Positions 1 to 64,000 of a stretch of DNA of 64,000 bases are shown in pieces. This DNA comes from Desulfitobacterium metallireducens DSM 15288. GTDB taxonomy: Bacteria > Bacillota > Desulfitobacteriia > Desulfitobacteriales > Desulfitobacteriaceae. The stretch is taken from the NCBI RefSeq assembly GCF_000231405.2, contig NZ_CP007032.1, positions 620,001 to 684,000 of the forward strand, written 5' to 3'. The notes beneath the pieces are model-generated. The model did not search any database. It was not told the DNA's origin and saw nothing but the letters and a program-made list of their open reading frames with translations. Positions within the stretch are counted from its first letter, which is position 1. Each line of letters begins with the position of its first letter. Position numbers and translations under genes: made by a program.

Positions 1-314
1 AGAAAAAATTAAATCTAATATCAGACCTTGCTTTAAAGATGTCTGAGCGAGTAATGTGGATTACAACTACACCTGTACTGGATGTTATACATAATCGTAG
101 AAATGAAGGCTTTTTACGGTATAACGAGGATGTAATTCTCTATAATAGCATAGCAGAGAATATAATGGGCAAGTACCAAATATCATGTGTTGACCTTTAT
201 ACATTTACAAATAGTTTAGGAGATGATATTTATTCTGATCACGTACATTTTAAAGAATCAGTACGGGCACTACAGGGGGCATTCATTGCAGGACACTTAC
301 TTTGCAACCGATGA
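1..314 (+). CDS. SGNH/GDSL-type hydrolase, C-terminal part (cut by window edge)
   Basis: The reading frame is open to the left edge (codons from base 3), so the ATG at 39 is internal and the 5' end lies outside the window. The visible 104 residues look like the end of an SGNH esterase/lipase-type hydrolase: an ITTTP strand, a segment NEDVILYNSIAENI, then D-x-V-H-F near the end, which fits the C-terminal Asp-x-x-His pair of the family's catalytic triad. The Ser and Gly/Asn blocks would be upstream. It is the last gene before an attC-like site at 431-506, so it sits in a gene cassette. The family assignment rests on the C-terminal block only; the substrate cannot be inferred. Confidence 0.6.
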   Translation, partial: KKLNLISDLALKMSERVMWITTTPVLDVIHNRRNEGFLRYNEDVILYNSIAENIMGKYQISCVDLYTFTNSLGDDIYSDHVHFKESVRALQGAFIAGHLLCNR

Positions 315-384
315 TTATTCTTTCTATATTAACTTTTAAGATCTAATTTAAGTACTTAAGGTTTGATGGAGGTACAAGGGAAGG

Positions 385-514
385 GGCCGCCGTCCATGGC
401 GGCCTCTGGCTTCGCGGGGCGTACGGCTTCGTATAATAGCCGGTTCCCGCCACTTAGAATAGATGAATGCGGTTAAGGCGCAGCGGGAACCTGCGGGACG
501 TTATAAGAAACCGC
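385..514 (+). repeat. attC-like cassette site A
   Basis: Palindromic intergenic unit. A left hairpin (385-404) has stem GGCCGCC/GGCGGCC and loop GTCCAT. It is followed by an R''-like box GTATAAT (431-437), an inner hairpin whose arms GGTTCCCGC and GCGGGAACC enclose the CACTTAGA...GATGAATG core, and an R'-like box GTTATAA (500-506). The unit follows the SGNH gene and precedes a GNAT gene. The architecture (outer boxes, inner arms, variable terminal loop) is that of integron attC sites, but the R' box is GTTAT-type rather than the strict GTTRRRY consensus. Confidence 0.75.
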
Positions 515-562
515 TAAGTCTTTTTATTTATTAATTATGCAGGTTTTGTGGGAGGATCAGTT

Positions 563-1048
563 TTGGATTTAGTAGCACCATCAATCTCAAACATTAGGCG
601 TGCTTTACCAGAGGAGGCTGTTTTGCTCACGGAAATTGCATTTCGCTCCAAAGCTCACTGGGGCTATGACTTGTCTTTTATGGAGCAGTGCCGAAATGAC
701 TTAACAATATTCTCAGACAATATTACTAATAATTTGGTTTTTGTAATTGAGGCAGATGGGGATATTGTGGGTTTCTATGAACTACGTGGAAAGGTTCCTG
801 AAGCTAACTTGTATTGGCTATTCATGGATCCGAAAGTAATAGGATGTGGATATGGAAAAAGGTTATGGTTACATGCGGCTGAAATCTCCAAAGGCCTCGG
901 GTTCGAGTACATGTTGATCAAGAGCGATCCATATGCGGAAGGATTTTATTTAAGAATGGGAGCCAAGAGAATAGGAAAACTTCCTTCGACCGCAATACAA
1001 GGACTGATGTTGCCTTTGCTATGTTATCAGTTATTAGTAAAGGGCTAA
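563..1048 (+). CDS. GNAT-family N-acetyltransferase (cassette gene)
   Basis: A protein of about 161 residues with the GNAT fold. It shows an N-terminal IRRALPEEAVLLTEIA segment, a central strand VFVIEADGDIVGFYELRG, a WLFMDPKVIGCGYGKRL region that matches the acetyl-CoA-binding motif A (V..x.GxGxG/A), and a C-terminal FYLRMGAKRIGK motif. The start is taken at TTG 563 because GGAGGA lies at 551-556, six bases upstream; the in-frame GTG at 548 has no ribosome binding site. It is a single gene between attC-like sites A and B, with no visible promoter of its own. The acceptor substrate is unknown. Confidence 0.8.
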   Translation: MDLVAPSISNIRRALPEEAVLLTEIAFRSKAHWGYDLSFMEQCRNDLTIFSDNITNNLVFVIEADGDIVGFYELRGKVPEANLYWLFMDPKVIGCGYGKRLWLHAAEISKGLGFEYMLIKSDPYAEGFYLRMGAKRIGKLPSTAIQGLMLPLLCYQLLVKG

Positions 1049-1117
1049 TTGTTTCTAATTTAAGTTGGCAACAGTGTAATGGTTAAGTGTTTGCATGTTG
1101 GTCTTTTCCGCGGCTTC

Positions 1118-1230
1118 TTATAAACAGCGTATTGCCGACACTTAGAAAAGATGCATGTGGTTAGGTCGCATCGGCAATACGCAAGACGTTATATAAAATC
1201 GAGCGCAAGGCCGCCCCGTCCACGGGGCGG
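1118..1230 (+). repeat. attC-like cassette site B
   Basis: An R''-like TTATAAAC (1118-1125), inner arms GCGTATTGCCGA and TCGGCAATACGC around the core ACACTTAGAAAAGATGCATG, and R' GTTATAT (1188-1194). A right hairpin follows at 1211-1230 with stem CCGCCCC/GGGGCGG and loop GTCCAC. No left GTCCAT hairpin is visible. The right-flank hairpin belongs to the start of the following HD-domain cassette. Confidence 0.75.
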
Positions 1231-1293
1231 AAGGTTCGATTATGGCAAACTTTATAGGCAATTTTATTTTATAAGAAGGGTACTAGATAATAC

Positions 1294-1893
1294 ATGAATT
1301 CAAAAGATATAATTAGATTTTTAAATATAGCTGAGAAATTGAAATGTGAATTACGCCATTCTTGGACATCTACGATGCGGCAAGAGAGTGTAGCAGAACA
1401 TAGTTGGAGACTTTGCATTTTTTCTTGGTTGATAAAAGACCAATTACAAGATCAATATGATATGGACAAAGTTATGAAAATGTGTTTGTTTCATGATTTG
1501 GGTGAAGCAATCACAAGTGATATACCAAGTTTTTGTAAAAATGAAGAAGATACCAGAAAAGAAGAGGCTGCAGTAAATCAAATAATCAGTATGCTTGATA
1601 ATGATTTGCGTTCTGAACTAGATAAGTTATTTATTGAAATGAAAGAACAACAGAGTAAGGAAGCTAGATTATTCAAAGCACTTGATAAATTAGAAGCGGT
1701 GATTCAGCATAACGAATCTCCGATTGAAACATGGATACCATTAGAATTCGAATTAAATAAAACATATGCAAATGAGGAAGTAAGAGGTATTGCCTTGTTG
1801 GAAGGCTTACGAGAAGTAGTAAGGCAAGATACCATAAAAAAGTTAGGTGATAAAGAAAAAGAATTAAGGGCCCGACGTCCTGTCGGTCTCTGA
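1294..1893 (+). CDS. HD-domain phosphohydrolase (YfbR/HDDC2-like)
   Basis: 199 residues. The metal-binding HD signature is visible: a His in VAEHSW (about residue 35), the HD pair in LFHDLGEAITSD (about residues 69-70), and a downstream Asp in the KALDKLEAV helix. Length and motifs fit 5'-deoxynucleotidase/HDDC2-type enzymes that remove phosphate from nucleoside monophosphates; the precise substrate is inferred only. AGAAGGG lies upstream of ATG 1294. The stop codon falls inside the left hairpin of the next attC-like site (1872-1887), so coding sequence and recombination site overlap, as is common for integron cassettes. Confidence 0.75.
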   Translation: MNSKDIIRFLNIAEKLKCELRHSWTSTMRQESVAEHSWRLCIFSWLIKDQLQDQYDMDKVMKMCLFHDLGEAITSDIPSFCKNEEDTRKEEAAVNQIISMLDNDLRSELDKLFIEMKEQQSKEARLFKALDKLEAVIQHNESPIETWIPLEFELNKTYANEEVRGIALLEGLREVVRQDTIKKLGDKEKELRARRPVGL

Positions 1894-1990
1894 ATCTGGG
1901 GGCGCGCGACTTTACATAACAAGGTGTTCCCGTAACTTTGTCAATATGAATGTAGAATGACGCTACGGGAACACCCAAAACGTTATAAAA
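1872..1990 (+). repeat. attC-like cassette site C (array end)
   Basis: A left hairpin CCGAC/GTCGG (1872-1887, loop GTCCT), R'' ACATAAC (1914-1920), inner arms GTGTTCCCGTA and TACGGGAACAC, and R' GTTATAA (1982-1988). There is no right GTCCAT hairpin; a rho-independent terminator begins within ten bases. It appears to be the 3' end of the first array. Its left flank matches the start of the HD cassette (16 of 19 positions in inverted orientation), while its own right flank does not match. Confidence 0.7.
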
Positions 1991-1998
1991 AATATTAA

Positions 1999-2031
1999 AG
2001 AGCTGCCGTTAAGTGAATGGCAGCTCTCTTT
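1999..2031 (+). terminator. Rho-independent terminator after the first array
   Basis: A nine-bp perfect stem AGAGCTGCC/GGCAGCTCT, then CTTT. It directly follows attC-like site C and would end transcription running through the cassettes. Confidence 0.7.
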
Positions 2032-2398
2032 ACTTAACGTCTTTTATGAGACTTAACTTACAAATAACTCTTAATGAATTGGTTCGTTAAGCTCTATTAA
2101 TGAACTTCGCGTTATCCTCCCTATAATATCTTGGGATTTACTTTGATTTTCTCTTGTTTTCATAGAATTCCTAACTTACCTAAAAAGCTCATCACGGATA
2201 AAATTCGCATAGAATGCATAATTCAGAGAAACTGAGTATGGCAAAGCCAACGTCTGCTATTTTTAATATGTTGGCCGTTGTAAACCCACTATACTCACGG
2301 TGGTAAACCTCCCATGTCTAACAGGGTCAAGATTAACACATCTGCCCTAAATTCCTTCGTTCCACCTATCCATGATTGGGTGTCAGTAATGCTACAAA
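2032..2398. other. Gene-free stretch before the IS110-type element
   Basis: No supportable coding region is seen. An 11-base sequence AATGCTACAAA at 2388-2398 is repeated at 3921-3931 on the far side of the transposase gene and may mark the element's ends. The rest has no recognised site. Confidence 0.4.
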
Positions 2399-3931
2399 AC
2401 CGAGTCTTTGCTCTAATGGATAATATGTTGACTGACTACCAGCTCTTTTATCTTGTTAGATTACTATGATTTGGGTACATTCTGTGGTGACGCCTACCAA
2501 CAGAACTGCTTATTTGCACTTTCTGTTACGCTGCTAAATACTCAACGGGACGATGGATGTCTTTAATTAGCTTTTGCGGGTCGTAGTCTATGCCTTTCGT
2601 TAATATTGCATAGAATACCCGAATCAGTTTACAGCTTAAGGCGATTAGCGATTGTTTCTTTTTGAGAGGATTCTTGTTTCTTGTCGTGTAATACTTATGT
2701 ATCTCTGCAAACTCTGTGTTGTTAGAGACTAGTGGCATCACCGCTTGAAATAGAATTGCCCTCAGTCGCGCTCGCCCCCGTTTGCTGATCGTGGTCTGTC
2801 CTTTGTGCTTGCCTGAGCTGCTTTCTCGCAAGGCCAATCCGGCAAGTTTTTGAATCTGCTTCGGAGAATTAAAGCGTCTAATGTCTCCAACCTCAGAGAT
2901 AAAACCAGCTACTGAAACCAGTCCCACACCTTTAATTTCAAGTAGCTTTGCTACTTCTGGTATTTGACTGCACAAACCATCAATGACCTCTGTGATCGCT
3001 TGATATTGTGCTGTTTTATTATGATAGTCTTGGAGTAATAGCTTGATTTCCATTCGGGAACAAAACTCTCCTTCGGTGCAACCAATGCTCTTTTGAGCAG
3101 CTTCATACAGGCTCTTAGCCCTTTTCATACCCACTGCCCTCAGTTTGTTGTCCCTCCAAATTTGGTTTATTCCTTCTGCTCCAAGTTTTTCAATATCGCT
3201 GGGTAGAGGGGCTTCTTGCAGCACCAGCATGCTACTTGTGGCATCAAATTTAGCAAACACCGTTTCATGCTCGGGAAAGTATATTTTTAGCCACCGCTGG
3301 ATGCGATTTTTTATGCTATTCATATCCTTTTGTATGCGCATTCTGCAAGCCGTAGCTATTCGCAATTCCGCATAGATCCCTTCCGGAATGTAAGGCTCAT
3401 TGAATCTGCCCTCGATCACCAGCTTAGCGATTGTTTTAGGATCCTTGGCATCCGTTTTGCTCGGATGATTGTCATCCAGTTCTTTACTACGTTTTACGTG
3501 AAATGGATTGACCAGGACTAGCTTAATGCTTTGCTCTTTAAAATATGATGCTAGATTGAACCAGTAATGGCCGGTTGGCTCTGCGCCTACTATTATGGAG
3601 TCCTTATGTGTCTGCCTTTTTAGCCGTTCAATCCATGCGTAGCAGTCTTTGAATCCTTCTGCAGTGTTTGCAAACTTGAATACTTTCCCTAGCTCTACTC
3701 CTCGCCAGTCGAAAGCTCTGGCATAATGAAGTTCGCTTGCGATGTCCACTCCAATGACAATACTACTTTCTGAAAGTTGATTTAGTTTCTCGTTTTGTGT
3801 AAAATTCATCTGGATGACCTCCGGTATTTTTTGATTGGATTCTGTTGGCCAACAGTGTGTCCTCTCAAAGCTTAACGTGAGGTCATCTTTTTTTCAAAGC
3901 TCATTTTTTCTTGTTACAGGAATGCTACAAA
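2399..3931 (-). mobile_element. IS110-type insertion sequence (first type)
   Basis: The boundaries are a proposal: AATGCTACAAA occurs as a direct repeat at 2388-2398 and 3921-3931 around the transposase gene. This gives an element of about 1.5 kb, a normal IS110 size. No terminal inverted repeats were noticed, as is usual for IS110. It is unrelated in sequence to the attC-inserted copies at 50374 and 56938. Confidence 0.5.
2526..3809 (-). CDS. IS110-family transposase (DEDD + Transposase_20)
   Basis: 427 residues. The N-terminal RuvC-like DEDD domain shows GVDIASE (first Asp), GAEPTGHY (Glu) and KTDAKDPKTIAKL (two Asp). The C-terminal Transposase_20 region shows LEIKGVGLVSVAGFISEVGD and LAGLALRESSSGKHKGQ, containing the conserved Ser region. 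IS110 enzymes move the element as a circular intermediate guided by a bridge RNA from a non-coding end (established for the family); that RNA has not been located here. The full-length frame suggests the gene may be functional. Confidence 0.9.
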   Translation of the reverse strand: MNFTQNEKLNQLSESSIVIGVDIASELHYARAFDWRGVELGKVFKFANTAEGFKDCYAWIERLKRQTHKDSIIVGAEPTGHYWFNLASYFKEQSIKLVLVNPFHVKRSKELDDNHPSKTDAKDPKTIAKLVIEGRFNEPYIPEGIYAELRIATACRMRIQKDMNSIKNRIQRWLKIYFPEHETVFAKFDATSSMLVLQEAPLPSDIEKLGAEGINQIWRDNKLRAVGMKRAKSLYEAAQKSIGCTEGEFCSRMEIKLLLQDYHNKTAQYQAITEVIDGLCSQIPEVAKLLEIKGVGLVSVAGFISEVGDIRRFNSPKQIQKLAGLALRESSSGKHKGQTTISKRGRARLRAILFQAVMPLVSNNTEFAEIHKYYTTRNKNPLKKKQSLIALSCKLIRVFYAILTKGIDYDPQKLIKDIHRPVEYLAA

Positions 3932-4054
3932 TGCGACTAATTCTATTTAGAGTATACTTAAGATATAGTAGATCATTCCAATTGTAAACTTTATTGGCAA
4001 TTCCTAATTTCATGCTATTTTTTAGACGGCCCCTTGAAATAAGCGGAATAAAGC

Positions 4055-4089
4055 AAAACAGCAGACTAGTAAAAGTCCGCTGTTTTTTT
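4055..4089. terminator. Bidirectional terminator downstream of the methyltransferase
   Basis: Stem AAAACAGC-GACT pairing with AGTC-GCTGTTTT around a short loop, with T-runs on both sides. It lies 50 bases past the stop of the minus-strand methyltransferase gene, so it most likely ends the PadR/MFS/methyltransferase transcript. Confidence 0.65.
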
Positions 4090-4138
4090 GCTAAAATCCA
4101 TGATATTTTCGGTTTTCACTTTTGGTTTTCTCAATACG

Positions 4139-4714
4139 TTACTGCTTGACTCCTTTGGCCTTGATAAGAATATGGGTTGTATTAAAGAGTTGAGTCCAGA
4201 TATCCTCAAAACCCGCTTGTTCTAAGACAAGTACCCATTCTTCAAGGGAACGGCGCTCAGCAAGCAGGGGTCCCATGGGCATTTCTTTCTTTTGCCACTC
4301 AATGATCCAGATTTCTCCGTTCGATCGAAGAATTCGCTGAGTATCCCGCAGGTAGGCTACGGGATCATGTAATTCATGGAGAACATTGGCAATGAGGGCA
4401 ATGTCGACATCTTCATCGGGAAGAGGAATGCTTTCGCCCTGAGCGAGAAATGTCTCAATTTGCTCTGCTTTACATTGTTCTTGAGCGGTCTGCTGCAAGA
4501 CTTGAAGCCGTTCTTGCGAGAGATCGACGGCTTTTATTTTTCCTTGTGGTCCCACAACTTCAGCTGCTTTGAGAGAAAAATAACCCGAGTCGCAGCCTAA
4601 ATCGGCTAAAATCTGATTCGATTTTAAACCAAAGCGAGAATAGATCTTTTCTGCAGGGAACATTTTGGCTCTTTGCTCATGATTATGGTGAAAAGAATGA
4701 TGATTTTGGGCCAT
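4139..4714 (-). CDS. Class I SAM-dependent methyltransferase
   Basis: 191 residues. A His-rich N-terminus (HHSFHHNHEQRAKMF) is followed by the SAM-binding motif I ILADLGCDSGYFSLKAAEVVG, an acidic residue after strand 2 (IKAVDLS), and motif IV region DVDIALIANVLHELHDP. This matches the UbiE/Methyltransf_11 type. It is the third gene of a minus-strand operon after padR and an MFS exporter gene. The substrate is unknown; the context suggests small-molecule detoxification or modification, which is inference. Confidence 0.8.
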   Translation of the reverse strand: MAQNHHSFHHNHEQRAKMFPAEKIYSRFGLKSNQILADLGCDSGYFSLKAAEVVGPQGKIKAVDLSQERLQVLQQTAQEQCKAEQIETFLAQGESIPLPDEDVDIALIANVLHELHDPVAYLRDTQRILRSNGEIWIIEWQKKEMPMGPLLAERRSLEEWVLVLEQAGFEDIWTQLFNTTHILIKAKGVKQ

Positions 4715-4750
4715 TAGTCATTCCTCCTACAAATTTAATTTGCTTATGGA

Positions 4751-5938
4751 TTAGCGGGCTGCTAAACGTTCGGAACGTGCTGCAGGATGGCTTTTCATAA
4801 ACAGAGCAATAACGCCAGCCACGAGCGGAAGAATAAATGTAATTGTAATGGCAGAGGTAAGACCCCAAATATCTCCGATCCGTCCAATGACAATAACAGC
4901 AAGGCCTCCTAAGCCACCGGCAAATCCCATGGTTAGTCCGGAAGCCAGTGCTTTATTATTCGGAATGGCTTCTTGGGCAGCGACAATGGTGACGGAGAAG
5001 CTAGACAGTAAGGCGGCTCCAGCCAAAGCTAGAAAAATCGTACTTAATGTACCTTCGGTCAAGAGAAAACCGAAGAATAACGGAGTGGAAAGAAGGAGAG
5101 AACCAACAATAAGACGTTTACGTCCGTAATAATCAGAAATGAAGCCACCGATAACCCCGCCGATTGCTCCGGTAGCGAGCATAATGGTGACAAGGTGACT
5201 TGCTGCGATATTGGATAAGTTTTGAGATTTTAAATAGAGGGGGAGCAGAGTCAGCATGGAGGTATAGGCCAGAGAACGAACCGCAATAACTCCAATAATG
5301 GCTAAAAGTTCCCGGGAAGACGATTTTAGAGAGCTCAATACTTCGGATAGAGGTACAGAATTTCCTTTTAAAACGTTGTTACGTGGGGCGAAGAAGAGTA
5401 GCAAAATAGCAACCAAAATACCAGGGATGACGGTTACAAGAGTAGCGTGTAAGCCATACGTTTGAAATAAGGGAACTAAGAGCAGTGGACTTAAGGCGAA
5501 CCCGAAATTACCAAAAGCGATAAAGCCAGAAAGGAGGACTGCTTTGCGATCCCCACTCAAAACGTTGACCATCGTCGAGGCTTGGGGATGGAAGGCGGCT
5601 GTGCCAAGTCCAGCAAGGGCAGCCAGGATTACAAGGACAACATAGTTCTGGACGATCCCTGTTAAGCTCAGCATAATAGCCATCCACAGTGTACCCACAT
5701 ATACAAGCCAGCGTTTGCCTTGACGGTCTAAATAGTAACCAAAGAAAGGTTGAACCATTGAAGAAGTAATGGTAAAAGCGGAAACTAAAATAGCTGCCCG
5801 TGTTACTGTGAAATTGGGGCTAAGGATAATGAGAAATGGAACCAATTGGGGCAAGTAATTACTATATAAGTCATTTAACATATGAGCTAAAGAAAGTACG
5901 CCAATTTTGGAATATTTAATTTGGGATTGTTCACTCAT
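4751..5938 (-). CDS. MFS transporter, fosmidomycin-resistance (Fsr)-like
   Basis: 395 residues with about 12 hydrophobic segments and typical MFS signatures: GYYLDRQGKRW between TM2 and TM3, and SDYYGRKRL between TM8 and TM9. The N-terminus (KIGVLSLAHMLNDLYSNYLPQLVPF) closely resembles Fsr-type drug exporters, where the HxxND motif is characteristic. It lies between the padR regulator gene and a methyltransferase gene with short gaps, so it is probably a PadR-repressed efflux pump; the drug is unknown. A ribosome binding site (GAGGAGA on the minus strand) precedes the start. Confidence 0.8.
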   Translation of the reverse strand: MSEQSQIKYSKIGVLSLAHMLNDLYSNYLPQLVPFLIILSPNFTVTRAAILVSAFTITSSMVQPFFGYYLDRQGKRWLVYVGTLWMAIMLSLTGIVQNYVVLVILAALAGLGTAAFHPQASTMVNVLSGDRKAVLLSGFIAFGNFGFALSPLLLVPLFQTYGLHATLVTVIPGILVAILLLFFAPRNNVLKGNSVPLSEVLSSLKSSSRELLAIIGVIAVRSLAYTSMLTLLPLYLKSQNLSNIAASHLVTIMLATGAIGGVIGGFISDYYGRKRLIVGSLLLSTPLFFGFLLTEGTLSTIFLALAGAALLSSFSVTIVAAQEAIPNNKALASGLTMGFAGGLGGLAVIVIGRIGDIWGLTSAITITFILPLVAGVIALFMKSHPAARSERLAAR

Positions 5939-5977
5939 CTCGATAATCTCCTCTCAACATAAACGGCGATCCTATTT

Positions 5978-6328
5978 TTATTCTCTATTTGGATCGTTAC
6001 TCAAGTTCTTATAGTGGGATAGGAAAAACTCAAAATTGGCATGGCGCAGGCGAATGTCTTCAGCTTGTTCCTTAAGCGCTTGCCTTCCTTTGGGTGTAAT
6101 GGTATACCATTTTCGGGGTTGCCCCGTTTCTTTTGTTTCCCAGCTTGTTATGACTAAACCGCTCTTCTCTAGTTCTTGCAAGCTACGATAAACGTCAGCA
6201 CTGTCAGAAAAACAATGGGGGAACTCCGTTTGTAATCGGGTTAGAAGCAAAGCTCCATAAGCAGGTGCATCAGCTAATAGAAGAAGTAAAAATGCGGGCG
6301 TATGCCGACCATGCTTTTTTTGCATCAA
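5978..6328 (-). CDS. PadR-family transcriptional regulator
   Basis: 116 residues. A winged-helix N-terminal domain (HTPAFLLLLLADAPAYGALLLTRL, then VYRSLQELEKSGLV and the wing GQPRKWYTITPKGRQAL) is typical of PadR repressors; the protein ends in a short C-terminal helix. It is the first gene of the padR/MFS/methyltransferase operon. A perfect 11-bp inverted repeat overlaps the predicted transcription start upstream (6408-6434), which suggests autorepression with release by a ligand, probably one exported by the neighbouring pump (inference). Confidence 0.85.
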   Translation of the reverse strand: MMQKKHGRHTPAFLLLLLADAPAYGALLLTRLQTEFPHCFSDSADVYRSLQELEKSGLVITSWETKETGQPRKWYTITPKGRQALKEQAEDIRLRHANFEFFLSHYKNLSNDPNRE

Positions 6329-6407
6329 TTAAACCTCCTCTCCTTAACTTAACGTAACATAACATATAAACAACAAGGTGCTGTTAGTTACATAATACTG
6401 CAAAAAA

Positions 6408-6434
6408 CATAGTACTGTAAATAACAGTACTATG
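6408..6434. promoter_or_regulatory. Candidate PadR operator
   Basis: A perfect inverted repeat CATAGTACTGT / ACAGTACTATG separated by five bases. A diverged copy (ACATAATACTG) lies at about 6390. It sits immediately downstream of the predicted -10 box of the minus-strand padR promoter, where a repressor would block initiation. Confidence 0.65.
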
Positions 6435-6438
6435 GGAT

Positions 6439-6467
6439 AAAATACCTTAAAAATATTAAGATGTCAA
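6439..6467 (-). promoter_or_regulatory. Sigma-A promoter of the padR operon
   Basis: On the minus strand, a consensus -35 TTGACA (6462-6467), a 17-base spacer and -10 TATTTT (6439-6444, four of six). The operator palindrome starts about four bases downstream. Confidence 0.65.
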
Positions 6468-6496
6468 GTAAAATATAAATGTTTTATTTAGAAAAG

Positions 6497-6526
6497 AAGG
6501 GGTTGTCCTTTTAAGGACAACCCCTT
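6497..6526. terminator. Terminator after ilvA
   Basis: A 14-bp perfect stem AAGGGGTTGTCCTT / AAGGACAACCCCTT with a two-base loop. It lies 30 bases past the minus-strand ilvA stop and before the padR promoter. Confidence 0.75.
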
Positions 6527-6555
6527 TCGATAAAATAAAAATAAGTAAATGTAAA

Positions 6556-7803
6556 TCAAATAAGTAAATCATAGAGTGCTGGATCTTCATTGATAATTGT
6601 ATATTGAATTCCTTTTTGTTTCATTTTCTTAATTAAAGGTGGGTAATCCTCTTTACGATTAAGTTCGATTCCCAGGAGGATTGGTCCCTTTTCTTTATTA
6701 TTGGTTTTGGTATATTCGAAGCGGGTGATGTCATCTTGAGGTCCGAGAACATCGACGACAATTTCCTTCAATGCGCCAGGACGTTGAGGTAAGTTGATGA
6801 GGAAGTAATGTTTGAGACCTTGATCCAAGAGGGAACGCTCTTTGATTTCAGGGGTTCTCTCAATATCATTATTGCCACCACTAATAATGCAGACCACATT
6901 TTTTCCTTTGATTTTATCACGATACGCATCTAAAGCGGCTACGGAAAGAGCACCTGCAGGTTCCGCAACAATTGCAATCTCATTATACATTTCTAAAATC
7001 GTCGTACTTACTTTTCCTTCGCTGACAACGACGATGTCATCTATGACTTCCTTACAGATTTCAAAGGGGAGATCGCCGACTCGTTTAACCGCAGTACCAT
7101 CAACGAAAGTATCGACTTTGTCTAAAGTAATGACTTGATTCTGTTTCAGTGCTTCATGCATTGAACATCCACCTTGGGCTTCCACACCGATGACTTGGGT
7201 CGAAGGGCTGAGGTTTTTGAAATAAGTGCCTACACCGGACATTAAGCCACCTCCGCCGATACCTCCCAAAACAAAATCAACCGGGTTTTCCATATCATTA
7301 AGAATTTCCATGGCGACCGTACCTTGTCCGGCGATTACATATGGATCATCAAAGGGGTGAACAAAATAGAGGCCGTCTTTTTTGCAACGGGCTTGCGCTT
7401 CATTTGAGGAATCATCAAAGGTATCCCCGGTAAGAATAATTTCGATGGCATCTCCCCCAAAACGTTGAACAGCAGAAACTTTTTGTTTTGGCGTAGTTGA
7501 GGGCATATAGATCTTTCCAGGAATACCAAGAGCTTTGCAGGAAAAGGCAACGCCTTGGGCATGATTTCCTGCACTAGCACAGACAACCCCTTTACTCAGT
7601 CTGTCATGAGGGGTGCTTTTCATGCAATTATAAGCGCCTCTGATCTTGAATGAACGGACGGTTTGAAGATCCTCTCGTTTCAAGAAGACATTACAATCAT
7701 ATCTTTCCGAGAGAATATCGTTTCTTAGTAAAGGGGTTTTATTAATGACTCCTTTGAGTACCTGTCCCGCTTTAATGATCTCTTCTAGATTGAGTTGACT
7801 CAT
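6556..7803 (-). CDS. ilvA: Threonine ammonia-lyase (threonine dehydratase)
   Basis: 415 residues. This PLP enzyme deaminates threonine to 2-oxobutanoate, the first step to isoleucine. The PLP lysine lies in RSFKIRGAYN (about residue 52). ASAGNHAQGVA and the phosphate-binding loop GGIGGGGLMSGV (about residue 183) are present, as is the late SGGNND motif. A C-terminal ACT-like regulatory domain (HYFLINLPQRPGALKEIV onward) follows, giving the length of the shorter one-ACT-domain class. It is monocistronic on the minus strand, with AAAGGGG before the ATG. Whether it is biosynthetic or catabolic cannot be decided from sequence alone. Confidence 0.93.
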   Translation of the reverse strand: MSQLNLEEIIKAGQVLKGVINKTPLLRNDILSERYDCNVFLKREDLQTVRSFKIRGAYNCMKSTPHDRLSKGVVCASAGNHAQGVAFSCKALGIPGKIYMPSTTPKQKVSAVQRFGGDAIEIILTGDTFDDSSNEAQARCKKDGLYFVHPFDDPYVIAGQGTVAMEILNDMENPVDFVLGGIGGGGLMSGVGTYFKNLSPSTQVIGVEAQGGCSMHEALKQNQVITLDKVDTFVDGTAVKRVGDLPFEICKEVIDDIVVVSEGKVSTTILEMYNEIAIVAEPAGALSVAALDAYRDKIKGKNVVCIISGGNNDIERTPEIKERSLLDQGLKHYFLINLPQRPGALKEIVVDVLGPQDDITRFEYTKTNNKEKGPILLGIELNRKEDYPPLIKKMKQKGIQYTIINEDPALYDLLI

Positions 7804-7994
7804 CGTTTCTAAACCCCTTTCTCTTTCTTTATAGAAAGTAAACCTTTATGTAAACCTTTATATAGTAAAAAGCCCTCAAGGCCGTTTGCTTTAAGTTATT
7901 ACTAAAATGATACTCGTACTTTTTCGGATAGTCAACCGAAATATATAGAAACGATCATATTATGCAAACTAATCTAGTACAGAACCATAAGAGG

Positions 7995-8040
7995 AAAGAG
8001 AGTATATTGAGACAAAAAAGTTTCAGTATGCTCTCTTTTT
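7995..8040. terminator. Terminator after the DUF2935 gene
   Basis: Arms AAAGAGAGTAT..TGAGAC and GTTTCAGTATGCTCTCTTT with a short A-rich loop. It lies about 35 bases beyond the minus-strand DUF2935 stop. Confidence 0.6.
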
Positions 8041-8072
8041 GTTACCCTTGAGTCCCGTTTATATGATGACTG

Positions 8073-8999
8073 TTAATGTAAACGACTCATAAAGGTATTG
8101 AGAATTCGAAGATAATGATTCGCTTCACGGACAACGTGATCCCCGAGAAGGGGTACCATGATAGCCTTAATCTTACAGTGAATTAATCCTTCGGTGCCCG
8201 CGACCTTGAAATCTCTTATGCCAATCGTGGCTTGGCGTGTTTGTTGACTCAGCTTGGGCAAAATCGTGGTTTGTTCCGTCATGGTCTTGGCCTGCTTGTA
8301 AAGTTCATCAAACTGTTTGCCAAAACGATGGGCTGTTTCAAAGAGTTCTTCTTCTGTAGGATCTAAGAGGCTACGTATGAAATAGGCATGCTCGGCCATT
8401 TGGCGATTCCAGAAGACTTCTTGTTCGATGATATCGCGTTTTAGATCTGCAACCTGTCCATTTTGAAGTGTGGTTAACATCTTAAGGTAAAAACGGGCCT
8501 CACGCAGGATATGCTCAATCAGCAAAGGATAATTAAAGGTAAAGGTTCGGCAGGCTAAGACATTTTGAAGAAGTTGGGATTTATAGTTGATTATGACTGT
8601 AGTGGCGCTGATAGCCCGTTGGTTGAGAGAGGAGATTTGATCAACTAAGGAGGGGTTTAGGGGATTGGGTGAACTTCCCAAGGATAATTCTTGACGCGTG
8701 AGATCATTATCCAGGAGAATTCCAGAATAGTAAGTTGAAGCACGCTCAGAATCCAAAGTCATCTGGGTGACTAATTCACCAGAAGATAGGACTTCAGGGC
8801 TGATCAGCCCATCAGCTAAACAGAGGGTTTCCGCGAGCAGGGTTTGGAATTCATTTTTGAGTACCTCGGCTTGTTGGGCAAGGGCTTGATCCTTGACGCC
8901 AAACGCGGATTCCATGAAAAAAGCATGCTCTTTGAGGATACGCATAAAGAATAAGTTGAGTTCAAGTGATTGTTGAATATAAACTTCGCTGGTCAACAT
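8073..8999 (-). CDS. DUF2935 protein (ferritin-like four-helix repeats)
   Basis: 308 residues, entirely helical in character. Two homologous halves each begin with a helix rich in E/H pairs (LELNLFFMRILKEHAFFMES in the first half; FWNRQMAEHAYFIRSLLDPTEEELF in the second), the pattern of DUF2935 proteins of clostridia and bacilli. The conserved E and H residues suggest a ferritin-like metal site, but no biochemical role is established. It is monocistronic, diverges from the lipoprotein gene, and has a GGGAGG ribosome binding site upstream on the minus strand. Confidence 0.75.
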   Translation of the reverse strand: MLTSEVYIQQSLELNLFFMRILKEHAFFMESAFGVKDQALAQQAEVLKNEFQTLLAETLCLADGLISPEVLSSGELVTQMTLDSERASTYYSGILLDNDLTRQELSLGSSPNPLNPSLVDQISSLNQRAISATTVIINYKSQLLQNVLACRTFTFNYPLLIEHILREARFYLKMLTTLQNGQVADLKRDIIEQEVFWNRQMAEHAYFIRSLLDPTEEELFETAHRFGKQFDELYKQAKTMTEQTTILPKLSQQTRQATIGIRDFKVAGTEGLIHCKIKAIMVPLLGDHVVREANHYLRILNTFMSRLH

Positions 9000-9183
9000 G
9001 AATAAAACCTCCCTCTCCTTATCATGGGCGTAATAGTATATGCATGAATGGAAATTTGCGAATCAAAATCAAGATACTTCTCAAAAAAGGAAGGAAATAA
9101 TTTACAAATGTCGAACATTACTCATAAGAAGAAGCCGATTCATTTAAAAATGAGTACAATTACATCAATGGGAGGAATAAATA

Positions 9184-9750
9184 ATGCTTCATAAGAAGAC
9201 CGTAATGGTCGCGACAGTATTAATGATCAGTCTTTCTCTGGTGGGCTGTGGAAATACCACAGCAAATAAGGATAATATTCCTGCACCCCAAGCTTCTCAA
9301 AATTCGTTAGGCACAGGTGATCTATCCCAAGTTCATCCTTCAGAAACACCAGCCCAAGCGGGAAGTACGACAAGCCAAGCAGACGTGGAGAAGAAAATTA
9401 ACGACTACCTTACACAAAATTACCCCGGAGATTGGAAGGTTGAAGGGACGACTTTAAGCAAAGGCAGTTATACGGAAAATGGAAACTACAAGATCGTCGA
9501 TGGACTTGAACAAGTTTTCCCAGAAACGATGGGTGTATCCATTTTCGTGGGAGAAAAAAGAATCTCAACAAGTGTCAAACAAGGAACAGAACGAGTCCTA
9601 GAAGGTTACCCGACACCTGCGACAGTGGGTGAGGTGGCGAAGAGCGGAAAAGTGACCAGTACGAACAGTAGCGGTTACTTAAAGGTTTACGTCCCTTTCA
9701 AGACTGGGGATAAAACAGTTGCGGTTTTGACCGTATCCGTACCGCAATAG
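9184..9750 (+). CDS. Lipoprotein of unknown function
   Basis: 188 residues. The signal peptide (KKTVMVATVLMISLSLVGC) ends in a lipobox LVGC, with Cys about residue 22 as the lipidation site. A low-complexity Ser/Thr/Gln linker follows, then a globular part of about 115 residues with no motif I recognise. It should be anchored to the outer face of the membrane. GGGAGG lies nine bases before the ATG. A strong terminator follows, so it is monocistronic; its upstream region is shared with the divergent DUF2935 gene. Confidence 0.75.
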   Translation: MLHKKTVMVATVLMISLSLVGCGNTTANKDNIPAPQASQNSLGTGDLSQVHPSETPAQAGSTTSQADVEKKINDYLTQNYPGDWKVEGTTLSKGSYTENGNYKIVDGLEQVFPETMGVSIFVGEKRISTSVKQGTERVLEGYPTPATVGEVAKSGKVTSTNSSGYLKVYVPFKTGDKTVAVLTVSVPQ

Positions 9751-9788
9751 GAAGCGGACGATCTAAAGAAAAGATTAGGATAGTAAAG

Positions 9789-9832
9789 AGACCTCTGGGT
9801 ACAGTATAATTGATGTACCCAGAGGTCTTTTT
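9789..9832 (+). terminator. Rho-independent terminator
   Basis: A 15-bp perfect stem AGACCTCTGGGTACA / TGTACCCAGAGGTCT followed by a T-run. It separates the lipoprotein gene from the kinase gene. Confidence 0.85.
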
Positions 9833-9904
9833 CGACATAAAGGTCGGAATTTCGAAGGGAAATAGTCCTGGGCTGGGAAATATGCAAAGGGTGGAGGACT
9901 CATC

Positions 9905-11509
9905 ATGAAGATTCGAAAACCGAAACTAACCCTTGAAAAAACCATTCTCATGCTCATTTCTGTCGTTGTTGTTTTATCGTTATTGGTAACCGATGTTTTA
10001 ATAAGTCAGGACGTTTCGAATACTACAGAAAAAGACATTGAAGATAAGGCGGTGACCATCGCTCGGATCGTTGCGCATTCATCGGTCGTTATTGAAGGAC
10101 TAGATGGGCAACGCGATGAAAAGGAGATTCAGTCTTATGCAAATGAAGTCGCGAATTCGTCTGAAGTTAATTTTATTGTCGTCTTGGATATGAAAGGAAT
10201 TCGCAAATCTCATCCGGATATTACTAAGGTTGGGCAGCCCTTTGTCGGAGGGGATGAGGGACCTGTACTTCAAGGTAAGGAACATATATCTACGGCTGAA
10301 GGGACTTTGGGAATGTCTTTGCGTGCATTTACTCCCGTATTTGCCCCGGATGGCAAACAGGTGGGTGCGGTTGCAGTCGGTGTTTTACTCAATACGGTAC
10401 AGGAAACTGTTGCCCAAAGTCGCGCAAAAATTTATCAAGGAATTGGCCTTGGACTTTTGGCTGGAATCTTTGGCGCAATTCTACTGGCCCGTAAAGTTAA
10501 AAAGATTATGTTTGGCTTGGAACCAGCAGAGATTGCTAAACTTCTTCAAGAACGAAATGCAATGCTCGAGTCGGTAAGAGAGGGAATTCTTGCAGTGGAC
10601 TCGACCGGGAGTGTGACTCTCATAAATGCTGAAGCTGTTCGATTGTTCAATCAGGCCGGGATTAGTGATGTGGTCAGTATTGACATTACGGAATATGTCC
10701 CCCAGATAAAAACGGTGTTAGAAGCGGGTCAACCGGCGTTGGATTCTGAATATGATCTTCGAGGAATTACGCTGCTCTCGAATACCGTGCCCTTAAAGGT
10801 CAATGGTAAAATAGTCGGTGCGATTTCGACGTTCCGAGATAAGACTGAAATAAAGCAGCTCGCCGATGAGCTTTCCGGGGTTAAAGTCTATGCTGAGGCA
10901 TTAAGAGCCCAAACCCATGAATTTATGAACAAACTTCATGTTATTTTAGGTTTGGTCCATGTCAAGAATTATGATCAACTTGCAGCCTATGTAAACCAGA
11001 TCGCGGATCGTTATCAGACTGATGTAGGATCGATTGTCCGCAATATTAAGGAACCTGTTCTCGCTGGATTTATTCTTGGAAAATTGAGCTATGCCCGAGA
11101 AATGGGGTGTGAATTAGAACTGGTGGAGGAGTGCTTTTTGCCTCAGCCCGCAGACTTGGAAATCATTCATGACTTAGTTGCGATCATAGGCAATCTTGTC
11201 GATAATGCATTAGACGCAGTTATGAACTCTGAAAATAAACAGGTCCTGTTAAACCTGGCGTATGACGAAGGGGAACTCGTAATCGAAGTTTCGGATCACG
11301 GACCAGGCATTCCCGAGGAAATAAAAGAGCAGATGTTTAATAAGGGGTATTCTACGAAGGCGAATAATCGGGGTTATGGACTTTTTCTCGTTAAGCGGTG
11401 TTTGGAAGAAAGAAATGGGCAAATGGAAATCTATTCACAAGAAGGCCGAGGGACAATATTTAGACTGTATCTGCCGTATGAAATTATGGAGGACAATCAA
11501 TATGATTAA
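9905..11509 (+). CDS. CitA/DcuS-type sensor histidine kinase
   Basis: 534 residues. Order: TM1 (about 16-33), an extracytoplasmic PAS/Cache-like sensor domain (about 34-175, containing SHPDITKVGQPF and GTLGMSLRAFTPVF), TM2 (about 176-195), a cytoplasmic PAS domain (about 215-320), a phosphoacceptor helix with His in RAQTHEFMNKLHVILGL, and a HATPase domain with NLVDNALDA (N box) and DHGPGIP (G1 box). The QTHEFxNKLH form is diagnostic of the citrate/C4-dicarboxylate kinase family. It overlaps the response regulator gene by eight bases. Downstream transporter and malic enzyme genes make malate or citrate the likely signal. Confidence 0.92.
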   Translation: MKIRKPKLTLEKTILMLISVVVVLSLLVTDVLISQDVSNTTEKDIEDKAVTIARIVAHSSVVIEGLDGQRDEKEIQSYANEVANSSEVNFIVVLDMKGIRKSHPDITKVGQPFVGGDEGPVLQGKEHISTAEGTLGMSLRAFTPVFAPDGKQVGAVAVGVLLNTVQETVAQSRAKIYQGIGLGLLAGIFGAILLARKVKKIMFGLEPAEIAKLLQERNAMLESVREGILAVDSTGSVTLINAEAVRLFNQAGISDVVSIDITEYVPQIKTVLEAGQPALDSEYDLRGITLLSNTVPLKVNGKIVGAISTFRDKTEIKQLADELSGVKVYAEALRAQTHEFMNKLHVILGLVHVKNYDQLAAYVNQIADRYQTDVGSIVRNIKEPVLAGFILGKLSYAREMGCELELVEECFLPQPADLEIIHDLVAIIGNLVDNALDAVMNSENKQVLLNLAYDEGELVIEVSDHGPGIPEEIKEQMFNKGYSTKANNRGYGLFLVKRCLEERNGQMEIYSQEGRGTIFRLYLPYEIMEDNQYD

Positions 11510-12224
11510 CGTCTTAATTATTGAAGATGATCCGATGGTTGCTGAGTTTAATAAGCGCTATCTCGAACAAGTGGAAGGATTTGCACTGCAGGGGATTGCG
11601 GCTTCAGCAGATGAAGCGATAGAGATCCTAAAAAGAGAGGATATTGACTTAATTTTGCTGGATATCTACATGCCCAGACTCAGTGGCTTAGAACTTCTCT
11701 CCAAGATTCGTAAAAAGGGAAAAGGGGTGGATGTCATCGTTGTCTCAGCGGCATCGGATAGTTACAGTATCAAGAAGGCCTTACAATATGGGGCAGTCGA
11801 TTATCTGATTAAACCCTTCGAGTTCGAGCGTTTTAGCGAAGCATTAACGACTTATCGAAAGCGAGCTATGTTGATGCAAGATGATCAAGAGAAACTGAGT
11901 CAAGTCGATCTTGATAAGCAGATTTTCCATAAGGATGCTCCCGGCAAACCGGGAGAGTTACCCAAGGGGCTTACACGTGATACGCTAAAGCTAGTCTGGG
12001 AACATATCCAAAGGACAGACAATGAGGCTTTTTCAACAGAAGAGATTGCCCAGCGCGTGGGGATTTCGCGGGTTTCTATGCGTAAGTACCTCAGTTTTTT
12101 GGGCCAAATCGGAATATTAAAAACGGAAGTCCTTTATGGTTCTGTGGGACGGCCTGTTTATAAACATCGCTATATTTCATCCAAACGTAAGGCTATCCAT
12201 ATCTATCTCGAAGCTGCACGGTAA
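11502..12224 (+). CDS. CitB/DcuR-type response regulator
   Basis: 240 residues from ATG 11502, chosen because GGAGG lies at 11489 and the gene then overlaps the kinase stop by eight bases; earlier in-frame starts lie inside the kinase gene. Receiver domain: acidic pair EDD near residue 9, phosphoacceptor Asp in LILLDIYMPRLSG, and Lys in LIKPF. The C-terminal domain carries a helix-turn-helix (STEEIAQRVGISRVSMRKYLSFL) typical of the CitB/DcuR class. It probably activates the transporter and malic enzyme genes that follow. Confidence 0.92.
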   Translation: MINVLIIEDDPMVAEFNKRYLEQVEGFALQGIAASADEAIEILKREDIDLILLDIYMPRLSGLELLSKIRKKGKGVDVIVVSAASDSYSIKKALQYGAVDYLIKPFEFERFSEALTTYRKRAMLMQDDQEKLSQVDLDKQIFHKDAPGKPGELPKGLTRDTLKLVWEHIQRTDNEAFSTEEIAQRVGISRVSMRKYLSFLGQIGILKTEVLYGSVGRPVYKHRYISSKRKAIHIYLEAAR

Positions 12225-12336
12225 AATATCGTGATCACTTACTTTAGTTACAAAACAATTTAGATAGTTTCATAATATTTAAGAAATTTCTGAAAAATTG
12301 TAATATAGGCACAAGATAGATTTAGGAGGTGCCTAT

Positions 12337-13668
12337 ATGGCTACAGTAGAAACCGTAAATAATTCACCGAATGTTTCAGGTTTTTGGTCCGCGCTTGGCA
12401 ACATTAAAATTGGAACAATTCCATTACCTCTCTACGCAATCCTAGCTGCAGTGATTTTTGCCGCTTCTTTTTACGAAAAGCTTCCTGCAGATATGGTCGG
12501 CGGATTTGCAATGATTATGATTATGGGTATGTTTCTTGGTGAAGTCGGGGGCAGAATTCCGATTCTAAGGAACATTGGGGGCCCAGCCATTCTCGCAATT
12601 TTTGTTCCATCTATTCTCGTTTTTCTTAATTTATTAAATCCAGCTTCCTTGAAATCAATTACCGCAATTATGAAAACGGATAACTTCCTCTACTTGTATA
12701 TCTCATCTTTGGTTGTGGGGAGTATTCTCGGAATGAATCGAAAAGTTTTGATTCAAGGTTTTCTAAAGATGTTTGTTCCTTTGATTGTGGGAACGATCGC
12801 ATCGATTGTCGTGGGTTCCTTGGTGGGAACACTCTTTGGATTCAGTATTAAACACACGTTCTTTTACATTGTAGTTCCGATTATCGGAGGCGGAATTGGC
12901 GAAGGCGTTCTCCCCCTTTCATTGGCTTATTCGGAAATTCTTAGAGCCGATCAAGCAACCCTGATTCCTCAGCTCACTACAGCAGCTGTACTTGGGAACG
13001 TTGTCGCTATTGTTACTGCCGGTTTCTTAAAACGGTTGGGCGAAAAGAAACAACATTTGACAGGCAATGGATTACTCGTTAAAGGCGGCGACGATGCCGA
13101 ATTGCTTAAAGAAAGTACCACCATTGATAAACCCATCGAGTTTCCCCTCATGGGAGCAGGACTGCTACTTGCTGTAAGCTTCTATATTTTCGGAAGCCTA
13201 GCCAATATGGCCATTGCCATCCCAGGTGCAATTCTAATGATCTTCGCAGCAGCGATTGTTAAAGCTCTCAAAGTTATGCCACCCAAGATGGAGCAAGGTG
13301 CTTATCATTGGTACAAATTTGTATCTAACAACTTAACGTTCCCACTTATGGTCGGTATTGGAGTTCTATATACACCTTTAAGTGATGTTGTCAAATTGAT
13401 CAGCCCAGCTTATATCGTTATCGTTATTTGCACGGTTCTAGCCATGGTGACCTCTGGTTTCTTCGTAGGGAAATTCATGAATATGTATCCGGTTGAATCC
13501 GCTTTGGTCACAGCTTGCCACAGTGGGTTAGGTGGAACAGGGGACGTTGCTATTCTCTCTTCCGCTAATCGCATTGAACTTATGCCCTTTGCCCAAATTT
13601 CCACCCGGATCGGTGGCGCTTCTATGATCGTTATTGCCACAATCTTAATGCGGATGTTTGGTAACTAA
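12337..13668 (+). CDS. 2-hydroxycarboxylate transporter (2HCT, CitS/MleP/MaeN-like)
   Basis: 443 residues, strongly hydrophobic. The two re-entrant-loop motifs of the 2HCT family are visible: GGGIGEGVLPLS (about residue 189) and a second GGTGDVAILSSANRIELMPFAQ near the C-terminus, whose Arg is the substrate-binding type in this family. Members import malate, citrate or lactate with Na+ or H+ or by exchange. GGAGG precedes the ATG. It is placed between the two-component genes and malic enzyme, so malate is the likely substrate (inference from context). Confidence 0.9.
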   Translation: MATVETVNNSPNVSGFWSALGNIKIGTIPLPLYAILAAVIFAASFYEKLPADMVGGFAMIMIMGMFLGEVGGRIPILRNIGGPAILAIFVPSILVFLNLLNPASLKSITAIMKTDNFLYLYISSLVVGSILGMNRKVLIQGFLKMFVPLIVGTIASIVVGSLVGTLFGFSIKHTFFYIVVPIIGGGIGEGVLPLSLAYSEILRADQATLIPQLTTAAVLGNVVAIVTAGFLKRLGEKKQHLTGNGLLVKGGDDAELLKESTTIDKPIEFPLMGAGLLLAVSFYIFGSLANMAIAIPGAILMIFAAAIVKALKVMPPKMEQGAYHWYKFVSNNLTFPLMVGIGVLYTPLSDVVKLISPAYIVIVICTVLAMVTSGFFVGKFMNMYPVESALVTACHSGLGGTGDVAILSSANRIELMPFAQISTRIGGASMIVIATILMRMFGN

Positions 13669-13700
13669 ATCAAGATTTTATGAAAGGATGGTCTTGAATA

Positions 13701-14933
13701 ATGACCCTAAGAGATGATGCACTGAAACTGCATGAAGACAATAAAGGAAAAATCGCCGTCGTGAGTAAAGTCCCTGTTCGCAATGGAGAAGACTTAAGTT
13801 TAGCTTATTCTCCAGGAGTAGCTGAACCGTGCAGAGAGATTGCCCAAGATCCCAGTTTGGTTAACCGATATACGAATCGGCAAAATCTCATTGCAGTAGT
13901 TTCGACAGGTTCGGCGGTTCTGGGCCTAGGCAATATTGGAGCACGGGCGGCTATGCCTGTCATGGAAGGAAAGGGGATTCTTTTCAAAACGTTCGGAGCG
14001 GTTGACGCTTTCCCCATCTGTGTAGACACACAAGATAGTGACAAAGTGGTCGAACTCGTTAAATTACTTGAGCCTACCTTTGGCGGGATTAACTTAGAGG
14101 ATATCAAAGCTCCAGAATGCTTCTATATTGAAGAACAATTAAAGAAAATTTATGATGGCCCGGTATTCCATGATGATCAACATGGAACCGCGGTCATCAC
14201 GATGGCAGGGCTGATTAATGCTTTAAAAGTTGTCAACAAGGAATTGAGCGAAGTTAAGATTGTTGTTAACGGAGCAGGTGCAGCTGGGATGGCTATTGTG
14301 AAGATCCTGATGAGCGCAGGCCTTCAGAATGTGATCATGTGTGATACGAAAGGTACGATTTATGAAGGACGTACCGAAGGAATGAACACGTATAAAGAGG
14401 AGATTGCGAAGAGCACGAATCGTGAGCTTCTTAAAGGAACGCTTGCCGATGCCTTAAAAGGAGCGGATATCTTTGTTGGGGTATCTGTCGCTGGGGCTGT
14501 AACTCCTGAAATGGTTCAGTCGATGGCTAAGGATCCAATCGTATTTGCCCAAGCAAACCCAGTTCCAGAGATCTCACCTGACGAGGCTAAAGCTGCTGGA
14601 GCCGTTGTCGTAGGTACAGGACGTTCCGACTATCCCAATCAGGTCAACAATGTTTTAGCTTTCCCAGGAATTTTCCGTGGAGCGATTGATTCAGGAGCTA
14701 AAGCGATCACGGAAGAGATGAAAGTGGCAGCGGCTTATGCTATTGCGAATATCGTTACTTCTGAGGAATTGAATCCTGAGTATGTTCTTCCGAAAGCCTT
14801 TGATTTAAGAGTTGGACCAGCTGTAGCGGCGGCTGTTGCTCAAGCAGCCATGGATTCGGGAGTGGCTACCCAAACTGTAGATCCGCAGGAGGTTGCGGAA
14901 AACCTACGCAAGTATTACCAGCTTAATCAATAA
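13701..14933 (+). CDS. Malic enzyme (NAD(P)-dependent, short bacterial form)
   Basis: 410 residues. It catalyses oxidative decarboxylation of malate to pyruvate. Visible: SLAYSPGVAEPC at the N-terminus, VGLGNIGARAAMPVMEGK-type block (about residue 73), the metal-binding EDIKAPECFYIEE and HDDQHGTA motifs, and the dinucleotide-binding GAGAAGMAIVKIL (about residue 191). The cofactor is not certain from sequence. It starts 32 bases after the transporter stop, giving a transport-plus-decarboxylation pair that would yield pyruvate and reducing power. Confidence 0.94.
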   Translation: MTLRDDALKLHEDNKGKIAVVSKVPVRNGEDLSLAYSPGVAEPCREIAQDPSLVNRYTNRQNLIAVVSTGSAVLGLGNIGARAAMPVMEGKGILFKTFGAVDAFPICVDTQDSDKVVELVKLLEPTFGGINLEDIKAPECFYIEEQLKKIYDGPVFHDDQHGTAVITMAGLINALKVVNKELSEVKIVVNGAGAAGMAIVKILMSAGLQNVIMCDTKGTIYEGRTEGMNTYKEEIAKSTNRELLKGTLADALKGADIFVGVSVAGAVTPEMVQSMAKDPIVFAQANPVPEISPDEAKAAGAVVVGTGRSDYPNQVNNVLAFPGIFRGAIDSGAKAITEEMKVAAAYAIANIVTSEELNPEYVLPKAFDLRVGPAVAAAVAQAAMDSGVATQTVDPQEVAENLRKYYQLNQ

Positions 14934-14971
14934 GGATGGAAATCTTTTCATTTTCCGCCTTCCTTCACTTT

Positions 14972-14996
14972 ACCGGGGTTTTACCCCGGTTTTTTA
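14972..14996 (+). terminator. Rho-independent terminator after malic enzyme
   Basis: Stem ACCGGGG / CCCCGGT with a short T-rich loop and a following T-run. Confidence 0.85.
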
Positions 14997-15066
14997 TGTA
15001 ACTTCAAATTTCGAAAGAGTTAAAGTACAATAAATATAGACATAATCTACTAGGGAGAACAAGAAG

Positions 15067-16017
15067 ATGAACGCTTTTTTGCTTAAGGCTAACCAATGGC
15101 TCAATAAAAATATGTTTTTTGTGGTATTGATGGCAATTATGCTAGGGTTCAATGTTGCTTTGGAAAATTCGCCCTTTCTTAGTGCCTTAGCAACAGGCCT
15201 GTTTGCTTATATGACCTTCATTAGCGCTTTGCAGACAACCTTTAAAGATTTTTTTGATATTTTAAAGAAGCCCCTAATCCCACTATGGATCTTGTTTTTA
15301 ATTCATGGTATTGCACCATTGATTGCTTGGGGAGTAGGGATTTGGATGTACCCTGATAACTTTTATATGCGAGTGGGCCTCATGATAGGTTCGGCGATCC
15401 CGATAGCGGTCACCTCGATTATGTGGACCACTATCGCCAAAGGAGATATTGCCCTTGCCTTGGTTACGGTAACTTTGGATACGCTGCTTATTCCTGTCTT
15501 GATGCCTGTTTTTTTTAAGAGTGTGCTCGGAACAAGCATTGCTATTGACTATGGAAATATGGTGTTGAGACTTTTATTGATGGTTACAATCCCGAGTGTT
15601 CTTGGAATGATGGTTAATGAGTTGACCAAAGGGCGTTTAGAGAACTTTTCTCATTCGGTGGGGGGAGTGACCTCAAAGCTTGCGACCTTTATCGTTATTG
15701 TCATCAATTCAGCGCTTGTCCTTCCGCAAATTCACTGGGATTTCGCTGCTTTTAAAATGATGATCATCGTTTTAGGATTAGTCTCCCTTAATTATTTCAT
15801 CGGTTTTTTAGGAAGCTATTGTCTGAAAGATCGTAATCAACAGGTTGTATCCGCGATGATTTTTAATGTTGGAATGCGTAATACAAGTTTTGGTTCGGTC
15901 TTAGCTATTGCTTATTTCCCTCCAGCTGTCGCCTTTCCTATTATTTTGACGCTTCTCTACCAGCACCCGATTGCGGCGATTGTTACCCAGCTTTTTGCGG
16001 ATCAAAATTCAAAATAA
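15067..16017 (+). CDS. BASS-family (bile acid:Na+ symporter-like) transporter
   Basis: 316 residues with about nine to ten hydrophobic segments. Features of the bile acid/sodium symporter superfamily are visible: a first half ending GLMIGSAIPIAVTSIMWTTIAKGD, and the second-half crossover region MIFNVGMRNTSFGSVLAIAYFPP. Substrates in this superfamily range from bile acids to pyruvate and other organic anions. Proximity to the malic enzyme operon suggests an organic acid, but a terminator separates them, so this is weak. GGGAGAA lies upstream of the ATG. Confidence 0.8.
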   Translation: MNAFLLKANQWLNKNMFFVVLMAIMLGFNVALENSPFLSALATGLFAYMTFISALQTTFKDFFDILKKPLIPLWILFLIHGIAPLIAWGVGIWMYPDNFYMRVGLMIGSAIPIAVTSIMWTTIAKGDIALALVTVTLDTLLIPVLMPVFFKSVLGTSIAIDYGNMVLRLLLMVTIPSVLGMMVNELTKGRLENFSHSVGGVTSKLATFIVIVINSALVLPQIHWDFAAFKMMIIVLGLVSLNYFIGFLGSYCLKDRNQQVVSAMIFNVGMRNTSFGSVLAIAYFPPAVAFPIILTLLYQHPIAAIVTQLFADQNSK

Positions 16018-16261
16018 GAAAGGGCTTAATTCGCCTTTTAATATCTCTTCAGCGACCTGTACTCTAAATTCACCTGTGTATCTATTCCATATGGAGTCCA
16101 AATCCTTTAATTAGAATGTACCTGTAACTAGGCTTTAGATATATGAGACTTTCTTCAGGATGAATAAAAACGCGGATAGATAACATGAGTACCGTGATAT
16201 GAATCACGGCTTTTCTTTTTTTAATAAGGTATGCTTGTTTAAAAAGAAGGGAGAATTTATT

Positions 16262-16666
16262 ATGAATACTGATTTATTAAAAAATCAACATACAACAATT
16301 CGCCAACTTGTCAGTGAAATCGAACTAGGGATTGGCGCAGGTGATGTCACTGGACAGGCTTTTGAATTATCTTTAAAAATCAGCCAACTTTCGGGAACAT
16401 TAGTTCTCCATTTAAAATCAGAGGATGAATATATTTATCCAACTCTAGGTCGCTCAACCACTGAAAATATCCGAAAGATTGCTGAGCAACTCAATCGGGA
16501 AATGGGGTATTTGGCAGCTGATTTTATGGAGTATAAACGTACATATATGCTCGCTTCGAAGATTAAGGCTGATCCTCAAAAGTTCGTAGCTGAATCCAAG
16601 ACGATAATTGACGCCCTGAAAAATCGTTTAGATAAAGAAGACCGGAATTTATATCCACTTGTATAA
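16262..16666 (+). CDS. Hemerythrin-like domain protein
   Basis: 134 residues from ATG 16262 (AGAAGGGAG upstream; an earlier in-frame ATG at 16199 lacks a binding site). Iron ligand motifs of hemerythrin HHE domains appear: LLKNQHTTIRQLV (first His), LVLHLKSEDEYIYPTL (H-x3-E) and RLDKEDRNLYPL near the C-terminus, where the usual H-x4-D/E has Asp/Glu rather than His at some positions. It probably binds a di-iron centre for O2 or NO sensing or repair in an anaerobe. Confidence 0.75.
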   Translation: MNTDLLKNQHTTIRQLVSEIELGIGAGDVTGQAFELSLKISQLSGTLVLHLKSEDEYIYPTLGRSTTENIRKIAEQLNREMGYLAADFMEYKRTYMLASKIKADPQKFVAESKTIIDALKNRLDKEDRNLYPLV

Positions 16667-16678
16667 TATAGAAAGAAA

Positions 16679-16939
16679 CTACATTTTATATAAAAACCAT
16701 TTACATGTATTGAGTTCGTATTTTAATTCAAAGATCTTAGCAAAACCATTAATCTCGCTTTGACAGCGAAAGAGAAGCATGCGATTTCCGGCGAGCTTTT
16801 CTTCAGTTTTAAAAAGAATTTGATCCACCCGAATGACCATAGGTTCTCCTTCAGATGCAATTTGATATTTGACGGGTCGCAGATTACCGTCTGAGGAAAA
16901 ACGCGCAACCATCTCAACAGGCTGCATAAGAATTTTCAT
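16679..16939 (-). CDS. Small conserved-looking protein next to dinB
   Basis: 86 residues, no recognised domain. It is predicted mostly beta (MKILMQPVEMVARFSSDGNL, then VIRVDQILFKTEEKLAGNRMLLF). GGAGGTG sits seven bases before the ATG, so the gene looks real. It starts 45 bases after the dinB stop on the same strand and is probably cotranscribed in the SOS response; a role in translesion synthesis is conjecture. Confidence 0.6.
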   Translation of the reverse strand: MKILMQPVEMVARFSSDGNLRPVKYQIASEGEPMVIRVDQILFKTEEKLAGNRMLLFRCQSEINGFAKIFELKYELNTCKWFLYKM

Positions 16940-16983
16940 GGGCTAACACCTCCATTAATCAAGAAGAATGAAGCGAGTTTTCT

Positions 16984-18237
16984 TCATAGAATGCTGGACA
17001 TCATCGGATAATCCTCCTCTTCGATAACCCCTCCTGTCATGGAGTGAAGTCCAGAATGGAGGTAGGAAGAACGGATGATTGACTGGGAACCGAAACGAGA
17101 ACGAATGGAATCAACGGCTTGGTCAAGTTTTCTAAGTTTCGTATAATCTTTTTCAAATAGCGATAGCTGAACGAAATCATCTTGACATAAGTCAGAAACC
17201 CGAACTCCCATGTGGCGTAAGGGCTGACCTTGCCATAGTTCATCAAAAAGTTGGCAGGCGATTTCCCAGATTTCATTCGTACAGTCGGTGGTATGGCTCA
17301 ATTTACGCTGATGAGAGTAAGAGAGAAATTCGTTAGTCCGAAAGGAAATGGCAATAAGGCAGGACTGACTATGATCTTGTCTTAAACGGGCTGAAACCGT
17401 TTCCACGAGGGAAAGAAGCACAAGATGGGCTTTTTGACGGTCGTCAACATCAAAAGACATTGTTGTGGAATTTCCCATTCCTTTGATATTAATTCGACCT
17501 CCGGGCTTAATGGGTGAATTCTCAATTCCATTGGCATAATTCCAAACGAGCCTACCGAAGCTTTTTAGGCTGGGCAGCAACAGACGAACATCACAATGAG
17601 CAAGGTCGCCGATCGTTTGGATTCCTCGGCTGCGAAGTTTGCGCGTGGTTGCCCTGCCCACCATGAAAAGTTCTTCAATAGGCAGGGGCCACATCTTGGT
17701 AGGAATCTCCTGCGGAAAGAGGGTATGGACTTTATCTGGTTTTTCAAATTCGGAGGCCATTTTTGCCAGAAGTTTGTTGGTTGAGATCCCAATATTTACG
17801 GTGAATCCTAACTCCTCTTTGATTCTATTTTTGATACGATAAGCCGTTTTGACAGGATCCCCAAACAGGTTTTTCATTTGAGTGAAATCGAGAAAATACT
17901 CGTCAATAGAGAATTGCTGAATTAAGGGAGAGTATTCTTTTAAAATATTACCGAGGGCTTGACTGCATTGACGATAGAGCAGATAATTGGGCTTGGCGAT
18001 CACCAGTTCTGGATATTTGGAAAGGGCAGAATAGAGCGTTTCTCCTGTTTGAATCTTAAATTTTTTAGCAGGAATGGATTTAGTGAGGACGATTCCATGC
18101 CGTGTGGTCGGATCCCCACCGACAACGGAGGGAATCTCGCGTAAATCAACAGGGTTGCCATGCTGTAAACGATACACAGCCTCCCAGGAAAGATAAGCGG
18201 AATTTACATCAATATGAAAAATGATTCTCTGACCCAT
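16984..18237 (-). CDS. dinB: DNA polymerase IV (Y-family, translesion)
   Basis: 417 residues from ATG 18237, the start of MGQRIIFHIDVNSAYLSW; a longer frame to 18315 would run into the promoter region. Catalytic residues are visible: Asp in FHIDVNSAYLSWE (metal site A) and the FSIDEYFLDF motif (SIDE, metal site B). A helix-hairpin-helix region follows (LRSRGIQTIGDLAHCD), then the little-finger domain. The C-terminal QLSLFEKD resembles a beta-clamp binding motif. A LexA-type box upstream indicates SOS control. Confidence 0.92.
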   Translation of the reverse strand: MGQRIIFHIDVNSAYLSWEAVYRLQHGNPVDLREIPSVVGGDPTTRHGIVLTKSIPAKKFKIQTGETLYSALSKYPELVIAKPNYLLYRQCSQALGNILKEYSPLIQQFSIDEYFLDFTQMKNLFGDPVKTAYRIKNRIKEELGFTVNIGISTNKLLAKMASEFEKPDKVHTLFPQEIPTKMWPLPIEELFMVGRATTRKLRSRGIQTIGDLAHCDVRLLLPSLKSFGRLVWNYANGIENSPIKPGGRINIKGMGNSTTMSFDVDDRQKAHLVLLSLVETVSARLRQDHSQSCLIAISFRTNEFLSYSHQRKLSHTTDCTNEIWEIACQLFDELWQGQPLRHMGVRVSDLCQDDFVQLSLFEKDYTKLRKLDQAVDSIRSRFGSQSIIRSSYLHSGLHSMTGGVIEEEDYPMMSSIL

Positions 18238-18294
18238 TTCCTTCACCACCGTTTGGAAGTTGTAATTCGTTCGTTCTATACAATATATTATATG

Positions 18295-18307
18295 CGAATA
18301 TATGTTC
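18295..18307 (-). promoter_or_regulatory. LexA (DinR) box upstream of dinB
   Basis: CGAATATATGTTC matches the Firmicute LexA consensus (CGAAC-N4-GTTC) with one difference in the left half. It is 58 bases upstream of the dinB start, among AT-rich promoter-like sequence. Confidence 0.7.
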
Positions 18308-18370
18308 TTTATCAATCTTGAATTAATTTAAATGTGTGTTCGAAATAAAAAATGATTAGAGAATGAAGAA

Positions 18371-18410
18371 GGCTACCCAGGAAGTACATTTGTACGTCTT
18401 GGGTAGCCTT
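18371..18410. terminator. Terminator after the spore-protein genes
   Basis: Arms GGCTACCCA...GTAC and GTAC...TGGGTAGCC form a long stem followed by a T-rich tract. It lies downstream of the minus-strand spore-protein pair. Confidence 0.7.
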
Positions 18411-18445
18411 GTAATTTATGGATAACCTAATTTAAGGAGAGGAGT

Positions 18446-18592
18446 TTAACGTTTGCCAAAGCTTTCAAAGGTTCGACGAACCATTTCGCCACCAACGGAT
18501 CCGTTTTGGCGAGCAGTCTTGTCCCCGCCTAATTGAACACCGAGTTCACCTGCAATTGTGTTTTTGTCCACTGGTAAATTGTATTTCGCCAT
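18446..18592 (-). CDS. Small acid-soluble spore protein, alpha/beta type (copy 1)
   Basis: 48 residues, shorter than the usual 60-70. It contains the SASP signature LGVQLGGDKTARQNGSVGGEM followed by VRRTFESFGK. These proteins coat and protect DNA in dormant spores and are degraded by the GPR protease at germination. The second tandem copy at 18699 differs at only two residues (Gly for Ser at about residue 15 and the last residue, Arg versus His). AAGGAGG precedes the ATG. It indicates an endospore former. Confidence 0.9.
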   Translation of the reverse strand: MAKYNLPVDKNTIAGELGVQLGGDKTARQNGSVGGEMVRRTFESFGKR

Positions 18593-18698
18593 GAATGTAA
18601 CCTCCTTATGTTCTCGTTAGTTCGAAACTGTTCTGAGACCTTTTCGATTGTGAGAGACATTTGATTCTGAGGCATTGATTCGCGAATATATGAAGAGA

Positions 18699-18845
18699 TT
18701 AGTGTTTGCCAAAGCTTTCAAAGGTTCGACGAACCATTTCGCCACCAACAGAGCCGTTTTGACGAGCGGTTTTGTCTCCACCTAATTGAACACCGAGTTC
18801 GCTTGCAATTGTGTTTTTGTCCACTGGTAAATTGTATTTCGCCAT
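18699..18845 (-). CDS. Small acid-soluble spore protein, alpha/beta type (copy 2)
   Basis: 48 residues starting at MAKYNLPVDKNT (ATG 18845, AAGGAGG upstream). It is nearly identical to copy 1, and the roughly 100-base upstream regions of both genes are also nearly identical, so gene and control region were duplicated together. A palindrome TGATTCGCGAATCA lies upstream of this copy (about 18935-18948) and a partial version upstream of copy 1. A forespore (sigma-G) promoter is expected but was not resolved. Confidence 0.9.
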   Translation of the reverse strand: MAKYNLPVDKNTIASELGVQLGGDKTARQNGSVGGEMVRRTFESFGKH

Positions 18846-19061
18846 GATCGTAACCTCCTTATGTTCTCGTAAAGTTCGAAACTGTTCTGAAACTTTTCGA
18901 TTGTGAGAGAGCATTTGAATTCTGAGGCATTGATTCGCGAATCAGTAATACTAATTTGTCCTTTTTGAGCATAGATATACTGGAAAGTTTTAGGAAGCGA
19001 AATGGATAAGTATTTGTTAACAAAGATAAATGGACGAAGGGGTAACTCATTAAAAATTGAG

Positions 19062-20210
19062 TTATATGGCTCCTAAAGTGTGATGAACCGCTTTCAAGTA
19101 ATCTCGAATTTTAAGATGCTGCGGGCAGGCTTCTTCACAGTTACCACACTCGATACACGCAGAGGCACGTTCTTCTTCTTTAAAAAACTGTTGATATGAC
19201 CGACGCGAAGTAGCGAGATCATCATAGATATAAGCATCATTATATACTGTAAAATTACTAGGAATATCTACTCCCGAAGGGCAGGGCTGGCAATAGCCAC
19301 AAGCGGTGCAGTCGACTTTTGTGAGAGAACGATATCTTTCTTTTACCTTTTGAATAAGAGCTAATTCTTCAGAGATTAAGGAGCCGGGCAAAGATTGTGA
19401 AGCGGTGTTGAGATTTTCTTGAACCTGATCCAGAGTGCTCATTCCACTTAAAACAATGGTGACTTCGGGGTGATTCCAGACCCAGCGCAAAGCCCATTCA
19501 GCAGGTGTGCGGTTGATGGGAGAGCGATCCCAGAGTTCTTGAATAACATCAGGCGGGATTTTAGCAAGTTTACCGCCTTTAATGGGCTCCATGATAATGA
19601 TGGCGAGTCCTTTTGCAGCAGCATACTTCAATCCAGCTGTCCCTGCTTGATAGGCAGAGTCCATGTAGTTATATTGAATTTGGCAGAAAGTCCAAGAATA
19701 AGCATCAACGATTTCTTGGAATACGGAGTAGTCATCATGGAAGGAGAAACCAGCATAACGAATTCGACCATCGGCTAAAGCTTGGTCTAAAAAGCGCAAA
19801 ACACCTAATTTGCGCGATTTATCCCAGGATTCGCGATCAAGCCCATGGAGAAGATAAAAATCGATATGGTCGGTAGAGAGTTTACTCAGTTGTTCGTTAA
19901 GCAGACGGTCAAAATCTTCATAACTTTCGGCGCGCCCAATCGGAAGTTTTGTGGCGAGCTTCACTTTTTCACGATACCCCTCTTGAAGAGCTTTGCCTAC
20001 AAGAAATTCACTTTGCCCTTTATGGTAGAAATAGGCGGTGTCTATGTAATTAATGCCTTGATCAATCGCATAACGAATCATGCGAATTGCTTCATCTTCG
20101 TTGATCTTGCCTGCATCCCCATCGAATATGGGAAGACGCATACAGCCAAAGCCTAGTATAGAGGCTTCAAAATCTAATTTGCCAAATTTGCGATAGAGCA
20201 TCAGTGTCAT
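19062..20210 (-). CDS. Aldo/keto reductase with C-terminal 4Fe-4S domain
   Basis: 382 residues. An aldo/keto reductase barrel (GFGCMRLP, then the catalytic-type NYIDTAYFYHKGQSEFLVGKAL with Asp and Tyr, and LPIGRAESYEDF) is followed by two ferredoxin-like cysteine clusters near the C-terminus (VDCTACGYCQPCP and CIECGNCEEACP). This fused form is common in anaerobes; the substrate is unknown. The start may be the ATG at 20201 (MLYRKFG), since AAAGG is better spaced for it than for the ATG at 20210. It diverges from the sigma-54 activator gene. Confidence 0.88.
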   Translation of the reverse strand: MTLMLYRKFGKLDFEASILGFGCMRLPIFDGDAGKINEDEAIRMIRYAIDQGINYIDTAYFYHKGQSEFLVGKALQEGYREKVKLATKLPIGRAESYEDFDRLLNEQLSKLSTDHIDFYLLHGLDRESWDKSRKLGVLRFLDQALADGRIRYAGFSFHDDYSVFQEIVDAYSWTFCQIQYNYMDSAYQAGTAGLKYAAAKGLAIIIMEPIKGGKLAKIPPDVIQELWDRSPINRTPAEWALRWVWNHPEVTIVLSGMSTLDQVQENLNTASQSLPGSLISEELALIQKVKERYRSLTKVDCTACGYCQPCPSGVDIPSNFTVYNDAYIYDDLATSRRSYQQFFKEEERASACIECGNCEEACPQHLKIRDYLKAVHHTLGAI

Positions 20211-20311
20211 TTCCTTTCTAGTTCAGTCTCCTTATAGTATAGGCGGTGAAGAAGGGTGAGAGCAAGATCAATCAGGAAAAGTCATATATGGAATAAAGTA
20301 CATGTTTAATT

Positions 20312-20349
20312 AGAGTATACATGTGATAGTATACTCTTTCTTTTTTTGT
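20312..20349 (+). terminator. Hairpin with T-run in the activator leader
   Basis: AGAGTATAC / GTATACTCT with an eight-base spacer, followed by TTCTTTTTTTG. It lies in the divergent region upstream of the sigma-54 activator, with no upstream + strand gene to terminate, so it could be a leader attenuator or an operator palindrome. Confidence 0.45.
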
Positions 20350-20464
20350 AGAAATGGATATACTAAATTAAAGATACACGTATCATGAAGCGCCTTTTTA
20401 GGTGCTTTTGTCATTAGAGCGACTTTTTAGATTAAACACTCTTTTTAGGAAAGAAGGGGTCCAC

Positions 20465-21871
20465 ATGAGTAAGTGTTTGAATATGACGTTATGCGAAGAA
20501 ACCATCAACCTTCTTGATGCTATTTTTGGAGATATTCCTATTTCCGTGGTTATCACCGATGCAGAAGGCTATGTTTTGATGCTTAATGATCGTTATTCGC
20601 AGTTTCTCAAATTGGATAAGTCACAAGTTATAGGACGGAAGGTTGACGATGTGGTACCTAATACTCGGATTCCGATCGTCCTGGCTACGGGTAAACCGGA
20701 GATTTCCAAGCAGCATGTTTATGGAAACGGTCTCAAATCCATTGTTCATCGGATCCCTCTTTTCAATGAGGAAGGGAAGGTTGAAGGATGTCTTGGTATT
20801 GTAGTGTTCGATTCGATGGAGGATTTAAAGCAATTAGCTCAAGTCAATCAAGTCCTCCACCACAAACTCTCGGAATATCAAAATGAAATTCGTAGTATAT
20901 TTAAGGCTAAATATTCTTTTGACCAGATCATGGGGCAAAGCGCTATTATCAAACGGACTAAAGAGTTGGCAAAACGATTGGCCCATAGTAAAGCAAACAT
21001 TTTAATTATCGGGGAAAGCGGCTCAGGGAAGGAACTCTGGGCCCATGCCATTCATCAGGAGAGTGATCGAGCGGACAATGCGTTTGTGAGTATTAATTGC
21101 GGGGCAATTCCAGAAAATTTATTGGAAAGTGAACTGTTTGGTTACGAGGAGGGAGCTTTTACTGGCGCAAAAAAAGGTGGAAAGCTCGGAAAGTTTCAAC
21201 TCGCCAATGGTGGGACTTTGTTTTTGGATGAGATTGGAGATATGCCTCTGATGATGCAGGTAAAAATCCTTAGAGTTTTACAGGAACGTGAGGTTGAGCG
21301 AGTCGGAGGTCGGGAAGCTGAGAAAGTGGATGTTCGGATTATTGCTGCAACTCACCGCAACCTAGAGCAGATGGTTAAAGACGGGACGTTCCGCGAGGAT
21401 CTTTATTATCGACTTAATGTGTTAGCCCTTCAATTACCGGCACTTAGGGAGCATGCCGAGGACATTTTACTTTTGATTCAGCACTTTGTCACAGAATACT
21501 GTAATCATGCTGAAATAGTTAAACGGTTTGCTCCGGAGGCAATTGAGGCATTATGCAATTATTCTTGGCCAGGCAATATCCGTGAACTAAGTGCCTTGGT
21601 TGAACGTTTGCTGGTTAGTGTGGATTCAGAAGAGGTGTCCGTGAAGGATTTGCCTGCAAATATTTATTTAATTGGGAAACCAAAGCATCAGGATAGTACG
21701 TGTACGTTAGACCGAGCGCTTGAAGAAGTGGAGCTTGATCTCATTAAGAAAGCGTTGTTTATTGCTCATCACAGTAAAACTGAGGCAGCTCGAATCCTGG
21801 GGATTCCTCGGACACGGCTCTATCGTAAAATCGAACAATATGGACTGGAAAACTTAGCGAGTAAGAAGTAG
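20465..21871 (+). CDS. PAS-containing sigma-54-dependent activator
   Basis: 468 residues from ATG 20465 (AAGAAGGGG upstream; an earlier in-frame start lies in the leader). Domains: N-terminal PAS (about 20-130, ISVVITDAEGYVLMLND), AAA+ domain with Walker A GESGSGKE, the sigma-54 contact loop GAFTGA, Walker B LFLDEIGDMP, and a C-terminal Fis-type helix-turn-helix (TEAARILGIPRTRLYRKIEQYG). It lies directly upstream of a -24/-12 promoter that drives the acyl-CoA operon, so that operon is its probable target and an acid or acyl-CoA its likely signal. Confidence 0.93.
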   Translation: MSKCLNMTLCEETINLLDAIFGDIPISVVITDAEGYVLMLNDRYSQFLKLDKSQVIGRKVDDVVPNTRIPIVLATGKPEISKQHVYGNGLKSIVHRIPLFNEEGKVEGCLGIVVFDSMEDLKQLAQVNQVLHHKLSEYQNEIRSIFKAKYSFDQIMGQSAIIKRTKELAKRLAHSKANILIIGESGSGKELWAHAIHQESDRADNAFVSINCGAIPENLLESELFGYEEGAFTGAKKGGKLGKFQLANGGTLFLDEIGDMPLMMQVKILRVLQEREVERVGGREAEKVDVRIIAATHRNLEQMVKDGTFREDLYYRLNVLALQLPALREHAEDILLLIQHFVTEYCNHAEIVKRFAPEAIEALCNYSWPGNIRELSALVERLLVSVDSEEVSVKDLPANIYLIGKPKHQDSTCTLDRALEEVELDLIKKALFIAHHSKTEAARILGIPRTRLYRKIEQYGLENLASKK

Positions 21872-21943
21872 CGAAATAGGACAGTGTAATGAAATAGAAC
21901 AGAGGACAATCAATGGGCTCATATTGTGAATGTGAGAGCTTTA

Positions 21944-21982
21944 CCAAAAAGATTTGTAGTGATATGCTACAAATCTTTTTGG
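21944..21982. promoter_or_regulatory. 16-bp perfect palindrome between activator and operon 1
   Basis: CCAAAAAGATTTGTAG / CTACAAATCTTTTTGG with a seven-base loop. It can be the terminator of the activator gene (the second arm is T-rich) or, at about 140 bases upstream of the -24/-12 promoter, an enhancer site for the activator. The sequence does not decide between these. Confidence 0.6.
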
Positions 21983-22123
21983 CTTATACGATAAAATTCG
22001 TTCTTGTTTGGCGAAGCAGTGAGAAAAGTTTGACCTCTCTCTAAACCTGAGAAACCTTGCGTGGTAAGGAGTCTAAAGATTTTATTAAAAAATGTGAAAA
22101 AAAGTATTAGCATAGAGACGATT

Positions 22124-22138
22124 TGGCACGGGACTTGC
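22124..22138 (+). promoter_or_regulatory. Sigma-54 promoter of acyl-CoA operon 1
   Basis: TGGCACGGGACTTGC matches the -24/-12 consensus TGGCAC-N5-TTGC with exact GG-N10-GC spacing. It is 50 bases upstream of the CoA-transferase start and immediately downstream of an activator gene with a GAFTGA loop. Confidence 0.9.
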
Positions 22139-22188
22139 TTTTATATAAGTCGAAAATCAAAAAAACTTGTCGAAAAGGAGGAATAGAC

Positions 22189-23751
22189 GTGGCAAAGGTA
22201 GTTACTGCAGCTGAGGCGGTAAAAATGATACCGAATGGAGTATGCGTTGGCATCACAGGATTTGCTGGCTCAGGACATGCGGAAGTCATTACCTCAGAAC
22301 TTGAAAACCAATTTTTAAGTGAAGGACATCCTCGAGAACTAACCCTCTTTCATTGTGCAGGAGTAGGAGATGGAAAAACCAAGGGGGTAGGACATTTCGG
22401 GCACGAAGGACTTATTAAGCGGGTTATTGGAGGACATTACAATTTAGCCCCTCGGGTGGTGAAACTTGCTGTTGAGAACAAAATTGAAGCGTATAACTTT
22501 CCTCAAGGAACCTTGGCCCAGTTAACACGAGATATGGCGGCGGGTAAACCAGGTACAGTCACTCGAGTAGGACTAAAAACCTTTGTGGATCCCCGAGTTG
22601 AAGGTGGAAAACTTAATACTAAAACTCAGGAAGACCTGGTAGAGGTCATTGAGCTTCTAGGGCAAGAGTGCCTGTTCTTTAAAGGGTTTAATGTGGATGT
22701 CGCAATTATTCGAGCAACGTCTGCCGATGAACGCGGAAACTTAAGTATTGAAAAAGAGGCTGTTTCACTCGAAATTTTTTCAATGGCGCAAGCAGCGAAA
22801 CGCTTTGGCGGAATTGTTATCGCCCAAGTCGAACGAATCGTTTCAGCGGGTTCGTTGAATCCTAAACTCGTAAAAGTCCCTGGTATTCTTGTGGACTATA
22901 TCGTAGTAGCTCCTTCTGGTGAGCAATGGCAAACGGGTGGCGAACTCTATAACCCAGCATATTCCGGTGAAGCTCGGATTCCGGTAGGACAACTGGAAGC
23001 GATGTCACTGGATGAGCGTAAGATAATTGCGCGAAGAGCTGCGATGGAACTTGTTCCTAATGCCGCGGTTAACCTTGGAATTGGAATGCCTGAAGGAATT
23101 GCCATGATCGCAAATGAAGAAGGCATTGGCAATCTAATGACGTTGACCGTTGAAGCAGGTGGAATAGGTGGAATTCCTGCAGGCGGAGCAAATTTTGGAG
23201 CCTCTACAAACGTCGAAGCCCTGCTCGATCAACCTTATCAGTTCGATTTTTATGATGGTGGAGGATTAGACATTGCTTTTCTCGGACTTGCTCAGATGGA
23301 CAAGAAAGGAAACATCAACGTCAGTAAATTTGGACCTAAAATTGCGGGTTGCGGCGGTTTCATCAATATCACCCAAAATGCAAAGAAGGTTGTCTTCTGT
23401 GGCACAATGACCGCAGGTGGCTTGAAAACTCAAGTGAACAACGGACAGCTTGAAATTCTTCAGGATGGGAAAATCAATAAATTGATTGACAGCGTAGAGC
23501 AAATTACCTTCTCGGGAGAATATGCTCAGAGTGTCAATCAGCCAGTCCTCTACATTACGGAGCGTGCTGTATTCGAACTTACTTCTCAAGGGGTGATGCT
23601 CACAGAAATTGCCCCAGGGATTGATCTAGAAAACGATGTGCTCGCTCACTTAGAATTTACACCCTTGATCTCTTCAAACCTTAAGACAATGGATCTGCGG
23701 ATCTTTCAAAATGGACCGATGAATATTAACGTGCCTCAAGCAGCCAAATAA
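22189..23751 (+). CDS. Acyl-CoA:carboxylate CoA-transferase (fused alpha/beta, family I), operon 1
   Basis: 520 residues from GTG 22189 (AAGGAGG at 22175; the frame extending to 22123 would include the sigma-54 promoter). It transfers CoA between a donor acyl-CoA and a free acid through a glutamyl-CoA intermediate. Both subunit halves are fused: the first has GVCVGITGFAGSGHAEVI, the second has the catalytic Glu in LTVEAGGIGGIPAGG (about residue 322). It is similar to YdiF/short-chain CoA-transferases and has the same length as the paralogue at 38330-39892. It is the first gene of operon 1 and activates the acid imported by the adjacent permease. Confidence 0.92.
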   Translation: MAKVVTAAEAVKMIPNGVCVGITGFAGSGHAEVITSELENQFLSEGHPRELTLFHCAGVGDGKTKGVGHFGHEGLIKRVIGGHYNLAPRVVKLAVENKIEAYNFPQGTLAQLTRDMAAGKPGTVTRVGLKTFVDPRVEGGKLNTKTQEDLVEVIELLGQECLFFKGFNVDVAIIRATSADERGNLSIEKEAVSLEIFSMAQAAKRFGGIVIAQVERIVSAGSLNPKLVKVPGILVDYIVVAPSGEQWQTGGELYNPAYSGEARIPVGQLEAMSLDERKIIARRAAMELVPNAAVNLGIGMPEGIAMIANEEGIGNLMTLTVEAGGIGGIPAGGANFGASTNVEALLDQPYQFDFYDGGGLDIAFLGLAQMDKKGNINVSKFGPKIAGCGGFINITQNAKKVVFCGTMTAGGLKTQVNNGQLEILQDGKINKLIDSVEQITFSGEYAQSVNQPVLYITERAVFELTSQGVMLTEIAPGIDLENDVLAHLEFTPLISSNLKTMDLRIFQNGPMNINVPQAAK

Positions 23752-23766
23752 GTTAGGGGGATTGCC

Positions 23767-25164
23767 ATGTTAGGTGTTATTGGAATTTTACTAGGCCTCG
23801 GTCTTCTCATGTTTATGGCGTATAAAGGTTACTCTGTTATTTTCTTCGCACCGGTATTTGCTTTATTAGCCGCGGTCTTATCCGGGTTGTCCCTGCTACC
23901 CACGTACACTGAAGTTTTCTTACCGAACCTTGCTAACTATGTTAAAGTGTATTTCCCATTTTTCCTCTTGGGAGCGGTATTTGGTAAAGCCATGGAGGAA
24001 TCGGGTGCAGCGGCTTCGATTGCCAAAGCTATCGTCAAGAAGCTGGGTACTAAACGAGCAATTCTGTCCGTTGTTCTCTCCTGTGCCATCCTAACTTATG
24101 GTGGTGTGAGCCTCTTTGTTGTGGCTTTTGCAGTCTATCCATTTGCAGCAAACATTTTTAAAGAAGCAGATATTCCTAAACGCTTAATCCCTGCAACCAT
24201 CGCCCTTGGTGCTTTTACGTTCACGATGGATGCACTTCCAGGAACTCCCCAGATTCAGAACTCGATTCCTATGAAATTTTTTAATACAGATCTTTATGCT
24301 GCTCCGGTTACCGGTATCCTCGGTACGCTCATGATCTTCGGCTCAGGTATGCTCTATCTTGAATGGCGGAGACGTAAAGCTCAGGCTTCTGGAGAAGGTT
24401 ATGGTATTCATTCCTCTCAAGAACCCGAACTGATCGATGACAGTACCTTACCAAATCCATTCTTGGCTACGATTCCCCTGATTTCGGTATTAGTCATGAC
24501 CTTGATTCTTCAAAAGGCCGTATTCCCTCATTGGAATATTGTGGACTGGGCGGTTCAGGCTCCTTACAAAATGGATAAAGCGGGTATCGTTGGAACGATG
24601 AATAACTGGGCACTTATGATTGGTTTGGTCGTTGGTATTCTGCTTGCCTTCATTATCAATCCCAAGAAAATGAAAGGAAATGTGGCAAAAGCGATTAACG
24701 CAGGTGCTATCGGTTCCTTACTCGCTGTCATGAATACGGGCTCCGAAGTCGGTTTCGGAAACGTCATCAAATCTCTTCCTGGGTTCCAGTCAATTGCCCA
24801 TGCCCTAATGAATATTCGTGGCGGTGGTAGCCCGCTTCTATCTGAAGCGGTGACGGTTAATGTTTTGGCTGGTGTAACCGGTTCTGCTTCTGGGGGTATG
24901 AGCATCGCACTTGATGCGTTTGGCAAAGACTATCTTTCTATGGCTCAAAAAATTGGCTTAAGCCCCGAACTATTACACCGAATTGCTTCTATGTCTTCTG
25001 GCGGTATGGATACACTCCCTCATAATGGTGCAGTTATTACGTTACTCGCCATCACAGGTATGACGCACAAGCAAGCTTATAAAGATATCTTCGCCTTGAC
25101 CTTGATGAAAATAGTCACTCCACTTATTCTAATTGGCTTGTCTTCGATCTTCCACTTTGTCTAA
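23767..25164 (+). CDS. GntP-family permease, operon 1
   Basis: 465 residues with about 12 hydrophobic segments. GntP-type features include the N-terminal GYSVIFFAPVFALLAAVLSG, a central PGTPQIQNSIPM loop, and the C-terminal SGGMDTLPHNGAVITLL. The family includes gluconate and D-beta-hydroxybutyrate permeases; the latter commonly sits beside CoA-transferase genes. It starts 15 bases after the CoA-transferase gene, so its substrate is probably the acid that enzyme activates. The paralogue at 36912-38309 has identical length. Confidence 0.85.
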   Translation: MLGVIGILLGLGLLMFMAYKGYSVIFFAPVFALLAAVLSGLSLLPTYTEVFLPNLANYVKVYFPFFLLGAVFGKAMEESGAAASIAKAIVKKLGTKRAILSVVLSCAILTYGGVSLFVVAFAVYPFAANIFKEADIPKRLIPATIALGAFTFTMDALPGTPQIQNSIPMKFFNTDLYAAPVTGILGTLMIFGSGMLYLEWRRRKAQASGEGYGIHSSQEPELIDDSTLPNPFLATIPLISVLVMTLILQKAVFPHWNIVDWAVQAPYKMDKAGIVGTMNNWALMIGLVVGILLAFIINPKKMKGNVAKAINAGAIGSLLAVMNTGSEVGFGNVIKSLPGFQSIAHALMNIRGGGSPLLSEAVTVNVLAGVTGSASGGMSIALDAFGKDYLSMAQKIGLSPELLHRIASMSSGGMDTLPHNGAVITLLAITGMTHKQAYKDIFALTLMKIVTPLILIGLSSIFHFV

Positions 25165-25215
25165 TGAAATAATTATATCTTTACAGCAATAGAAAAACTG
25201 AGGAGGCAATATTTT

Positions 25216-26355
25216 ATGAAATTCGAACTTACTGAAATCCAAAGCTTAATCCAAATTACGGTTAAAGAATTTGCTCAAACGGCTGTCGCTCCGATCGCGG
25301 CTGAAATCGATAGAGCGCATCGCTTTCCCGAAGAGTTGATCCCTCAATTGGCTGAACTGAACTTACTTGGTGTTCCTTATCCGGAAGAAGTCGGTGGCGC
25401 TGGAGCGGATAATCTTAGTTATGTTCTTGTGATTGAAGAGCTCGCCCGTGTTTGTGCCAGTACTGCGGTTGTTGTATCTGCCCATACTTCTCTGGGAACA
25501 TGGCCAATCTACCAATTCGGTACGGAAGCCCAAAAAGAGAAATACCTAAGCAAACTGGCCAGTGGTGAGTGGCTTGGCGCTTTTGCCTTAACAGAACCCG
25601 GTGCTGGTACAGATGCGGCGGCAGGAAAGACAACCGCTGTTCTTGAGGGAGATGAGTGGGTCCTCAATGGTTCCAAAATCTTTATCACTAACGGTGGCTA
25701 TGCCGATGTCTATGTCGTGACAGCGATGACTGATCCGAGCCAGGGGACTAAAGGCATCAGTGCCTTCATCGTAGATAAAGATGCACCAGGTTTCTCCGTC
25801 GGAGAAAAAGAACACAAATTGGGAATTAAAGCATCCAGTACCACACCGCTTTATTTCAGCGATTGCCGTATACCGAAAGAGGCTATCCTAGGTGAGCCTG
25901 GTAAAGGTTTCAAGATTGCGATGCAAACCCTTGATGGCGGACGGATCGGGATTGCCGCTCAAGCTCTTGGAATTGCCCAAGGCGCTTTGGATGCTGCAGT
26001 AAAATATGCTAAAGAACGAGTGCAATTTGGCAAACCCATTGCTAACCAACAAGCGATTCAATGGATGATTGCTGATATGGCGACGCAAATCGAAGCAGCC
26101 CGCTTCCTCGTTTATCGTGCGGCGTGGAATAAGGATAATGGTCTTCCTTACAGCAAAGAAGCGGCTATGGCTAAACTTTATGCAGCCGAAGCAGCCAGCT
26201 TTGTTGCCAATAAAGCCATTCAAATTCATGGAGGCTATGGTTACACGGAGAATTACTCGGTTGAAAGATCCCTGCGCGATGCTAAAATTACGGAAATCTA
26301 TGAAGGAACCTCTGAAGTACAACGGATGGTTATTGCTGGAAGCGTTCTCCGATAG
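25216..26355 (+). CDS. Acyl-CoA dehydrogenase, operon 1
   Basis: 379 residues, the standard length. Family signatures: AFALTEPGAGTDAAAGKTTA (FAD-contacting), FITNGGYADVYVV, the QTLDGGRIGIAAQALGIAQGA block, and IHGGYGYTENYSVERSLRDAKITEIYEGTSE, where the Glu of EIYEGTSE is the usual catalytic base of short-chain enzymes such as butyryl-CoA dehydrogenase. It interconverts a short acyl-CoA and its enoyl-CoA, exchanging electrons with the ETF encoded downstream. GGAGG precedes the ATG. Confidence 0.94.
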   Translation: MKFELTEIQSLIQITVKEFAQTAVAPIAAEIDRAHRFPEELIPQLAELNLLGVPYPEEVGGAGADNLSYVLVIEELARVCASTAVVVSAHTSLGTWPIYQFGTEAQKEKYLSKLASGEWLGAFALTEPGAGTDAAAGKTTAVLEGDEWVLNGSKIFITNGGYADVYVVTAMTDPSQGTKGISAFIVDKDAPGFSVGEKEHKLGIKASSTTPLYFSDCRIPKEAILGEPGKGFKIAMQTLDGGRIGIAAQALGIAQGALDAAVKYAKERVQFGKPIANQQAIQWMIADMATQIEAARFLVYRAAWNKDNGLPYSKEAAMAKLYAAEAASFVANKAIQIHGGYGYTENYSVERSLRDAKITEIYEGTSEVQRMVIAGSVLR

Positions 26356-26415
26356 TTTTTAAGATTAAATTAAAACAAGTTCATTTTTAAAGTCTCATAA
26401 AAAGGTCAAAGTAAA

Positions 26416-26455
26416 GGGGGGACAGGCCATAGGTCTGCGCTCCCCGCGAAAGGGG
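26416..26455 (+). promoter_or_regulatory. Switch-like leader before etfB, operon 1
   Basis: Two mutually exclusive hairpins can form. GGGG-ACAG (from 26416) can pair with CTG..TCCCC (to 26445), or the same CCCC can pair with GGGG (26452-26455) through the loop GCGAAA. The last GGGG is the etfB ribosome binding site, ten bases before the ATG. The same arrangement with changed bases occurs before etfB of operon 2 (35609-35650). Confidence 0.55.
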
Positions 26456-26465
26456 AAACTAACGA

Positions 26466-27233
26466 ATGAAAGTGATTGCCTGTTATAAGTGGGTTCTTGA
26501 TGAGGCTGATTTGAAAGTTGATGCCAAATCCCGCGCCTTGCTTACGGATCGGGCCAAGAATAAAATCAGTGAATATGACCGTAATGCGATTGAATGTGGG
26601 GTACAACTCACCGAACAAGTCGGAGGAGAGGTTGTGGCTCTCACTGCTGGAACCGCCAGTGCCAAAAACTCTCTGAAGGATGCCTTATCCAGAGGACCGG
26701 CTCAGGCAGTCTGGGTGAAAGATGAGTCAATGAGTCAAGCTGATTCTTCGGCTACTGCCAAGATCCTGGCTGGAGCTGTTCGTAAAATTGGGGAATATGA
26801 TCTCATCGTTTGCGGAGAAGGATCAAGTGACGAATATGCCCAGCAAGTCGGAATCCGTATGGGTCAGTTGCTCGATGTTCCAGTAGTTACATTTGTTAAC
26901 AAAGTTGAAGTCAAAGATGGAGTACTTCGGGCTGAACGTAAACTGGAGGAAGGAATTGAAGTTGTTGAAGTTAAGCTTCCTGCCTTAATTACTGTTCTTC
27001 CTGATATGAATACGCCAAGAATTCCAAGTTTAAAACAAATTCTTGGTGCGGCTAAAAAGCCTGCTCAAGAATTATCCATTTCTGATTGCGGTGTTAACGT
27101 GATCGAATCGAAAACTCGCCGTCAAAGTGTTCTTGGTGCAGTTATGGAACGCAAACAAATCCGAGTTCAGGGCGAAGTCACTGAAATGGTTCAACAAATG
27201 GTCAACGTACTTAAAAAAGAAGGCTTATGTTAG
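26466..27233 (+). CDS. etfB: Electron transfer flavoprotein beta subunit (EtfB/FixA), operon 1
   Basis: 255 residues. It starts MKVIACYKWVLDEADL and carries the ETF-beta signature region VELPAL-type (VEVKLPALITVLPDMNTPRIPSLKQIL, about residues 170-200) and VCGEGSSDEYAQQVG in the nucleotide-binding domain. With EtfA it carries electrons between acyl-CoA dehydrogenase and the FixC/FixX quinone oxidoreductase. It is translated from a GGGG site inside a candidate regulatory hairpin. Whether this ETF bifurcates electrons cannot be decided here. Confidence 0.92.
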   Translation: MKVIACYKWVLDEADLKVDAKSRALLTDRAKNKISEYDRNAIECGVQLTEQVGGEVVALTAGTASAKNSLKDALSRGPAQAVWVKDESMSQADSSATAKILAGAVRKIGEYDLIVCGEGSSDEYAQQVGIRMGQLLDVPVVTFVNKVEVKDGVLRAERKLEEGIEVVEVKLPALITVLPDMNTPRIPSLKQILGAAKKPAQELSISDCGVNVIESKTRRQSVLGAVMERKQIRVQGEVTEMVQQMVNVLKKEGLC

Positions 27234-27253
27234 GGCTAGGAGGAGGAAAAGTC

Positions 27254-28165
27254 ATGTCACAAATCTGGGTTATTTCCGAAACACAAACTGCACTGCTTGA
27301 GTTGGTAGCTCATGCCAAAGGAGTGGCTCAAGGAGACAGTATTGTAGCCTGGGCTTTCTCAACCGAAGCTGCGCAAGCCGTTTCTAAACAAGGTGCGGAC
27401 CAGGTTATTGAACTTACAGGGGCAAAACGTCCTGAGGATTATGTTCCGACGATGATTGACCGGGCTGGGGCCGAAACGCCAGTGGCTATCCTTTGGGGAA
27501 GCACGAAGCGTTCGAAAGAAATGGCGGCACGGTTAGCAGCTGCTTTAGATGTACCATTAATTAATGAAGCTTTTAATTTACAACGCAACGGTCAGTCCTT
27601 TGAAGCGGAACGTTACATTTACGGGGGACTCTGTGTTGCCCATGAAGTTATAGATTCCGCTCCTTTTATGGCTGTTATGGTTGCGAAGACAGCTGAAGCT
27701 CTTGCTGAAGGGGCTGCTTGTTCAATTGAAACCTTAGCGGCTTCAGAATCTAAGGTTCAATTGATTGAGCTTAGACCTAATCAATCCACTTCCAACCTTG
27801 GGGATGCGAACGTTGTTGTTTGTATCGGTCGCGGCGTTGCCAATCAAGAAGATATTGAACTAGCCCGCCGCTTAACAAGCAAACTGGGAGGAGAGTTAGG
27901 CTGTACTCGTCCAGTAGCCGAAGATCTGCATTGGATGGCAGAAGAGAATTATATCGGAATCTCTGGGCAAGTGGTTAAACCTACCGTGTATATCGGCATC
28001 GGGGTATCCGGTCAGATTCAACATGTGTCCGGTATCCGCGATTCAAAAACGATTATTGCTATTGAAAAGAATGAAAATGCTCCGATCATTGAGTCATCTG
28101 ATTATGCTCTTGTTGGCGACTTGTATCAGATACTTCCTGCCCTGCTCAATGCTCTTGGAGCGTAA
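27254..28165 (+). CDS. etfA: Electron transfer flavoprotein alpha subunit (EtfA/FixB), operon 1
   Basis: 303 residues from ATG 27254, chosen because AGGAGGAAAA precedes it; an in-frame ATG at 27227 overlaps the etfB end and lacks spacing. The C-terminal FAD-binding ETF-alpha signature is clear: GCTRPVAEDLHWMAEENYIGISGQVVKPTVYIGIGVSGQIQHVSGI followed by IAIEKNENAPI. The N-terminal domain is the usual pairing domain for EtfB. The overall length is slightly below typical (about 320). Confidence 0.92.
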   Translation: MSQIWVISETQTALLELVAHAKGVAQGDSIVAWAFSTEAAQAVSKQGADQVIELTGAKRPEDYVPTMIDRAGAETPVAILWGSTKRSKEMAARLAAALDVPLINEAFNLQRNGQSFEAERYIYGGLCVAHEVIDSAPFMAVMVAKTAEALAEGAACSIETLAASESKVQLIELRPNQSTSNLGDANVVVCIGRGVANQEDIELARRLTSKLGGELGCTRPVAEDLHWMAEENYIGISGQVVKPTVYIGIGVSGQIQHVSGIRDSKTIIAIEKNENAPIIESSDYALVGDLYQILPALLNALGA

Positions 28166-28179
28166 TTAAGGAGGCTATT

Positions 28180-29466
28180 ATGTCAGAAGAATGCTTTGAT
28201 GCCATTGTGGTTGGCGCAGGCCCTGCGGGCAGTGTAGCCGCCTACTGTATGGCAAAGGCTGGTTTAGAGGTTTTACTGATTGAGCGCGGAAGTACGCCGG
28301 GAGAGAAAAATATGACCGGAGGACGGCTTTACGGCCATTCCCTGCATAAAATTATCCCCAACTTCTGGGAAGAAGCACCCATTGAGCGCCAAGTGGTTCG
28401 TGAAACCGTGACTTTTATGACGGATGAAACTGCGGTTTCACTCGATGTCAAAAGTCAAAAGTGGAATGAAACACCGTCCTTTACCGTTCTTCGCTCAGAG
28501 TTTGATGCATGGCTGGCTTCCAAGGCTGAAGAAGCAGGGGCAATGTTAGCCTCTGGATGCAAAGTTGATGAGCTCATTGTAGAAGATGGCAAAGTTATTG
28601 GTGTTCGTTGTGATGAAGACGAAATGCTAGCAAAAGTTGTCATTGCCGCTGATGGAGTTAACTCATTGCTTGTTCAAAAAGCGGGTATTCGGGGAGAAAT
28701 TTTACCGAAACATGTGGCAACTGGAGCGAAAGAAGTTATTGAATTACCTCGTAAAGTTATCGAGGACCGCTTCAACCTGTCAGGCGATAACGGGGCTGCT
28801 CAGCTCTATGTGGGAGAGTGCACCCAAGGACTGCAGGGTGGGGGATTTATATACACCAATAAAAACACGGTCTCCCTTGGACTCGTCATCACCGCTGAGG
28901 AGTTCGCTCATACAGAACATCGTATTATCGACTTGATCGAGGAGTTTAAAATGCACCCGGCTATCCAGCCTTTAATTGAAGGCGGCAAAGTGGTCGAATA
29001 CTCCGGCCATTTAGTTCCGGAAGGCGGGCTTGACATGATGCCTCCTTTGGTCCATGACGGGCTTCTCATCGTGGGTGATGCTGCGGGTTTAGTCTTAAAT
29101 ATTGGCTATATGGTCCGTGGTATGGATTTGGCGATTGCTTCCGGTGAAGCTGCAGCTAACGCTGTGATTACAGCTAAAGAGAAAGAAGACTATAGCAAAC
29201 AAGGCTTAGCTTCTTATCAAAAAGATTTAGAAAATAGTTTTGTTCTTCAGGATCTTAAGACCTACTCGAAGTTCCCAACATTCATGGAAAATAAACGAAT
29301 TTTTGGACATTATCCTTCGTTTGTTGAAGAAATGATGGTTAATCTGTTTAAAGTTGGACAAACTCCAGCTAAGCCGATTGTGAAATCAACATTAAGCAAC
29401 ATTAAAAAATACGGCGGTTTAGTACAACTTGCTAAGGATGCCTGGAAGGGGGTTTCAGCTCTGTGA
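28180..29466 (+). CDS. fixC: FixC-type ETF:quinone oxidoreductase, operon 1
   Basis: 428 residues. The N-terminal FAD-binding Rossmann motif DAIVVGAGPAGSVAAYCMAKAG is followed by LLIERGSTPGEKNMTGGRLYG and, in the second half, LLIVGDAAGLVLNIGYMVRGMDLAIASGEAAA, the FixC/ETF-QO pattern. It receives electrons from ETF and passes them, with FixX, to menaquinone at the membrane face (or in reverse). AAGGAGG precedes the ATG. Its stop overlaps the fixX start by four bases. Confidence 0.93.
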   Translation: MSEECFDAIVVGAGPAGSVAAYCMAKAGLEVLLIERGSTPGEKNMTGGRLYGHSLHKIIPNFWEEAPIERQVVRETVTFMTDETAVSLDVKSQKWNETPSFTVLRSEFDAWLASKAEEAGAMLASGCKVDELIVEDGKVIGVRCDEDEMLAKVVIAADGVNSLLVQKAGIRGEILPKHVATGAKEVIELPRKVIEDRFNLSGDNGAAQLYVGECTQGLQGGGFIYTNKNTVSLGLVITAEEFAHTEHRIIDLIEEFKMHPAIQPLIEGGKVVEYSGHLVPEGGLDMMPPLVHDGLLIVGDAAGLVLNIGYMVRGMDLAIASGEAAANAVITAKEKEDYSKQGLASYQKDLENSFVLQDLKTYSKFPTFMENKRIFGHYPSFVEEMMVNLFKVGQTPAKPIVKSTLSNIKKYGGLVQLAKDAWKGVSAL

Positions 29467-29744
29467 AAAAGCTAAGTATTGAAGAACGTCTTGGGACGAA
29501 TAAGTTTATTGTCGATGAGGATGTCCCGCATATTGTTCTCGATAAAAGTATTTGTTCAAACTGTAAATCAAAACCTTGTGTTAAGGCTTGTCCAGCAGGT
29601 CTGTATCAAGTCCAAGGGGACAGCGTCAGTTTTGACTATGCAGGTTGTCTAGAGTGTGGGACTTGCCGGGTCATCTGTGTATCAAAAGGTCTTACATGGG
29701 TTTATCCCAGAGGAACCTTTGGGGTGGAGTTTCGGTACGGTTAA
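29463..29744 (+). CDS. fixX: FixX ferredoxin-like protein, operon 1
   Basis: 93 residues, GTG start overlapping the fixC stop (GTGA). Cysteines: CSNCKSKPCVKACP and CLECGTCRVIC, the latter a canonical 4Fe-4S set, and the terminal YPRGTFGVEFRYG typical of FixX. It is the iron-sulfur partner of FixC; in mitochondrial ETF-QO the two are fused. Its operon 2 paralogue is about 70 percent identical. Confidence 0.92.
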   Translation: MKKLSIEERLGTNKFIVDEDVPHIVLDKSICSNCKSKPCVKACPAGLYQVQGDSVSFDYAGCLECGTCRVICVSKGLTWVYPRGTFGVEFRYG

Positions 29745-29803
29745 AGAAATATTTTGGGCAAAAACAAATTACCGAGTATAAAAATAAAGGAGTGTAAGAT
29801 AAT

Positions 29804-30223
29804 ATGAAAGAACTCGCCTATGCAGATATGAATGTGGGAGACAGTGCCTCCTTATCAAAAACGGTAACAGAATCAGATATTCTCAGTTTTGCCGGACTAA
29901 CTATGGATTTCAACCCTGTCCATGTCAATGCAGAATACGCCAAAGAATCCATTTTTAAAGAGCGCATTGCTCATGGCATGCTCTCTGCCGGCTTTATTTC
30001 GGCTGTTTTAGGTACCACACTACCTGGGCCGAACGCCATTTATCTTGGACAAGAACTCAAATTTACTGCTCCTGTAAAAATTGGGGATACTGTTACAGCT
30101 ACTGCAACAATCATAGAGAAAAAGGACGAGAAACGCATTTTAAAATTAAAAACCGTTGTAACAAATCAACGGGGTGAAGTTGTCGTAGACGGAAATGCTG
30201 TAATTAAAAAAATTGGGTTATAA
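29804..30223 (+). CDS. MaoC-like (R)-specific enoyl-CoA hydratase, operon 1
   Basis: 139 residues, a hot-dog fold hydratase. The catalytic Asp and His are in MDFNPVHVNAEYAKES, with the following HGMLSAGFISAVLG helix; length and motifs match PhaJ/MaoC single-domain hydratases that convert enoyl-CoA to (R)-3-hydroxyacyl-CoA. It differs from the operon 2 copy at only five residues, far fewer than the neighbouring paralogues, and the first 70 or so nucleotides are identical. AAGGAG lies upstream. Confidence 0.88.
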   Translation: MKELAYADMNVGDSASLSKTVTESDILSFAGLTMDFNPVHVNAEYAKESIFKERIAHGMLSAGFISAVLGTTLPGPNAIYLGQELKFTAPVKIGDTVTATATIIEKKDEKRILKLKTVVTNQRGEVVVDGNAVIKKIGL

Positions 30224-30226
30224 AAA

Positions 30227-30254
30227 ATAAGGGTGGCCTTGCGCCTCCCTTATC
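30227..30254 (+). terminator. Weak hairpin between maoC-like and crotonase genes
   Basis: ATAAGGG-GGC pairs with GCC-CCCTTAT with one bulge per arm, followed by only a modest T-rich tract. It may reduce readthrough into the crotonase gene rather than stop it. Confidence 0.4.
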
Positions 30255-30286
30255 TTTCAATAATTTAGTTAAAGGGGTGTACTTAA

Positions 30287-31051
30287 ATGGCTGTTGAGTG
30301 TGTAGTTGAAAATGGGATTGCAAAAATTATAATTGATCGTCCAAAGGCATTGAATGCCCTCAATTCTGAGGTTTTGCAGGAACTGAAAAAAGCAATTGCC
30401 GAAATACAAACCCGTACGGATATCCGTGTCCTGCTTATCCAAGGGGGTGGAGAAAAGAGCTTTGTTGCTGGCGCTGACATTGCTCAGATGTCCGATCTAA
30501 ATCCGCTAGAAGGTAGCGAATTTGGCCGTTTGGGACAAGAAGTCTTTAGCTCACTTTCTGAACTTCCTTTTCCTACAATCGCTGTAATTCAAGGCTTTGC
30601 CCTTGGTGGAGGATGTGAGATAGCTCTTGCTTGCGATATTCGGATCGCCAGTGAAAAAGCTAAGTTCGGTCAACCGGAAGTAGGCTTAGGTATCATTCCT
30701 GGTTTTGGAGGAACTCAACGATTAGCTCGCCTCGTTGGACCGGGTCAAGCGAAGAAACTTATTTACAGCGCAGACATAATTTCTGCAGCCCAAGCTCTGG
30801 CAATCGGCCTGGTGGAACAGGTTGTTGCTCCAGAACAACTGAATGAAGCTGCTTTAAAATTGGCTCAAATGATTGCAGCCAAATCTCCTAACGCTGTCCG
30901 CCTTGCTAAAATTGCAATCAACCAAGGTCTCGAAGGTTCGCTTGAAGAAGGAATGAGATTAGAAGCCAGTATATTTGGACTTTGTTTTGCATCTCCAGAA
31001 CAAAAAGAAGGAATGACAGCCTTTCTTGAAAAACGACCTGCTAAATTTTAG
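30287..31051 (+). CDS. Enoyl-CoA hydratase/isomerase (crotonase)
   Basis: 254 residues, standard length. Oxyanion-hole segments KSFVAGADIAQM and IQGFALGGGCEIALACD, and the two catalytic-type Glu residues (in GGCEIAL and GQPEVGLGIIPGFGGTQRL), indicate an (S)-specific hydratase. It is the last gene of operon 1 and has no counterpart in operon 2. Together with the MaoC enzyme it would give both stereoisomers of 3-hydroxyacyl-CoA from the same enoyl-CoA. Confidence 0.92.
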   Translation: MAVECVVENGIAKIIIDRPKALNALNSEVLQELKKAIAEIQTRTDIRVLLIQGGGEKSFVAGADIAQMSDLNPLEGSEFGRLGQEVFSSLSELPFPTIAVIQGFALGGGCEIALACDIRIASEKAKFGQPEVGLGIIPGFGGTQRLARLVGPGQAKKLIYSADIISAAQALAIGLVEQVVAPEQLNEAALKLAQMIAAKSPNAVRLAKIAINQGLEGSLEEGMRLEASIFGLCFASPEQKEGMTAFLEKRPAKF

Positions 31052-31255
31052 TTAGTTTAAGATTGTTGAAGGAAAGGAACCTGGACGGTTTAATTGACCG
31101 AAATCTTGTATCTCAGCGAGGGCAAAGCACTTCCAAGCCAATACCTCGTTTTGATAATAGAACGTATAACCATCCGTTGTACAACAATTATAGGCGTCCA
31201 GGGTTCTTCCATCCTTTAGCGTAAAACTTCCGACTTTTTTGGGCTGAATATTCAT
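31052..31255 (-). CDS. Small conserved-looking protein, function unknown
   Basis: 67 residues from ATG 31255 (AGGAGG seven bases upstream on the minus strand). Sequence: short beta-rich segments (GSFTLKDGRTLDAYNCCTTD), a CC pair, and no recognised domain. The stop abuts the crotonase stop in convergent orientation. It appears to be a stand-alone gene. Confidence 0.55.
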   Translation of the reverse strand: MNIQPKKVGSFTLKDGRTLDAYNCCTTDGYTFYYQNEVLAWKCFALAEIQDFGQLNRPGSFPSTILN

Positions 31256-31346
31256 TCTATCGCCTCCTTTCACCCTCATTATAGGCAGATCAATCTGGAG
31301 TTACAATGAATTAATAGGGATGAGACCCAGATAATTCAAAATATAG

Positions 31347-31395
31347 AAGGCGCTGTTGCTAATAACAAACTGAATAGTTGAAGGCAACAGCCTTT
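31347..31395 (+). terminator. Terminator after operon 1
   Basis: AAGGC-TGTTGC and GCAACA-GCCTT pair around a long loop, followed by TTTTT. Confidence 0.6.
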
Positions 31396-31450
31396 TTGTT
31401 CCCTAAAGCTATTAATTCGTTTTGTAACAGCTGGTGCAATAAGATAAACT

Positions 31451-31492
31451 AGAAGGGCTTGTTGTCGCTTTTTGCAGACAACAAGCCCTTCT
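31451..31492. repeat. 16-bp perfect inverted repeat between the two operons
   Basis: AGAAGGGCTTGTTGTC / GACAACAAGCCCTTCT with a ten-base loop. There is no T-run after the second arm on the + strand. It sits in the junction region between the inverted operons and may be a further bidirectional stop. Confidence 0.5.
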
Positions 31493-31519
31493 GACCGTTT
31501 GATATGTGAAAGAATATAT

Positions 31520-31762
31520 TTACTCAAGAGACATGCCAACAAAATCATTTGAGTTTATTGTTCTAAAAATTGTTCGGGTATAGGCAAGCTTTTTTAATTC
31601 AGGGATGCTTTTAATAAACTCGGCAGATTCTCGGGCTAGAATTTCGATCTGTGGGTCATTTTCGGATAGCTGGGATAGTTTGGCCAGACGCACTCCATAA
31701 TCTAAGGAAATTTCATATTGCTTAGGGTGAGAGGAATTTAAATCATAGAATACGGAATAAAC
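31520..31762 (-). pseudogene. C-terminal gene remnant between the operons
   Basis: An open minus-strand frame of about 80 codons ending at a TAA (31520-31522), with protein-like composition (for example YEISLDYGVRLAKLSQLSE and ESAEFIKSIPELKKLAY), but no start codon except one near the end. It begins just beyond a terminator hairpin and is cut off from any promoter. I do not recognise the family. It is best read as the tail of a gene lost during duplication or inversion of the operons. Confidence 0.4.
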
Positions 31763-31765
31763 AGA

Positions 31766-31797
31766 GGGGGAAGACCAAGATTATACGGTCTTCCCCC
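31766..31797. terminator. Terminator after operon 2
   Basis: An 11-bp perfect stem GGGGGAAGACC / GGTCTTCCCCC. It lies about 60 bases downstream of the minus-strand maoC-like stop. Confidence 0.7.
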
Positions 31798-31857
31798 CTG
31801 GGGTTTCTGTACTTTTTGAATAGGAAATTTCGGCGGTTTTTCTTAGTATTAAAGTGC

Positions 31858-32277
31858 TTAAAGTCCAATTTTCTTGATGACTGCATTTCCATCTACGACC
31901 ACTTCACCCCGTTGATTGGTTACAATGGTTTTTAATTTTAAAAGGCGTTTCTCGTCCTTTTTCTCTGTGATTGTTGCGGTAGCCGTAACCGTATCTCCAA
32001 TTTTAACGGGAGCGGTAAATTTGAGTTCTTGACCAAGATAAATAGAGTTTGGGCCAGGCAATGTAGTCCCTAGAACAGCGGAAATAAATCCGGCAGAGAG
32101 CATTCCGTGAGCAATACGTTCTTTAAAAATAGATTCCTTAGCATATTCAGCGTTCACGTGAACAGGATTAAAATCCATGGTCAGGCCGGCATAACTTAGA
32201 ATATCCGATTCCGTTACCGTTTTTGATAAGGAGGCACTGTCTCCCACATTCATATCTGCATAGGCGAGTTCTTTCAT
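31858..32277 (-). CDS. MaoC-like (R)-specific enoyl-CoA hydratase, operon 2
   Basis: 139 residues, with the same catalytic MDFNPVHVN block as its operon 1 twin. Only five substitutions separate the two (about 96 percent identity), while FixC, FixX and the other neighbours are much further apart. Last gene of operon 2; no crotonase follows. AAGGAG lies upstream of the ATG. Confidence 0.88.
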   Translation of the reverse strand: MKELAYADMNVGDSASLSKTVTESDILSYAGLTMDFNPVHVNAEYAKESIFKERIAHGMLSAGFISAVLGTTLPGPNSIYLGQELKFTAPVKIGDTVTATATITEKKDEKRLLKLKTIVTNQRGEVVVDGNAVIKKIGL

Positions 32278-32323
32278 AACATCTTACACTCCTTTGATTT
32301 TTACTTGAAAAGGTCTTATTGGG

Positions 32324-32608
32324 TTACCCATAACGGAAGGATATGCCAAAGGTCCCCCTGGGGTAATCCCACTTAAGACCTCTTTTTAAGCAGACGACTC
32401 TGCAGGTTCCGCATTCTAAGCAGCCGGCGTAGTCAAACCGTACGGCCTTATCCTCTTGAACATATAAGCCAGCGGGGCAGGCTTTGACACAAGCTTTATC
32501 TTCACACTTAGCGCAGATATCTTTATCAAGGGTAATATGAGGCATCCCCTCATCAACGGCAAATTTATTGGTTCCCAATCGCTCCTCAATACTAAGCCGT
32601 TTTTTCAT
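32324..32608 (-). CDS. fixX: FixX ferredoxin-like protein, operon 2
   Basis: 94 residues from ATG 32608, which overlaps the fixC stop (ATGA). Cysteine sets CAKCEDKACVKACP and CLECGTCRVVC and the C-terminal YPRGTFGISFRYG match FixX. GGAAGGGAG lies upstream within the fixC end. It acts with FixC to pass electrons from ETF to the quinone pool. Confidence 0.92.
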   Translation of the reverse strand: MKKRLSIEERLGTNKFAVDEGMPHITLDKDICAKCEDKACVKACPAGLYVQEDKAVRFDYAGCLECGTCRVVCLKRGLKWDYPRGTFGISFRYG

Positions 32609-33891
32609 AGGGCCCTCACTCCCTTCCATAGATCTTTAGCGATATCTACCATGCCGCCCTGACGTTTGACCGTCTGGAGCATGGATTTGCGCAGAGGTTG
32701 AGCGGGTTCACCCCGAACACCAAACAGATTGATCATCATTTCCTCAACCAATTCAGGATATAAGCCGAAGATACGAGGGTTTTCCATAAATTCTGGAGCT
32801 TTTTGATAAGTTTTTAAATCTTGAAGTACAAAACTGTTTTCAAGATCCTTTTGATAAGAGGCGAGGCCAGCCTTTGTATAATCTTCTGCTTTCTTAGCCT
32901 GGATGATAGCATTAGCAGCTGCTTCACCAGAAGCAATTGCAAAATCCATTCCTCGAACCATCCAACCCGTGTTTAAGACCAAACCTGCTGCATCTCCAAC
33001 GATGAGAAGACCATCATTAACGAGAGGAGGCATCATACCCAGTCCGCCTTCAGGTACAAGGTGTCCCGAATACTCAACCAGCTTTCCACCTTCAATAAGA
33101 GGCTGGACGGCTGGATGCATTCTAAAATCCTCCATCAAATCGGCCATCCGGTGCTCTGTATGGAGAAATTGTTCTGCTGTGACGACTAATCCTAAGGATA
33201 GACTGTTTTTATTCGTGTATAAGAAGCCTCCACCTTGAAGGCCCTTTGTACACTCACCAACGAATAATTGAGTGGCTCCGGTTTCATCATTTAGATTAAA
33301 ACGATCTTGAATCACCGATTGGGGGAGTTCAATGATGGCTTTGGCACCAGTTGCTACATGTTTCGGCTTGAGTTCTTCGACTAGTCCTGCTTTGCGAACC
33401 ATTAAGGAATTAACCCCATCCGCGGCAATGACGACGTTAGCATACATCTCATCTTCGTCGCTGAGAACACCGACACATTTTCCGTTCTCCATCAAGAGCT
33501 TGTCTACACGAACACCAGTCGCTACCATTGCACCGGCTTCCTCAGCCTTGCCTGCCAACCAAGCATCAAACTGGGCTCTAAGAATCGTGAAGGAGGGATA
33601 GTCATTGAACTTTTCGCTTTTTACATCTAATGAAATTGCACTTTTTCCCGTCATAAACGTGACAATTTCGCGGTTGACCCGCCGTTCAACTGGGGCTTCT
33701 TCCCAAAAGTTAGGGATTACTTTATGAAGGGCATGCCCATATAGCCTTCCTCCAGTCATGTTCTTAGCGCCCGAAGTTGAACCCCGTTCGATGAGCAAAA
33801 CTTCTAATCCTGCTTTTGCCAGACAGTAAGCAGCCGTGCTTCCTGCTGGGCCTGCACCAACGATGATGGCATCAAAACGTTCTTCAGACAT
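32605..33891 (-). CDS. fixC: FixC-type ETF:quinone oxidoreductase, operon 2
   Basis: 428 residues, equal in length to the operon 1 copy. The FAD motif DAIIVGAGPAGSTAAYCLAKAG and the LLIVGDAAGLVLNTGWMVRGMD block are intact. Identity with operon 1 FixC is visibly about three quarters, so the duplication of this gene is old. GGAGGATAA precedes the ATG. Confidence 0.93.
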   Translation of the reverse strand: MSEERFDAIIVGAGPAGSTAAYCLAKAGLEVLLIERGSTSGAKNMTGGRLYGHALHKVIPNFWEEAPVERRVNREIVTFMTGKSAISLDVKSEKFNDYPSFTILRAQFDAWLAGKAEEAGAMVATGVRVDKLLMENGKCVGVLSDEDEMYANVVIAADGVNSLMVRKAGLVEELKPKHVATGAKAIIELPQSVIQDRFNLNDETGATQLFVGECTKGLQGGGFLYTNKNSLSLGLVVTAEQFLHTEHRMADLMEDFRMHPAVQPLIEGGKLVEYSGHLVPEGGLGMMPPLVNDGLLIVGDAAGLVLNTGWMVRGMDFAIASGEAAANAIIQAKKAEDYTKAGLASYQKDLENSFVLQDLKTYQKAPEFMENPRIFGLYPELVEEMMINLFGVRGEPAQPLRKSMLQTVKRQGGMVDIAKDLWKGVRAL

Positions 33892-33902
33892 ATTATCCTC
33901 CT

Positions 33903-34811
33903 TTAGGCACTTAGCGCTTTTAGTAAGGCAGGTAATATTTCGTATAAATCACCGAGTAAAATGTAGTCAGCTGCTTCAAGGATAGGTGCATTTTCGTTTT
34001 TTTCGATGGCAATAACCACCTTGGAATCTCGAATTCCTGAAACGTGTTGAATCTGACCAGAAACACCAATGCCAAAGTATAGACTCGGTTTAACGGTTTG
34101 CCCGGAAATACCGATATAATACTCCTCGGGCATCCAATCCAGATCTTCTGCAACAGGACGAGTACAGCCGACTTCACCCTTCAAGGCTTTCGCCAGTCTT
34201 CTGGCCAGTTCAATATCTTCTTTTTTGCTAATGCCTCTGCCGACGCAGACAACAACCCCTGCTTCACCTAAGTTTGAGCTGGCCTGGCTCTGACGGAGTT
34301 CCTTCACTTGATAAACTTCATTGGCCCCAGCTAAAACTGCAATATTTGCTTTGAATCCCTCGGGCAATGCTTCAATGGTTTTAGCGGAAACAGTAGCCAT
34401 AAAGGGTTGACTCGATGAGGCTTCCGTAGATACGCACAGTCCACCGTAAATATAGCGTTCACCTATAAATTCCTCAGTGCGTTCAAGATTGAAGCATTCT
34501 GAGATCAAACCTGTATTCAGGGCAGCGGATACTCTTGCCGCCATTTCTTTGGCACGTTTGCTTGTACCCCATAAAATTGCTGCTGGTTTAGCTGAATTGG
34601 CTAGCTCGATAATCTTGTCGACCCATGCTTCTGGACGACCTTCACCTTGGAGGTGGATCACTTTATCCGCTCCGTGAGAAGCAACCGTCTCAGCCTCTTC
34701 AGGAGAAAAAGCAAAGGCGACAATCTGCTCATCTTTTACTAGAACCTTGGCATGGGCAACGAGTTCCAACAAGGTTGCTGTCTTTTCCGAAATGGCCCAA
34801 ATCTCTGACAT
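33903..34811 (-). CDS. etfA: Electron transfer flavoprotein alpha subunit, operon 2
   Basis: 302 residues. The C-terminal FAD domain carries GCTRPVAEDLDWMPEEYYIG, SGQTVKPSLYFGIGVSGQIQ and IAIEKNENAPI. The N-terminal domain begins MSEIWAISEKTATLLELVAH. GGGAGG lies seven bases upstream of the ATG. It pairs with the EtfB encoded 14 bases upstream. Confidence 0.92.
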   Translation of the reverse strand: MSEIWAISEKTATLLELVAHAKVLVKDEQIVAFAFSPEEAETVASHGADKVIHLQGEGRPEAWVDKIIELANSAKPAAILWGTSKRAKEMAARVSAALNTGLISECFNLERTEEFIGERYIYGGLCVSTEASSSQPFMATVSAKTIEALPEGFKANIAVLAGANEVYQVKELRQSQASSNLGEAGVVVCVGRGISKKEDIELARRLAKALKGEVGCTRPVAEDLDWMPEEYYIGISGQTVKPSLYFGIGVSGQIQHVSGIRDSKVVIAIEKNENAPILEAADYILLGDLYEILPALLKALSA

Positions 34812-34824
34812 TTTGTTACCTCCC

Positions 34825-35598
34825 TTAAATGACGCCTTCTTTTTTGAGAATTTCTAAAGCTTGAGTTGCAACGCTCTCGGGATCACCTTCAACACGAACC
34901 CGTTTTCTCTCTACGACAGCTCCCAAGATACTCTTTCTGACGACCTTGGGTTGAACATCTGGGGCTTGAATACCGAGTTGTTGAAAATTCGCTTCTTTTA
35001 CCGGCTTTTTGGCTGCGGCTAAGATTTGTTTCAGGCTGGGAATTCTTGGCTGATTCACATCCGGTAAAACGGTAACGAGAGCAGGGAGGTTTACTTCAAC
35101 AACTTCAATTCCTTCATCCAACTTACGCTCGGCTACGAGGACATTGCCATTAACTTCAACCTTATTTACAAAAGTAATCACAGGAATTCCTAACAATTGG
35201 GCCAAACGAATTCCGACTTGCTGCGAATATCCGTCGCTTGATCCTTCACCGCATACGATCAGGTCATATGGATTGATTTGATTGACAGCAGCTGCCAGTA
35301 CTTTAGCAGTTACATATGTATCAGCTTGAGCCATAGCAGGATCGTTAACAAACATAACCTCTGCAGGTCCTCTCGATAAAACATCCTTTAGGGAAGTTTT
35401 GGCATCTGGAGTTCCAGCAGTTAAAGCGATAACCTCGCCGCCTGCTGCTTCGACAAGCTGAACCCCGCATTCAATCGCATTCCGGTCATATTCACTGATT
35501 TTACTTTTGGCCCTCTCAGAGATTAAAGCACGAGATTTTGGATCTATCTTTAGGTCAGCTTCATCGAGAACCCATTTATAACAGGCAATTACTTTCAT
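34825..35598 (-). CDS. etfB: Electron transfer flavoprotein beta subunit, operon 2
   Basis: 257 residues. MKVIACYKWVLDEADLKIDPK at the N-terminus, VCGEGSSDGYSQQVG in the nucleotide domain, and VEVNLPALVTVLPDVNQPRIPSLKQIL as the ETF-beta signature. It is about three quarters identical to its operon 1 twin. It is translated from the same kind of GGGG-in-hairpin leader as operon 1 etfB. Confidence 0.92.
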   Translation of the reverse strand: MKVIACYKWVLDEADLKIDPKSRALISERAKSKISEYDRNAIECGVQLVEAAGGEVIALTAGTPDAKTSLKDVLSRGPAEVMFVNDPAMAQADTYVTAKVLAAAVNQINPYDLIVCGEGSSDGYSQQVGIRLAQLLGIPVITFVNKVEVNGNVLVAERKLDEGIEVVEVNLPALVTVLPDVNQPRIPSLKQILAAAKKPVKEANFQQLGIQAPDVQPKVVRKSILGAVVERKRVRVEGDPESVATQALEILKKEGVI

Positions 35599-35608
35599 TC
35601 GTTAGTTT

Positions 35609-35650
35609 CCCCTTTCACGGGGGGTGCAGGCTCATGGTGACCTGTACCCC
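35609..35650 (-). promoter_or_regulatory. Switch-like leader before etfB, operon 2
   Basis: On the minus strand, GGGG-ACAGG can pair with CCTG-ACCCC, or the C-run can pair with the downstream GGGG that serves as the etfB ribosome binding site (loop GTGAAA), followed by AAACTAACGA and the ATG. The sequence differs from the operon 1 leader in the loops and some stem bases, but both alternative pairings are kept. Confidence 0.55.
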
Positions 35651-35714
35651 ATCAGCTTATGACTTTTTTCTGAGATTTTGAAAACATACTTAAATTTCAA
35701 CTTAATCCTAAGAG

Positions 35715-36854
35715 CTAACGGAGAACACTTCCAGCAATGACCATGCGTTGCACCTCCGAGGTTCCTTCATAGATTTCCGTAATTTTAGCATCCCTAAATG
35801 CTCTTTCCACAGGATAATTTTCCGTATACCCATAACCACCGTGAATTTGTATCGCCTTAGTTGCCACTCTACCGGAGGTTTCCGCTGCAAAGAGCTTAGC
35901 CATAGCAGCTTCCTTGCTGTATGGTAGCCCCTGATCCTTGTTCCAGGCTGCTCGATAAACAAGTAACCGAGAAGCATCGATCTCCACAGACATATCGGCA
36001 ATCATCCACTGAATGGCTTGCTGGGCAGAAATGGGCTTGTCAAATTGTACTCGTTCTTTAGAGTATTTTACTGCCGCCTCAAATGCCCCCTGGGCAATCC
36101 CCAATGCTTGAGCGGCAACCCCGATTCTTCCGCCGTCTAACGTTTGCATAGCGATCTTAAATCCCTCACCCGCTTTACCTAAGAGATTTTCTTTGGGAAT
36201 TCGACAATTACTGAAGTACAGGGGGGTGGTGCTGGATGCCTTGATACCCAGTTTATGCTCCTTCTCACCTACGGAAAAACCGGGACTGTCTTTGTCAACA
36301 ATAAAAGCGCTGATTCCTTTTGTGCCCTTGGTTGGGTCGGTCATAGCTGTTACGATATATACATCCGCATAACCGCCATTCGTAATAAAGATTTTTGACC
36401 CGTTCAGTATCCACTCATCACCTTCAAGGACTGCAGTAGTTTTACCAGCAGCAGCGTCTGTACCTGCACCAGGTTCGGTTAGGGCAAATGCCGCTAACAT
36501 TTCACCGGTGACTAGCTTTCGTAGATATTTTTCTTTCTGTTCAGGAGTACCGAATTTGTAGATTGGCCAAGTACCCAGAGAAGTATGGGCTGAGACAATA
36601 ACCCCGACACTAGCATCGACACGAGATAATTCTTCGACCACAATGGCATAACTGATATTATCAGCCCCTGCTCCACCATACTCTTCGGGAAAAGGAACCC
36701 CCAACAAATTCAATTCCGCCATTTTTGGTATTAGATCCTCGGGGAAACGATGAAGTCTGTCATTTTCTGCAGCGACGGGCGCAACTTCCTTTTCGGCAAA
36801 CTCTTTAACCATAGCTTGAATTAATCGTTGCTCTTCAGTAAGTTCGAATTTCAT
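35715..36854 (-). CDS. Acyl-CoA dehydrogenase, operon 2
   Basis: 379 residues, same length as the operon 1 enzyme and more than 80 percent similar by eye. AFALTEPGAGTDAAAGKTTA, FITNGGYADVYIV and EIYEGTSEVQRM are intact, the last containing the catalytic Glu. GGAGGATTA lies upstream of the ATG. Substrate specificity relative to the operon 1 enzyme cannot be read from sequence. Confidence 0.94.
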   Translation of the reverse strand: MKFELTEEQRLIQAMVKEFAEKEVAPVAAENDRLHRFPEDLIPKMAELNLLGVPFPEEYGGAGADNISYAIVVEELSRVDASVGVIVSAHTSLGTWPIYKFGTPEQKEKYLRKLVTGEMLAAFALTEPGAGTDAAAGKTTAVLEGDEWILNGSKIFITNGGYADVYIVTAMTDPTKGTKGISAFIVDKDSPGFSVGEKEHKLGIKASSTTPLYFSNCRIPKENLLGKAGEGFKIAMQTLDGGRIGVAAQALGIAQGAFEAAVKYSKERVQFDKPISAQQAIQWMIADMSVEIDASRLLVYRAAWNKDQGLPYSKEAAMAKLFAAETSGRVATKAIQIHGGYGYTENYPVERAFRDAKITEIYEGTSEVQRMVIAGSVLR

Positions 36855-36911
36855 AAATAATCCTCCTACTATAATTAGATATTCAGATAGGATAGGAATC
36901 TAAGATTGGTT

Positions 36912-38309
36912 CTAAACAAAGTGGAAGATTGAACTTAAACCAATCAAAACAAATACAGTTGCAGATTTAATCAGGGTAATGGCGAAGATATCTTTATAGG
37001 ACTGTTTATGGGTCAGACCGCTAATTGCAAGTAAGGTAATAACCGCGCCGTTGTGAGGCAGGGTATCCATTCCTCCTGAGGCCATAGAAGCAACTCTATG
37101 GAGCAACTGTGGGTTCAAGCCAATTTGATTAGCCCAGGCTAAGTAATCTTTTCCGAACGTTTCTAAGGCAATACTCATACCACCTGAGGCAGATCCAGTA
37201 ACACCCGCTAATACGTTGACCGTAACAGCTTCTGACAACAGCGGGCTGCCACCGCCTTTGATGTTCATCATGGCTTGAGCAATCGTGTGAAAACCCGGTA
37301 AGGTCTTGATCACATTACCAAAGCCTACTTCAGAGGCAGTATTCATAACGGCTAGCAATGAACCGATAGCTCCGGCATTAATCGCTTTGGCAACATTTCC
37401 TTTTATCCGTCCCGGATTGATTAACAGAGCAATGATTACACCGGTTAACAGAGCGATCATTAAAGCCCAGTTATTCATCGTCCCGACGATTCCAGTCTTG
37501 TCCATCTTATAAGGAGCCTGAACGGCCCAAGGGGAAATGTCCCAATAGGGGAAGACAAACTTTTGCAGAATCAAAGTGACGGCCAATACAGTGATCAAGG
37601 GAACAACAGATAAAAGGGGGCTGGGCAAATTTGAATCTTCAACGATCTCCGGCTCTTGAAGAGTGTGGTTACCATACCCTTCTCCATTAGCTTGTGCCTG
37701 GCGCTTCCGCCATTCCAGGTATAACAGCCCGACGGCTAAGACGATAATGGCTCCAAGAGTACCGAATACCGGAGCGGCATAGAGATCTGTATTAAAATAT
37801 TTCATCGGAATTGTATTTTGAATTTGGGGAGTACCGGGTAAGGCATCCATGGTAAAGGTAAAGGCTCCTAACGCTATCGTTCCCGGTAAAAGACGTTTGG
37901 GAATGTTCGCTTCCTTAAATAAAGATGCTCCAAAGGGATAGACCGCAAAGGCTACGACAAACAGGCTTACCCCACCGTAGGTTAGAACAGCACAGGATAA
38001 AACAACGGCCAACATCGCTTGTTTAGCACCCAATCTTTTCACGATGGTCTTAGCAATGGATTTGGCTGCTCCCGATTCTTCCATCGCTTTACCAAATACT
38101 GCCCCTAAAAGAAAGAAGGGGAAATATATTTTGACGTAGTTTGCTAAATTGGGCAAAAATATTTCGGTGTACGTCGGCAGCAGGGCCATTCCTGAGAAAA
38201 CGGCTGCCAATAAGGCAAATACAGGGGCGAAGAATATTACGGAGTAACCTTTGTAAGCGAGAAACATGAGGAGAGCCAAACTAATCAGAATTCCAAGTAC
38301 GCCAAACAT
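36912..38309 (-). CDS. GntP-family permease, operon 2
   Basis: 465 residues, about 12 membrane segments, with the same PGTPQIQNTIPM and ASGGMDTLPHNGAVITLL motifs as the operon 1 permease. It imports or exchanges an organic acid, probably the substrate of the adjacent CoA-transferase. GGAGG is present before the ATG. Confidence 0.85.
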   Translation of the reverse strand: MFGVLGILISLALLMFLAYKGYSVIFFAPVFALLAAVFSGMALLPTYTEIFLPNLANYVKIYFPFFLLGAVFGKAMEESGAAKSIAKTIVKRLGAKQAMLAVVLSCAVLTYGGVSLFVVAFAVYPFGASLFKEANIPKRLLPGTIALGAFTFTMDALPGTPQIQNTIPMKYFNTDLYAAPVFGTLGAIIVLAVGLLYLEWRKRQAQANGEGYGNHTLQEPEIVEDSNLPSPLLSVVPLITVLAVTLILQKFVFPYWDISPWAVQAPYKMDKTGIVGTMNNWALMIALLTGVIIALLINPGRIKGNVAKAINAGAIGSLLAVMNTASEVGFGNVIKTLPGFHTIAQAMMNIKGGGSPLLSEAVTVNVLAGVTGSASGGMSIALETFGKDYLAWANQIGLNPQLLHRVASMASGGMDTLPHNGAVITLLAISGLTHKQSYKDIFAITLIKSATVFVLIGLSSIFHFV

Positions 38310-38329
38310 AGAAAACCTCCTCCAGCTAA

Positions 38330-39892
38330 TTATTTTGCGGCGAGCAGCTGATGCATGTTCATGACTTCAGGACTGAAGATTCTTAAATCCATAACGCGTA
38401 AACTTTGAGATACCCGGGGCTTAAAATCCATCTGGGCTAAAACATCTTTTTCCAGATTGATTCCGGGGGCAATTTCGGTGAGTGTGATGCCTTGAGGTGT
38501 TAGTTCAAAAACTGCACGTTCTGTGATATATAAGACGGGTTGCCGGGTGCTTTGGGCATATTCCCCTGAGAAGGTAATTTGCTCGACTTCTTTGACCAGT
38601 TTCTTAACCTTACCTTCCTGTTCAATTTTAAGCATTCCGCCACTGATCGATGTTTTCAGACCACCGGCGGTAAAAGTACCACAGAAAACGACCTTTTTTG
38701 CGTTTTGGGTGATGTTAATAAACCCGCCGCATCCGGCGATTTTTGGGCCGAATTTACTAACGTTGATATTTCCTCGTTCATCCATTTGGGCTAATCCTAA
38801 AAAGGCTAGATCCAATCCTCCACCATCGTAAAAGTCAAATTGGTAAGGCTGATCCAGGAGGGCTTCTACATTAGTAGATGCTCCAAAGTTTATTCCCCCT
38901 GCAGGTATTCCCCCTACGCCTCCAGCCTCAACAGTTAGGGTCATCTGATCGGCAAAATCTTCTTCATTCGCAACAACGGCCACACCTTCCGGCATTCCAA
39001 TGCCCAGATTCACCACGGCGTTAGGAATGAGTTCCAGAGCAGCGCGTCGGGCTATTATTTTTCGTTCGTCTAAAGGCAGCGGTTTTAAACTCGCCAGCGG
39101 AACTCTAACTTCTCCGCTGAAAGCAGGGTTATAGGGTTCGACAAAGGTTTGCCACTGGACCTCAGGGGATACAACGACAATTGCATCAACCAATATCCCG
39201 GGGACCTTAACCAATTTAGGATCTATACTTCCCGAAGAGACCACGCGCTCAACTTGGGCAATAACAATTCCACCAGAGTTCTTTGCAGCTTGAGCCATGG
39301 AAAGTGTTTCAACCATGACCGCTTCCTTCTCCATACTTAGGTTCCCTTTTTCGTCAGCTGAGGTTGCTCTGATAATGGCTACATCAATGGCTAAACCTTT
39401 GTAGAATAGCATTTCTTCTCCGGCAACGTTGATGACTTCTACTAAGTCTTCCTGAGTTTTGGAATTGAGTTTACCCCCCTGAACTCGAGGATCGACAAAC
39501 GTCTTGAGACCTACCTTGCTGATGGTACCCGGCTTGCCGGCAGCTATATCTCTGACCAGTTGTGCCAACGTACCCTGGGGAAAGTTATAGGCTTCAATTT
39601 TATTTTCAACAGCGAGTTTTACAAGCTTGGGGGCGAGATTCCAGTGACCGCCGATAACCCTGCGCACGAGACCTTCATGACCAAAGTGGCCTGTTCCTTT
39701 ACTCTGTCCGTCACCAATACCCGCACTATAAATTAAGGTCAAATTCTGGGGGTGACCCTCATTTAAAAAATTCTCTTCCAGTTTCGACGTAAGTACTTCG
39801 GCGTGTGCTGCACCCGCGAATCCCGTAACCCCAACAGATACTCCATCACGAATCATTTTTATGGCCTCTGATGCTGTTACAAATTTGGTCAA
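38330..39892 (-). CDS. Acyl-CoA:carboxylate CoA-transferase (fused), operon 2
   Basis: 520 residues, initiated by a TTG (39892) with AAGGGGG nine bases upstream. The catalytic-Glu motif LTVEAGGVGGIPAGG and the N-terminal GVTGFAGAAHAEVL are intact. First gene of operon 2. A GG-N10-GC pair at 39919-39932 upstream is a poor match to sigma-54 consensus outside those bases, so promoter control here may differ from operon 1. Confidence 0.9.
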   Translation of the reverse strand: MTKFVTASEAIKMIRDGVSVGVTGFAGAAHAEVLTSKLEENFLNEGHPQNLTLIYSAGIGDGQSKGTGHFGHEGLVRRVIGGHWNLAPKLVKLAVENKIEAYNFPQGTLAQLVRDIAAGKPGTISKVGLKTFVDPRVQGGKLNSKTQEDLVEVINVAGEEMLFYKGLAIDVAIIRATSADEKGNLSMEKEAVMVETLSMAQAAKNSGGIVIAQVERVVSSGSIDPKLVKVPGILVDAIVVVSPEVQWQTFVEPYNPAFSGEVRVPLASLKPLPLDERKIIARRAALELIPNAVVNLGIGMPEGVAVVANEEDFADQMTLTVEAGGVGGIPAGGINFGASTNVEALLDQPYQFDFYDGGGLDLAFLGLAQMDERGNINVSKFGPKIAGCGGFINITQNAKKVVFCGTFTAGGLKTSISGGMLKIEQEGKVKKLVKEVEQITFSGEYAQSTRQPVLYITERAVFELTPQGITLTEIAPGINLEKDVLAQMDFKPRVSQSLRVMDLRIFSPEVMNMHQLLAAK

Positions 39893-40050
39893 AGATATTC
39901 CCCCTTATCAATAAATTGGCGTTTTTACTACCGAGTTTATAATTCCCAATGAAGGATAAATAATTCTTAAAAAGATTGTTTATCATGGCGATAAATTAGA
40001 GCTTTTTTGGAGAAAATAGATTGTAATTTAATCGCTAAGGAGTGATTTTC

Positions 40051-40269
40051 TTGGATACATCGAATTATGACGCTCAAATCATGGATGAAGAAAAATCGGA
40101 AAATCAAGACCCTCAAAACACTGTAAACCAGGTCGTTAACGCAGCTCCAGAATATACGAAGAATTATGGGCGAACTGTCGGAAATCACCATGACAACCCA
40201 GAGAGTAATCTTCAAAGCAATGCTTACATTGATCACGTTTCTGAACCAGTAAATAACACCTATATATAA
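40051..40269 (+). CDS. Small hydrophilic protein, function unknown
   Basis: 72 residues from TTG 40051, preferred because AAGGAG lies eight bases upstream. Very rich in Asn, Asp, Glu and Gln (DEEKSENQDPQNTVNQVV), no hydrophobic segment, probably disordered. No family recognised. A weak hairpin at 40292-40330 follows. It is divergent from operon 2. Confidence 0.5.
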   Translation: MDTSNYDAQIMDEEKSENQDPQNTVNQVVNAAPEYTKNYGRTVGNHHDNPESNLQSNAYIDHVSEPVNNTYI

Positions 40270-40291
40270 GAAGAATGTAAAGAAGAAAAAA

Positions 40292-40330
40292 AGAAACTCC
40301 TATATCCAAATCATGGACATAGGAGTTTCT
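40292..40330. terminator. Hairpin after the small hydrophilic gene
   Basis: AGAAACTCCTATATCC pairs with GGACATAGGAGTTTCT (one internal mismatch); no clear T-run. Confidence 0.5.
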
Positions 40331-40489
40331 AGTTATAAATTGAGGGGAATTGATCTTGAGATGAATAAATAGCGTTGTATTTTTAAAAGTTGCTGGTATT
40401 ATAAGAATAGGTCTTAAGGGTTTGTTTTATCAGAGCCTTGTTATTGGCTCTATTTATTTTGCATTTTTTCGTAGAAAGCGATTGAGTTA

Positions 40490-41632
40490 ATGAAACAACA
40501 TATCGAAGAAATAGATGTTCTAAGGGTTATCGGTTTTATATTTGTGGTATCTCAACATGTTTTTGGCGGGTTCGCTTGGCGGGAAGGAGCAAGCTTTGCA
40601 GATTCGCTTGTCTTAAGTTTCCTTTATGTATTAGCTAAGCCCGCGGTGCCGATTTTTGTAACGATTGGCGCAATGATGATGATTTATACTCATACTGAAC
40701 CCAGCAATTGGGCGAGATTCTATAAGAAACGACTCATATATACCGTTATCCCTTATGTGATTTGGACAATCTTAAATATTTGGGATGCCAAGCATTATGG
40801 AACGGCTTCTTATAGCCATTTACTTGGACAGCTTGCAGCGGGAACCGGACGATATCACTTATGGTACATGTCGATGATGATTAGGATCTATCTTTATTTC
40901 CCATTTATTTTAATCCTAACGAAAGCACTCTCACGGCGAGGTCTGGTTTTTAAAGCAAATTTCCTTCTCTTTTTTGGCTTATTTTACGTGTTTCTTTTGG
41001 AACATAATAACGTTACGAACTGGGTTGGTCAGTTGCTTTTTGCCTATCCCACGGAAAACGAACAGCGATTTCTTGATCGTACACCCCTTCTGTGGTCGAT
41101 ATATATTGTTCTTGGAGTCTACATGATTTCTGGATATTCGCAATTAAAGACGTGGCTCAAGCATTATCGTAAGCTGATATTTACAGCTTATGTCCCTTTA
41201 TTGTTGTATAACTACTATGTTGAAGTCTGTAATAAGATTCCGGGAAAAGCTGTTGATACAGGGTATTTCTACGAACTTTCCTTTGTTTTATTTATGGTCT
41301 TTTCAATCTTTGTTTTCTATGATCTTGCATGTCATATTTCGAGTTGGAAATCAAAATTATATGTTACGCTAAGGGAAATCTCGAACTACTCTTATGCAGC
41401 TTATCTTGCCCATGTTATTGTTCTACAGGCGGTATATAAATACTATACACATTACTTTCCGGTCAATAGTTATTTAGAAGTGGGAATAATTGTCTTCCTT
41501 TTAACGATTTTGTTAACGATTACGTCAATGAGACTTCTCAGTCTTCTGCCCTTTTCAGAGTATCTTTTAGGAACAAAAAAGAAATATCAAATGAAATGGA
41601 TTCGCAAAAAGCAACATTTTTTTCCGGTGTAA
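40490..41632 (+). CDS. Membrane acyltransferase (acyltransferase 3 / OafA-like)
   Basis: 380 residues with about ten transmembrane segments. The N-terminal EEIDVLRVIGFIFVVSQHVF (the R and H of the family's first helix) and a central GTGRYHLWYMSMMIRIYLYFP are typical of acyltransferase 3 proteins, which transfer acetyl or succinyl groups to cell-surface polysaccharide or lipid. No neighbouring polysaccharide genes are seen. A weak ribosome binding site makes the start slightly uncertain. Confidence 0.8.
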   Translation: MKQHIEEIDVLRVIGFIFVVSQHVFGGFAWREGASFADSLVLSFLYVLAKPAVPIFVTIGAMMMIYTHTEPSNWARFYKKRLIYTVIPYVIWTILNIWDAKHYGTASYSHLLGQLAAGTGRYHLWYMSMMIRIYLYFPFILILTKALSRRGLVFKANFLLFFGLFYVFLLEHNNVTNWVGQLLFAYPTENEQRFLDRTPLLWSIYIVLGVYMISGYSQLKTWLKHYRKLIFTAYVPLLLYNYYVEVCNKIPGKAVDTGYFYELSFVLFMVFSIFVFYDLACHISSWKSKLYVTLREISNYSYAAYLAHVIVLQAVYKYYTHYFPVNSYLEVGIIVFLLTILLTITSMRLLSLLPFSEYLLGTKKKYQMKWIRKKQHFFPV

Positions 41633-41653
41633 CCCTAATTCAATAGTGTATTT

Positions 41654-41697
41654 AAAAGCTCCCTGTTTTTCTTTTCATTAAAACAGGGAGCTTTTTT
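41654..41697 (+). terminator. Rho-independent terminator
   Basis: AAAAGCTCCCTGTTTT / AAAACAGGGAGCTTTT with a following T-run; it ends the acyltransferase transcript. Confidence 0.85.
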
Positions 41698-41715
41698 GCC
41701 TATATCGGGGAATTG

Positions 41716-41732
41716 CATTGATAATATCAATG
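41716..41732. promoter_or_regulatory. Palindromic operator candidate
   Basis: CATTGATA-A-TATCAATG, a perfect palindrome around one central base, 28 bases upstream of the -35 box of the next operon. The regulator is unknown. Confidence 0.5.
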
Positions 41733-41759
41733 TAGACATTAAAATATTTAATATTTATA

Positions 41760-41788
41760 TTGACATTATTAACAAATGTAATTATGAT
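41760..41788 (+). promoter_or_regulatory. Sigma-A promoter of the DUF2089/YvlB-like operon
   Basis: Perfect -35 TTGACA (41760-41765), a 17-base spacer and -10 TATGAT (41783-41788). Confidence 0.85.
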
Positions 41789-41838
41789 CTTAATTAAAGA
41801 GACGTTTTAAGCTAATTTGATATCGAGGTGAAAGGACC

Positions 41839-42234
41839 ATGGATTATAAAATGCCGCATCGCTGTCCTGTATGTGATCATGAAATGCGGATTACAAAACT
41901 ATCCTGTACACATTGCCCAACGAAAATTGAAGGAGAATTTAGTACCTGTAAATTTTGCCAGCTTCCCGTGGAACAGTTAATTTTCGTTGAGGCATTTATC
42001 AAATGTCGAGGTAATATTAAAGAAGTGGAAAAAGAGTTGGGTATTTCTTATCCCACAGTACGCAGCCGTTTAGACAGTGTTATTGAATCGTTGGGGTATC
42101 GAGTCGAAGAGAATATTGAACGTCAAGACACACAAGAGGAAACTCAGCGCCGGCAAGAGATTCTTGAAGCACTTGAGCGGGGCGAGATTACAGTACAGGA
42201 AGCAACACGACAAATACGAAAATTGGGCAAGTAA
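41839..42234 (+). CDS. DUF2089 protein (zinc ribbon plus HTH)
   Basis: 131 residues. Two CxxC pairs (CPVCDHEM, CTHC, then CKFC) form an N-terminal zinc ribbon, followed by a helix-turn-helix-like segment (CRGNIKEVEKELGISYPTVRSRLDSVIESLGY) and a charged helical tail with a SHOCT-like ending. It is probably a transcription regulator of its own operon. GAGGTGAAAGGA lies upstream of the ATG. Confidence 0.85.
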   Translation: MDYKMPHRCPVCDHEMRITKLSCTHCPTKIEGEFSTCKFCQLPVEQLIFVEAFIKCRGNIKEVEKELGISYPTVRSRLDSVIESLGYRVEENIERQDTQEETQRRQEILEALERGEITVQEATRQIRKLGK

Positions 42235-42251
42235 AGAAAGGAGCAAGGATA

Positions 42252-42674
42252 ATGGGTGACGAGAAAATGAAGATTCTAGAAATGATTCAGGAAGGAAGAA
42301 TAACTGCAGCAGAAGGAATGGATCTGTTAAAGGCTATTGAGGACGGGGATGGGGATAAAGAACTTTCACAACAGGTTAATTCGTCTATGGATCGTTTCTT
42401 ACATGTTCGTGTTGTCGGAGAAAAGACGTTAAAGGTTAATGTCAATGTGCCGTTTAGCTTGCTGCGCTCTGCTTCCAAACTTATCGTCTATGCGCTAAGT
42501 TTCGTTCCCGAAGATAAACGTTCTGAATTCGAACGTAAGGGTATTGATTTACAAGCCTTAGATGTTGAAGGACTTATTCGTTTAGTCGAAGAAAGCGTGG
42601 ATGGGAAGATCGTTGACGTCGAGACTGCAGATCCGCAAGAGGGAAGAATTAAGGTGGAAGTGTATGTGGAGTAA
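42252..42674 (+). CDS. YvlB-like protein with SHOCT-like N-terminus
   Basis: 140 residues. The N-terminal helix MKILEMIQEGRITAAEGMDLLKAIEDG is the short oligomerisation motif found at the start of YvlB/DUF4097 proteins. The remainder (LHVRVVGEKTLKVNVNVPFSLL) is a beta-rich domain without catalytic motifs. It probably acts in cell-envelope stress like the yvl operon of bacilli; this is inference. It is 17 bases after the DUF2089 gene and overlaps the next gene by 11 bases. Confidence 0.7.
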   Translation: MGDEKMKILEMIQEGRITAAEGMDLLKAIEDGDGDKELSQQVNSSMDRFLHVRVVGEKTLKVNVNVPFSLLRSASKLIVYALSFVPEDKRSEFERKGIDLQALDVEGLIRLVEESVDGKIVDVETADPQEGRIKVEVYVE

Positions 42675-42990
42675 CTCTGCACATTTTCTGACCGTTCGGG
42701 TAAAAGTACAAAGCCGCTGGGGTTTTACCTTCCCGGTATCTTTACGAGTTCTTAATGAATGGTTTGAAGCATTAAGCGATATAGCACGGGTTGGAGAAAC
42801 GGTAATGAAATTTGTTCCCCTTCCTCAGGAAGGCGGGGCTAGAAGAAAGTTGAGCTGGTTTAAAACGCTTCTTCCAAGCAGAATGATTTCCTATACTCAT
42901 ATCCTTATAAAGGATATAAGCAACCATAAGGGATTTGATCTAGTCGATGTGGAAACCGGGGATGTTCAGGTTAAAGTAAGCTTAAGATAG
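42664..42990 (+). CDS. Protein of unknown function in the YvlB-like operon
   Basis: 108 residues from ATG 42664, chosen because it overlaps the previous stop and follows GGTGGAAG; the longer frame upstream lies inside the previous gene. It resembles the C-terminal part of the preceding protein (VRVKVQSRWGFTFPVSLRVLNEW against its VNVPFSLL segment), suggesting an internal duplication. No catalytic motif. Confidence 0.6.
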   Translation: MWSNSAHFLTVRVKVQSRWGFTFPVSLRVLNEWFEALSDIARVGETVMKFVPLPQEGGARRKLSWFKTLLPSRMISYTHILIKDISNHKGFDLVDVETGDVQVKVSLR

Positions 42991-43002
42991 TGAGGGGATA
43001 AC

Positions 43003-43344
43003 ATGAAAAAGTTGGTTTGTCGCGTTTTCATTAACACACTCGCTTTCTTGCTTGCGGCACAATTTTTGCCCATTGCGGCAGCAACGCCCATTCACTTCTT
43101 GGGCGCTGGTATAATTCTTGGACTTGTTAATCTGTTGTTTCGCCCAATTCTTATTCTTTTAGCTATCCCGCTCAACCTCTTAACCCTAGGCGTTTTCACT
43201 CTCATCATTAATACATGGATGATCCAGCTAACCAGCGGGCTTCTTCCCGGGTTTTACGTTCAAGGTTTTGGGGCTGCTTTGCTTACGTCCATCATTGTTT
43301 CCTTAGGGAATTATTTAGGGGATAAAGGGGTAAAAAGCCATTAA
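43003..43344 (+). CDS. YvlD-like membrane protein (phage holin 4 superfamily)
   Basis: 113 residues with four transmembrane segments (LVCRVFINTLAFLLAAQFLP; GAGIILGLVNLLFRPILILLAIPLNLLTLGVFTLIINTW; GFGAALLTSIIVSLGNYLG). The RPILILLAIPLNLLTLG motif is characteristic of PF04020 proteins such as YvlD. Despite the superfamily name it is a chromosomal envelope-stress-type gene, not evidence of a prophage. Last gene of the operon. Confidence 0.85.
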   Translation: MKKLVCRVFINTLAFLLAAQFLPIAAATPIHFLGAGIILGLVNLLFRPILILLAIPLNLLTLGVFTLIINTWMIQLTSGLLPGFYVQGFGAALLTSIIVSLGNYLGDKGVKSH

Positions 43345-43385
43345 AAGTGTATTGATTTTTTTAATTCTTAATGTTATTGTATTAG

Positions 43386-43655
43386 TACACCAATGATGGG
43401 GAAGTAAAACCGGAGAACGACCTTAAAGAGAGCCGAGATGGGTGGAAACTCGGTAGGAACGGATCGGACAAGTGGACCCCTGAGGGCAAAGCGAAAAGGC
43501 TTAATGGCTTGAGTAGCTATTGACGCAAAGCCAGCGTTATAGGGCTAAGGGTGTGATGGCACTCTGCAAGTGAATGCATTTAGATGCATTAATTAAGGTG
43601 GTACCGCAGGTATAATTACGCCTGTCCTTTTATCTAAGGACAGGCGTTTTTTATT
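43386..43655 (+). promoter_or_regulatory. T-box riboswitch, tryptophan specifier
   Basis: A full-length T-box leader. Stem I region with AGAGAGCC and GGGTGGAAACTCGG, a specifier codon TGG at 43473-43475 followed by ACCCCTGAGG, the T-box bulge sequence TGGTACCGC (43599-43607), and a terminator CGCCTGTCC / GGACAGGCG with a T-run (to about 43653). Uncharged tRNA-Trp would favour the antiterminator and switch on the TrpX-like gene. Confidence 0.92.
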
Positions 43656-43749
43656 GGGGTACGAGCTTGGTTTCTATTCATAACCGCGGATGAATAGAAT
43701 TGCAGAGAAGAACCCGAACAAATATATTTTGTAAAGGGAGGATTCTTCA

Positions 43750-44757
43750 ATGAAAAAGAAATTGTCCAAGATTATGGCGGTCATGGTATCTCTGTTCTTA
43801 ATGTTGTCTTTGACAGCCTGTTCCTCAAGTACCACCCAGACAACGTCAAAGGCTCAAACCCTGAAAAAAGTGGGTATTTTACAGGTGGTTGAACATCCCT
43901 CGCTGAATGAAATCAGGGAAGCGATAGTTAAAGAGTTAGGTGATAAAGGATTTAAAGATGGTGAAAACATTACGATTGATTATCAGAATGCTCAGGGTGA
44001 TCAATCCAACCTAAAAACGATGGCGCAGAAGTTTGTTAATGGTAAGTACGATTTGATTATCGCGATAGCAACACCTTCAGCTCAAGCGGTGGTTAGTGAA
44101 ACAAAGGAGATCCCGATTGTATTCTCAGCCGTTCTTGATCCGATTGGCGCAGGGGTTATCCAGAATTTCGAAAAACCAGGCGGCAATGTAACCGGTACGT
44201 CTAATGCCGTATCTGCAGAAAAAGTTATGGAACTTGCCAGTCAAATTACTCCAGGCATCAAAAAAATCGGGACGGTTTATAATCCAGGCGAATCTAATGC
44301 AGCATGGGTTATCAATAGTCTGAAGGAATATACAGCGAAGAATAATATAAACCTTGTTGAAGCAACCGTTACCAATTCTTCTGAAGTTCAACAAGCGGCC
44401 AATTCACTCGTGGGAAAAGTGGATGCGATTTTTATCCCCAATGATAATACAGTAGCTACTGCTATGCCGGTTGTATCTCAAATAGCTATTAAAGCAAAAC
44501 TGCCGGTTTATGTTACAGCAGATTCCTTGGTCCGAGACGGAGGCTTAGCCACAAATGGCATAAACTATACAACATTGGGTCAAGAAACAGCTGACATGGC
44601 CGTTGAAGTTTTAAACGGTAAAAAGCCGGGTGATATTTCGGCAAAGACGATGAGTAAGATGAATGTCTACTTGAATAAAGATACCGCTAACGCGTTAGGG
44701 ATCACTTTCCCTGAAGAGTTATTAAAGCAAGCTGTTCAAGTTGTTGAAAAGAAATAA
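43750..44757 (+). CDS. trpX: TrpX-like ABC transporter substrate-binding lipoprotein
   Basis: 335 residues. Signal peptide with lipobox LTAC (Cys about residue 24), then an ABC sugar/amino-acid-type binding fold (KKVGILQVVEHPSLNEIREAI; AIATPSAQAVVSETKEIPIVFSAV; VYVTADSLVRDGG). This matches the ABC_sub_bind family whose T-box-controlled members are predicted tryptophan transporters. The Trp specifier upstream supports that. The permease and ATPase genes expected to follow are absent; a terminator and a convergent gene come next. Confidence 0.85.
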   Translation: MKKKLSKIMAVMVSLFLMLSLTACSSSTTQTTSKAQTLKKVGILQVVEHPSLNEIREAIVKELGDKGFKDGENITIDYQNAQGDQSNLKTMAQKFVNGKYDLIIAIATPSAQAVVSETKEIPIVFSAVLDPIGAGVIQNFEKPGGNVTGTSNAVSAEKVMELASQITPGIKKIGTVYNPGESNAAWVINSLKEYTAKNNINLVEATVTNSSEVQQAANSLVGKVDAIFIPNDNTVATAMPVVSQIAIKAKLPVYVTADSLVRDGGLATNGINYTTLGQETADMAVEVLNGKKPGDISAKTMSKMNVYLNKDTANALGITFPEELLKQAVQVVEKK

Positions 44758-44777
44758 TATAAACGGATACCATTATA

Positions 44778-44823
44778 AAAGATGGCTAAATGCGAGAATG
44801 AAAATCGCACAAGCCATCTTTCC
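44778..44823 (+). terminator. Terminator after trpX-like gene
   Basis: AAAGATGGCT / AGCCATCTTT outer stem with an inner TGCGA / TCGCA stem. Confidence 0.65.
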
Positions 44824-44888
44824 TTATGTACCCAGGTCTAATAAGGGGTACTTGATTTACTATAAAAAAGTTCTTTTTTATAAATGTA

Positions 44889-45095
44889 TTATTGAACGCC
44901 AATCATTACTGAGCTGGCTTTGACAATAGCAACTGCATCGTCTCCAACTTTTAGGCCCAAAGAATCTGCTGATGTTGAAGTTATACTTGCAACAACAGAC
45001 TGTCCGTTTATGTCTAAAACTACTTCAGTTGAAACAGGACCTTTTTTGATGTCTTTAATTTTACCTTTTAACTGATTTCTGGCTGATAATTGCAT
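44889..45095 (-). CDS. Molbindin-like TOBE-domain protein
   Basis: 68 residues, one TOBE/Mop domain: MQLSARNQLKGKIKDIKKG, VSTEVVLDINGQSVVASITSTSADSLGLKVGDDAVAIVKASSVMIG. These small proteins bind molybdate or tungstate in the cytoplasm. A stand-alone gene with AGGAGG nine bases before the ATG; no molybdate transporter genes nearby. Confidence 0.9.
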   Translation of the reverse strand: MQLSARNQLKGKIKDIKKGPVSTEVVLDINGQSVVASITSTSADSLGLKVGDDAVAIVKASSVMIGVQ

Positions 45096-45302
45096 TAATT
45101 AATGCCTCCTATTTAATTATTCTAAAATAGTATGTACACAGTGGAGACAAATTATACAATAGTTGCACATTTTTCTGATATTGTGAAGCAATAACCGTCT
45201 TCGCATTATCCTCGTCGGTTTTCAAGTAATAGTTTCTTGTTAGGGGAGGAGATTCTTCGCTTGGCTCAGAATGACACGTCGGCTTTTCCCCGAATGATCA
45301 CT

Positions 45303-46052
45303 TTATACGTTTTTTAAAAATTGATTTGTTCTCCCCATTTTATAGGCAAGTTTAATCATCTCTTGTTCTTCTTCGGTTATTTTTCGGGCATATATTTTTT
45401 CGAATTGCTGAAGAAGTTTATCGATGTCTATCACTCTTTTTCGTTGTTTTGGTCTAATTGCCCTATGGGATGGGTCATAGGGTTTTGGTTGAATCGAAGA
45501 ATTATATACTTTTTTAAATATTTCAGCTGTATAAAAAGCATCATGAAGTGCATTGTGAAATGCATATGTTATTGGGATATGGAGTAACTCAACAGCATGT
45601 TGAAGACGTAATAAGTTTTTTTGAGAAAGATTGAAATGTGTGGAAACATAGGGTTGTAGGTTGATAACCCTTTTCGGTAAAAACCTGTGGCTTAATTGAT
45701 GGTCATCGATATTTCTGAATAGTTCTGTTATATCAGACATGCCCCAAGTACAAAATATAGAATCGCTTTCGTTGATAAACGTTGTATACGCCTTATAAAT
45801 CTTAGGAAAGGGTTCTTCTGTTAGAAGCTGCTGTGTGGTAATACCGGTCAATTCTGTGACAAATGGATTAATTCTTGTATAGAAGGTTGGCTTTACGTAA
45901 CGGTTAAAAGTGCCTACGGTGTTAAATTCCAAATCTAATTTGATGGCACCCATTTGGATAATTTCGAAGGGATAGGGAGATCGTTTTCTATCAAAATTCT
46001 GTAAAGAAGAAACGTCTTGATTAAATTCTAAATCAAATATAATGAAAGGCAT
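45303..46052 (-). CDS. DnaQ-like 3'-5' exonuclease (KapD-like)
   Basis: 249 residues. DEDDh exonuclease motifs: D-L-E in MPFIIFDLEFNQD (motif I), a central IFCTWGMSDITELFRNI (motif II Asp), and HNALHDAFYTAEIF (motif III His and Asp). It resembles KapD-type exonucleases of spore formers. The C-terminal basic tail RPKQRKRVIDIDKLLQQFE may bind nucleic acid. AAGGAG lies seven bases before the ATG. Confidence 0.88.
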   Translation of the reverse strand: MPFIIFDLEFNQDVSSLQNFDRKRSPYPFEIIQMGAIKLDLEFNTVGTFNRYVKPTFYTRINPFVTELTGITTQQLLTEEPFPKIYKAYTTFINESDSIFCTWGMSDITELFRNIDDHQLSHRFLPKRVINLQPYVSTHFNLSQKNLLRLQHAVELLHIPITYAFHNALHDAFYTAEIFKKVYNSSIQPKPYDPSHRAIRPKQRKRVIDIDKLLQQFEKIYARKITEEEQEMIKLAYKMGRTNQFLKNV

Positions 46053-46787
46053 ATTAGAACTCCTTAAACTACCTGATTTCTATTATTTTTGGCCGGATAT
46101 AAGGATGCTATCCGCACCCGATTAAAAGGTCTTCCGGAACAACGGCTCTCTCGAACCGTAATATTCACCCCGCATCCTGAAGCTTGGACTCGGTGTTCAT
46201 ATTGCCAAGTCAGCGGAAGGCATGGAGTGTCAATAGATGAGTTGGTTGAATTCGGTAAGACCCTTACTATTTGTAGAGACTTTTTTATATAAGACTGATT
46301 TCCCCTTATTTTGCAAGTGCGATGTGAGATGATTAAGTTATCTTGAGATATATTAGAAAGGGGTAGACAATGATAAAAATGGAGTGCTTAGTAAATGAGT
46401 GTAAAACGGAGCTACAAAGAGTTCAGCTATTTCGCTTGAAACATAATTTTTTTGTGGTCGGATAGACACCTTAATCACGCGTCAGTAGGCTAAATGCCTG
46501 AAAATGGTGTTTATGCTTCGGGGTGATTTATCATAGTGCCTTTATAGGGCTCAGAAATTATTCCAACAAGGCGAATGTCATATAAATGTAAAATAGACGA
46601 AATAGGTGCGCAAATCCCTCTGAATTTTGAGAATTTGCGAAAAGAATTTACGGAAATTCGGTAGTTGAACAAAACCGCTAACGCGGTGGCTCTTAAGAAG
46701 GGGCCTTTTTTAGTTTTTAGAACTTATTGGGATACATTCATCTCTTACAGGTAAAAATATCCAAAAACCTGTAGAGGAGAATTAATT
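46053..46787. other. Gene-poor stretch before the IS91-type element
   Basis: No convincing full gene. A + strand frame at 46089-46292 contains CSYCQVSGRHGVSIDELVEF, protein-like but without a ribosome binding site, possibly a relic. A 31-codon frame (46370-46465) with AAAGGGG upstream ends just where the sequence changes character and may be the front of a gene cut by the element. A short hairpin ACCGC/GCGGT and a GGCC-T6 tract near 46676-46716 lie before the recombinase gene. Confidence 0.4.
46370..46465 (+). CDS. 31-residue peptide or truncated gene start
   Basis: ATG 46370 follows AAAGGGG at a good distance. The peptide begins MIKMECLVNECKTELQRVQL. No family recognised. Because the IS91-type element seems to begin in this region, this could be the interrupted 5' end of a former gene. 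Confidence 0.3.
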   Translation: MIKMECLVNECKTELQRVQLFRLKHNFFVVG

Positions 46788-47624
46788 ATGAGTGAATTAA
46801 GACGTAAGATGAAGGCAGATATGGAACTCAAGGGATATAGTCCAAGGACTCTTAGTTCCTACATTAAGAGGGTCGCAGGATTTGCCAATTACTTTGGGAA
46901 ATCTCCGAATGACTTGGGCGAAGATGAGATAAAAGAATATCTTCATCATCTGATAACTCTCCCAAGAAGTGATTCCTATATCAACGGTGCTTATAGTGCC
47001 TTGAAGTTTTTGTATCAGGTAACATTGCAGAGAGAATGGAGCAGTCTTAGGATTCCAAGAACAAAGATGCGTAAGAGACTTCCGGAGGTACTCGCTACTT
47101 CTGAAATAAAAGAACTTTTAAAAGCCACATCGAACCTAAAGCATCGTACACTGTTAATGACAATTTATGCGGCTGGACTAAGAGTAAGTGAAGCTGCAAA
47201 TCTCAAAGTGAATGATATAGATAGTAGACGTATGGTTATTAGAGTAAGACAAGGGAAAGGTAATAAAGATCGCTATACCCTCTTGTCTGAAGTAAATCTA
47301 TCCTTACTTCGGACCTATTGGAAAGCATATCAACCCCAAATATGGCTATTTCCTGGAGTTACATCAGATAAACCCATTACAACACGAACGATTCAAAAAG
47401 TATTTCAAACGAGCAAAGAAAAAGCCAAGATCACGAAGAATGTTTCCGTACATTCCTTAAGGCATAGTTTTGCCACCCATCTATTAGAGTCTGGGACAGA
47501 CATCTACCATATCCAAAGACTGATGGGACATAGTTCAACAAAAACAACCTCCATATATATTCACCTTAAACAAGAGAATATGCTCAAGATAAAAAGTCCA
47601 ATTGATATTTGGAATTTCCAATGA
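46788..47624 (+). CDS. Tyrosine recombinase (IS91-associated integrase)
   Basis: 278 residues. An N-terminal SAM-like core-binding domain (ELKGYSPRTLSSYIKRVAGFANYF) is followed by a catalytic domain with Arg in YAAGLRVSEAANLKVNDID, Lys in VRQGKGNKDRYTLL, HSLRHSFATHLLESG (H-x-x-R), His in MGHSSTKTT and the nucleophile Tyr in SIYIHL. At 278 residues it is shorter than IntI integrases, and I see no IntI-specific insert. It overlaps the transposase gene by 16 bases. It is the only tyrosine recombinase in the window and lies 1.4 kb before the cassette array, so a role in cassette movement is possible but unproven. Confidence 0.88.
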   Translation: MSELRRKMKADMELKGYSPRTLSSYIKRVAGFANYFGKSPNDLGEDEIKEYLHHLITLPRSDSYINGAYSALKFLYQVTLQREWSSLRIPRTKMRKRLPEVLATSEIKELLKATSNLKHRTLLMTIYAAGLRVSEAANLKVNDIDSRRMVIRVRQGKGNKDRYTLLSEVNLSLLRTYWKAYQPQIWLFPGVTSDKPITTRTIQKVFQTSKEKAKITKNVSVHSLRHSFATHLLESGTDIYHIQRLMGHSSTKTTSIYIHLKQENMLKIKSPIDIWNFQ

Positions 47625-48796
47625 CCGAAGTGGCCGATATATTTAGAGAGTTCGGACCCAAGTATCGAAAAGCCCATAAACTGACCCAGCATACACATAA
47701 GGTTATGAATGCAATTGAACGTTGTCGAACATCCGCTATGGGTGGTCATGTTGAAGAGTGCGATACGTGTGGACACATTAAAATCTCATATAATTCATGC
47801 CGTAATAGACATTGCCCAAAATGTCAGGGGTTAGCACGTGAAAAATGGCTATTAGCCAGAGAAAGAGACTTGCTCCCCGTTGGCTACTTTCATATCGTCT
47901 TTACCGTTCCTAACGATTTAAATGCTTTTGCCTTAAGAAACCAGAAGGAGATTTATACGCTTCTTTTTAAAGCATCATCAGAAACACTCATGGAATTAGG
48001 AAAGGACTCCAAATATTTAGGGGCAGAAATCGGTCATATTTCAATACTACACACCTGGGGTCAAAACCTGATGGATCACCCTCATGTGCATTGTATTGTA
48101 CCGGCAGGCGGGCTGTCCTTAGACGGAGAAAGATGGATTCATTCACGAAAGAATTTCTTCATTCCGATTAAAGTAATTTCGCGGGTTTACCGTGGAAAAT
48201 TCATGGCGTATTTTAAAGAAGCTTGCCAAAAAGGGAAGATTAAATTTGAGGGTGAACTTCAAAGATTTGTGAATACAGAAGAACTTAAAGTTCTAGTAAA
48301 CGCGCTATACCAGAAGGAATGGATTGTTTATTGTAAAGAACCGTTTAGTAACCCAATGAAGGTCATGGAATATCTAGGGCGCTATACTCATCGCGTCGCT
48401 ATATCCAATGAGAGAATCATAGGAATTAAGAAGGGTCGAGTAAGCTTTAAGTGGAAGGACTATGCAGATCAGAATAAACATAAAACGATGGAGTTAGAGG
48501 GTGAGGAATTTATACGTCGATTTTTATTGCACGTATTACCGCTTAAATTTGTTAAGATCAGGCATTATGGAATTCTCAGTAATCGAAGTAGAAATATAAA
48601 ACTAACAAGATGTCAGGATATATTTGAAATTAAAAAAGAGAAGCGAGCAGAGACAAAGCATACCTGGGAAGAGTTACTTCTGCAGATTAAGGGTATAGAT
48701 GTTCGAAGTTGCCCAATCTGTCATAAGGGTAAAATGATTAAAAAGGAACTTATATTGCCTAAGGCCTATTCTCCACCAACAAAGTCTATTGCTTAA
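47609..48796 (+). CDS. IS91-family transposase (Y2, HUH)
   Basis: 395 residues. N-terminal zinc-binding region HVEECDTCGHIKISYNSCRNRHCPKCQG, the HUH motif in HPHVHCIVPAGGLS, and two catalytic tyrosines in YLGRYTHRVAIS (spaced by three residues, the Y2 form of IS91 rather than single-Tyr ISCR). IS91 elements move by rolling circle and can mobilise adjacent DNA. A second cysteine pair CPIC lies near the C-terminus. The frame is intact, so it could be active. Confidence 0.92.
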   Translation: MEFPMTEVADIFREFGPKYRKAHKLTQHTHKVMNAIERCRTSAMGGHVEECDTCGHIKISYNSCRNRHCPKCQGLAREKWLLARERDLLPVGYFHIVFTVPNDLNAFALRNQKEIYTLLFKASSETLMELGKDSKYLGAEIGHISILHTWGQNLMDHPHVHCIVPAGGLSLDGERWIHSRKNFFIPIKVISRVYRGKFMAYFKEACQKGKIKFEGELQRFVNTEELKVLVNALYQKEWIVYCKEPFSNPMKVMEYLGRYTHRVAISNERIIGIKKGRVSFKWKDYADQNKHKTMELEGEEFIRRFLLHVLPLKFVKIRHYGILSNRSRNIKLTRCQDIFEIKKEKRAETKHTWEELLLQIKGIDVRSCPICHKGKMIKKELILPKAYSPPTKSIA

Positions 48797-49004
48797 ACTT
48801 GACACAACTAACCTAAAATAAGTCTGCTCTTTTTAGAAAATAGGGTGAATTGAAGGTAATTAGCTAGACAGTAGCGAAATATTCTACAGGATATTCCAGG
48901 TTGGGTAGATTTAAACAGTTTTATAACAGTCAAGAGCAAGTCTCATCTTTTTTTAAACGAGGGGTCTCCAAGATTGAAATCCCATAGAGCGCTGTGGCGG
49001 CATC

Positions 49005-49136
49005 GTTCAACAAGATTGTATCTGAAATTGAGAATGGGGCTAAATTATTGATCTATGCTAAAACTTGCTCAATTTCAGATACAATCCTATGACGTTCTAC
49101 GACATATCGTGCAAGGCCGCGCCGTCCATGGCGCGG
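49005..49136 (+). repeat. attC-like cassette site D (start of large array)
   Basis: R'' GTTCAAC (49005-49011), a 17-bp perfect inner stem (49015-49031 with 49069-49085) with a long loop, R' GTTCTAC (49094-49100), and a right hairpin CCGCGCC/GGCGCGG with loop GTCCAT (49117-49136). No left GTCCAT hairpin remains; the upstream cassette appears to have been removed by the IS91-type element. Confidence 0.7.
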
Positions 49137-49287
49137 GTGAAAATTATGGGGTACTGCTTCGCAGTTGTAGTATTAAGCTCAAAAACTGAACATTAAGTTA
49201 TAATGGACACTGACTTATTTTAAAGGTAGATAAATTTCAAAACTTAATAACAAAATGCTGTATAGCAATGAAAGGAGTATGAATTCC

Positions 49288-50208
49288 TTGAATGAATCCA
49301 GACAATCCCCTTCTTTGACGAAGAATCTTCAACATTTTATGCGTCAGTATCCCCTATTCTCTTTCTTTTTTATGGCATACGCTTTTTCATGGATTATACT
49401 TATTCCATATATCTTATCTCAGTGGAATATTTTACCTAATAAAAATATTTTTATGGTTTTCTTTGCTCTCAATGCATTCGTTGGGCCATACCTTTCAGCC
49501 TATATTATGGGTCGCATAACTGAGGGAAGAGACAGTTGGCTTAATATGAAAAAACGTTTTCGCAGGTTTAAAGTTAGTTGGCCTTGGTATGCTTTCATCT
49601 TATTTGGAATTCCTCTGGTGATGATGCTCGGGATTAGTATCCTTCCCGGAGCCCTGGCCAGTTTTCAGGGGTTTCCGCCTGGATTTCCTGCTAAATATAT
49701 CATTTACTTTGTGATTGTTTTCTTTGGTGGCGGGCCGCTGGGTGAAGAAATTGGTTGGCGAGGATTTGCTCTGCCACGAATGCAAGCTCGATATGGCGCT
49801 CTGCGGGCGACGCTTCTCCTCGGAGTTCTGTGGACTTTTTGGCATCTGCCTCATTTTCTTACAACGGCCCAAAGGGGTGGCCCGGGTTCCAGTCTGTCCC
49901 TTCTTTATGTTAATTTGCCTATTTTCCTGCTACTGGTCATGTCCATCGCTGTAATTATGACCTGGGTTTTCAACCATACAAAGGGGAGTCTATTCATTGC
50001 TATGTTATTGCATACCAGTATAAATACGTTTAGCCTGATTCTGGCACTTTTTTCTGCTCCGATTGTAACAAGAACTGATTTACCGGTAGCGATCGGATTG
50101 GGTATTCTGGCAATCGCAATTCTCATTTTTACGGGAGGTAAACTTGGCTACCAGACAGATAAGGAACAGATTCAACCCACTATTGGAAATAATAAATTTA
50201 CTTCTTAA
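49288..50208 (+). CDS. CPBP intramembrane protease (CAAX/Abi family), cassette gene
   Basis: About 306 residues with seven to eight membrane segments. The catalytic motifs of CPBP metalloproteases are visible: EEIGWRGFALPRMQ (EExxxR), FWHLPHFL (FxxxH) and a later HTSINTF. AAAGGAG upstream is spaced ten bases from TTG 49288; ATGs at 49255 and 49279 are in frame but poorly placed, so the start is uncertain. Roles in the family include prenyl-protein processing, bacteriocin self-immunity and anti-phage defence. A single-gene cassette. Confidence 0.82.
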   Translation: MNESRQSPSLTKNLQHFMRQYPLFSFFFMAYAFSWIILIPYILSQWNILPNKNIFMVFFALNAFVGPYLSAYIMGRITEGRDSWLNMKKRFRRFKVSWPWYAFILFGIPLVMMLGISILPGALASFQGFPPGFPAKYIIYFVIVFFGGGPLGEEIGWRGFALPRMQARYGALRATLLLGVLWTFWHLPHFLTTAQRGGPGSSLSLLYVNLPIFLLLVMSIAVIMTWVFNHTKGSLFIAMLLHTSINTFSLILALFSAPIVTRTDLPVAIGLGILAIAILIFTGGKLGYQTDKEQIQPTIGNNKFTS

Positions 50209-50325
50209 ATCTCATATCCAACTATTTGGTTTAAATCTAACTTATCAATTGTTTGAGAGAATGCGCTGCTTCATTGAACATACTTTTCTTATTTTGTAGA
50301 AGTTTTTACAGATTATGTTTAAGGA

Positions 50326-50376
50326 AGCGCCGTCCATGGCGCTGTCTGAGTCACGGGGCACGATACGTCGTAGAAA
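50326..50376 (+). repeat. attC-like site E, left half, split by IS110
   Basis: A left hairpin AGCGCC/GGCGCT with loop GTCCAT (50326-50343), then GCACGATACGTCGTAGAA ending at an R''-like GTAGAA (50370-50375), where the IS110 copy begins. The other half is site F at 51978. The sequence pairs with the start of the same cassette after site D (17 of 18). Confidence 0.75.
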
Positions 50377-50510
50377 CCAGCTAATTGCTGTCAAGGAAAA
50401 GTTTCTTTAGACTAACGTTGAGAAAAATAGGGTATAGCAAAGCTGGCCTACATAATGTAAGCTCAAAAAAACATGTAAATAAAAGGGATTTCTAAGTCTG
50501 CAGAGAATTG

Positions 50511-51725
50511 TTATTTAGAACCAGAAAAAGGCCGTTGTGAGGATAGAATCCCATAGATCATCCTTAGCATTTTGTTAGCCGTGGCTATTATGGCGACCTT
50601 AGCCGGTTTACCTTCGTTTAATTTACGAACATAAAAGTCTCTGAGAATTGGGTTTAAGGGGCCGCCTGTTCTATTGCTGATCCCAGCCACAGTGGCCTGG
50701 TAGAGCGCTTTTCTAAGATAGGGTGACCCTCTCTTGGATATCTTGTTATGACTCGATTTAAACTTTCCCGATTGAAAGACAGAAGGGTCAATGCCTGCAA
50801 AAGCGACCAGCTGTTTTGAGCTCGGGAATCTCTTAATATCACCAATTTCAGCGAGAATGGTGGTGGCTGTAGCCTCTCCTACGCCAGGAATTGAACGGAG
50901 AAGAGGATAATCCGGGGAAAAGTTTGCCCAATAGACCATTTGAGCCCGTATATCGGTCAGAACGTTTTGTTGGGATACGAGGAGGTTAATATACATCCTT
51001 AAAACCCGTATGTTAGACTGTTGGGCGCGGTTAGAAGGCAAACTTTCCTGGGCAGCTAATATAAGTTCATCCGTTTTAAGCTCGTACCAGCTTTTAGACT
51101 TCTTCGCAGGTTTAAGACATTCGATAATCTGGTCTCGGCTAGCCGATAAAATAGCTGTTGGTGAAGGAAAAGAAGAAAGAATGCTTAAAGCAGTAGGGCT
51201 ACATAAGTGAGCAAACACCGATTCAAACTTCGGAAACAGAAGGTCTAAAACAGATTGGAACCGAAGCTGAGTTTCAGTATATAACGTATTGAAACCATCA
51301 TATTGGCGGCAAAGGTTCTGTAACTCTAGGATATGCTCTTCAAGAGGTTTGGCCTCGGTAAACTGATTTAAATAGTAAACCTGGGCAATCCGATTCGTAT
51401 CAATAGGGTCAGTCTTAACCTTGCGAACGGATTTCTTTTTCTCAGCGTGAGTTTGGAGAGGATTTAGAACAACAACCTTATAACCCGCATCTTGAAAGTA
51501 AGCCGAAATCGGCTTGGAGTAGTTACCCGTGGCTTCCATAACCACGTGAGGACGTTTACCGGTTTCACATTCTAGTTTAATTAGCCTCTCAGTTAATCGA
51601 GACATATCACGAGGTGAATGGGAGAAAGAAAAGGGTTTGGTCAGTGATTCCTGATAACGTTTAAATAAAGTAGCCACACTCTTAGACTTAGAAACATCAA
51701 TGCTTAGAACAGGAACATCAATCAT
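50511..51725 (-). CDS. IS110-family transposase (attC-targeting copy 1)
   Basis: 404 residues. DEDD domain: LSIDVSKSKS (Asp), VVMEATGNYS (Glu), KTDPIDTNRIAQ (two Asp). Transposase_20 domain: LRSIPGVGEATATTILAEIGD and FAGIDPSVFQSGKFKSSHNKISKRG with the catalytic-type Ser. GGGAGG is near the ATG. It is identical at protein level to the second copy at 57075-58289, so recent transposition or recombination is likely. Confidence 0.92.
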   Translation of the reverse strand: MIDVPVLSIDVSKSKSVATLFKRYQESLTKPFSFSHSPRDMSRLTERLIKLECETGKRPHVVMEATGNYSKPISAYFQDAGYKVVVLNPLQTHAEKKKSVRKVKTDPIDTNRIAQVYYLNQFTEAKPLEEHILELQNLCRQYDGFNTLYTETQLRFQSVLDLLFPKFESVFAHLCSPTALSILSSFPSPTAILSASRDQIIECLKPAKKSKSWYELKTDELILAAQESLPSNRAQQSNIRVLRMYINLLVSQQNVLTDIRAQMVYWANFSPDYPLLRSIPGVGEATATTILAEIGDIKRFPSSKQLVAFAGIDPSVFQSGKFKSSHNKISKRGSPYLRKALYQATVAGISNRTGGPLNPILRDFYVRKLNEGKPAKVAIIATANKMLRMIYGILSSQRPFSGSK

Positions 51726-51727
51726 GG

Positions 51728-51970
51728 AAAACCTCCCTTTTTACCGGGTTCCGTCTTTAAACAACCACCCTTAGGTTCGCATTGTGATACGGGCTCAAGG
51801 CCCAACCAGCTCAATCAAGGTATTGGAGTTAAAGAAGGCTTGAACAGTTTATACGACGGGATCAAGGTCCCAACAGCGCGTACGTTCTTTACCCAGTTTT
51901 CTTCAGTATAAAGGAACACAAAAGAAAAAAGTCCATACCCAGATTGAACTGGTTATGAACCTATAATACG
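51728..51970 (-). ncRNA. Candidate bridge-RNA region of the IS110 element (copy 1)
   Basis: About 240 non-coding bases upstream of the transposase gene with several internal complementarities (for example CGGGCTCAAGGCCCAA and GGGATCAAGGTCCC near 51788-51872). IS110 elements with a long end before the transposase encode a structured bridge RNA there that pairs with target and donor. Assignment here is by position and structure only. The same sequence is at 58292-58534 in copy 2. Confidence 0.4.
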
Positions 51971-51977
51971 AACAGCA

Positions 51978-52080
51978 GGTTCCCGCCACTTAGAACAAGA
52001 TGGATGTGGTTAGGACGCAGCGGGAACCTGCGGAACGTTATCGGACATTTCCTGCAGGACCGCCCGCCGTCCATGGCGGG
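51978..52080 (+). repeat. attC-like site F, right half, split by IS110
   Basis: Inner arms GGTTCCCGC and GCGGGAACC with the CACTTAGA...GATGGATG core, R' GTTATCG (52037-52043), and a right hairpin CCCGCC/GGCGGG with loop GTCCAT (52063-52080). The R'' side is site E, 1.6 kb away across the IS110 copy. Confidence 0.75.
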
Positions 52081-52131
52081 GTTAAGTAGGAGAAGAAGTA
52101 TAAATCGAGTTACTATTTGGAGGAATTTTGA

Positions 52132-52641
52132 TTGATAAGGGAAATACAGAAAAAGGATTCAGTAGATTTTCTAAATATGTTGTTGCATTTAGATAAGGAA
52201 ACAAAAACAATGATGTTTGAGCCGGATGAAAGACCTAAAGACGTTAAACAAATAGAAGATATGATAGAACAATATAGTCAAACTCATTCATTGCTGTTGA
52301 TTGCCAGCGAAGACGATAAAGTTGCTGGTTTCCTTTCGGCTGAAAAAGGTTGTTACAACAGAATAAGGCATACGGCATATATAGTTGTAGGAATATTACC
52401 TGAATATCAAGGAAAAGGAATAGGAACAAGCTTTTTTAATATGTTAGAAGAGTGGGCAATTAAAAACAAACTGACTAGATTGGAACTAACCGTAATGACT
52501 CATAATCAGGGAGCCATCCACCTTTATGAAAAGAATGGATTTCAAATTGAAGGGTTAAGATCGAAATCTATGATTGTAGATGGTCAATATATAGATGAAT
52601 ATTATATGGCTCGGCTTTTGGAAAGGCATAGTTCGAAATAA
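52132..52641 (+). CDS. GNAT-family N-acetyltransferase (cassette gene)
   Basis: 169 residues, TTG start with GGAGG eight bases upstream. GNAT motif A is clear: YIVVGILPEYQGKGIGTSFFNMLEEW, followed by TRLELTVMTHNQGAIHLYEKNGFQIEG, the typical motif B region. It resembles RimI/RimL-type or small-molecule acetyltransferases; the substrate is unknown. One gene between attC-like sites F and G. Confidence 0.88.
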   Translation: MIREIQKKDSVDFLNMLLHLDKETKTMMFEPDERPKDVKQIEDMIEQYSQTHSLLLIASEDDKVAGFLSAEKGCYNRIRHTAYIVVGILPEYQGKGIGTSFFNMLEEWAIKNKLTRLELTVMTHNQGAIHLYEKNGFQIEGLRSKSMIVDGQYIDEYYMARLLERHSSK

Positions 52642-52684
52642 TTATTATAAAAAGATCAATCGGCTGAGAAAAGTGTCTAGGGGC

Positions 52685-52802
52685 GCGCCGTCCATGGCGC
52701 TCTGGCTTCGTGGGGCAGGAAACGTCAGATAACAGAGGATTACCGTAACTTTGCCAAGATGAATGTGGCAATGGCGCTACGGTAATCCTCGGGACGTTAT
52801 AT
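52685..52802 (+). repeat. attC-like cassette site G
   Basis: A left hairpin GCGCC/GGCGC with loop GTCCAT (52685-52700), R'' AGATAAC (52727-52733), inner arms GATTACCGTA and TACGGTAATC, and R' GTTATAT (52796-52802). No right GTCCAT hairpin. Confidence 0.75.
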
Positions 52803-52843
52803 GTCATTACGCTATCGGAGTGGAATTTGGGGAGGTTTATTTT

Positions 52844-53656
52844 TTGGGAGCTAAGCTCATGTCCCGAAGAGCATTTATCGTAGGTGGGATTGCAACATTA
52901 TCCTATCTATATTTCGATCTTCATTCTATTGCAGTAAAACGATATACCATTGCGGTTTCTAGACTACCAAGTGATTTTCGGGGGTTCACTATTCTCCATT
53001 TAACTGATTTGCATAATAAGGAATACGGAGAGGGTCAAAGGCATCTACTAGAGTTGATTAACCGACTGCACTTTGATGCAGTTGCAATTACAGGTGATTT
53101 AGTCGATAAGAGTAGCCCTAATATTGAACCAGCAATAGCATTGGTTAAAGGGTTACAATCTAAACCTATATTTTTTGTTCCGGGAAATCATGAGTGGTGG
53201 ACAAACTTCCAAATCAAATCACCATTGGAGGACCATGGCGTACGAATATTGGAAAATGGGAGTTTCAAATATGCTAGGGGCAATTTTCATCTATGGATAA
53301 TTGGTGTTGACGACCCTTATCTCGGAAGAGATAAGTTAGATAAGGCGCTTTCAGGAATCGTGGATTCTGTACCCAAGGTTTTATTAGCGCATGCACCAAA
53401 CATTTTTTCCAAAGCCGTTGAAAGTAATCTCGATTTAATTTTGGTGGGGCATACGCACGGTGGACAAGTTAGACTTCCATTAGTTGGTGCAGTGATTGCA
53501 CCCGGGCAAGGGCTTTTTCCTAAATTAGATTATGGCCAATTTACTTCTGGTACTACAAATATGATTATCAATGGTGGTTTAGGGGAAAGCGTTTTACCAA
53601 TAAGATTTTACAATAGACCGGAAATTGTTTTAGTGACGTTAGTTACCTCTAGCTAG
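52844..53656 (+). CDS. Metallophosphoesterase, YkuE-like, with Tat signal (cassette gene)
   Basis: 270 residues from TTG 52844 (GGAGG eight bases upstream). ATG 52859 is an alternative, and the longer frame from 52763 would run through the attC-like site. The N-terminal SRRAFIVGGIATLSYLY resembles a twin-arginine signal. Calcineurin-like motifs are complete: LTDLHNK, ITGDLVD, VPGNHEWW, LAHAPN and VGHTHGGQVRLP. It probably acts outside the membrane on phosphodiester or phospholipid substrates. One gene between sites G and H. Confidence 0.88.
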   Translation: MGAKLMSRRAFIVGGIATLSYLYFDLHSIAVKRYTIAVSRLPSDFRGFTILHLTDLHNKEYGEGQRHLLELINRLHFDAVAITGDLVDKSSPNIEPAIALVKGLQSKPIFFVPGNHEWWTNFQIKSPLEDHGVRILENGSFKYARGNFHLWIIGVDDPYLGRDKLDKALSGIVDSVPKVLLAHAPNIFSKAVESNLDLILVGHTHGGQVRLPLVGAVIAPGQGLFPKLDYGQFTSGTTNMIINGGLGESVLPIRFYNRPEIVLVTLVTSS

Positions 53657-53677
53657 CCTTGTGGGAGGCGTAACGAC

Positions 53678-53786
53678 ATATAACACAGTGTTCCCGCAAC
53701 TAGAGGATGATGCATGCGGTTGGGACACTGCGGGAACACAAAAACGTTATACGAAACCGTACGCAAGGCCGCGCGTCCATGCGCGG
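53678..53786 (+). repeat. attC-like cassette site H
   Basis: R'' ATATAAC (53678-53684), inner arms GTGTTCCCGCA and TGCGGGAACAC with the core ACTAGAGGATGATGCATG, R' GTTATAC (53746-53752), and a right hairpin CCGCGC/GCGCGG with loop GTCCAT (53769-53786). No left hairpin. Confidence 0.75.
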
Positions 53787-53875
53787 ACGTCCATGAATCT
53801 CCATTTAGTCGTACTTCGCGTTAACATAAATTATGCGAAACGATGATTACAAGATGAACACGAAGGAGTGGTACA

Positions 53876-54328
53876 ATGAATATTATATCGATCAAAGAAA
53901 ACCCAAAATATAAGGACAAAGCAATTCAATATTTTCAAAGCAAGTGGGCTAATGAAGGTAGTTTAATGGTATATGAGGACTGTATTACTAATTGCATAAC
54001 AACAACTAATCCTTTGCCACAGTGGTATTTGTTAGAGCATGATGGAGATATTATTGGCTGTGCAGGACTTATTACCAATGATTTCATTAGTAGAATGGAT
54101 CTGTATCCTTGGGTTTGTGCTGTATTTATTGAAGAAAAATATCGTGGCAATGCTTTTGGATCATTGTTACTGGATAAGGCAAAGAAAGATGCAAAGCAGG
54201 GTGGTTTTTCCCATTTGTATCTTTGCACCGACCATATTGGATATTATGAAAAATATGGTTTTAGCTATATTGGACAAGGCTACCACCCTTGGGGAGAAAG
54301 TTCCCGGATTTATGTAGCAGATTTATAG
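53876..54328 (+). CDS. GNAT-family N-acetyltransferase (cassette gene)
   Basis: 150 residues, GAAGGAG seven bases before the ATG. Motif A: PWVCAVFIEEKYRGNAFGSLLLDKAKKDA; motif B: LYLCTDHIGYYEKYGFSYIGQGYHPWGE, typical of small GNATs. The acceptor is unknown. It is the third GNAT gene among the cassettes, consistent with the known abundance of acetyltransferases in integron cassettes. Confidence 0.88.
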   Translation: MNIISIKENPKYKDKAIQYFQSKWANEGSLMVYEDCITNCITTTNPLPQWYLLEHDGDIIGCAGLITNDFISRMDLYPWVCAVFIEEKYRGNAFGSLLLDKAKKDAKQGGFSHLYLCTDHIGYYEKYGFSYIGQGYHPWGESSRIYVADL

Positions 54329-54369
54329 GATTTGGTTCTAAGCAGTTAGGTCTTTCAAGTGATCCAGGG

Positions 54370-54571
54370 GGCCGCCGTCCATGGCGGCCTCTGCATTCGG
54401 GGGCGTACGGCATCGGATAACAGCTAATTAACGACATTGCCTTTGTCACGGCATTTGCAGTTTCAAGAAGGATTCAGAGGCAAATGCCGCGCCAATCCCT
54501 ACGGGCCGGCAACGTCGGTAATTCGCAGGACGTTATCCGAAACCGAACGCAGGGACGCGCGTCCATGCGCG
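54370..54571 (+). repeat. attC-like cassette site I (long type)
   Basis: A left hairpin GGCCGCC/GGCGGCC with loop GTCCAT (54370-54389), R'' GGATAAC (54415-54421), R' GTTATCC (54532-54538; exact complement of R''), and a right hairpin CGCGC/GCGCG with loop GTCCAT (54556-54571). The 124-bp core holds nested arms: CGACATTGCC with GGCAACGTCG outside, GGCATTTGC with GCAAATGCC inside. Length and branching recall Vibrio VCR sites. Confidence 0.8.
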
Positions 54572-54676
54572 GATTTTTGGGGAATGGCTTTGTAGCTATT
54601 TCATATTAGTATTTTATTGAGTATAAATGGGATAGGGTATAAAAAGAAAGTTTAAAAGTATTGGGGATGGGTTTAA

Positions 54677-55204
54677 ATGAATTTAAAGCCAATTGGCATT
54701 TCCGCATTACTGATATTAATAATTTTCTTGCTATATAATACTGTGGGAGTTGGTATAGCTACACTTATATTTGCAATAATCTTTTTGGTTCAGGCTATCT
54801 TATTTAGCATTAAACCAGACTACTACGATAAGTTTTTAAGCTTTATGAATCCAGGATTATATAGTGCATACAGTGAAAAAGGTAGTGACTTCATCAAGAA
54901 AAAGCGAAGGATGAATATAATAGGTTATTACGTCCTTTCTGCTATCACAGGATTTAATGCATTCCTGCAAATAAGGTTAATGACAAGAATAGATACAAGA
55001 CCTTTATTTAATATGAGGGAACTTTTACTCTTTGCACTAGTAATTTTGGGCTTAATTTTTTTAACAAATTATATTTCCATTTTAACAATGAAGAAGGCCA
55101 AAACTGCTAATGAGGATTTAGCGTGGAATATTATTTTAGGAATTGCATTTGCTATTATTTTGCTTGGCTTTATAAGTTTTTATATTTTACGACCAATAAT
55201 CTGA
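54677..55204 (+). CDS. Membrane protein of unknown function (cassette gene)
   Basis: 175 residues with about five transmembrane segments (roughly residues 7-24, 27-45, 85-102, 112-135 and 150-171) and a basic loop DFIKKKRRMN between the second and third. No family recognised. The ATG follows GGGGATGGG at a short distance, so the start is moderately certain. One gene between sites I and J. Confidence 0.65.
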   Translation: MNLKPIGISALLILIIFLLYNTVGVGIATLIFAIIFLVQAILFSIKPDYYDKFLSFMNPGLYSAYSEKGSDFIKKKRRMNIIGYYVLSAITGFNAFLQIRLMTRIDTRPLFNMRELLLFALVILGLIFLTNYISILTMKKAKTANEDLAWNIILGIAFAIILLGFISFYILRPII

Positions 55205-55271
55205 GATTCGCTACCAGTTTTGGCGTAATAGTTAGTCGGGATATTCTCATGTTATACAGTTTGCTTCAAAG

Positions 55272-55472
55272 GGCCGCCGTCCATGGCGACCTCTGAATCT
55301 GGGGGCGTACGGCATCGGAACAGAGTATTCCCTACATTGCCTTTGTCACGGCATTTGCAATTATGGCCGGGGAAGTAAGTGGCAAATGCCGCGCCAACCC
55401 TACGGGACGGCAACGTCGGGAATACTCAGGACGTTATACGAAACCGTACGCAAGGTCGCGCGTCCATGCGCG
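55272..55472 (+). repeat. attC-like cassette site J (long type)
   Basis: A left hairpin GGCCGCC/GGCGACC (one mismatch) with loop GTCCAT (55272-55291), a degenerate R'' GGAAC (55317-55321, lacking TA), an inner 123-bp core related to site I (GGCATTTGC / GCAAATGCC), R' GTTATAC (55433-55439), and a right hairpin CGCGC/GCGCG with loop GTCCAT (55457-55472). Confidence 0.78.
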
Positions 55473-55573
55473 GATTTATTGAGAAAAGACGTTGTAGTAA
55501 TATACTAATACTAAGGTTAACCTCAGCAGAGAAATCCTAAAAGAAATATTTTTTATGAATAGAGGTAAGCGGA

Positions 55574-55783
55574 ATGTCAGTAACAGATTTTCGAGCGGCT
55601 CAAAAATGGTCAAAACTATCCCAGGATTTAAAGCATAGGCTTCTAGGAAATGTATTTTGTTCGAGTTGCGGAGTGACCACTATCGTTGATTACACTTTAC
55701 ACGATGATAAATCTGGCATCCTAATTAAGGGTAAATGCAATAAATGTGGTATGGATGTAGCTAGGCTTGTTGAGGATGAATAA
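55574..55783 (+). CDS. Small zinc-ribbon protein (cassette gene)
   Basis: 69 residues. Two CxxC knuckles (VFCSSCGVTT and CNKCGMDVARL) separated by a beta hairpin (IVDYTLHDDKSGILIKGK) form a single zinc ribbon. No enzymatic motif. The end overlaps by eight bases the probable start (ATGAATAA) of the following interrupted gene, so the two are likely translationally coupled within one cassette. Confidence 0.7.
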   Translation: MSVTDFRAAQKWSKLSQDLKHRLLGNVFCSSCGVTTIVDYTLHDDKSGILIKGKCNKCGMDVARLVEDE

Positions 55784-56204
55784 ACCAAGAAAACTTATGC
55801 TTAATAAGAATTACATACCATCGATAACTAGCGAAGATGATGAAATTTTTTAAAATGGAATTTTTAAATTTAACATTTCAAGGATAATGGAGCATATCAT
55901 CACTGGAAAGTTAGATGCGGAAAAAGAATTAGTTAATATTCCCGAATGGTTCGAGATGCATAACTACAATGTTGTTAATGAGGATCACTTACCATCAGCT
56001 GATATAACAAAGCCCGTTATACAAGCAGAAATTCGACCAGGCATTTTTCAAATAATTGATGGAAACCACCGGGTAGAAAAGGCGTACCGTGATAAAGTTG
56101 ACTATATAAAATCATATAAACTTAAAGGTGAGCAGCTTATAGCATATTTTATTGATGTCCGAGGATGTAAAGCATTTATAGAGTATTGGAATTCAAAACT
56201 TTAA
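55776..56204 (+). pseudogene. ParB-like (DGNHR-motif) gene interrupted by an in-frame TAA
   Basis: A single frame runs from ATG 55776 (MNKPRKLMLNKNYIPSITSE...) to 56204, with one in-frame TAA at 55851-55853 between DDEIF and NGIFKFNIS, both protein-like. The downstream part (from ATG 55887, 105 residues) contains IIDGNHRVEKAYRD, a ParB/sulfiredoxin-like motif. A single-base change (for example AAA to TAA) would explain it. Alternatives are internal reinitiation at 55887 or readthrough. Second gene of the cassette between sites J and K. Confidence 0.6.
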
Positions 56205-56224
56205 TTCCCGTAATCGGCATAAGG

Positions 56225-56378
56225 GGCCGCCGTCCATGGCGGTCTCTGGCTTCGTGGGGCGCACGGCATCGTATAACACAGCATTCCCGACACTTGACAA
56301 TATGAAAGTAGAATGACGCGTCGGGAATGCTTAAACGTTATCCGAAACCGTACGCAAAGACCGCGCGTCCATGCGCGG
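56225..56378 (+). repeat. attC-like cassette site K
   Basis: A left hairpin GGCCGCC/GGCGGTC with loop GTCCAT (56225-56244), R'' GTATAAC (56271-56277), inner arms GCATTCCCGAC and GTCGGGAATGC, R' GTTATCC (56337-56343), and a right hairpin CCGCGC/GCGCGG with loop GTCCAT (56361-56378). A complete, symmetrical example of the family. Confidence 0.8.
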
Positions 56379-56460
56379 AGCATTGGAAGTTAAGATAAGT
56401 ATGTTGACTTCATAATCTAACATGAGAAGTGTTTTGGTATTGGATTATAGGGAGGATAAG

Positions 56461-56865
56461 ATGGAAACTGAAGCATTAATTCTAGAAAAACTTCATCAAC
56501 TAGAAGAACGCTTACTGCGACCAGAAATTCGTAGTTCTAAGGAAGAGCTAATGATTCTTCTTGCAGATGACTTTGTTGAGTTCGGAAGTTCGGGACGTAT
56601 ATTTTACAAACAACAGATTACTGAAGCATTAACACATAGCTTAACGGAACATATGAAATTAATGGATTTCCAAGTAAAAATTTTGGCATCGGATGTAGTA
56701 TTAACAACTTTTCGTGTAGTAAAGCCTAATGAACCAAGAGAAGCAATGAGAAATTCATTACGAAGCTCGATCTGGAAGTTTTTCGATGATAGATGGCAAA
56801 TGGTTTTTCATCAAGGAACGCCCCAACAATGGAACACATTATGTAAATTTAGTAATTATACGTAA
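56461..56865 (+). CDS. DUF4440/NTF2-like protein (cassette gene)
   Basis: 134 residues from ATG 56461 (GGGAGG seven bases upstream). NTF2-like fold pattern: N-terminal helix EKLHQLEERLL, LMILLADDFVEFGSSGRIFYKQQITEAL, and strands VVLTTFRVVKPN and SSIWKFFDDRWQMVFHQGTP. Members of this group bind or modify small molecules; the function is unknown. One gene between sites K and L. Confidence 0.8.
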   Translation: METEALILEKLHQLEERLLRPEIRSSKEELMILLADDFVEFGSSGRIFYKQQITEALTHSLTEHMKLMDFQVKILASDVVLTTFRVVKPNEPREAMRNSLRSSIWKFFDDRWQMVFHQGTPQQWNTLCKFSNYT

Positions 56866-56890
56866 TCAACCTATTACGGAGGTTCAAGGG

Positions 56891-56940
56891 GCCGCCTTCC
56901 ATGGCGGCTTCTGAATCTGGGGCGTAAGGCATCGGATAAA
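56891..56940 (+). repeat. attC-like site L, left half, split by IS110
   Basis: A left hairpin GCCGCC/GGCGGC with loop TTCCAT (56891-56908), then GCGTAAGGCATCGGATAA ending in R'' GGATAA(A) at 56934-56940, where the second IS110 copy starts. It pairs with the start of the same cassette after site K (15 of 18). Confidence 0.75.
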
Positions 56941-58541
56941 CCAGCTAATTGCTGTCAAGGAAAAGTTTCTTTAGACTAACGTTGAGAAAAATAGGGTATA
57001 GCAAAGCTGGCCTACATAATGTAAGCTCAAAAAAACATGTAAATAAAAGGGATTTCTAAGTCTGCAGAGAATTGTTATTTAGAACCAGAAAAAGGCCGTT
57101 GTGAGGATAGAATCCCATAGATCATCCTTAGCATTTTGTTAGCCGTGGCTATTATGGCGACCTTAGCCGGTTTACCTTCGTTTAATTTACGAACATAAAA
57201 GTCTCTGAGAATTGGGTTTAAGGGGCCGCCTGTTCTATTGCTGATCCCAGCCACAGTGGCCTGGTAGAGCGCTTTTCTAAGATAGGGTGACCCTCTCTTG
57301 GATATCTTGTTATGACTCGATTTAAACTTTCCCGATTGAAAGACAGAAGGGTCAATGCCTGCAAAAGCGACCAGCTGTTTTGAGCTCGGGAATCTCTTAA
57401 TATCACCAATTTCAGCGAGAATGGTGGTGGCTGTAGCCTCTCCTACGCCAGGAATTGAACGGAGAAGAGGATAATCCGGGGAAAAGTTTGCCCAATAGAC
57501 CATTTGAGCCCGTATATCGGTCAGAACGTTTTGTTGGGATACGAGGAGGTTAATATACATCCTTAAAACCCGTATGTTAGACTGTTGGGCGCGGTTAGAA
57601 GGCAAACTTTCCTGGGCAGCTAATATAAGTTCATCCGTTTTAAGCTCGTACCAGCTTTTAGACTTCTTCGCAGGTTTAAGACATTCGATAATCTGGTCTC
57701 GGCTAGCCGATAAAATAGCTGTTGGTGAAGGAAAAGAAGAAAGAATGCTTAAAGCAGTAGGGCTACATAAGTGAGCAAACACCGATTCAAACTTCGGAAA
57801 CAGAAGGTCTAAAACAGATTGGAACCGAAGCTGAGTTTCAGTATATAACGTATTGAAACCATCATATTGGCGGCAAAGGTTCTGTAACTCTAGGATATGC
57901 TCTTCAAGAGGTTTGGCCTCGGTAAACTGATTTAAATAGTAAACCTGGGCAATCCGATTCGTATCAATAGGGTCAGTCTTAACCTTGCGAACGGATTTCT
58001 TTTTCTCAGCGTGAGTTTGGAGAGGATTTAGAACAACAACCTTATAACCCGCATCTTGAAAGTAAGCCGAAATCGGCTTGGAGTAGTTACCCGTGGCTTC
58101 CATAACCACGTGAGGACGTTTACCGGTTTCACATTCTAGTTTAATTAGCCTCTCAGTTAATCGAGACATATCACGAGGTGAATGGGAGAAAGAAAAGGGT
58201 TTGGTCAGTGATTCCTGATAACGTTTAAATAAAGTAGCCACACTCTTAGACTTAGAAACATCAATGCTTAGAACAGGAACATCAATCATGGAAAACCTCC
58301 CTTTTTACCGGGTTCCGTCTTTAAACAACCACCCTTAGGTTCGCATTGTGATACGGGCTCAAGGCCCAACCAGCTCAATCAAGGTATTGGAGTTAAAGAA
58401 GGCTTGAACAGTTTATACGACGGGATCAAGGTCCCAACAGCGCGTACGTTCTTTACCCAGTTTTCTTCAGTATAAAGGAACACAAAAGAAAAAAGTCCAT
58501 ACCCAGATTGAACTGGTTATGAACCTATAATACGAACAGCA
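56938..58541 (-). mobile_element. IS110-family element inserted in an attC-like site (copy 2)
   Basis: Same 1604 bp as copy 1, at a constant offset of 6564 bases, in the same orientation and at the same position in its attC-like site. Direct copies flanking seven cassette genes could recombine and delete or circularise the segment 51978-58541. Confidence 0.85.
57075..58289 (-). CDS. IS110-family transposase (attC-targeting copy 2)
   Basis: 404 residues, identical to the protein encoded at 50511-51725, with the same DEDD (LSIDVSKSKS, MEATGNYS, KTDPIDTN) and Transposase_20 (SGKFKSSHNKISKRG) motifs. The intact frame indicates both copies could be active. Confidence 0.92.
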   Translation of the reverse strand: MIDVPVLSIDVSKSKSVATLFKRYQESLTKPFSFSHSPRDMSRLTERLIKLECETGKRPHVVMEATGNYSKPISAYFQDAGYKVVVLNPLQTHAEKKKSVRKVKTDPIDTNRIAQVYYLNQFTEAKPLEEHILELQNLCRQYDGFNTLYTETQLRFQSVLDLLFPKFESVFAHLCSPTALSILSSFPSPTAILSASRDQIIECLKPAKKSKSWYELKTDELILAAQESLPSNRAQQSNIRVLRMYINLLVSQQNVLTDIRAQMVYWANFSPDYPLLRSIPGVGEATATTILAEIGDIKRFPSSKQLVAFAGIDPSVFQSGKFKSSHNKISKRGSPYLRKALYQATVAGISNRTGGPLNPILRDFYVRKLNEGKPAKVAIIATANKMLRMIYGILSSQRPFSGSK

Positions 58542-58643
58542 AGTTCCCGCCACTTAGAGGATGATGCAAGTAGTCAGGGTGCAGCGGGAACCTGCGAAAC
58601 GTTCTACGACATATCGTGCAAGGCCGCGCCGTCAATGGCGCGG
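58542..58643 (+). repeat. attC-like site M, right half, split by IS110
   Basis: Inner arms GTTCCCGC and GCGGGAAC with the CACTTAGA...GATGATGCAAG core, R' GTTCTAC (58601-58607), and a right hairpin CCGCGCC/GGCGCGG with loop GTCAAT (58624-58643). About 76 bases from R' onward match the bases after site D with three differences. Confidence 0.75.
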
Positions 58644-58824
58644 GTGAATATTATGGGGTATTGCTTCGCAGTTGTAGGAAAATGTGCAACAACCATATTA
58701 ACTTGAAATATTATAATTATGGGAGGATTAAATCCATATCAACTGATTATTCCAAAGACAAAATAGAATATAAATTTAGTTTATATTAAGGCAATCAGTG
58801 AGTATGGTAAAAGGAGGGATTTTT

Positions 58825-58998
58825 ATGTATAAGTTAGGAGAAGTGTTATTATTAATATCAGTAGCAATATTTATACTTAGTGGTGGCGGTATTATCGTTA
58901 ATATTATCCCTAAAAACAGTCCAATAATTGCCCCATTATGTGTAATAGCATTAATTTTGCTTGGAGCAGGAGCAATTTTAAAGAAGAAGTACAAATAG
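58825..58998 (+). CDS. Small two-helix membrane protein (last cassette gene)
   Basis: 57 residues from ATG 58825 (AAGGAGG seven bases upstream). Two hydrophobic segments (LGEVLLLISVAIFILSGGGIIV and IAPLCVIALILLGAGAIL) and a basic tail KKKYK. No family recognised. It follows attC-like site M, but no further attC-like site occurs downstream; two hairpins follow instead, so this marks the array end. Confidence 0.6.
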   Translation: MYKLGEVLLLISVAIFILSGGGIIVNIIPKNSPIIAPLCVIALILLGAGAILKKKYK

Positions 58999-59027
58999 TG
59001 CTAATTTGTATTTAATTACATTATCCT

Positions 59028-59069
59028 AAAAGTATTCATTTCCCGATAAATGAGTTAGTGAATACTTTT
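59028..59069. terminator. Hairpin at the end of the large array
   Basis: AAAAGTATTCA / TGAATACTTTT with a 20-base loop. A second hairpin, AAATAGCAC with GTGCTATTT, lies at about 59093-59132. Both could stop transcription leaving the cassettes. Confidence 0.6.
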
Positions 59070-59247
59070 CTGATGTTGCGACTTAACATTTAATAGCACT
59101 AGCGTTCTTATTGAAAGAATGCCGGTGCTATTTTAATAATCTTCTTTATAGGATGTAATTCTCTATTAAAAAGACAATCCCCGGTTTGTGGAGAAAGTCT
59201 AAGCTATTTAAATGTAAAAACTATTTTATATTATCTCTTAATAAGCA

Positions 59248-59281
59248 TATACTAAAATGTAAAGGATATTTTACATTTTAG
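59248..59281 (+). promoter_or_regulatory. Operator and -10 box of the membrane protein/XRE pair
   Basis: A perfect inverted repeat CTAAAATGTAAA / TTTACATTTTAG (59252-59263 and 59270-59281, six-base spacer) overlaps a -10-like TATACT (59248-59253) just before the first gene. A partial copy of the half-site (AAATGTAAA) lies further upstream at about 59211. This is the expected place for autorepression by the XRE protein. Confidence 0.7.
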
Positions 59282-59295
59282 AAGGAGATGCTGTT

Positions 59296-59520
59296 ATGAA
59301 AGGTTTTAGAAAAATGGATGAAATGGAGAAATACATTTCATTCAAATGCGTATTTTGGACTTATGGTTATATGGTAGCTTTTCTTGTAGTTTGGGTGGCT
59401 ATTGACCTATTTAACAAAGTATCAGCTAGTGTACCATTATTTTTGTTTGTAACACAAATGTTGGTTCAGAATGTTATTCGATTTACTTTAGAAAGACAAA
59501 TGGATGGAAAGAATGAATAA
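59296..59520 (+). CDS. Small two-helix membrane protein (XRE partner)
   Basis: 74 residues with two hydrophobic segments (VFWTYGYMVAFLVVWVAIDL and SVPLFLFVTQMLVQNVI) and a charged N-terminus, similar in layout to DUF2178-type proteins that are often paired with small XRE regulators. GAAGGAGATG precedes the ATG. It overlaps the regulator gene by eight bases (ATGAATAA). Confidence 0.65.
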   Translation: MKGFRKMDEMEKYISFKCVFWTYGYMVAFLVVWVAIDLFNKVSASVPLFLFVTQMLVQNVIRFTLERQMDGKNE

Positions 59521-59707
59521 CAGAATTAGGGAATTGAGAAAAACAAAAAATATGACACAAGAGGAACTAGCCAAAATATCAGGTGTTACACGTCAAACAA
59601 TAAATGCAATAGAAAATAGCAAGTATAATCCAACTCTTGAACTAGCTATTAAATTAGCAAGGTTACTTGGTGTCCATATTGACGAGCTATTCATATTGGA
59701 GGGCTAA
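59513..59707 (+). CDS. XRE-family transcriptional regulator
   Basis: 64 residues from ATG 59513, an entire helix-turn-helix domain with nothing else: IRELRKTKNMTQEELAKISGVTRQTINAIENSKYNPTLELAIKLARLLGVHIDELF. This short form regulates its own operon with the neighbouring membrane protein. The start is chosen for the eight-base overlap; ATG 59504 is also in frame. Confidence 0.88.
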   Translation: MNNRIRELRKTKNMTQEELAKISGVTRQTINAIENSKYNPTLELAIKLARLLGVHIDELFILEG

Positions 59708-59734
59708 AATCAGATGTAACGCATTGGTACTATA

Positions 59735-59785
59735 AAAGCACAAGTAAACAATCCAGATAAATGGATTGGATGCTTGTGCTTATTT
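59735..59785 (+). terminator. Terminator after the XRE gene
   Basis: AAGCACAAG-CAATCC pairs with GGATTG-CTTGTGCTT, followed by ATTTACTT. Confidence 0.65.
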
Positions 59786-59979
59786 ACTTATAATAAGGGA
59801 AAATGGCCTGGCGTATTGCGCATTTGGATTTCGCATCCGTAGAAAAATCAGCCAGCCATCCCCTTGTTATGAGCATTCGGTTAAGCAGGTTGAAACCAGT
59901 GAGGCTTTCGTGTAACTAACCAATATGAATGGGTAATAAGCGAGGATGGATGCCAAACACAAATATTTGGAGGAGTAGG

Positions 59980-61185
59980 ATGATCAGCGTAGGGATTGAT
60001 GTTTCAAAGGGGAAAAGTACAGTTTGTTTTATGAAGCCATATGGAGAGACGTTGCATAGGCCATTTGAAGTGAAACATACGGAAAGTGACTTGAAACACC
60101 TGGTAAATCAGATTAAAACTCTAACAGAGGAAGCCCGTGTTGTCATGGAATCGACTGGAGCCTATCACTTTCCGGTATTAACCTATCTGAAAGAACATGG
60201 TATTTTTGTCACTGTTGTTAATCCGTTAGTCATGCACAAGTATGTAAATGTGGCCATTCGTAAAGGTAAGACAGATAAACTAGATGCCATTAAGATAGCG
60301 AATTTTGGTTTGGATCACTGGTTTCATCTTGTAGACTACACGCCAACGGCAGATGTGTATGATGAATTAAAAACGCTTAATCGACAATACTTAAACTACT
60401 TGTCTATGCGTATCCAGGCGAAACTAACGCTGACAAATCTTCTGGATCGAACAATGTCGGGGATTAAAACTCTCCTTTGGAATCGCTCTGATGCACCGGA
60501 ACGGGATAAGTTATGTCACTTTGTTAATGAATATTGGCATTTTGACAGCATTACGTGTATGCCCGAGGATCAATTTATCGACAACTATAATGAATGGGCA
60601 AAAAGTAAAGGATACCGAGCCAGTACGAAGAAAGCGAAGAAAATCTACGCTCTTGCACTGGATGGCATCCCCACTTTGTCTTCCAATACGCCATCGACCA
60701 AAATGCTCGTAAAGGAAGCCGTTAAGGTCTTGCAAATGATAGACACGACCCTTGTCAGTATTCTAGCACGCATGAGAGAATTGGCAAAGTCTTTGAAGGA
60801 ATATGAGGTCGTCATGTCAATGCCCGGAGTGGGTGAGATACTTGGCCCAAGGCTTATTGCAGAAATAGGAGATGTTCGACGTTTTCATAGTGCCGGAGCA
60901 TTGATTGCTTTTGCCGGTCTCGATGCACCACCGTTTCAGTCAGGCAACTTCACTGGTACAAAGCGAAGTATATCTAAACGTGGTTCGTCTTCCTTACGTA
61001 AAACGGGATATGAAATAATGACCTATATAAAGATTCATAAGCCGTCTGAAGATAATGCAGTTTACCTTTATATGCTCAAGAAAGAAACCGAAGGGAAACC
61101 TAAAAAAGTTGCTAAAATCGCTGCGTTAAATAAGTTTCTACGGATTTACTATGCCAGAGTGAAGGAGATATACGCGGAAACATAA
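59980..61185 (+). CDS. IS110-family transposase (third type)
   Basis: 401 residues from ATG 59980 (GGAGGAG upstream; the frame extending to 59929 has no binding site). DEDD: VGIDVSKGKS, VVMESTGAYHF, KTDKLDAIKIANF. Transposase_20: VMSMPGVGEILGPRLIAEIGDV and FAGLDAPPFQSGNFTGTKRSISKRGSS. Distinct in sequence from the other two IS110 types in the window. The flanks (about 59790-59979 and 61186-61330) should hold the element ends, which I could not define. Confidence 0.9.
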   Translation: MISVGIDVSKGKSTVCFMKPYGETLHRPFEVKHTESDLKHLVNQIKTLTEEARVVMESTGAYHFPVLTYLKEHGIFVTVVNPLVMHKYVNVAIRKGKTDKLDAIKIANFGLDHWFHLVDYTPTADVYDELKTLNRQYLNYLSMRIQAKLTLTNLLDRTMSGIKTLLWNRSDAPERDKLCHFVNEYWHFDSITCMPEDQFIDNYNEWAKSKGYRASTKKAKKIYALALDGIPTLSSNTPSTKMLVKEAVKVLQMIDTTLVSILARMRELAKSLKEYEVVMSMPGVGEILGPRLIAEIGDVRRFHSAGALIAFAGLDAPPFQSGNFTGTKRSISKRGSSSLRKTGYEIMTYIKIHKPSEDNAVYLYMLKKETEGKPKKVAKIAALNKFLRIYYARVKEIYAET

Positions 61186-61542
61186 TTCCTTATATAAGTA
61201 CCGGCGAGCAGTTGAAATCGGCCAGCCTGTGCCTTTAGGTCTGGTCTATTTTGTTATACCCGTTCAACTATGAGAGGTTAACTAAAGTATAAAACCTGAA
61301 CATCAAAGCAAGACTTGACATGGGGGCGATGGATGCTACCCTAGATTAAAGGGATGGGGCTTACTTGAGAGGAATTTTTTAAAATAAGGGTTGATTTTTA
61401 TTAGCAGGATTTTTCTTATTTTGCGACACTACAATACGCTAATTGGTAACCAATTAACCTCCCTTTTAGTATATTAAGTGAGTATAAAATGCAGTGAAAT
61501 TTACCAATAATAAATATAAACTATAATAGGGAGGGCATTTTA
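61186..61542. other. Non-coding stretch: IS110 right end and DUF378 promoter region
   Basis: The first part is probably the right non-coding end of the IS110-type element. Near the next gene there is a palindrome TAATTGGT-A-ACCAATTA (61440-61456) and AT-rich promoter-like sequence (AGTATAAAATG around 61480). No gene seen. Confidence 0.4.
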
Positions 61543-61758
61543 ATGAATTGGTTATCAAAAACAGCCTTAATACTGGTAATTATCGGAGCTATAAATTGGC
61601 TGTTGGTCGGTGTCTTTCAATGGGACCTTGTGACTGCTCTTTTCGGCGGAGACACATTTAGAGCCTCATCTGGATTAAGTAGGATAATTTATACACTAGT
61701 TGGTATAGCAGGTCTTTACTCTATTTCTTTCCTTTTTACTGATAATGAAGTTAGGTAA
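61543..61758 (+). CDS. DUF378 membrane protein (YuzA-like)
   Basis: 71 residues with two membrane segments: LSKTALILVIIGAINWLLVGVF and LSRIIYTLVGIAGLYSISFLF. The GAINWLLVG motif and the central DLVTALFG are diagnostic of DUF378. Function unknown. GGGAGG nine bases before the ATG. Monocistronic, ended by a very strong terminator. Confidence 0.9.
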   Translation: MNWLSKTALILVIIGAINWLLVGVFQWDLVTALFGGDTFRASSGLSRIIYTLVGIAGLYSISFLFTDNEVR

Positions 61759-61874
61759 ATAAATAGATACATTATTTCGGAGTGGTCACCTTCAGATACC
61801 TTGTTTCTTTACTCATATTAGGAACAGTTTCATATTACTGTGGTTTCGATAACGTTAACTCGTATTTTCATACA

Positions 61875-61937
61875 TTAAACTCTCATTAAGTAAAGGCACT
61901 CTAACGGGTGCCTTTACTTAATGAGAGTTTAATTTTT
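61875..61937. terminator. 25-bp perfect-stem terminator
   Basis: Arms at 61875-61899 and 61908-61932 are perfectly complementary over 25 bp, with an eight-base loop and a T-run. The rest of the gene-free stretch 61759-62134 contains nothing recognised. Confidence 0.85.
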
Positions 61938-62134
61938 CTGGGTTCCTCTTTGAAGTTTTTGAATACAACAACGGAACCCCTTATTCTTGAAAGAACGATC
62001 CTCTTATATTTTTTCAGAAGGAATTAAGCCATGAAGAGAGAAACATCTTATCAACCGGCAGATTTAAAAAATAGAGATAAGCAATAGAAAATAAAAGAAG
62101 GATTAAAGCGCGTAAAGAAAAGGAGAATTCTAAA

Positions 62135-62938
62135 ATGAAAGATCAATCTCATTCGGTTGAAGAGATCTTAAAAAAACGGGTATCTATGCGTCAGTATGCA
62201 GAGCGGGACTTAAGTGAAGAGGATATAGAGTGGATCATTGAAGGAGCAAGGCGAGCTCCAACCGCTGGGGGCATGATGCTCTATTCAATTATCGCCGTAA
62301 AAGATCCAGCGAAAAAGCTAATTCTGAGTGAAACGTGTGATCATCAACCCTTTATTGCTAAAGCACCGTTAGTCATGATTTTCGTTGCGGATTATCAGCG
62401 CTGGTTTGATTATTTTCAACTCTCCGGGGTTGAGGAATATTGTCAAAAAACGGGACGGAAATTTAAGGAACCCAGTGAAGGCGATTTATTCCTCGCCTGT
62501 TCCGATGCGCTTATTGCCGCCCAAAATTCGGTTATTGCTGCTGAAGCTCGCGGCATTGCGTCCTGCTACATTGGTGATATTATGGAAAATTACGAAAAAC
62601 ATCGTGAACTTTTGAATTTACCACCCTGGGCCTTTCCAATCGCTATGCTTTGTTTTGGCTATTATCCAGAAACTAAACGCCCAGATCCTCGATCCCGCTT
62701 CGATCCAAAATATTTTGTGTATAATGAGGCGTATCAAAGGCTGAGCCCTGATGAGCTGAGAGAGATGTTCCAAGAGGAGGAAAACTCTTTTCCCAAGAAT
62801 AATCCTTTCAAGGCTGAGAATGCTGCCCAATGGATCTATGCTCGGAAAGCCGGGAGTGATTTTGCAGCGGAAATGACGCGGTCAATTCGTGAAGCTTTAA
62901 AGAGTTGGCAAGAGAAGAATAATTACAAAAGTGAATAA
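62135..62938 (+). CDS. Nitroreductase-family flavoprotein
   Basis: 267 residues. FMN-binding nitroreductase pattern: KRVSMRQYAERDLSEEDIEWIIEGARRAPTAGGMMLY at the N-terminus (the R-x-S-x-R motif), and ARGIASCYIGDIMENYE plus AFPIAMLCFGYYPE in the second half. The C-terminus extends about 60 residues past the usual domain. Likely an NAD(P)H-dependent reductase of quinones or nitro compounds; the substrate is unknown. Confidence 0.85.
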   Translation: MKDQSHSVEEILKKRVSMRQYAERDLSEEDIEWIIEGARRAPTAGGMMLYSIIAVKDPAKKLILSETCDHQPFIAKAPLVMIFVADYQRWFDYFQLSGVEEYCQKTGRKFKEPSEGDLFLACSDALIAAQNSVIAAEARGIASCYIGDIMENYEKHRELLNLPPWAFPIAMLCFGYYPETKRPDPRSRFDPKYFVYNEAYQRLSPDELREMFQEEENSFPKNNPFKAENAAQWIYARKAGSDFAAEMTRSIREALKSWQEKNNYKSE

Positions 62939-62995
62939 CACGGTTGTAAATCTTAGGAAGGAATTATATAATATATAAAACGTTAAAATTGGAAT

Positions 62996-63088
62996 GACGG
63001 GTATCTTGTCGAGTGAGCCTTTATTAGGGCTAAGTTGGGTGGTAACACGCGAGGATAACTTCTCGTCCCTGCAGGGATGAGAAGTTTT
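62996..63088 (+). promoter_or_regulatory. Truncated T-box leader before DAHP synthase
   Basis: A Stem III-like hairpin AGCC/GGGCT (about 63016-63031), the T-box sequence AAGTTGGGTGGTAACACGCG (63032-63051), and a terminator ACTTCTC-TCCC / GGGA-GAGAAGT (63058-63088) with a T-run. Only about 60 bases lie between the previous stop and this module, too few for a normal Stem I with a specifier loop. Confidence 0.7.
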
Positions 63089-63183
63089 TGTTTTGCTTAC
63101 ACTACAAATGCCAAAAGACTAAATTGGGTAGATTTAATAGATTTGATAGATGAAGAGTGGTCAGGATAAAAGGAGGACACAAG

Positions 63184-64000
63184 GATGAATTTACCTTTAG
63201 TTGGTTTGAAAGATGAAAGAACGCAAGTTAAGGTAAAAAACATAGTGTTTGGTGGAAATGAAGTGATACTGATGGGCGGTCCCTGCGCAGTAGAGTCGGA
63301 ATCACAAATGCATGAAGCGGCGAAGGCAGTGAAAGCCGCGGGGGGAAAAGTCCTAAGGGGAGGAGCCTTCAAGCCTCGTACCTCTCCATATAGTTTCCAA
63401 GGACTTGGGAAAGAAGGACTTTATTATTTAGAGGAGGCTGCCGCTGAACAGGGCTTGTTGACTATTTCGGAAGTCGTGGATGAGAAAAGTTTAGAACTCA
63501 TGGTGGATCGAGTCGATATTTTCCAGATTGGTTCGCGGAATATGCAAAATTTCCAGCTTTTAAAATTGATGGGTGAGTTACGGAGGCCAGTCGTTTTAAA
63601 ACGGGGTTTATCAGCAACGATAGAGGAGTGGCTCAATGCAGCAGAATATATTTTAGCGGGTGGAAATTCCCAAGTTATTCTTTGTGAACGGGGAATTCGG
63701 ACGTATGAACCCAGTACTAGAAATACTTTGGACTTAAGTGCAGTAGGTCTGGTAAAGGAACTTACGCATTTGCCCATTATCATTGATCCCAGCCATGCTG
63801 CAGGGAGAAGAGATTTAATTCCCTATTTGGCGAAGGGGGCAATTGCGGGAGGTGCGGATGGATTACTGATTGAAATGCATCCGCATCCCGAAGCGGCGAA
63901 AAGTGATGGGGACCAATCTTTGACCCCAGATCAATTTAATCAACTTTCTGAAGAACTTGTACCGATTGCTAAAGCCGTAAATCGCAAGCTGATTCGTTCT
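63184..64000 (+). CDS. aroF: DAHP synthase (AroF/AroA-beta type), cut by window edge
   Basis: At least 272 residues from ATG 63184 (AGGAGG upstream), open to the right edge. It condenses phosphoenolpyruvate and erythrose 4-phosphate, the first step to chorismate. Motifs: MGGPCAVESESQM (PEP/metal region), RGGAFKPRTSPYSFQGLG, QIGSRNMQNF, VVLKRGLSATIEEW and DPSHAAGRRDLI. The short N-terminus places it in the AroA-beta (KDO8PS-like) class without a large regulatory domain. T-box control suggests aromatic amino acid limitation as the signal. Confidence 0.93.

What the first reader, a model, noticed from the sequence alone, without database searches (positions are those of the whole stretch)
51728..51970. 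Candidate bridge RNA of the attC-targeting IS110 element
The longer non-coding end precedes the transposase gene and contains several G/C-rich complementary segments. In IS110 elements this is where the bridge RNA is made. If its target loop matches the R'' to core junction, the attC specificity would be explained.
Basis: inference. Interest (0 to 1): 0.5.

Follow-up and report, generated by a model that had tools for sequence, protein, structure and literature searches.

The report
Guide RNA aiming element at attC
A jumping gene in a clostridial bacterium carries, just ahead of its transposase gene, a structured guide RNA whose variable loop matches the recombination sites into which it and its sister copies have jumped, which would account for its choice of site.

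Summary
Window 51972-51726 (minus strand) is the left end of an IS110-group element inserted in the R'' end of an attC-like site. A second copy (58536-56938) has the same RNA over the 240 bases compared. Two 84%-identical copies in the genome and relatives in other clostridia supply the comparison.

The region reads as a bridge RNA: 5' stem-loop, target-binding loop, donor-binding loop. 98.6% of cells are paired, 8 of 32 pairs changed on both sides, 0 of 500 shuffles reach the covariation score. The loop's 5' side copies the left target; its 3' side is complementary to the right target. Left guides match their own targets better (5.2 of 6) than other lineages' targets (2.2; permutation p about 1e-5; own best or tied in 9 of 9 intact loops); the right guide's signal is weak (p 0.011). 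Of 8 further RNA-model hits, 5 have readable attC-like junctions, each matching 5 of 6. Joined ends would rebuild a TTGACA-17-TATTAT promoter.

Mechanism known; attC targeting is known for IS1111-family elements and, in what I searched, unreported for the upstream-RNA IS110 group. Expression and activity are untested.

The parts
51971..51972 (-). TT core at the left junction
   Evidence: boundary between conserved left end and varying flank in 19 elements; coordinates
51971..51980 (-). left target, ACCTGCTGTT: arm of the attC-like site next to the core
51971..52043 (+). remaining attC-like hairpin (from the split R'' to R' GTTATC)
   Evidence: left flank W1 pairs 10 of 10 in the arm beside an AAC box, 0 of 200 shuffles as good; sequence
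51963..51968 (-). -10 TATTAT of the junction promoter
   Evidence: coordinates
51931..51960 (-). 5' stem-loop of the bridge RNA, followed by a T run
   Evidence: 11 pairs, 98.6% of cells paired, one pair changed on both sides
51836..51894 (-). target-binding stem-loop
51872..51881 (-). left target guide ACGCGCTGTT (same sense as the left target)
51858..51871 (-). apical hairpin of the target loop, GGGACC..GATCCC
   Evidence: A-U to G-C change on both sides in 3 of 13 sequences
51849..51858 (-). [quoted passage not shown]
   Evidence: 9 of 10 with TTCTACGACG; weak covariation, p 0.011
51769..51820 (-). donor-binding stem-loop
   Evidence: outer stem: 4 of 5 pairs changed on both sides
51804..51811 (-). 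left donor guide AGCTGGTT (matches the right end of the element)
   Evidence: best match in the donor loop in 17 of 19 elements
51791..51803 (-). apical hairpin of the donor loop, GGGC..GCCC
   Evidence: C-G, A-U and U-A at one pair
51776..51783 (-). right donor guide AATGCGAA (pairs with TTCGTATT, one G-T)
   Evidence: best position in the donor loop in 12 of 19 elements
50511..51725 (-). IS110 transposase, 404 aa (DEDD_Tnp_IS110 plus Transposase_20)
50389..50394 (-). -35 TTGACA in the right end
   Evidence: coordinates
50374..50376 (-). TTT at the right junction (core TT plus one further T)
50366..50375 (-). right target TTCTACGACG (rest of R'' and cassette end)
56938..58536 (-). second copy of the element with its core bases, in another attC-like site, same RNA over the 240 bases compared

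Best explanation
The region is the bridge RNA of an IS110-group element. When the element leaves as a circle, its right end (-35 TTGACA) and left end (-10 TATTAT) meet and make a promoter that reads the left end. The RNA folds into a 5' stem-loop, a target-binding loop and a donor-binding loop. [quoted passage not shown] the donor loop does the same with the joined ends. The DEDD/Ser transposase then exchanges strands at the TT core. Because the left guide reads the variable attC arm, each lineage is aimed at a subset of attC-like sites, and at R'' rather than R'. Shown: anatomy, conserved structure, joint variation of guide and target, and a promoter-like junction sequence. Inferred from IS621 and ISEc21: transcription, binding, circle, catalysis.
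For: 19 elements aligned at both ends; 18 of 19 left flanks end in TG-TT. Structure with covariation. Left guide best or tied at the same loop position in 17 of 17 elements, G91a and G261 left out beforehand. Permutation over 9 intact loops: left guide own 5.2 of 6, others 2.2, p about 1e-5, own best or tied in 9 of 9; with the two decayed copies 4.98 against 2.56, p about 1e-5, 7 of 11; right guide 5.79 against 5.28 of 8, p 0.011. Further RNA-model hits with readable junctions: 5 of 8, each 5 of 6, at or above which lie at most 1% of 500 background TGTT contexts. In the own genome the O-type guide gives its two occupied sites rank 1 of 27 each, the W-type guide ranks its sites 3 and 4 of 27, and both guides prefer R'' to R' in 23 of 26 candidate sites. 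Joined ends score 11 of 12 as a sigma-70-like promoter in 19 of 19, spacer 17 in 17 of 19; left ends in place score 7-9 in 18 of 19. Order of guides (bottom-strand match first) is the IS110 order of Siddiquee 2024 (section 12 of PMC11187229). Protein matches ISCro4 and IS621 structures, E 4.9e-27 and 4.9e-25.
Against: No expression, binding or transposition data. The single-sequence minimum-energy fold pairs the 5' stem-loop with the donor loop rather than giving the bridge fold. Right-guide covariation is weak, own best in only 3 of 9, and G64a pairs 2.5 of 8 on the right. The W guide is only moderate (4 of 6; 10 of 26 unoccupied candidates have a left part as good; ranks 5 and 12 of 100 in the looser list). 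Right donor guide is not the best match in 7 of 19. Three of the five further elements share a guide with a lineage already used, so only two guides are new; the left junction of G449 cannot be read, and the weak hits G145 and G263 do not show an attC-like target. The right junction has TTT in 17 of 19 where empty sites have TT.
Confidence: 0.93

Rival explanations
1. The transposase recognises the folded attC hairpin or its conserved core by protein contacts, and the RNA is structural or regulatory only.
For: 18 of 25 left flanks show an attC-like inverted arm, so shape is shared by the targets; right-hand guide covariation is weak.
Against: Shape does not predict that left guides match their own lineage's targets and not those of others, nor that the O guide places its two occupied sites first among 27. 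Seven of 25 left flanks show no such arm under the test used. IS110 elements studied elsewhere use RNA guides.
Confidence: 0.04
2. The upstream region is a leader or attenuator of the transposase gene (terminator-like 5' hairpin followed by T run), and similarity to the target is coincidental.
For: A hairpin followed by a run of T lies right after the left end.
Against: The match is at the same place in 17 of 17 elements, with joint change of guide and target. A leader role may coexist with a guide role.
Confidence: 0.02
3. IS1111-attC type element with its guide RNA at the other end.
For: Same kind of target (IS1111-family ISKpn4, ISPst6 and ISPa25 target attC; passages of PMC11187229).
Against: Longer non-coding end upstream, guide order of the IS110 type, no 11-13 bp subterminal inverted repeat found.
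Confidence: 0.01

Closest known systems
IS621 bridge RNA (IS110 group; Durrant 2024, PMC11208160: outline, passages and section 6 seen)
   Same: Left-end RNA, 5' stem-loop plus two loops, first loop variable and second conserved, 5' side of each loop pairing with the bottom strand and 3' side with the top strand, promoter rebuilt at the joined ends, IS110 transposase.
   Different: Transposase 404 aa against 328 in the structure entry. Core TT (CT in IS621 is recalled). Right-guide pairing spans up to 10 nt here; the paper gives four to seven. Target is attC-like.
ISEc21 seekRNA (IS110 family; Siddiquee 2024, PMC11187229: passages and section 12 seen)
   Same: Upstream non-coding region, bottom-strand match 5' of top-strand match, circle with junction promoter, a natural case of changed guide and changed target (ISMch6).
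   Different: ISEc21 targets a linear site in IS3-family transposase genes; here the target is one end of attC-like hairpins and several guide variants occur within single genomes.
IS1111-family attC elements (ISKpn4, ISPst6, ISPa25; Tetu and Holmes 2008 and Post and Hall 2009 seen only as references)
   Different: Those carry the RNA downstream of the transposase gene, with the reverse guide order and subterminal inverted repeats; shared target probably arose separately (inference).

Membership tests
IS110 family, IS110 group (bridge RNA) | DEDD_Tnp_IS110 plus Transposase_20 protein | tested here: met
   Pfam 96.4 and 99.5 bits, NCBIfam NF033542 235.9 bits over cut-off 140
IS110 family, IS110 group (bridge RNA) | Longer non-coding end upstream of the transposase gene | tested here: met
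   about 245 bases upstream, about 135 downstream
IS110 family, IS110 group (bridge RNA) | RNA of 5' stem-loop and two loop-bearing stem-loops, conserved by compensatory change | tested here: met
   the single-sequence fold differs
IS110 family, IS110 group (bridge RNA) | Target loop: 5' side matches the left target, 3' side complementary to the right target | tested here: met
   left clear, right weak
IS110 family, IS110 group (bridge RNA) | Donor loop guides matching both element ends | tested here: inconclusive
   left donor guide best in 17 of 19, right donor guide in 12 of 19; ends too conserved for covariation
IS110 family, IS110 group (bridge RNA) | Promoter rebuilt at the joined ends | tested here: met
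   11 of 12 consensus bases in 19 of 19; sequence only
IS110 family, IS110 group (bridge RNA) | RNA expressed, bound by the transposase and needed for insertion | not testable with these tools
   needs the bench
IS1111 family (IS1111-attC) | Subterminal inverted repeats of 11-13 bp | tested here: not met
   best repeat found between the ends of W1 was 7 bp, low complexity; an imperfect AACCAG/CTGGTT similarity is seen by eye at unequal distances
IS1111 family (IS1111-attC) | Longer non-coding end and RNA downstream; top-strand match first | tested here: not met
Integron attC site (the target) | R''/R' boxes around inverted arms | tested here: met
   18 of 25 left flanks pair 9 or 10 of 10 beside an AAC box; 7 do not
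Integron attC site (the target) | Integron integrase in the genome | tested here: not met
   0 of 10 genomes over the TIGR02249 cut-off; no control genome was over it either, so sensitivity to diverged integrases is not shown

The most novel reading that the evidence does not exclude
An IS110-group lineage has evolved, separately from the IS1111-attC elements, a bridge RNA that reads the variable arm of attC rather than only its conserved core, and its guide keeps changing in step with the attC variants at hand: several guide types sit side by side in single genomes (W and O in the window's genome, two in G064, two in G091), each at sites that match it. Guide exchange between copies, and even movement of copies with a dead transposase gene served in trans, could be part of this (G25p1 and G25p2 share the same lesions but differ in RNA and site).
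Probability: 0.4. Interest if true: 0.65.

Novelty: new member of a known kind. Interest (0 to 1): 0.5.

Why it matters
It explains by a readable guide why these elements sit at one end of attC-like sites. Since the arm of attC varies from cassette to cassette, the family is a natural series of guide-target pairs in which the rules and the evolution of bridge-RNA retargeting can be tested. It also suggests that RNA-guided attC targeting arose in both branches of the family. The mechanism itself is known, which limits the surprise.

Tried and rejected
Rfam: no bridge-RNA family matched; over 51600-52100 only snoR35 and SgrS far under their gathering scores. Taken as absence of a family from the library.

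Folding one sequence: gives a strong fold (z -4.43) but not the bridge fold, so the structure rests on the alignment.

Single long alignment A1: the extra G in G25a pushed a gap through the outer target stem; A2 was made without G25a and G25p2 and used for the count. G261 was left out of the alignments because most of its RNA's 5' half is deleted.

Exact boundary: a TT core fits the left junctions, but the right junction carries TTT in 17 of 19 and TT in G261 and G64a. I could not decide whether a T belongs to the element or to the exchange.

attC arm test: the first version wrongly left out the last 60 bases, where these short sites have their second arm, and found almost nothing; one search corrected this.

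Occupied-site ranking: the looser site list (96 unoccupied, many plainly not attC) ranks the O sites 1 and 2 and the W sites 5 and 12 of 100; the stricter list (26, a few still doubtful) gives 1, 1, 3 and 4 of 27. I rely on neither for W.

Other IS110 elements of the window (59929-61185 and 2526-3809) were looked at for attC-like flanks by eye only and not pursued. No relative over 60% identity in the plasmid collection (59 records).

Literature: searches list no paper whose title or abstract start describes an upstream-RNA IS110 element aimed at attC; of the listed papers only PMC11187229 and PMC11208160 were opened, in part. PMC2447020 is not held.

Full report
What was checked. The transposase gene lies at 51725-50511 on the minus strand and the protein is an IS110 transposase, with the IS621 and ISCro4 structures as solved relatives. 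The genome holds a second nearly identical copy in the window and two more at 84% DNA identity. Relatives of 53-88% protein identity came from genome searches: the 100 nearest genomes (62 of 100 with any match at E 0.001 or better), 73 of the order (5 of 73 at E 1e-70) and 398 of the phylum (13 of 398 at E 1e-70).

Ends. In 19 elements with both ends readable, the left end starts [C/A]GTATNATA right after TT, and 18 of 19 left flanks end in TG-TT; the exception, G91a, sits directly behind the right end of another copy. The right end reads TTAGCTGG or CTAGCTGG, then T's, then the rest of the target. In cassette orientation the insertion is in the R'' box. Eighteen of 25 left flanks show the inverted arm of an attC-like site, 9 or 10 of 10 paired beside an AAC box; G91a, G91b, G137, G091:C25, G091:C18, G029:C216 and G449:C16 do not under this test.

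Structure. The 13-sequence alignment A2 supports a 5' stem-loop, a target-binding stem-loop with an apical GGGA/TCCC-type hairpin and a donor-binding stem-loop with a GGGC/GCCC-type hairpin: 98.6% of 415 cells paired, 8 of 32 pairs with changes on both sides, covariation score 0.219 against 0.107 in shuffles (0 of 500), slid structures at most 54.7% paired; the number of further pair types is no higher than in shuffles. Related sequences can exceed shuffles without structure, so the changes on both sides at single pairs (for example A-U to G-C in the outer target stem, and C-G, A-U, U-A in the donor hairpin) carry the weight.

Guides. I slid each element's RNA along its own targets without choosing a place. 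For 17 elements (G261, RNA deleted, and G91a, tandem, left out beforehand) the best left match fell at the 5' side of the target loop in 15 and tied there in 2; the best right match fell at the 3' side in 12, tied in 3, and elsewhere in G64a and G64b. Over nine intact guide types the left guide matched its own lineage's targets at 5.2 of 6 positions and those of others at 2.2; 1 of 200,000 permutations reached this; own was best or tied in 9 of 9. With the decayed copies G25p1 and G25p2 it was 4.98 against 2.56, 7 of 11. The right guide: 5.79 against 5.28 of 8, p 0.011, own best or tied in 3 of 9. Exact ten-base matches include the O type (ATGCCGTGTT, two sites), G64a (ATTCGCTGTT) and G131 (CAATCGTGTT).

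Further elements. A covariance model of the two loops found matches in 5 of 82 genomes of the class and 10 of 398 of the phylum. Eight hits had not been used for the model or the permutation. Five have a readable left junction and each guide matches its target at 5 of 6 (G091:C25, G091:C18, G064:C68, G029:C216, G431:C66); at most 1% of 500 background TGTT contexts do as well. Three of these guides are the same as in lineages already counted, and some other lineages' targets match them as well (1, 0, 3, 4 and 3 of 15), so they add two new guides rather than five. G449:C16 has an unreadable left junction; the weak hits G145 and G263 (54.8 and 40.9 bits) keep donor-like features but no recognisable attC-like target.

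Choice within the own array. Among 26 candidate attC-like sites of the fetched regions plus the occupied one, the O guide ranks each of its two occupied sites first; the W guide ranks its own third and fourth, with 10 of 26 unoccupied sites as good on the left part. Both guides score R'' above R' in 23 of 26, which fits the insertion at R'' only.

Promoter. Joining right and left ends gives two hexamers with 11 of 12 consensus bases in 19 of 19, spacer 17 in 17 of 19 (15 in G64a, 16 in G261); in place the left end scores 7-9 in 18 of 19 and 11 in the tandem copy G91a.

Known or new. Durrant 2024 (PMC11208160, outline, passages and section 6) and Siddiquee 2024 (PMC11187229, passages and section 12) describe the mechanism and, in the latter, IS1111-family elements that target attC with a downstream RNA. 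Here the RNA is upstream with the IS110 guide order. I found no account of an upstream-RNA IS110 element aimed at attC in searches, of whose papers only these two were opened. Filed as a new member of a known kind.

Limits. Everything is sequence comparison. The array has no integrase over the integron model's cut-off in any of ten genomes, with no positive control, so I call the sites attC-like.

Noticed in passing
G025:C1 about 2351.4k and 2357.6k (L081, L082): Two copies share the same lesions in the transposase gene (a 1-base and a 139-base deletion, a 1-base insertion and a stop at codon 208); coding 99.7% and downstream 100% identical, yet the RNA region only 96.0%, and they lie in different attC-like sites with different guides. 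Either a dead copy moved in trans or the coding part was converted. Their RNAs still score 143.1 and 141.1 bits.
   Followed up: partly
right ends of O3, G12, G25d, G25p1: The outward -35 TTGACA of the right end meets TATGAT of the flank at 16 bases (11 of 12 consensus bases) in 4 of 19 elements: a possible outward promoter running against the preceding cassette gene.
   Followed up: partly
window 50374-50376 and 56938-56940: Right junctions carry TTT in 17 of 19 elements where empty sites have TT. Unexplained extra T.
   Followed up: partly
L016 (G091:C37), left end: A copy sits tandem behind another right end, giving a standing TTGACG-16-TATAAT promoter and a junction with only two T.
   Followed up: no
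window 46788-48796: XerA-like tyrosine recombinase followed by and overlapping an IS91-family transposase; the recombinase is the best integron-integrase-like hit of the genome but under the cut-off (187.4 against 265 bits). What recombines the cassettes is open.
   Followed up: partly
window 375-1192 and 52700-58600, and G000:C1 about 411-440 kb: Cassette-like array with attC-like sites, GCCGCCGTCCATGGCGGC-type hairpins beside them and small + strand genes such as acetyltransferases.
   Followed up: partly
window 59929-61185 (+) and 2526-3809 (-): Two further IS110-family transposases of other subfamilies; targets not worked out.
   Followed up: no
window 22123-31051 and 31858-39892: Two similar gene clusters in opposite orientation (CoA transferase, transporter, acyl-CoA dehydrogenase, electron-transfer flavoproteins, oxidoreductase), by eye from the translations.
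   Followed up: no
window 43384-43632 (+): T-box leader (95.7 bits) ahead of an ABC-type substrate-binding protein gene at 43750.
   Followed up: no
window 51931-51960 and 51804-51820: The 5' stem-loop can pair instead with the donor loop (AACCAGUUCAAUC with GAUUGAGCUGGUU) in the minimum-energy fold: possibly a switch, untested.
   Followed up: no
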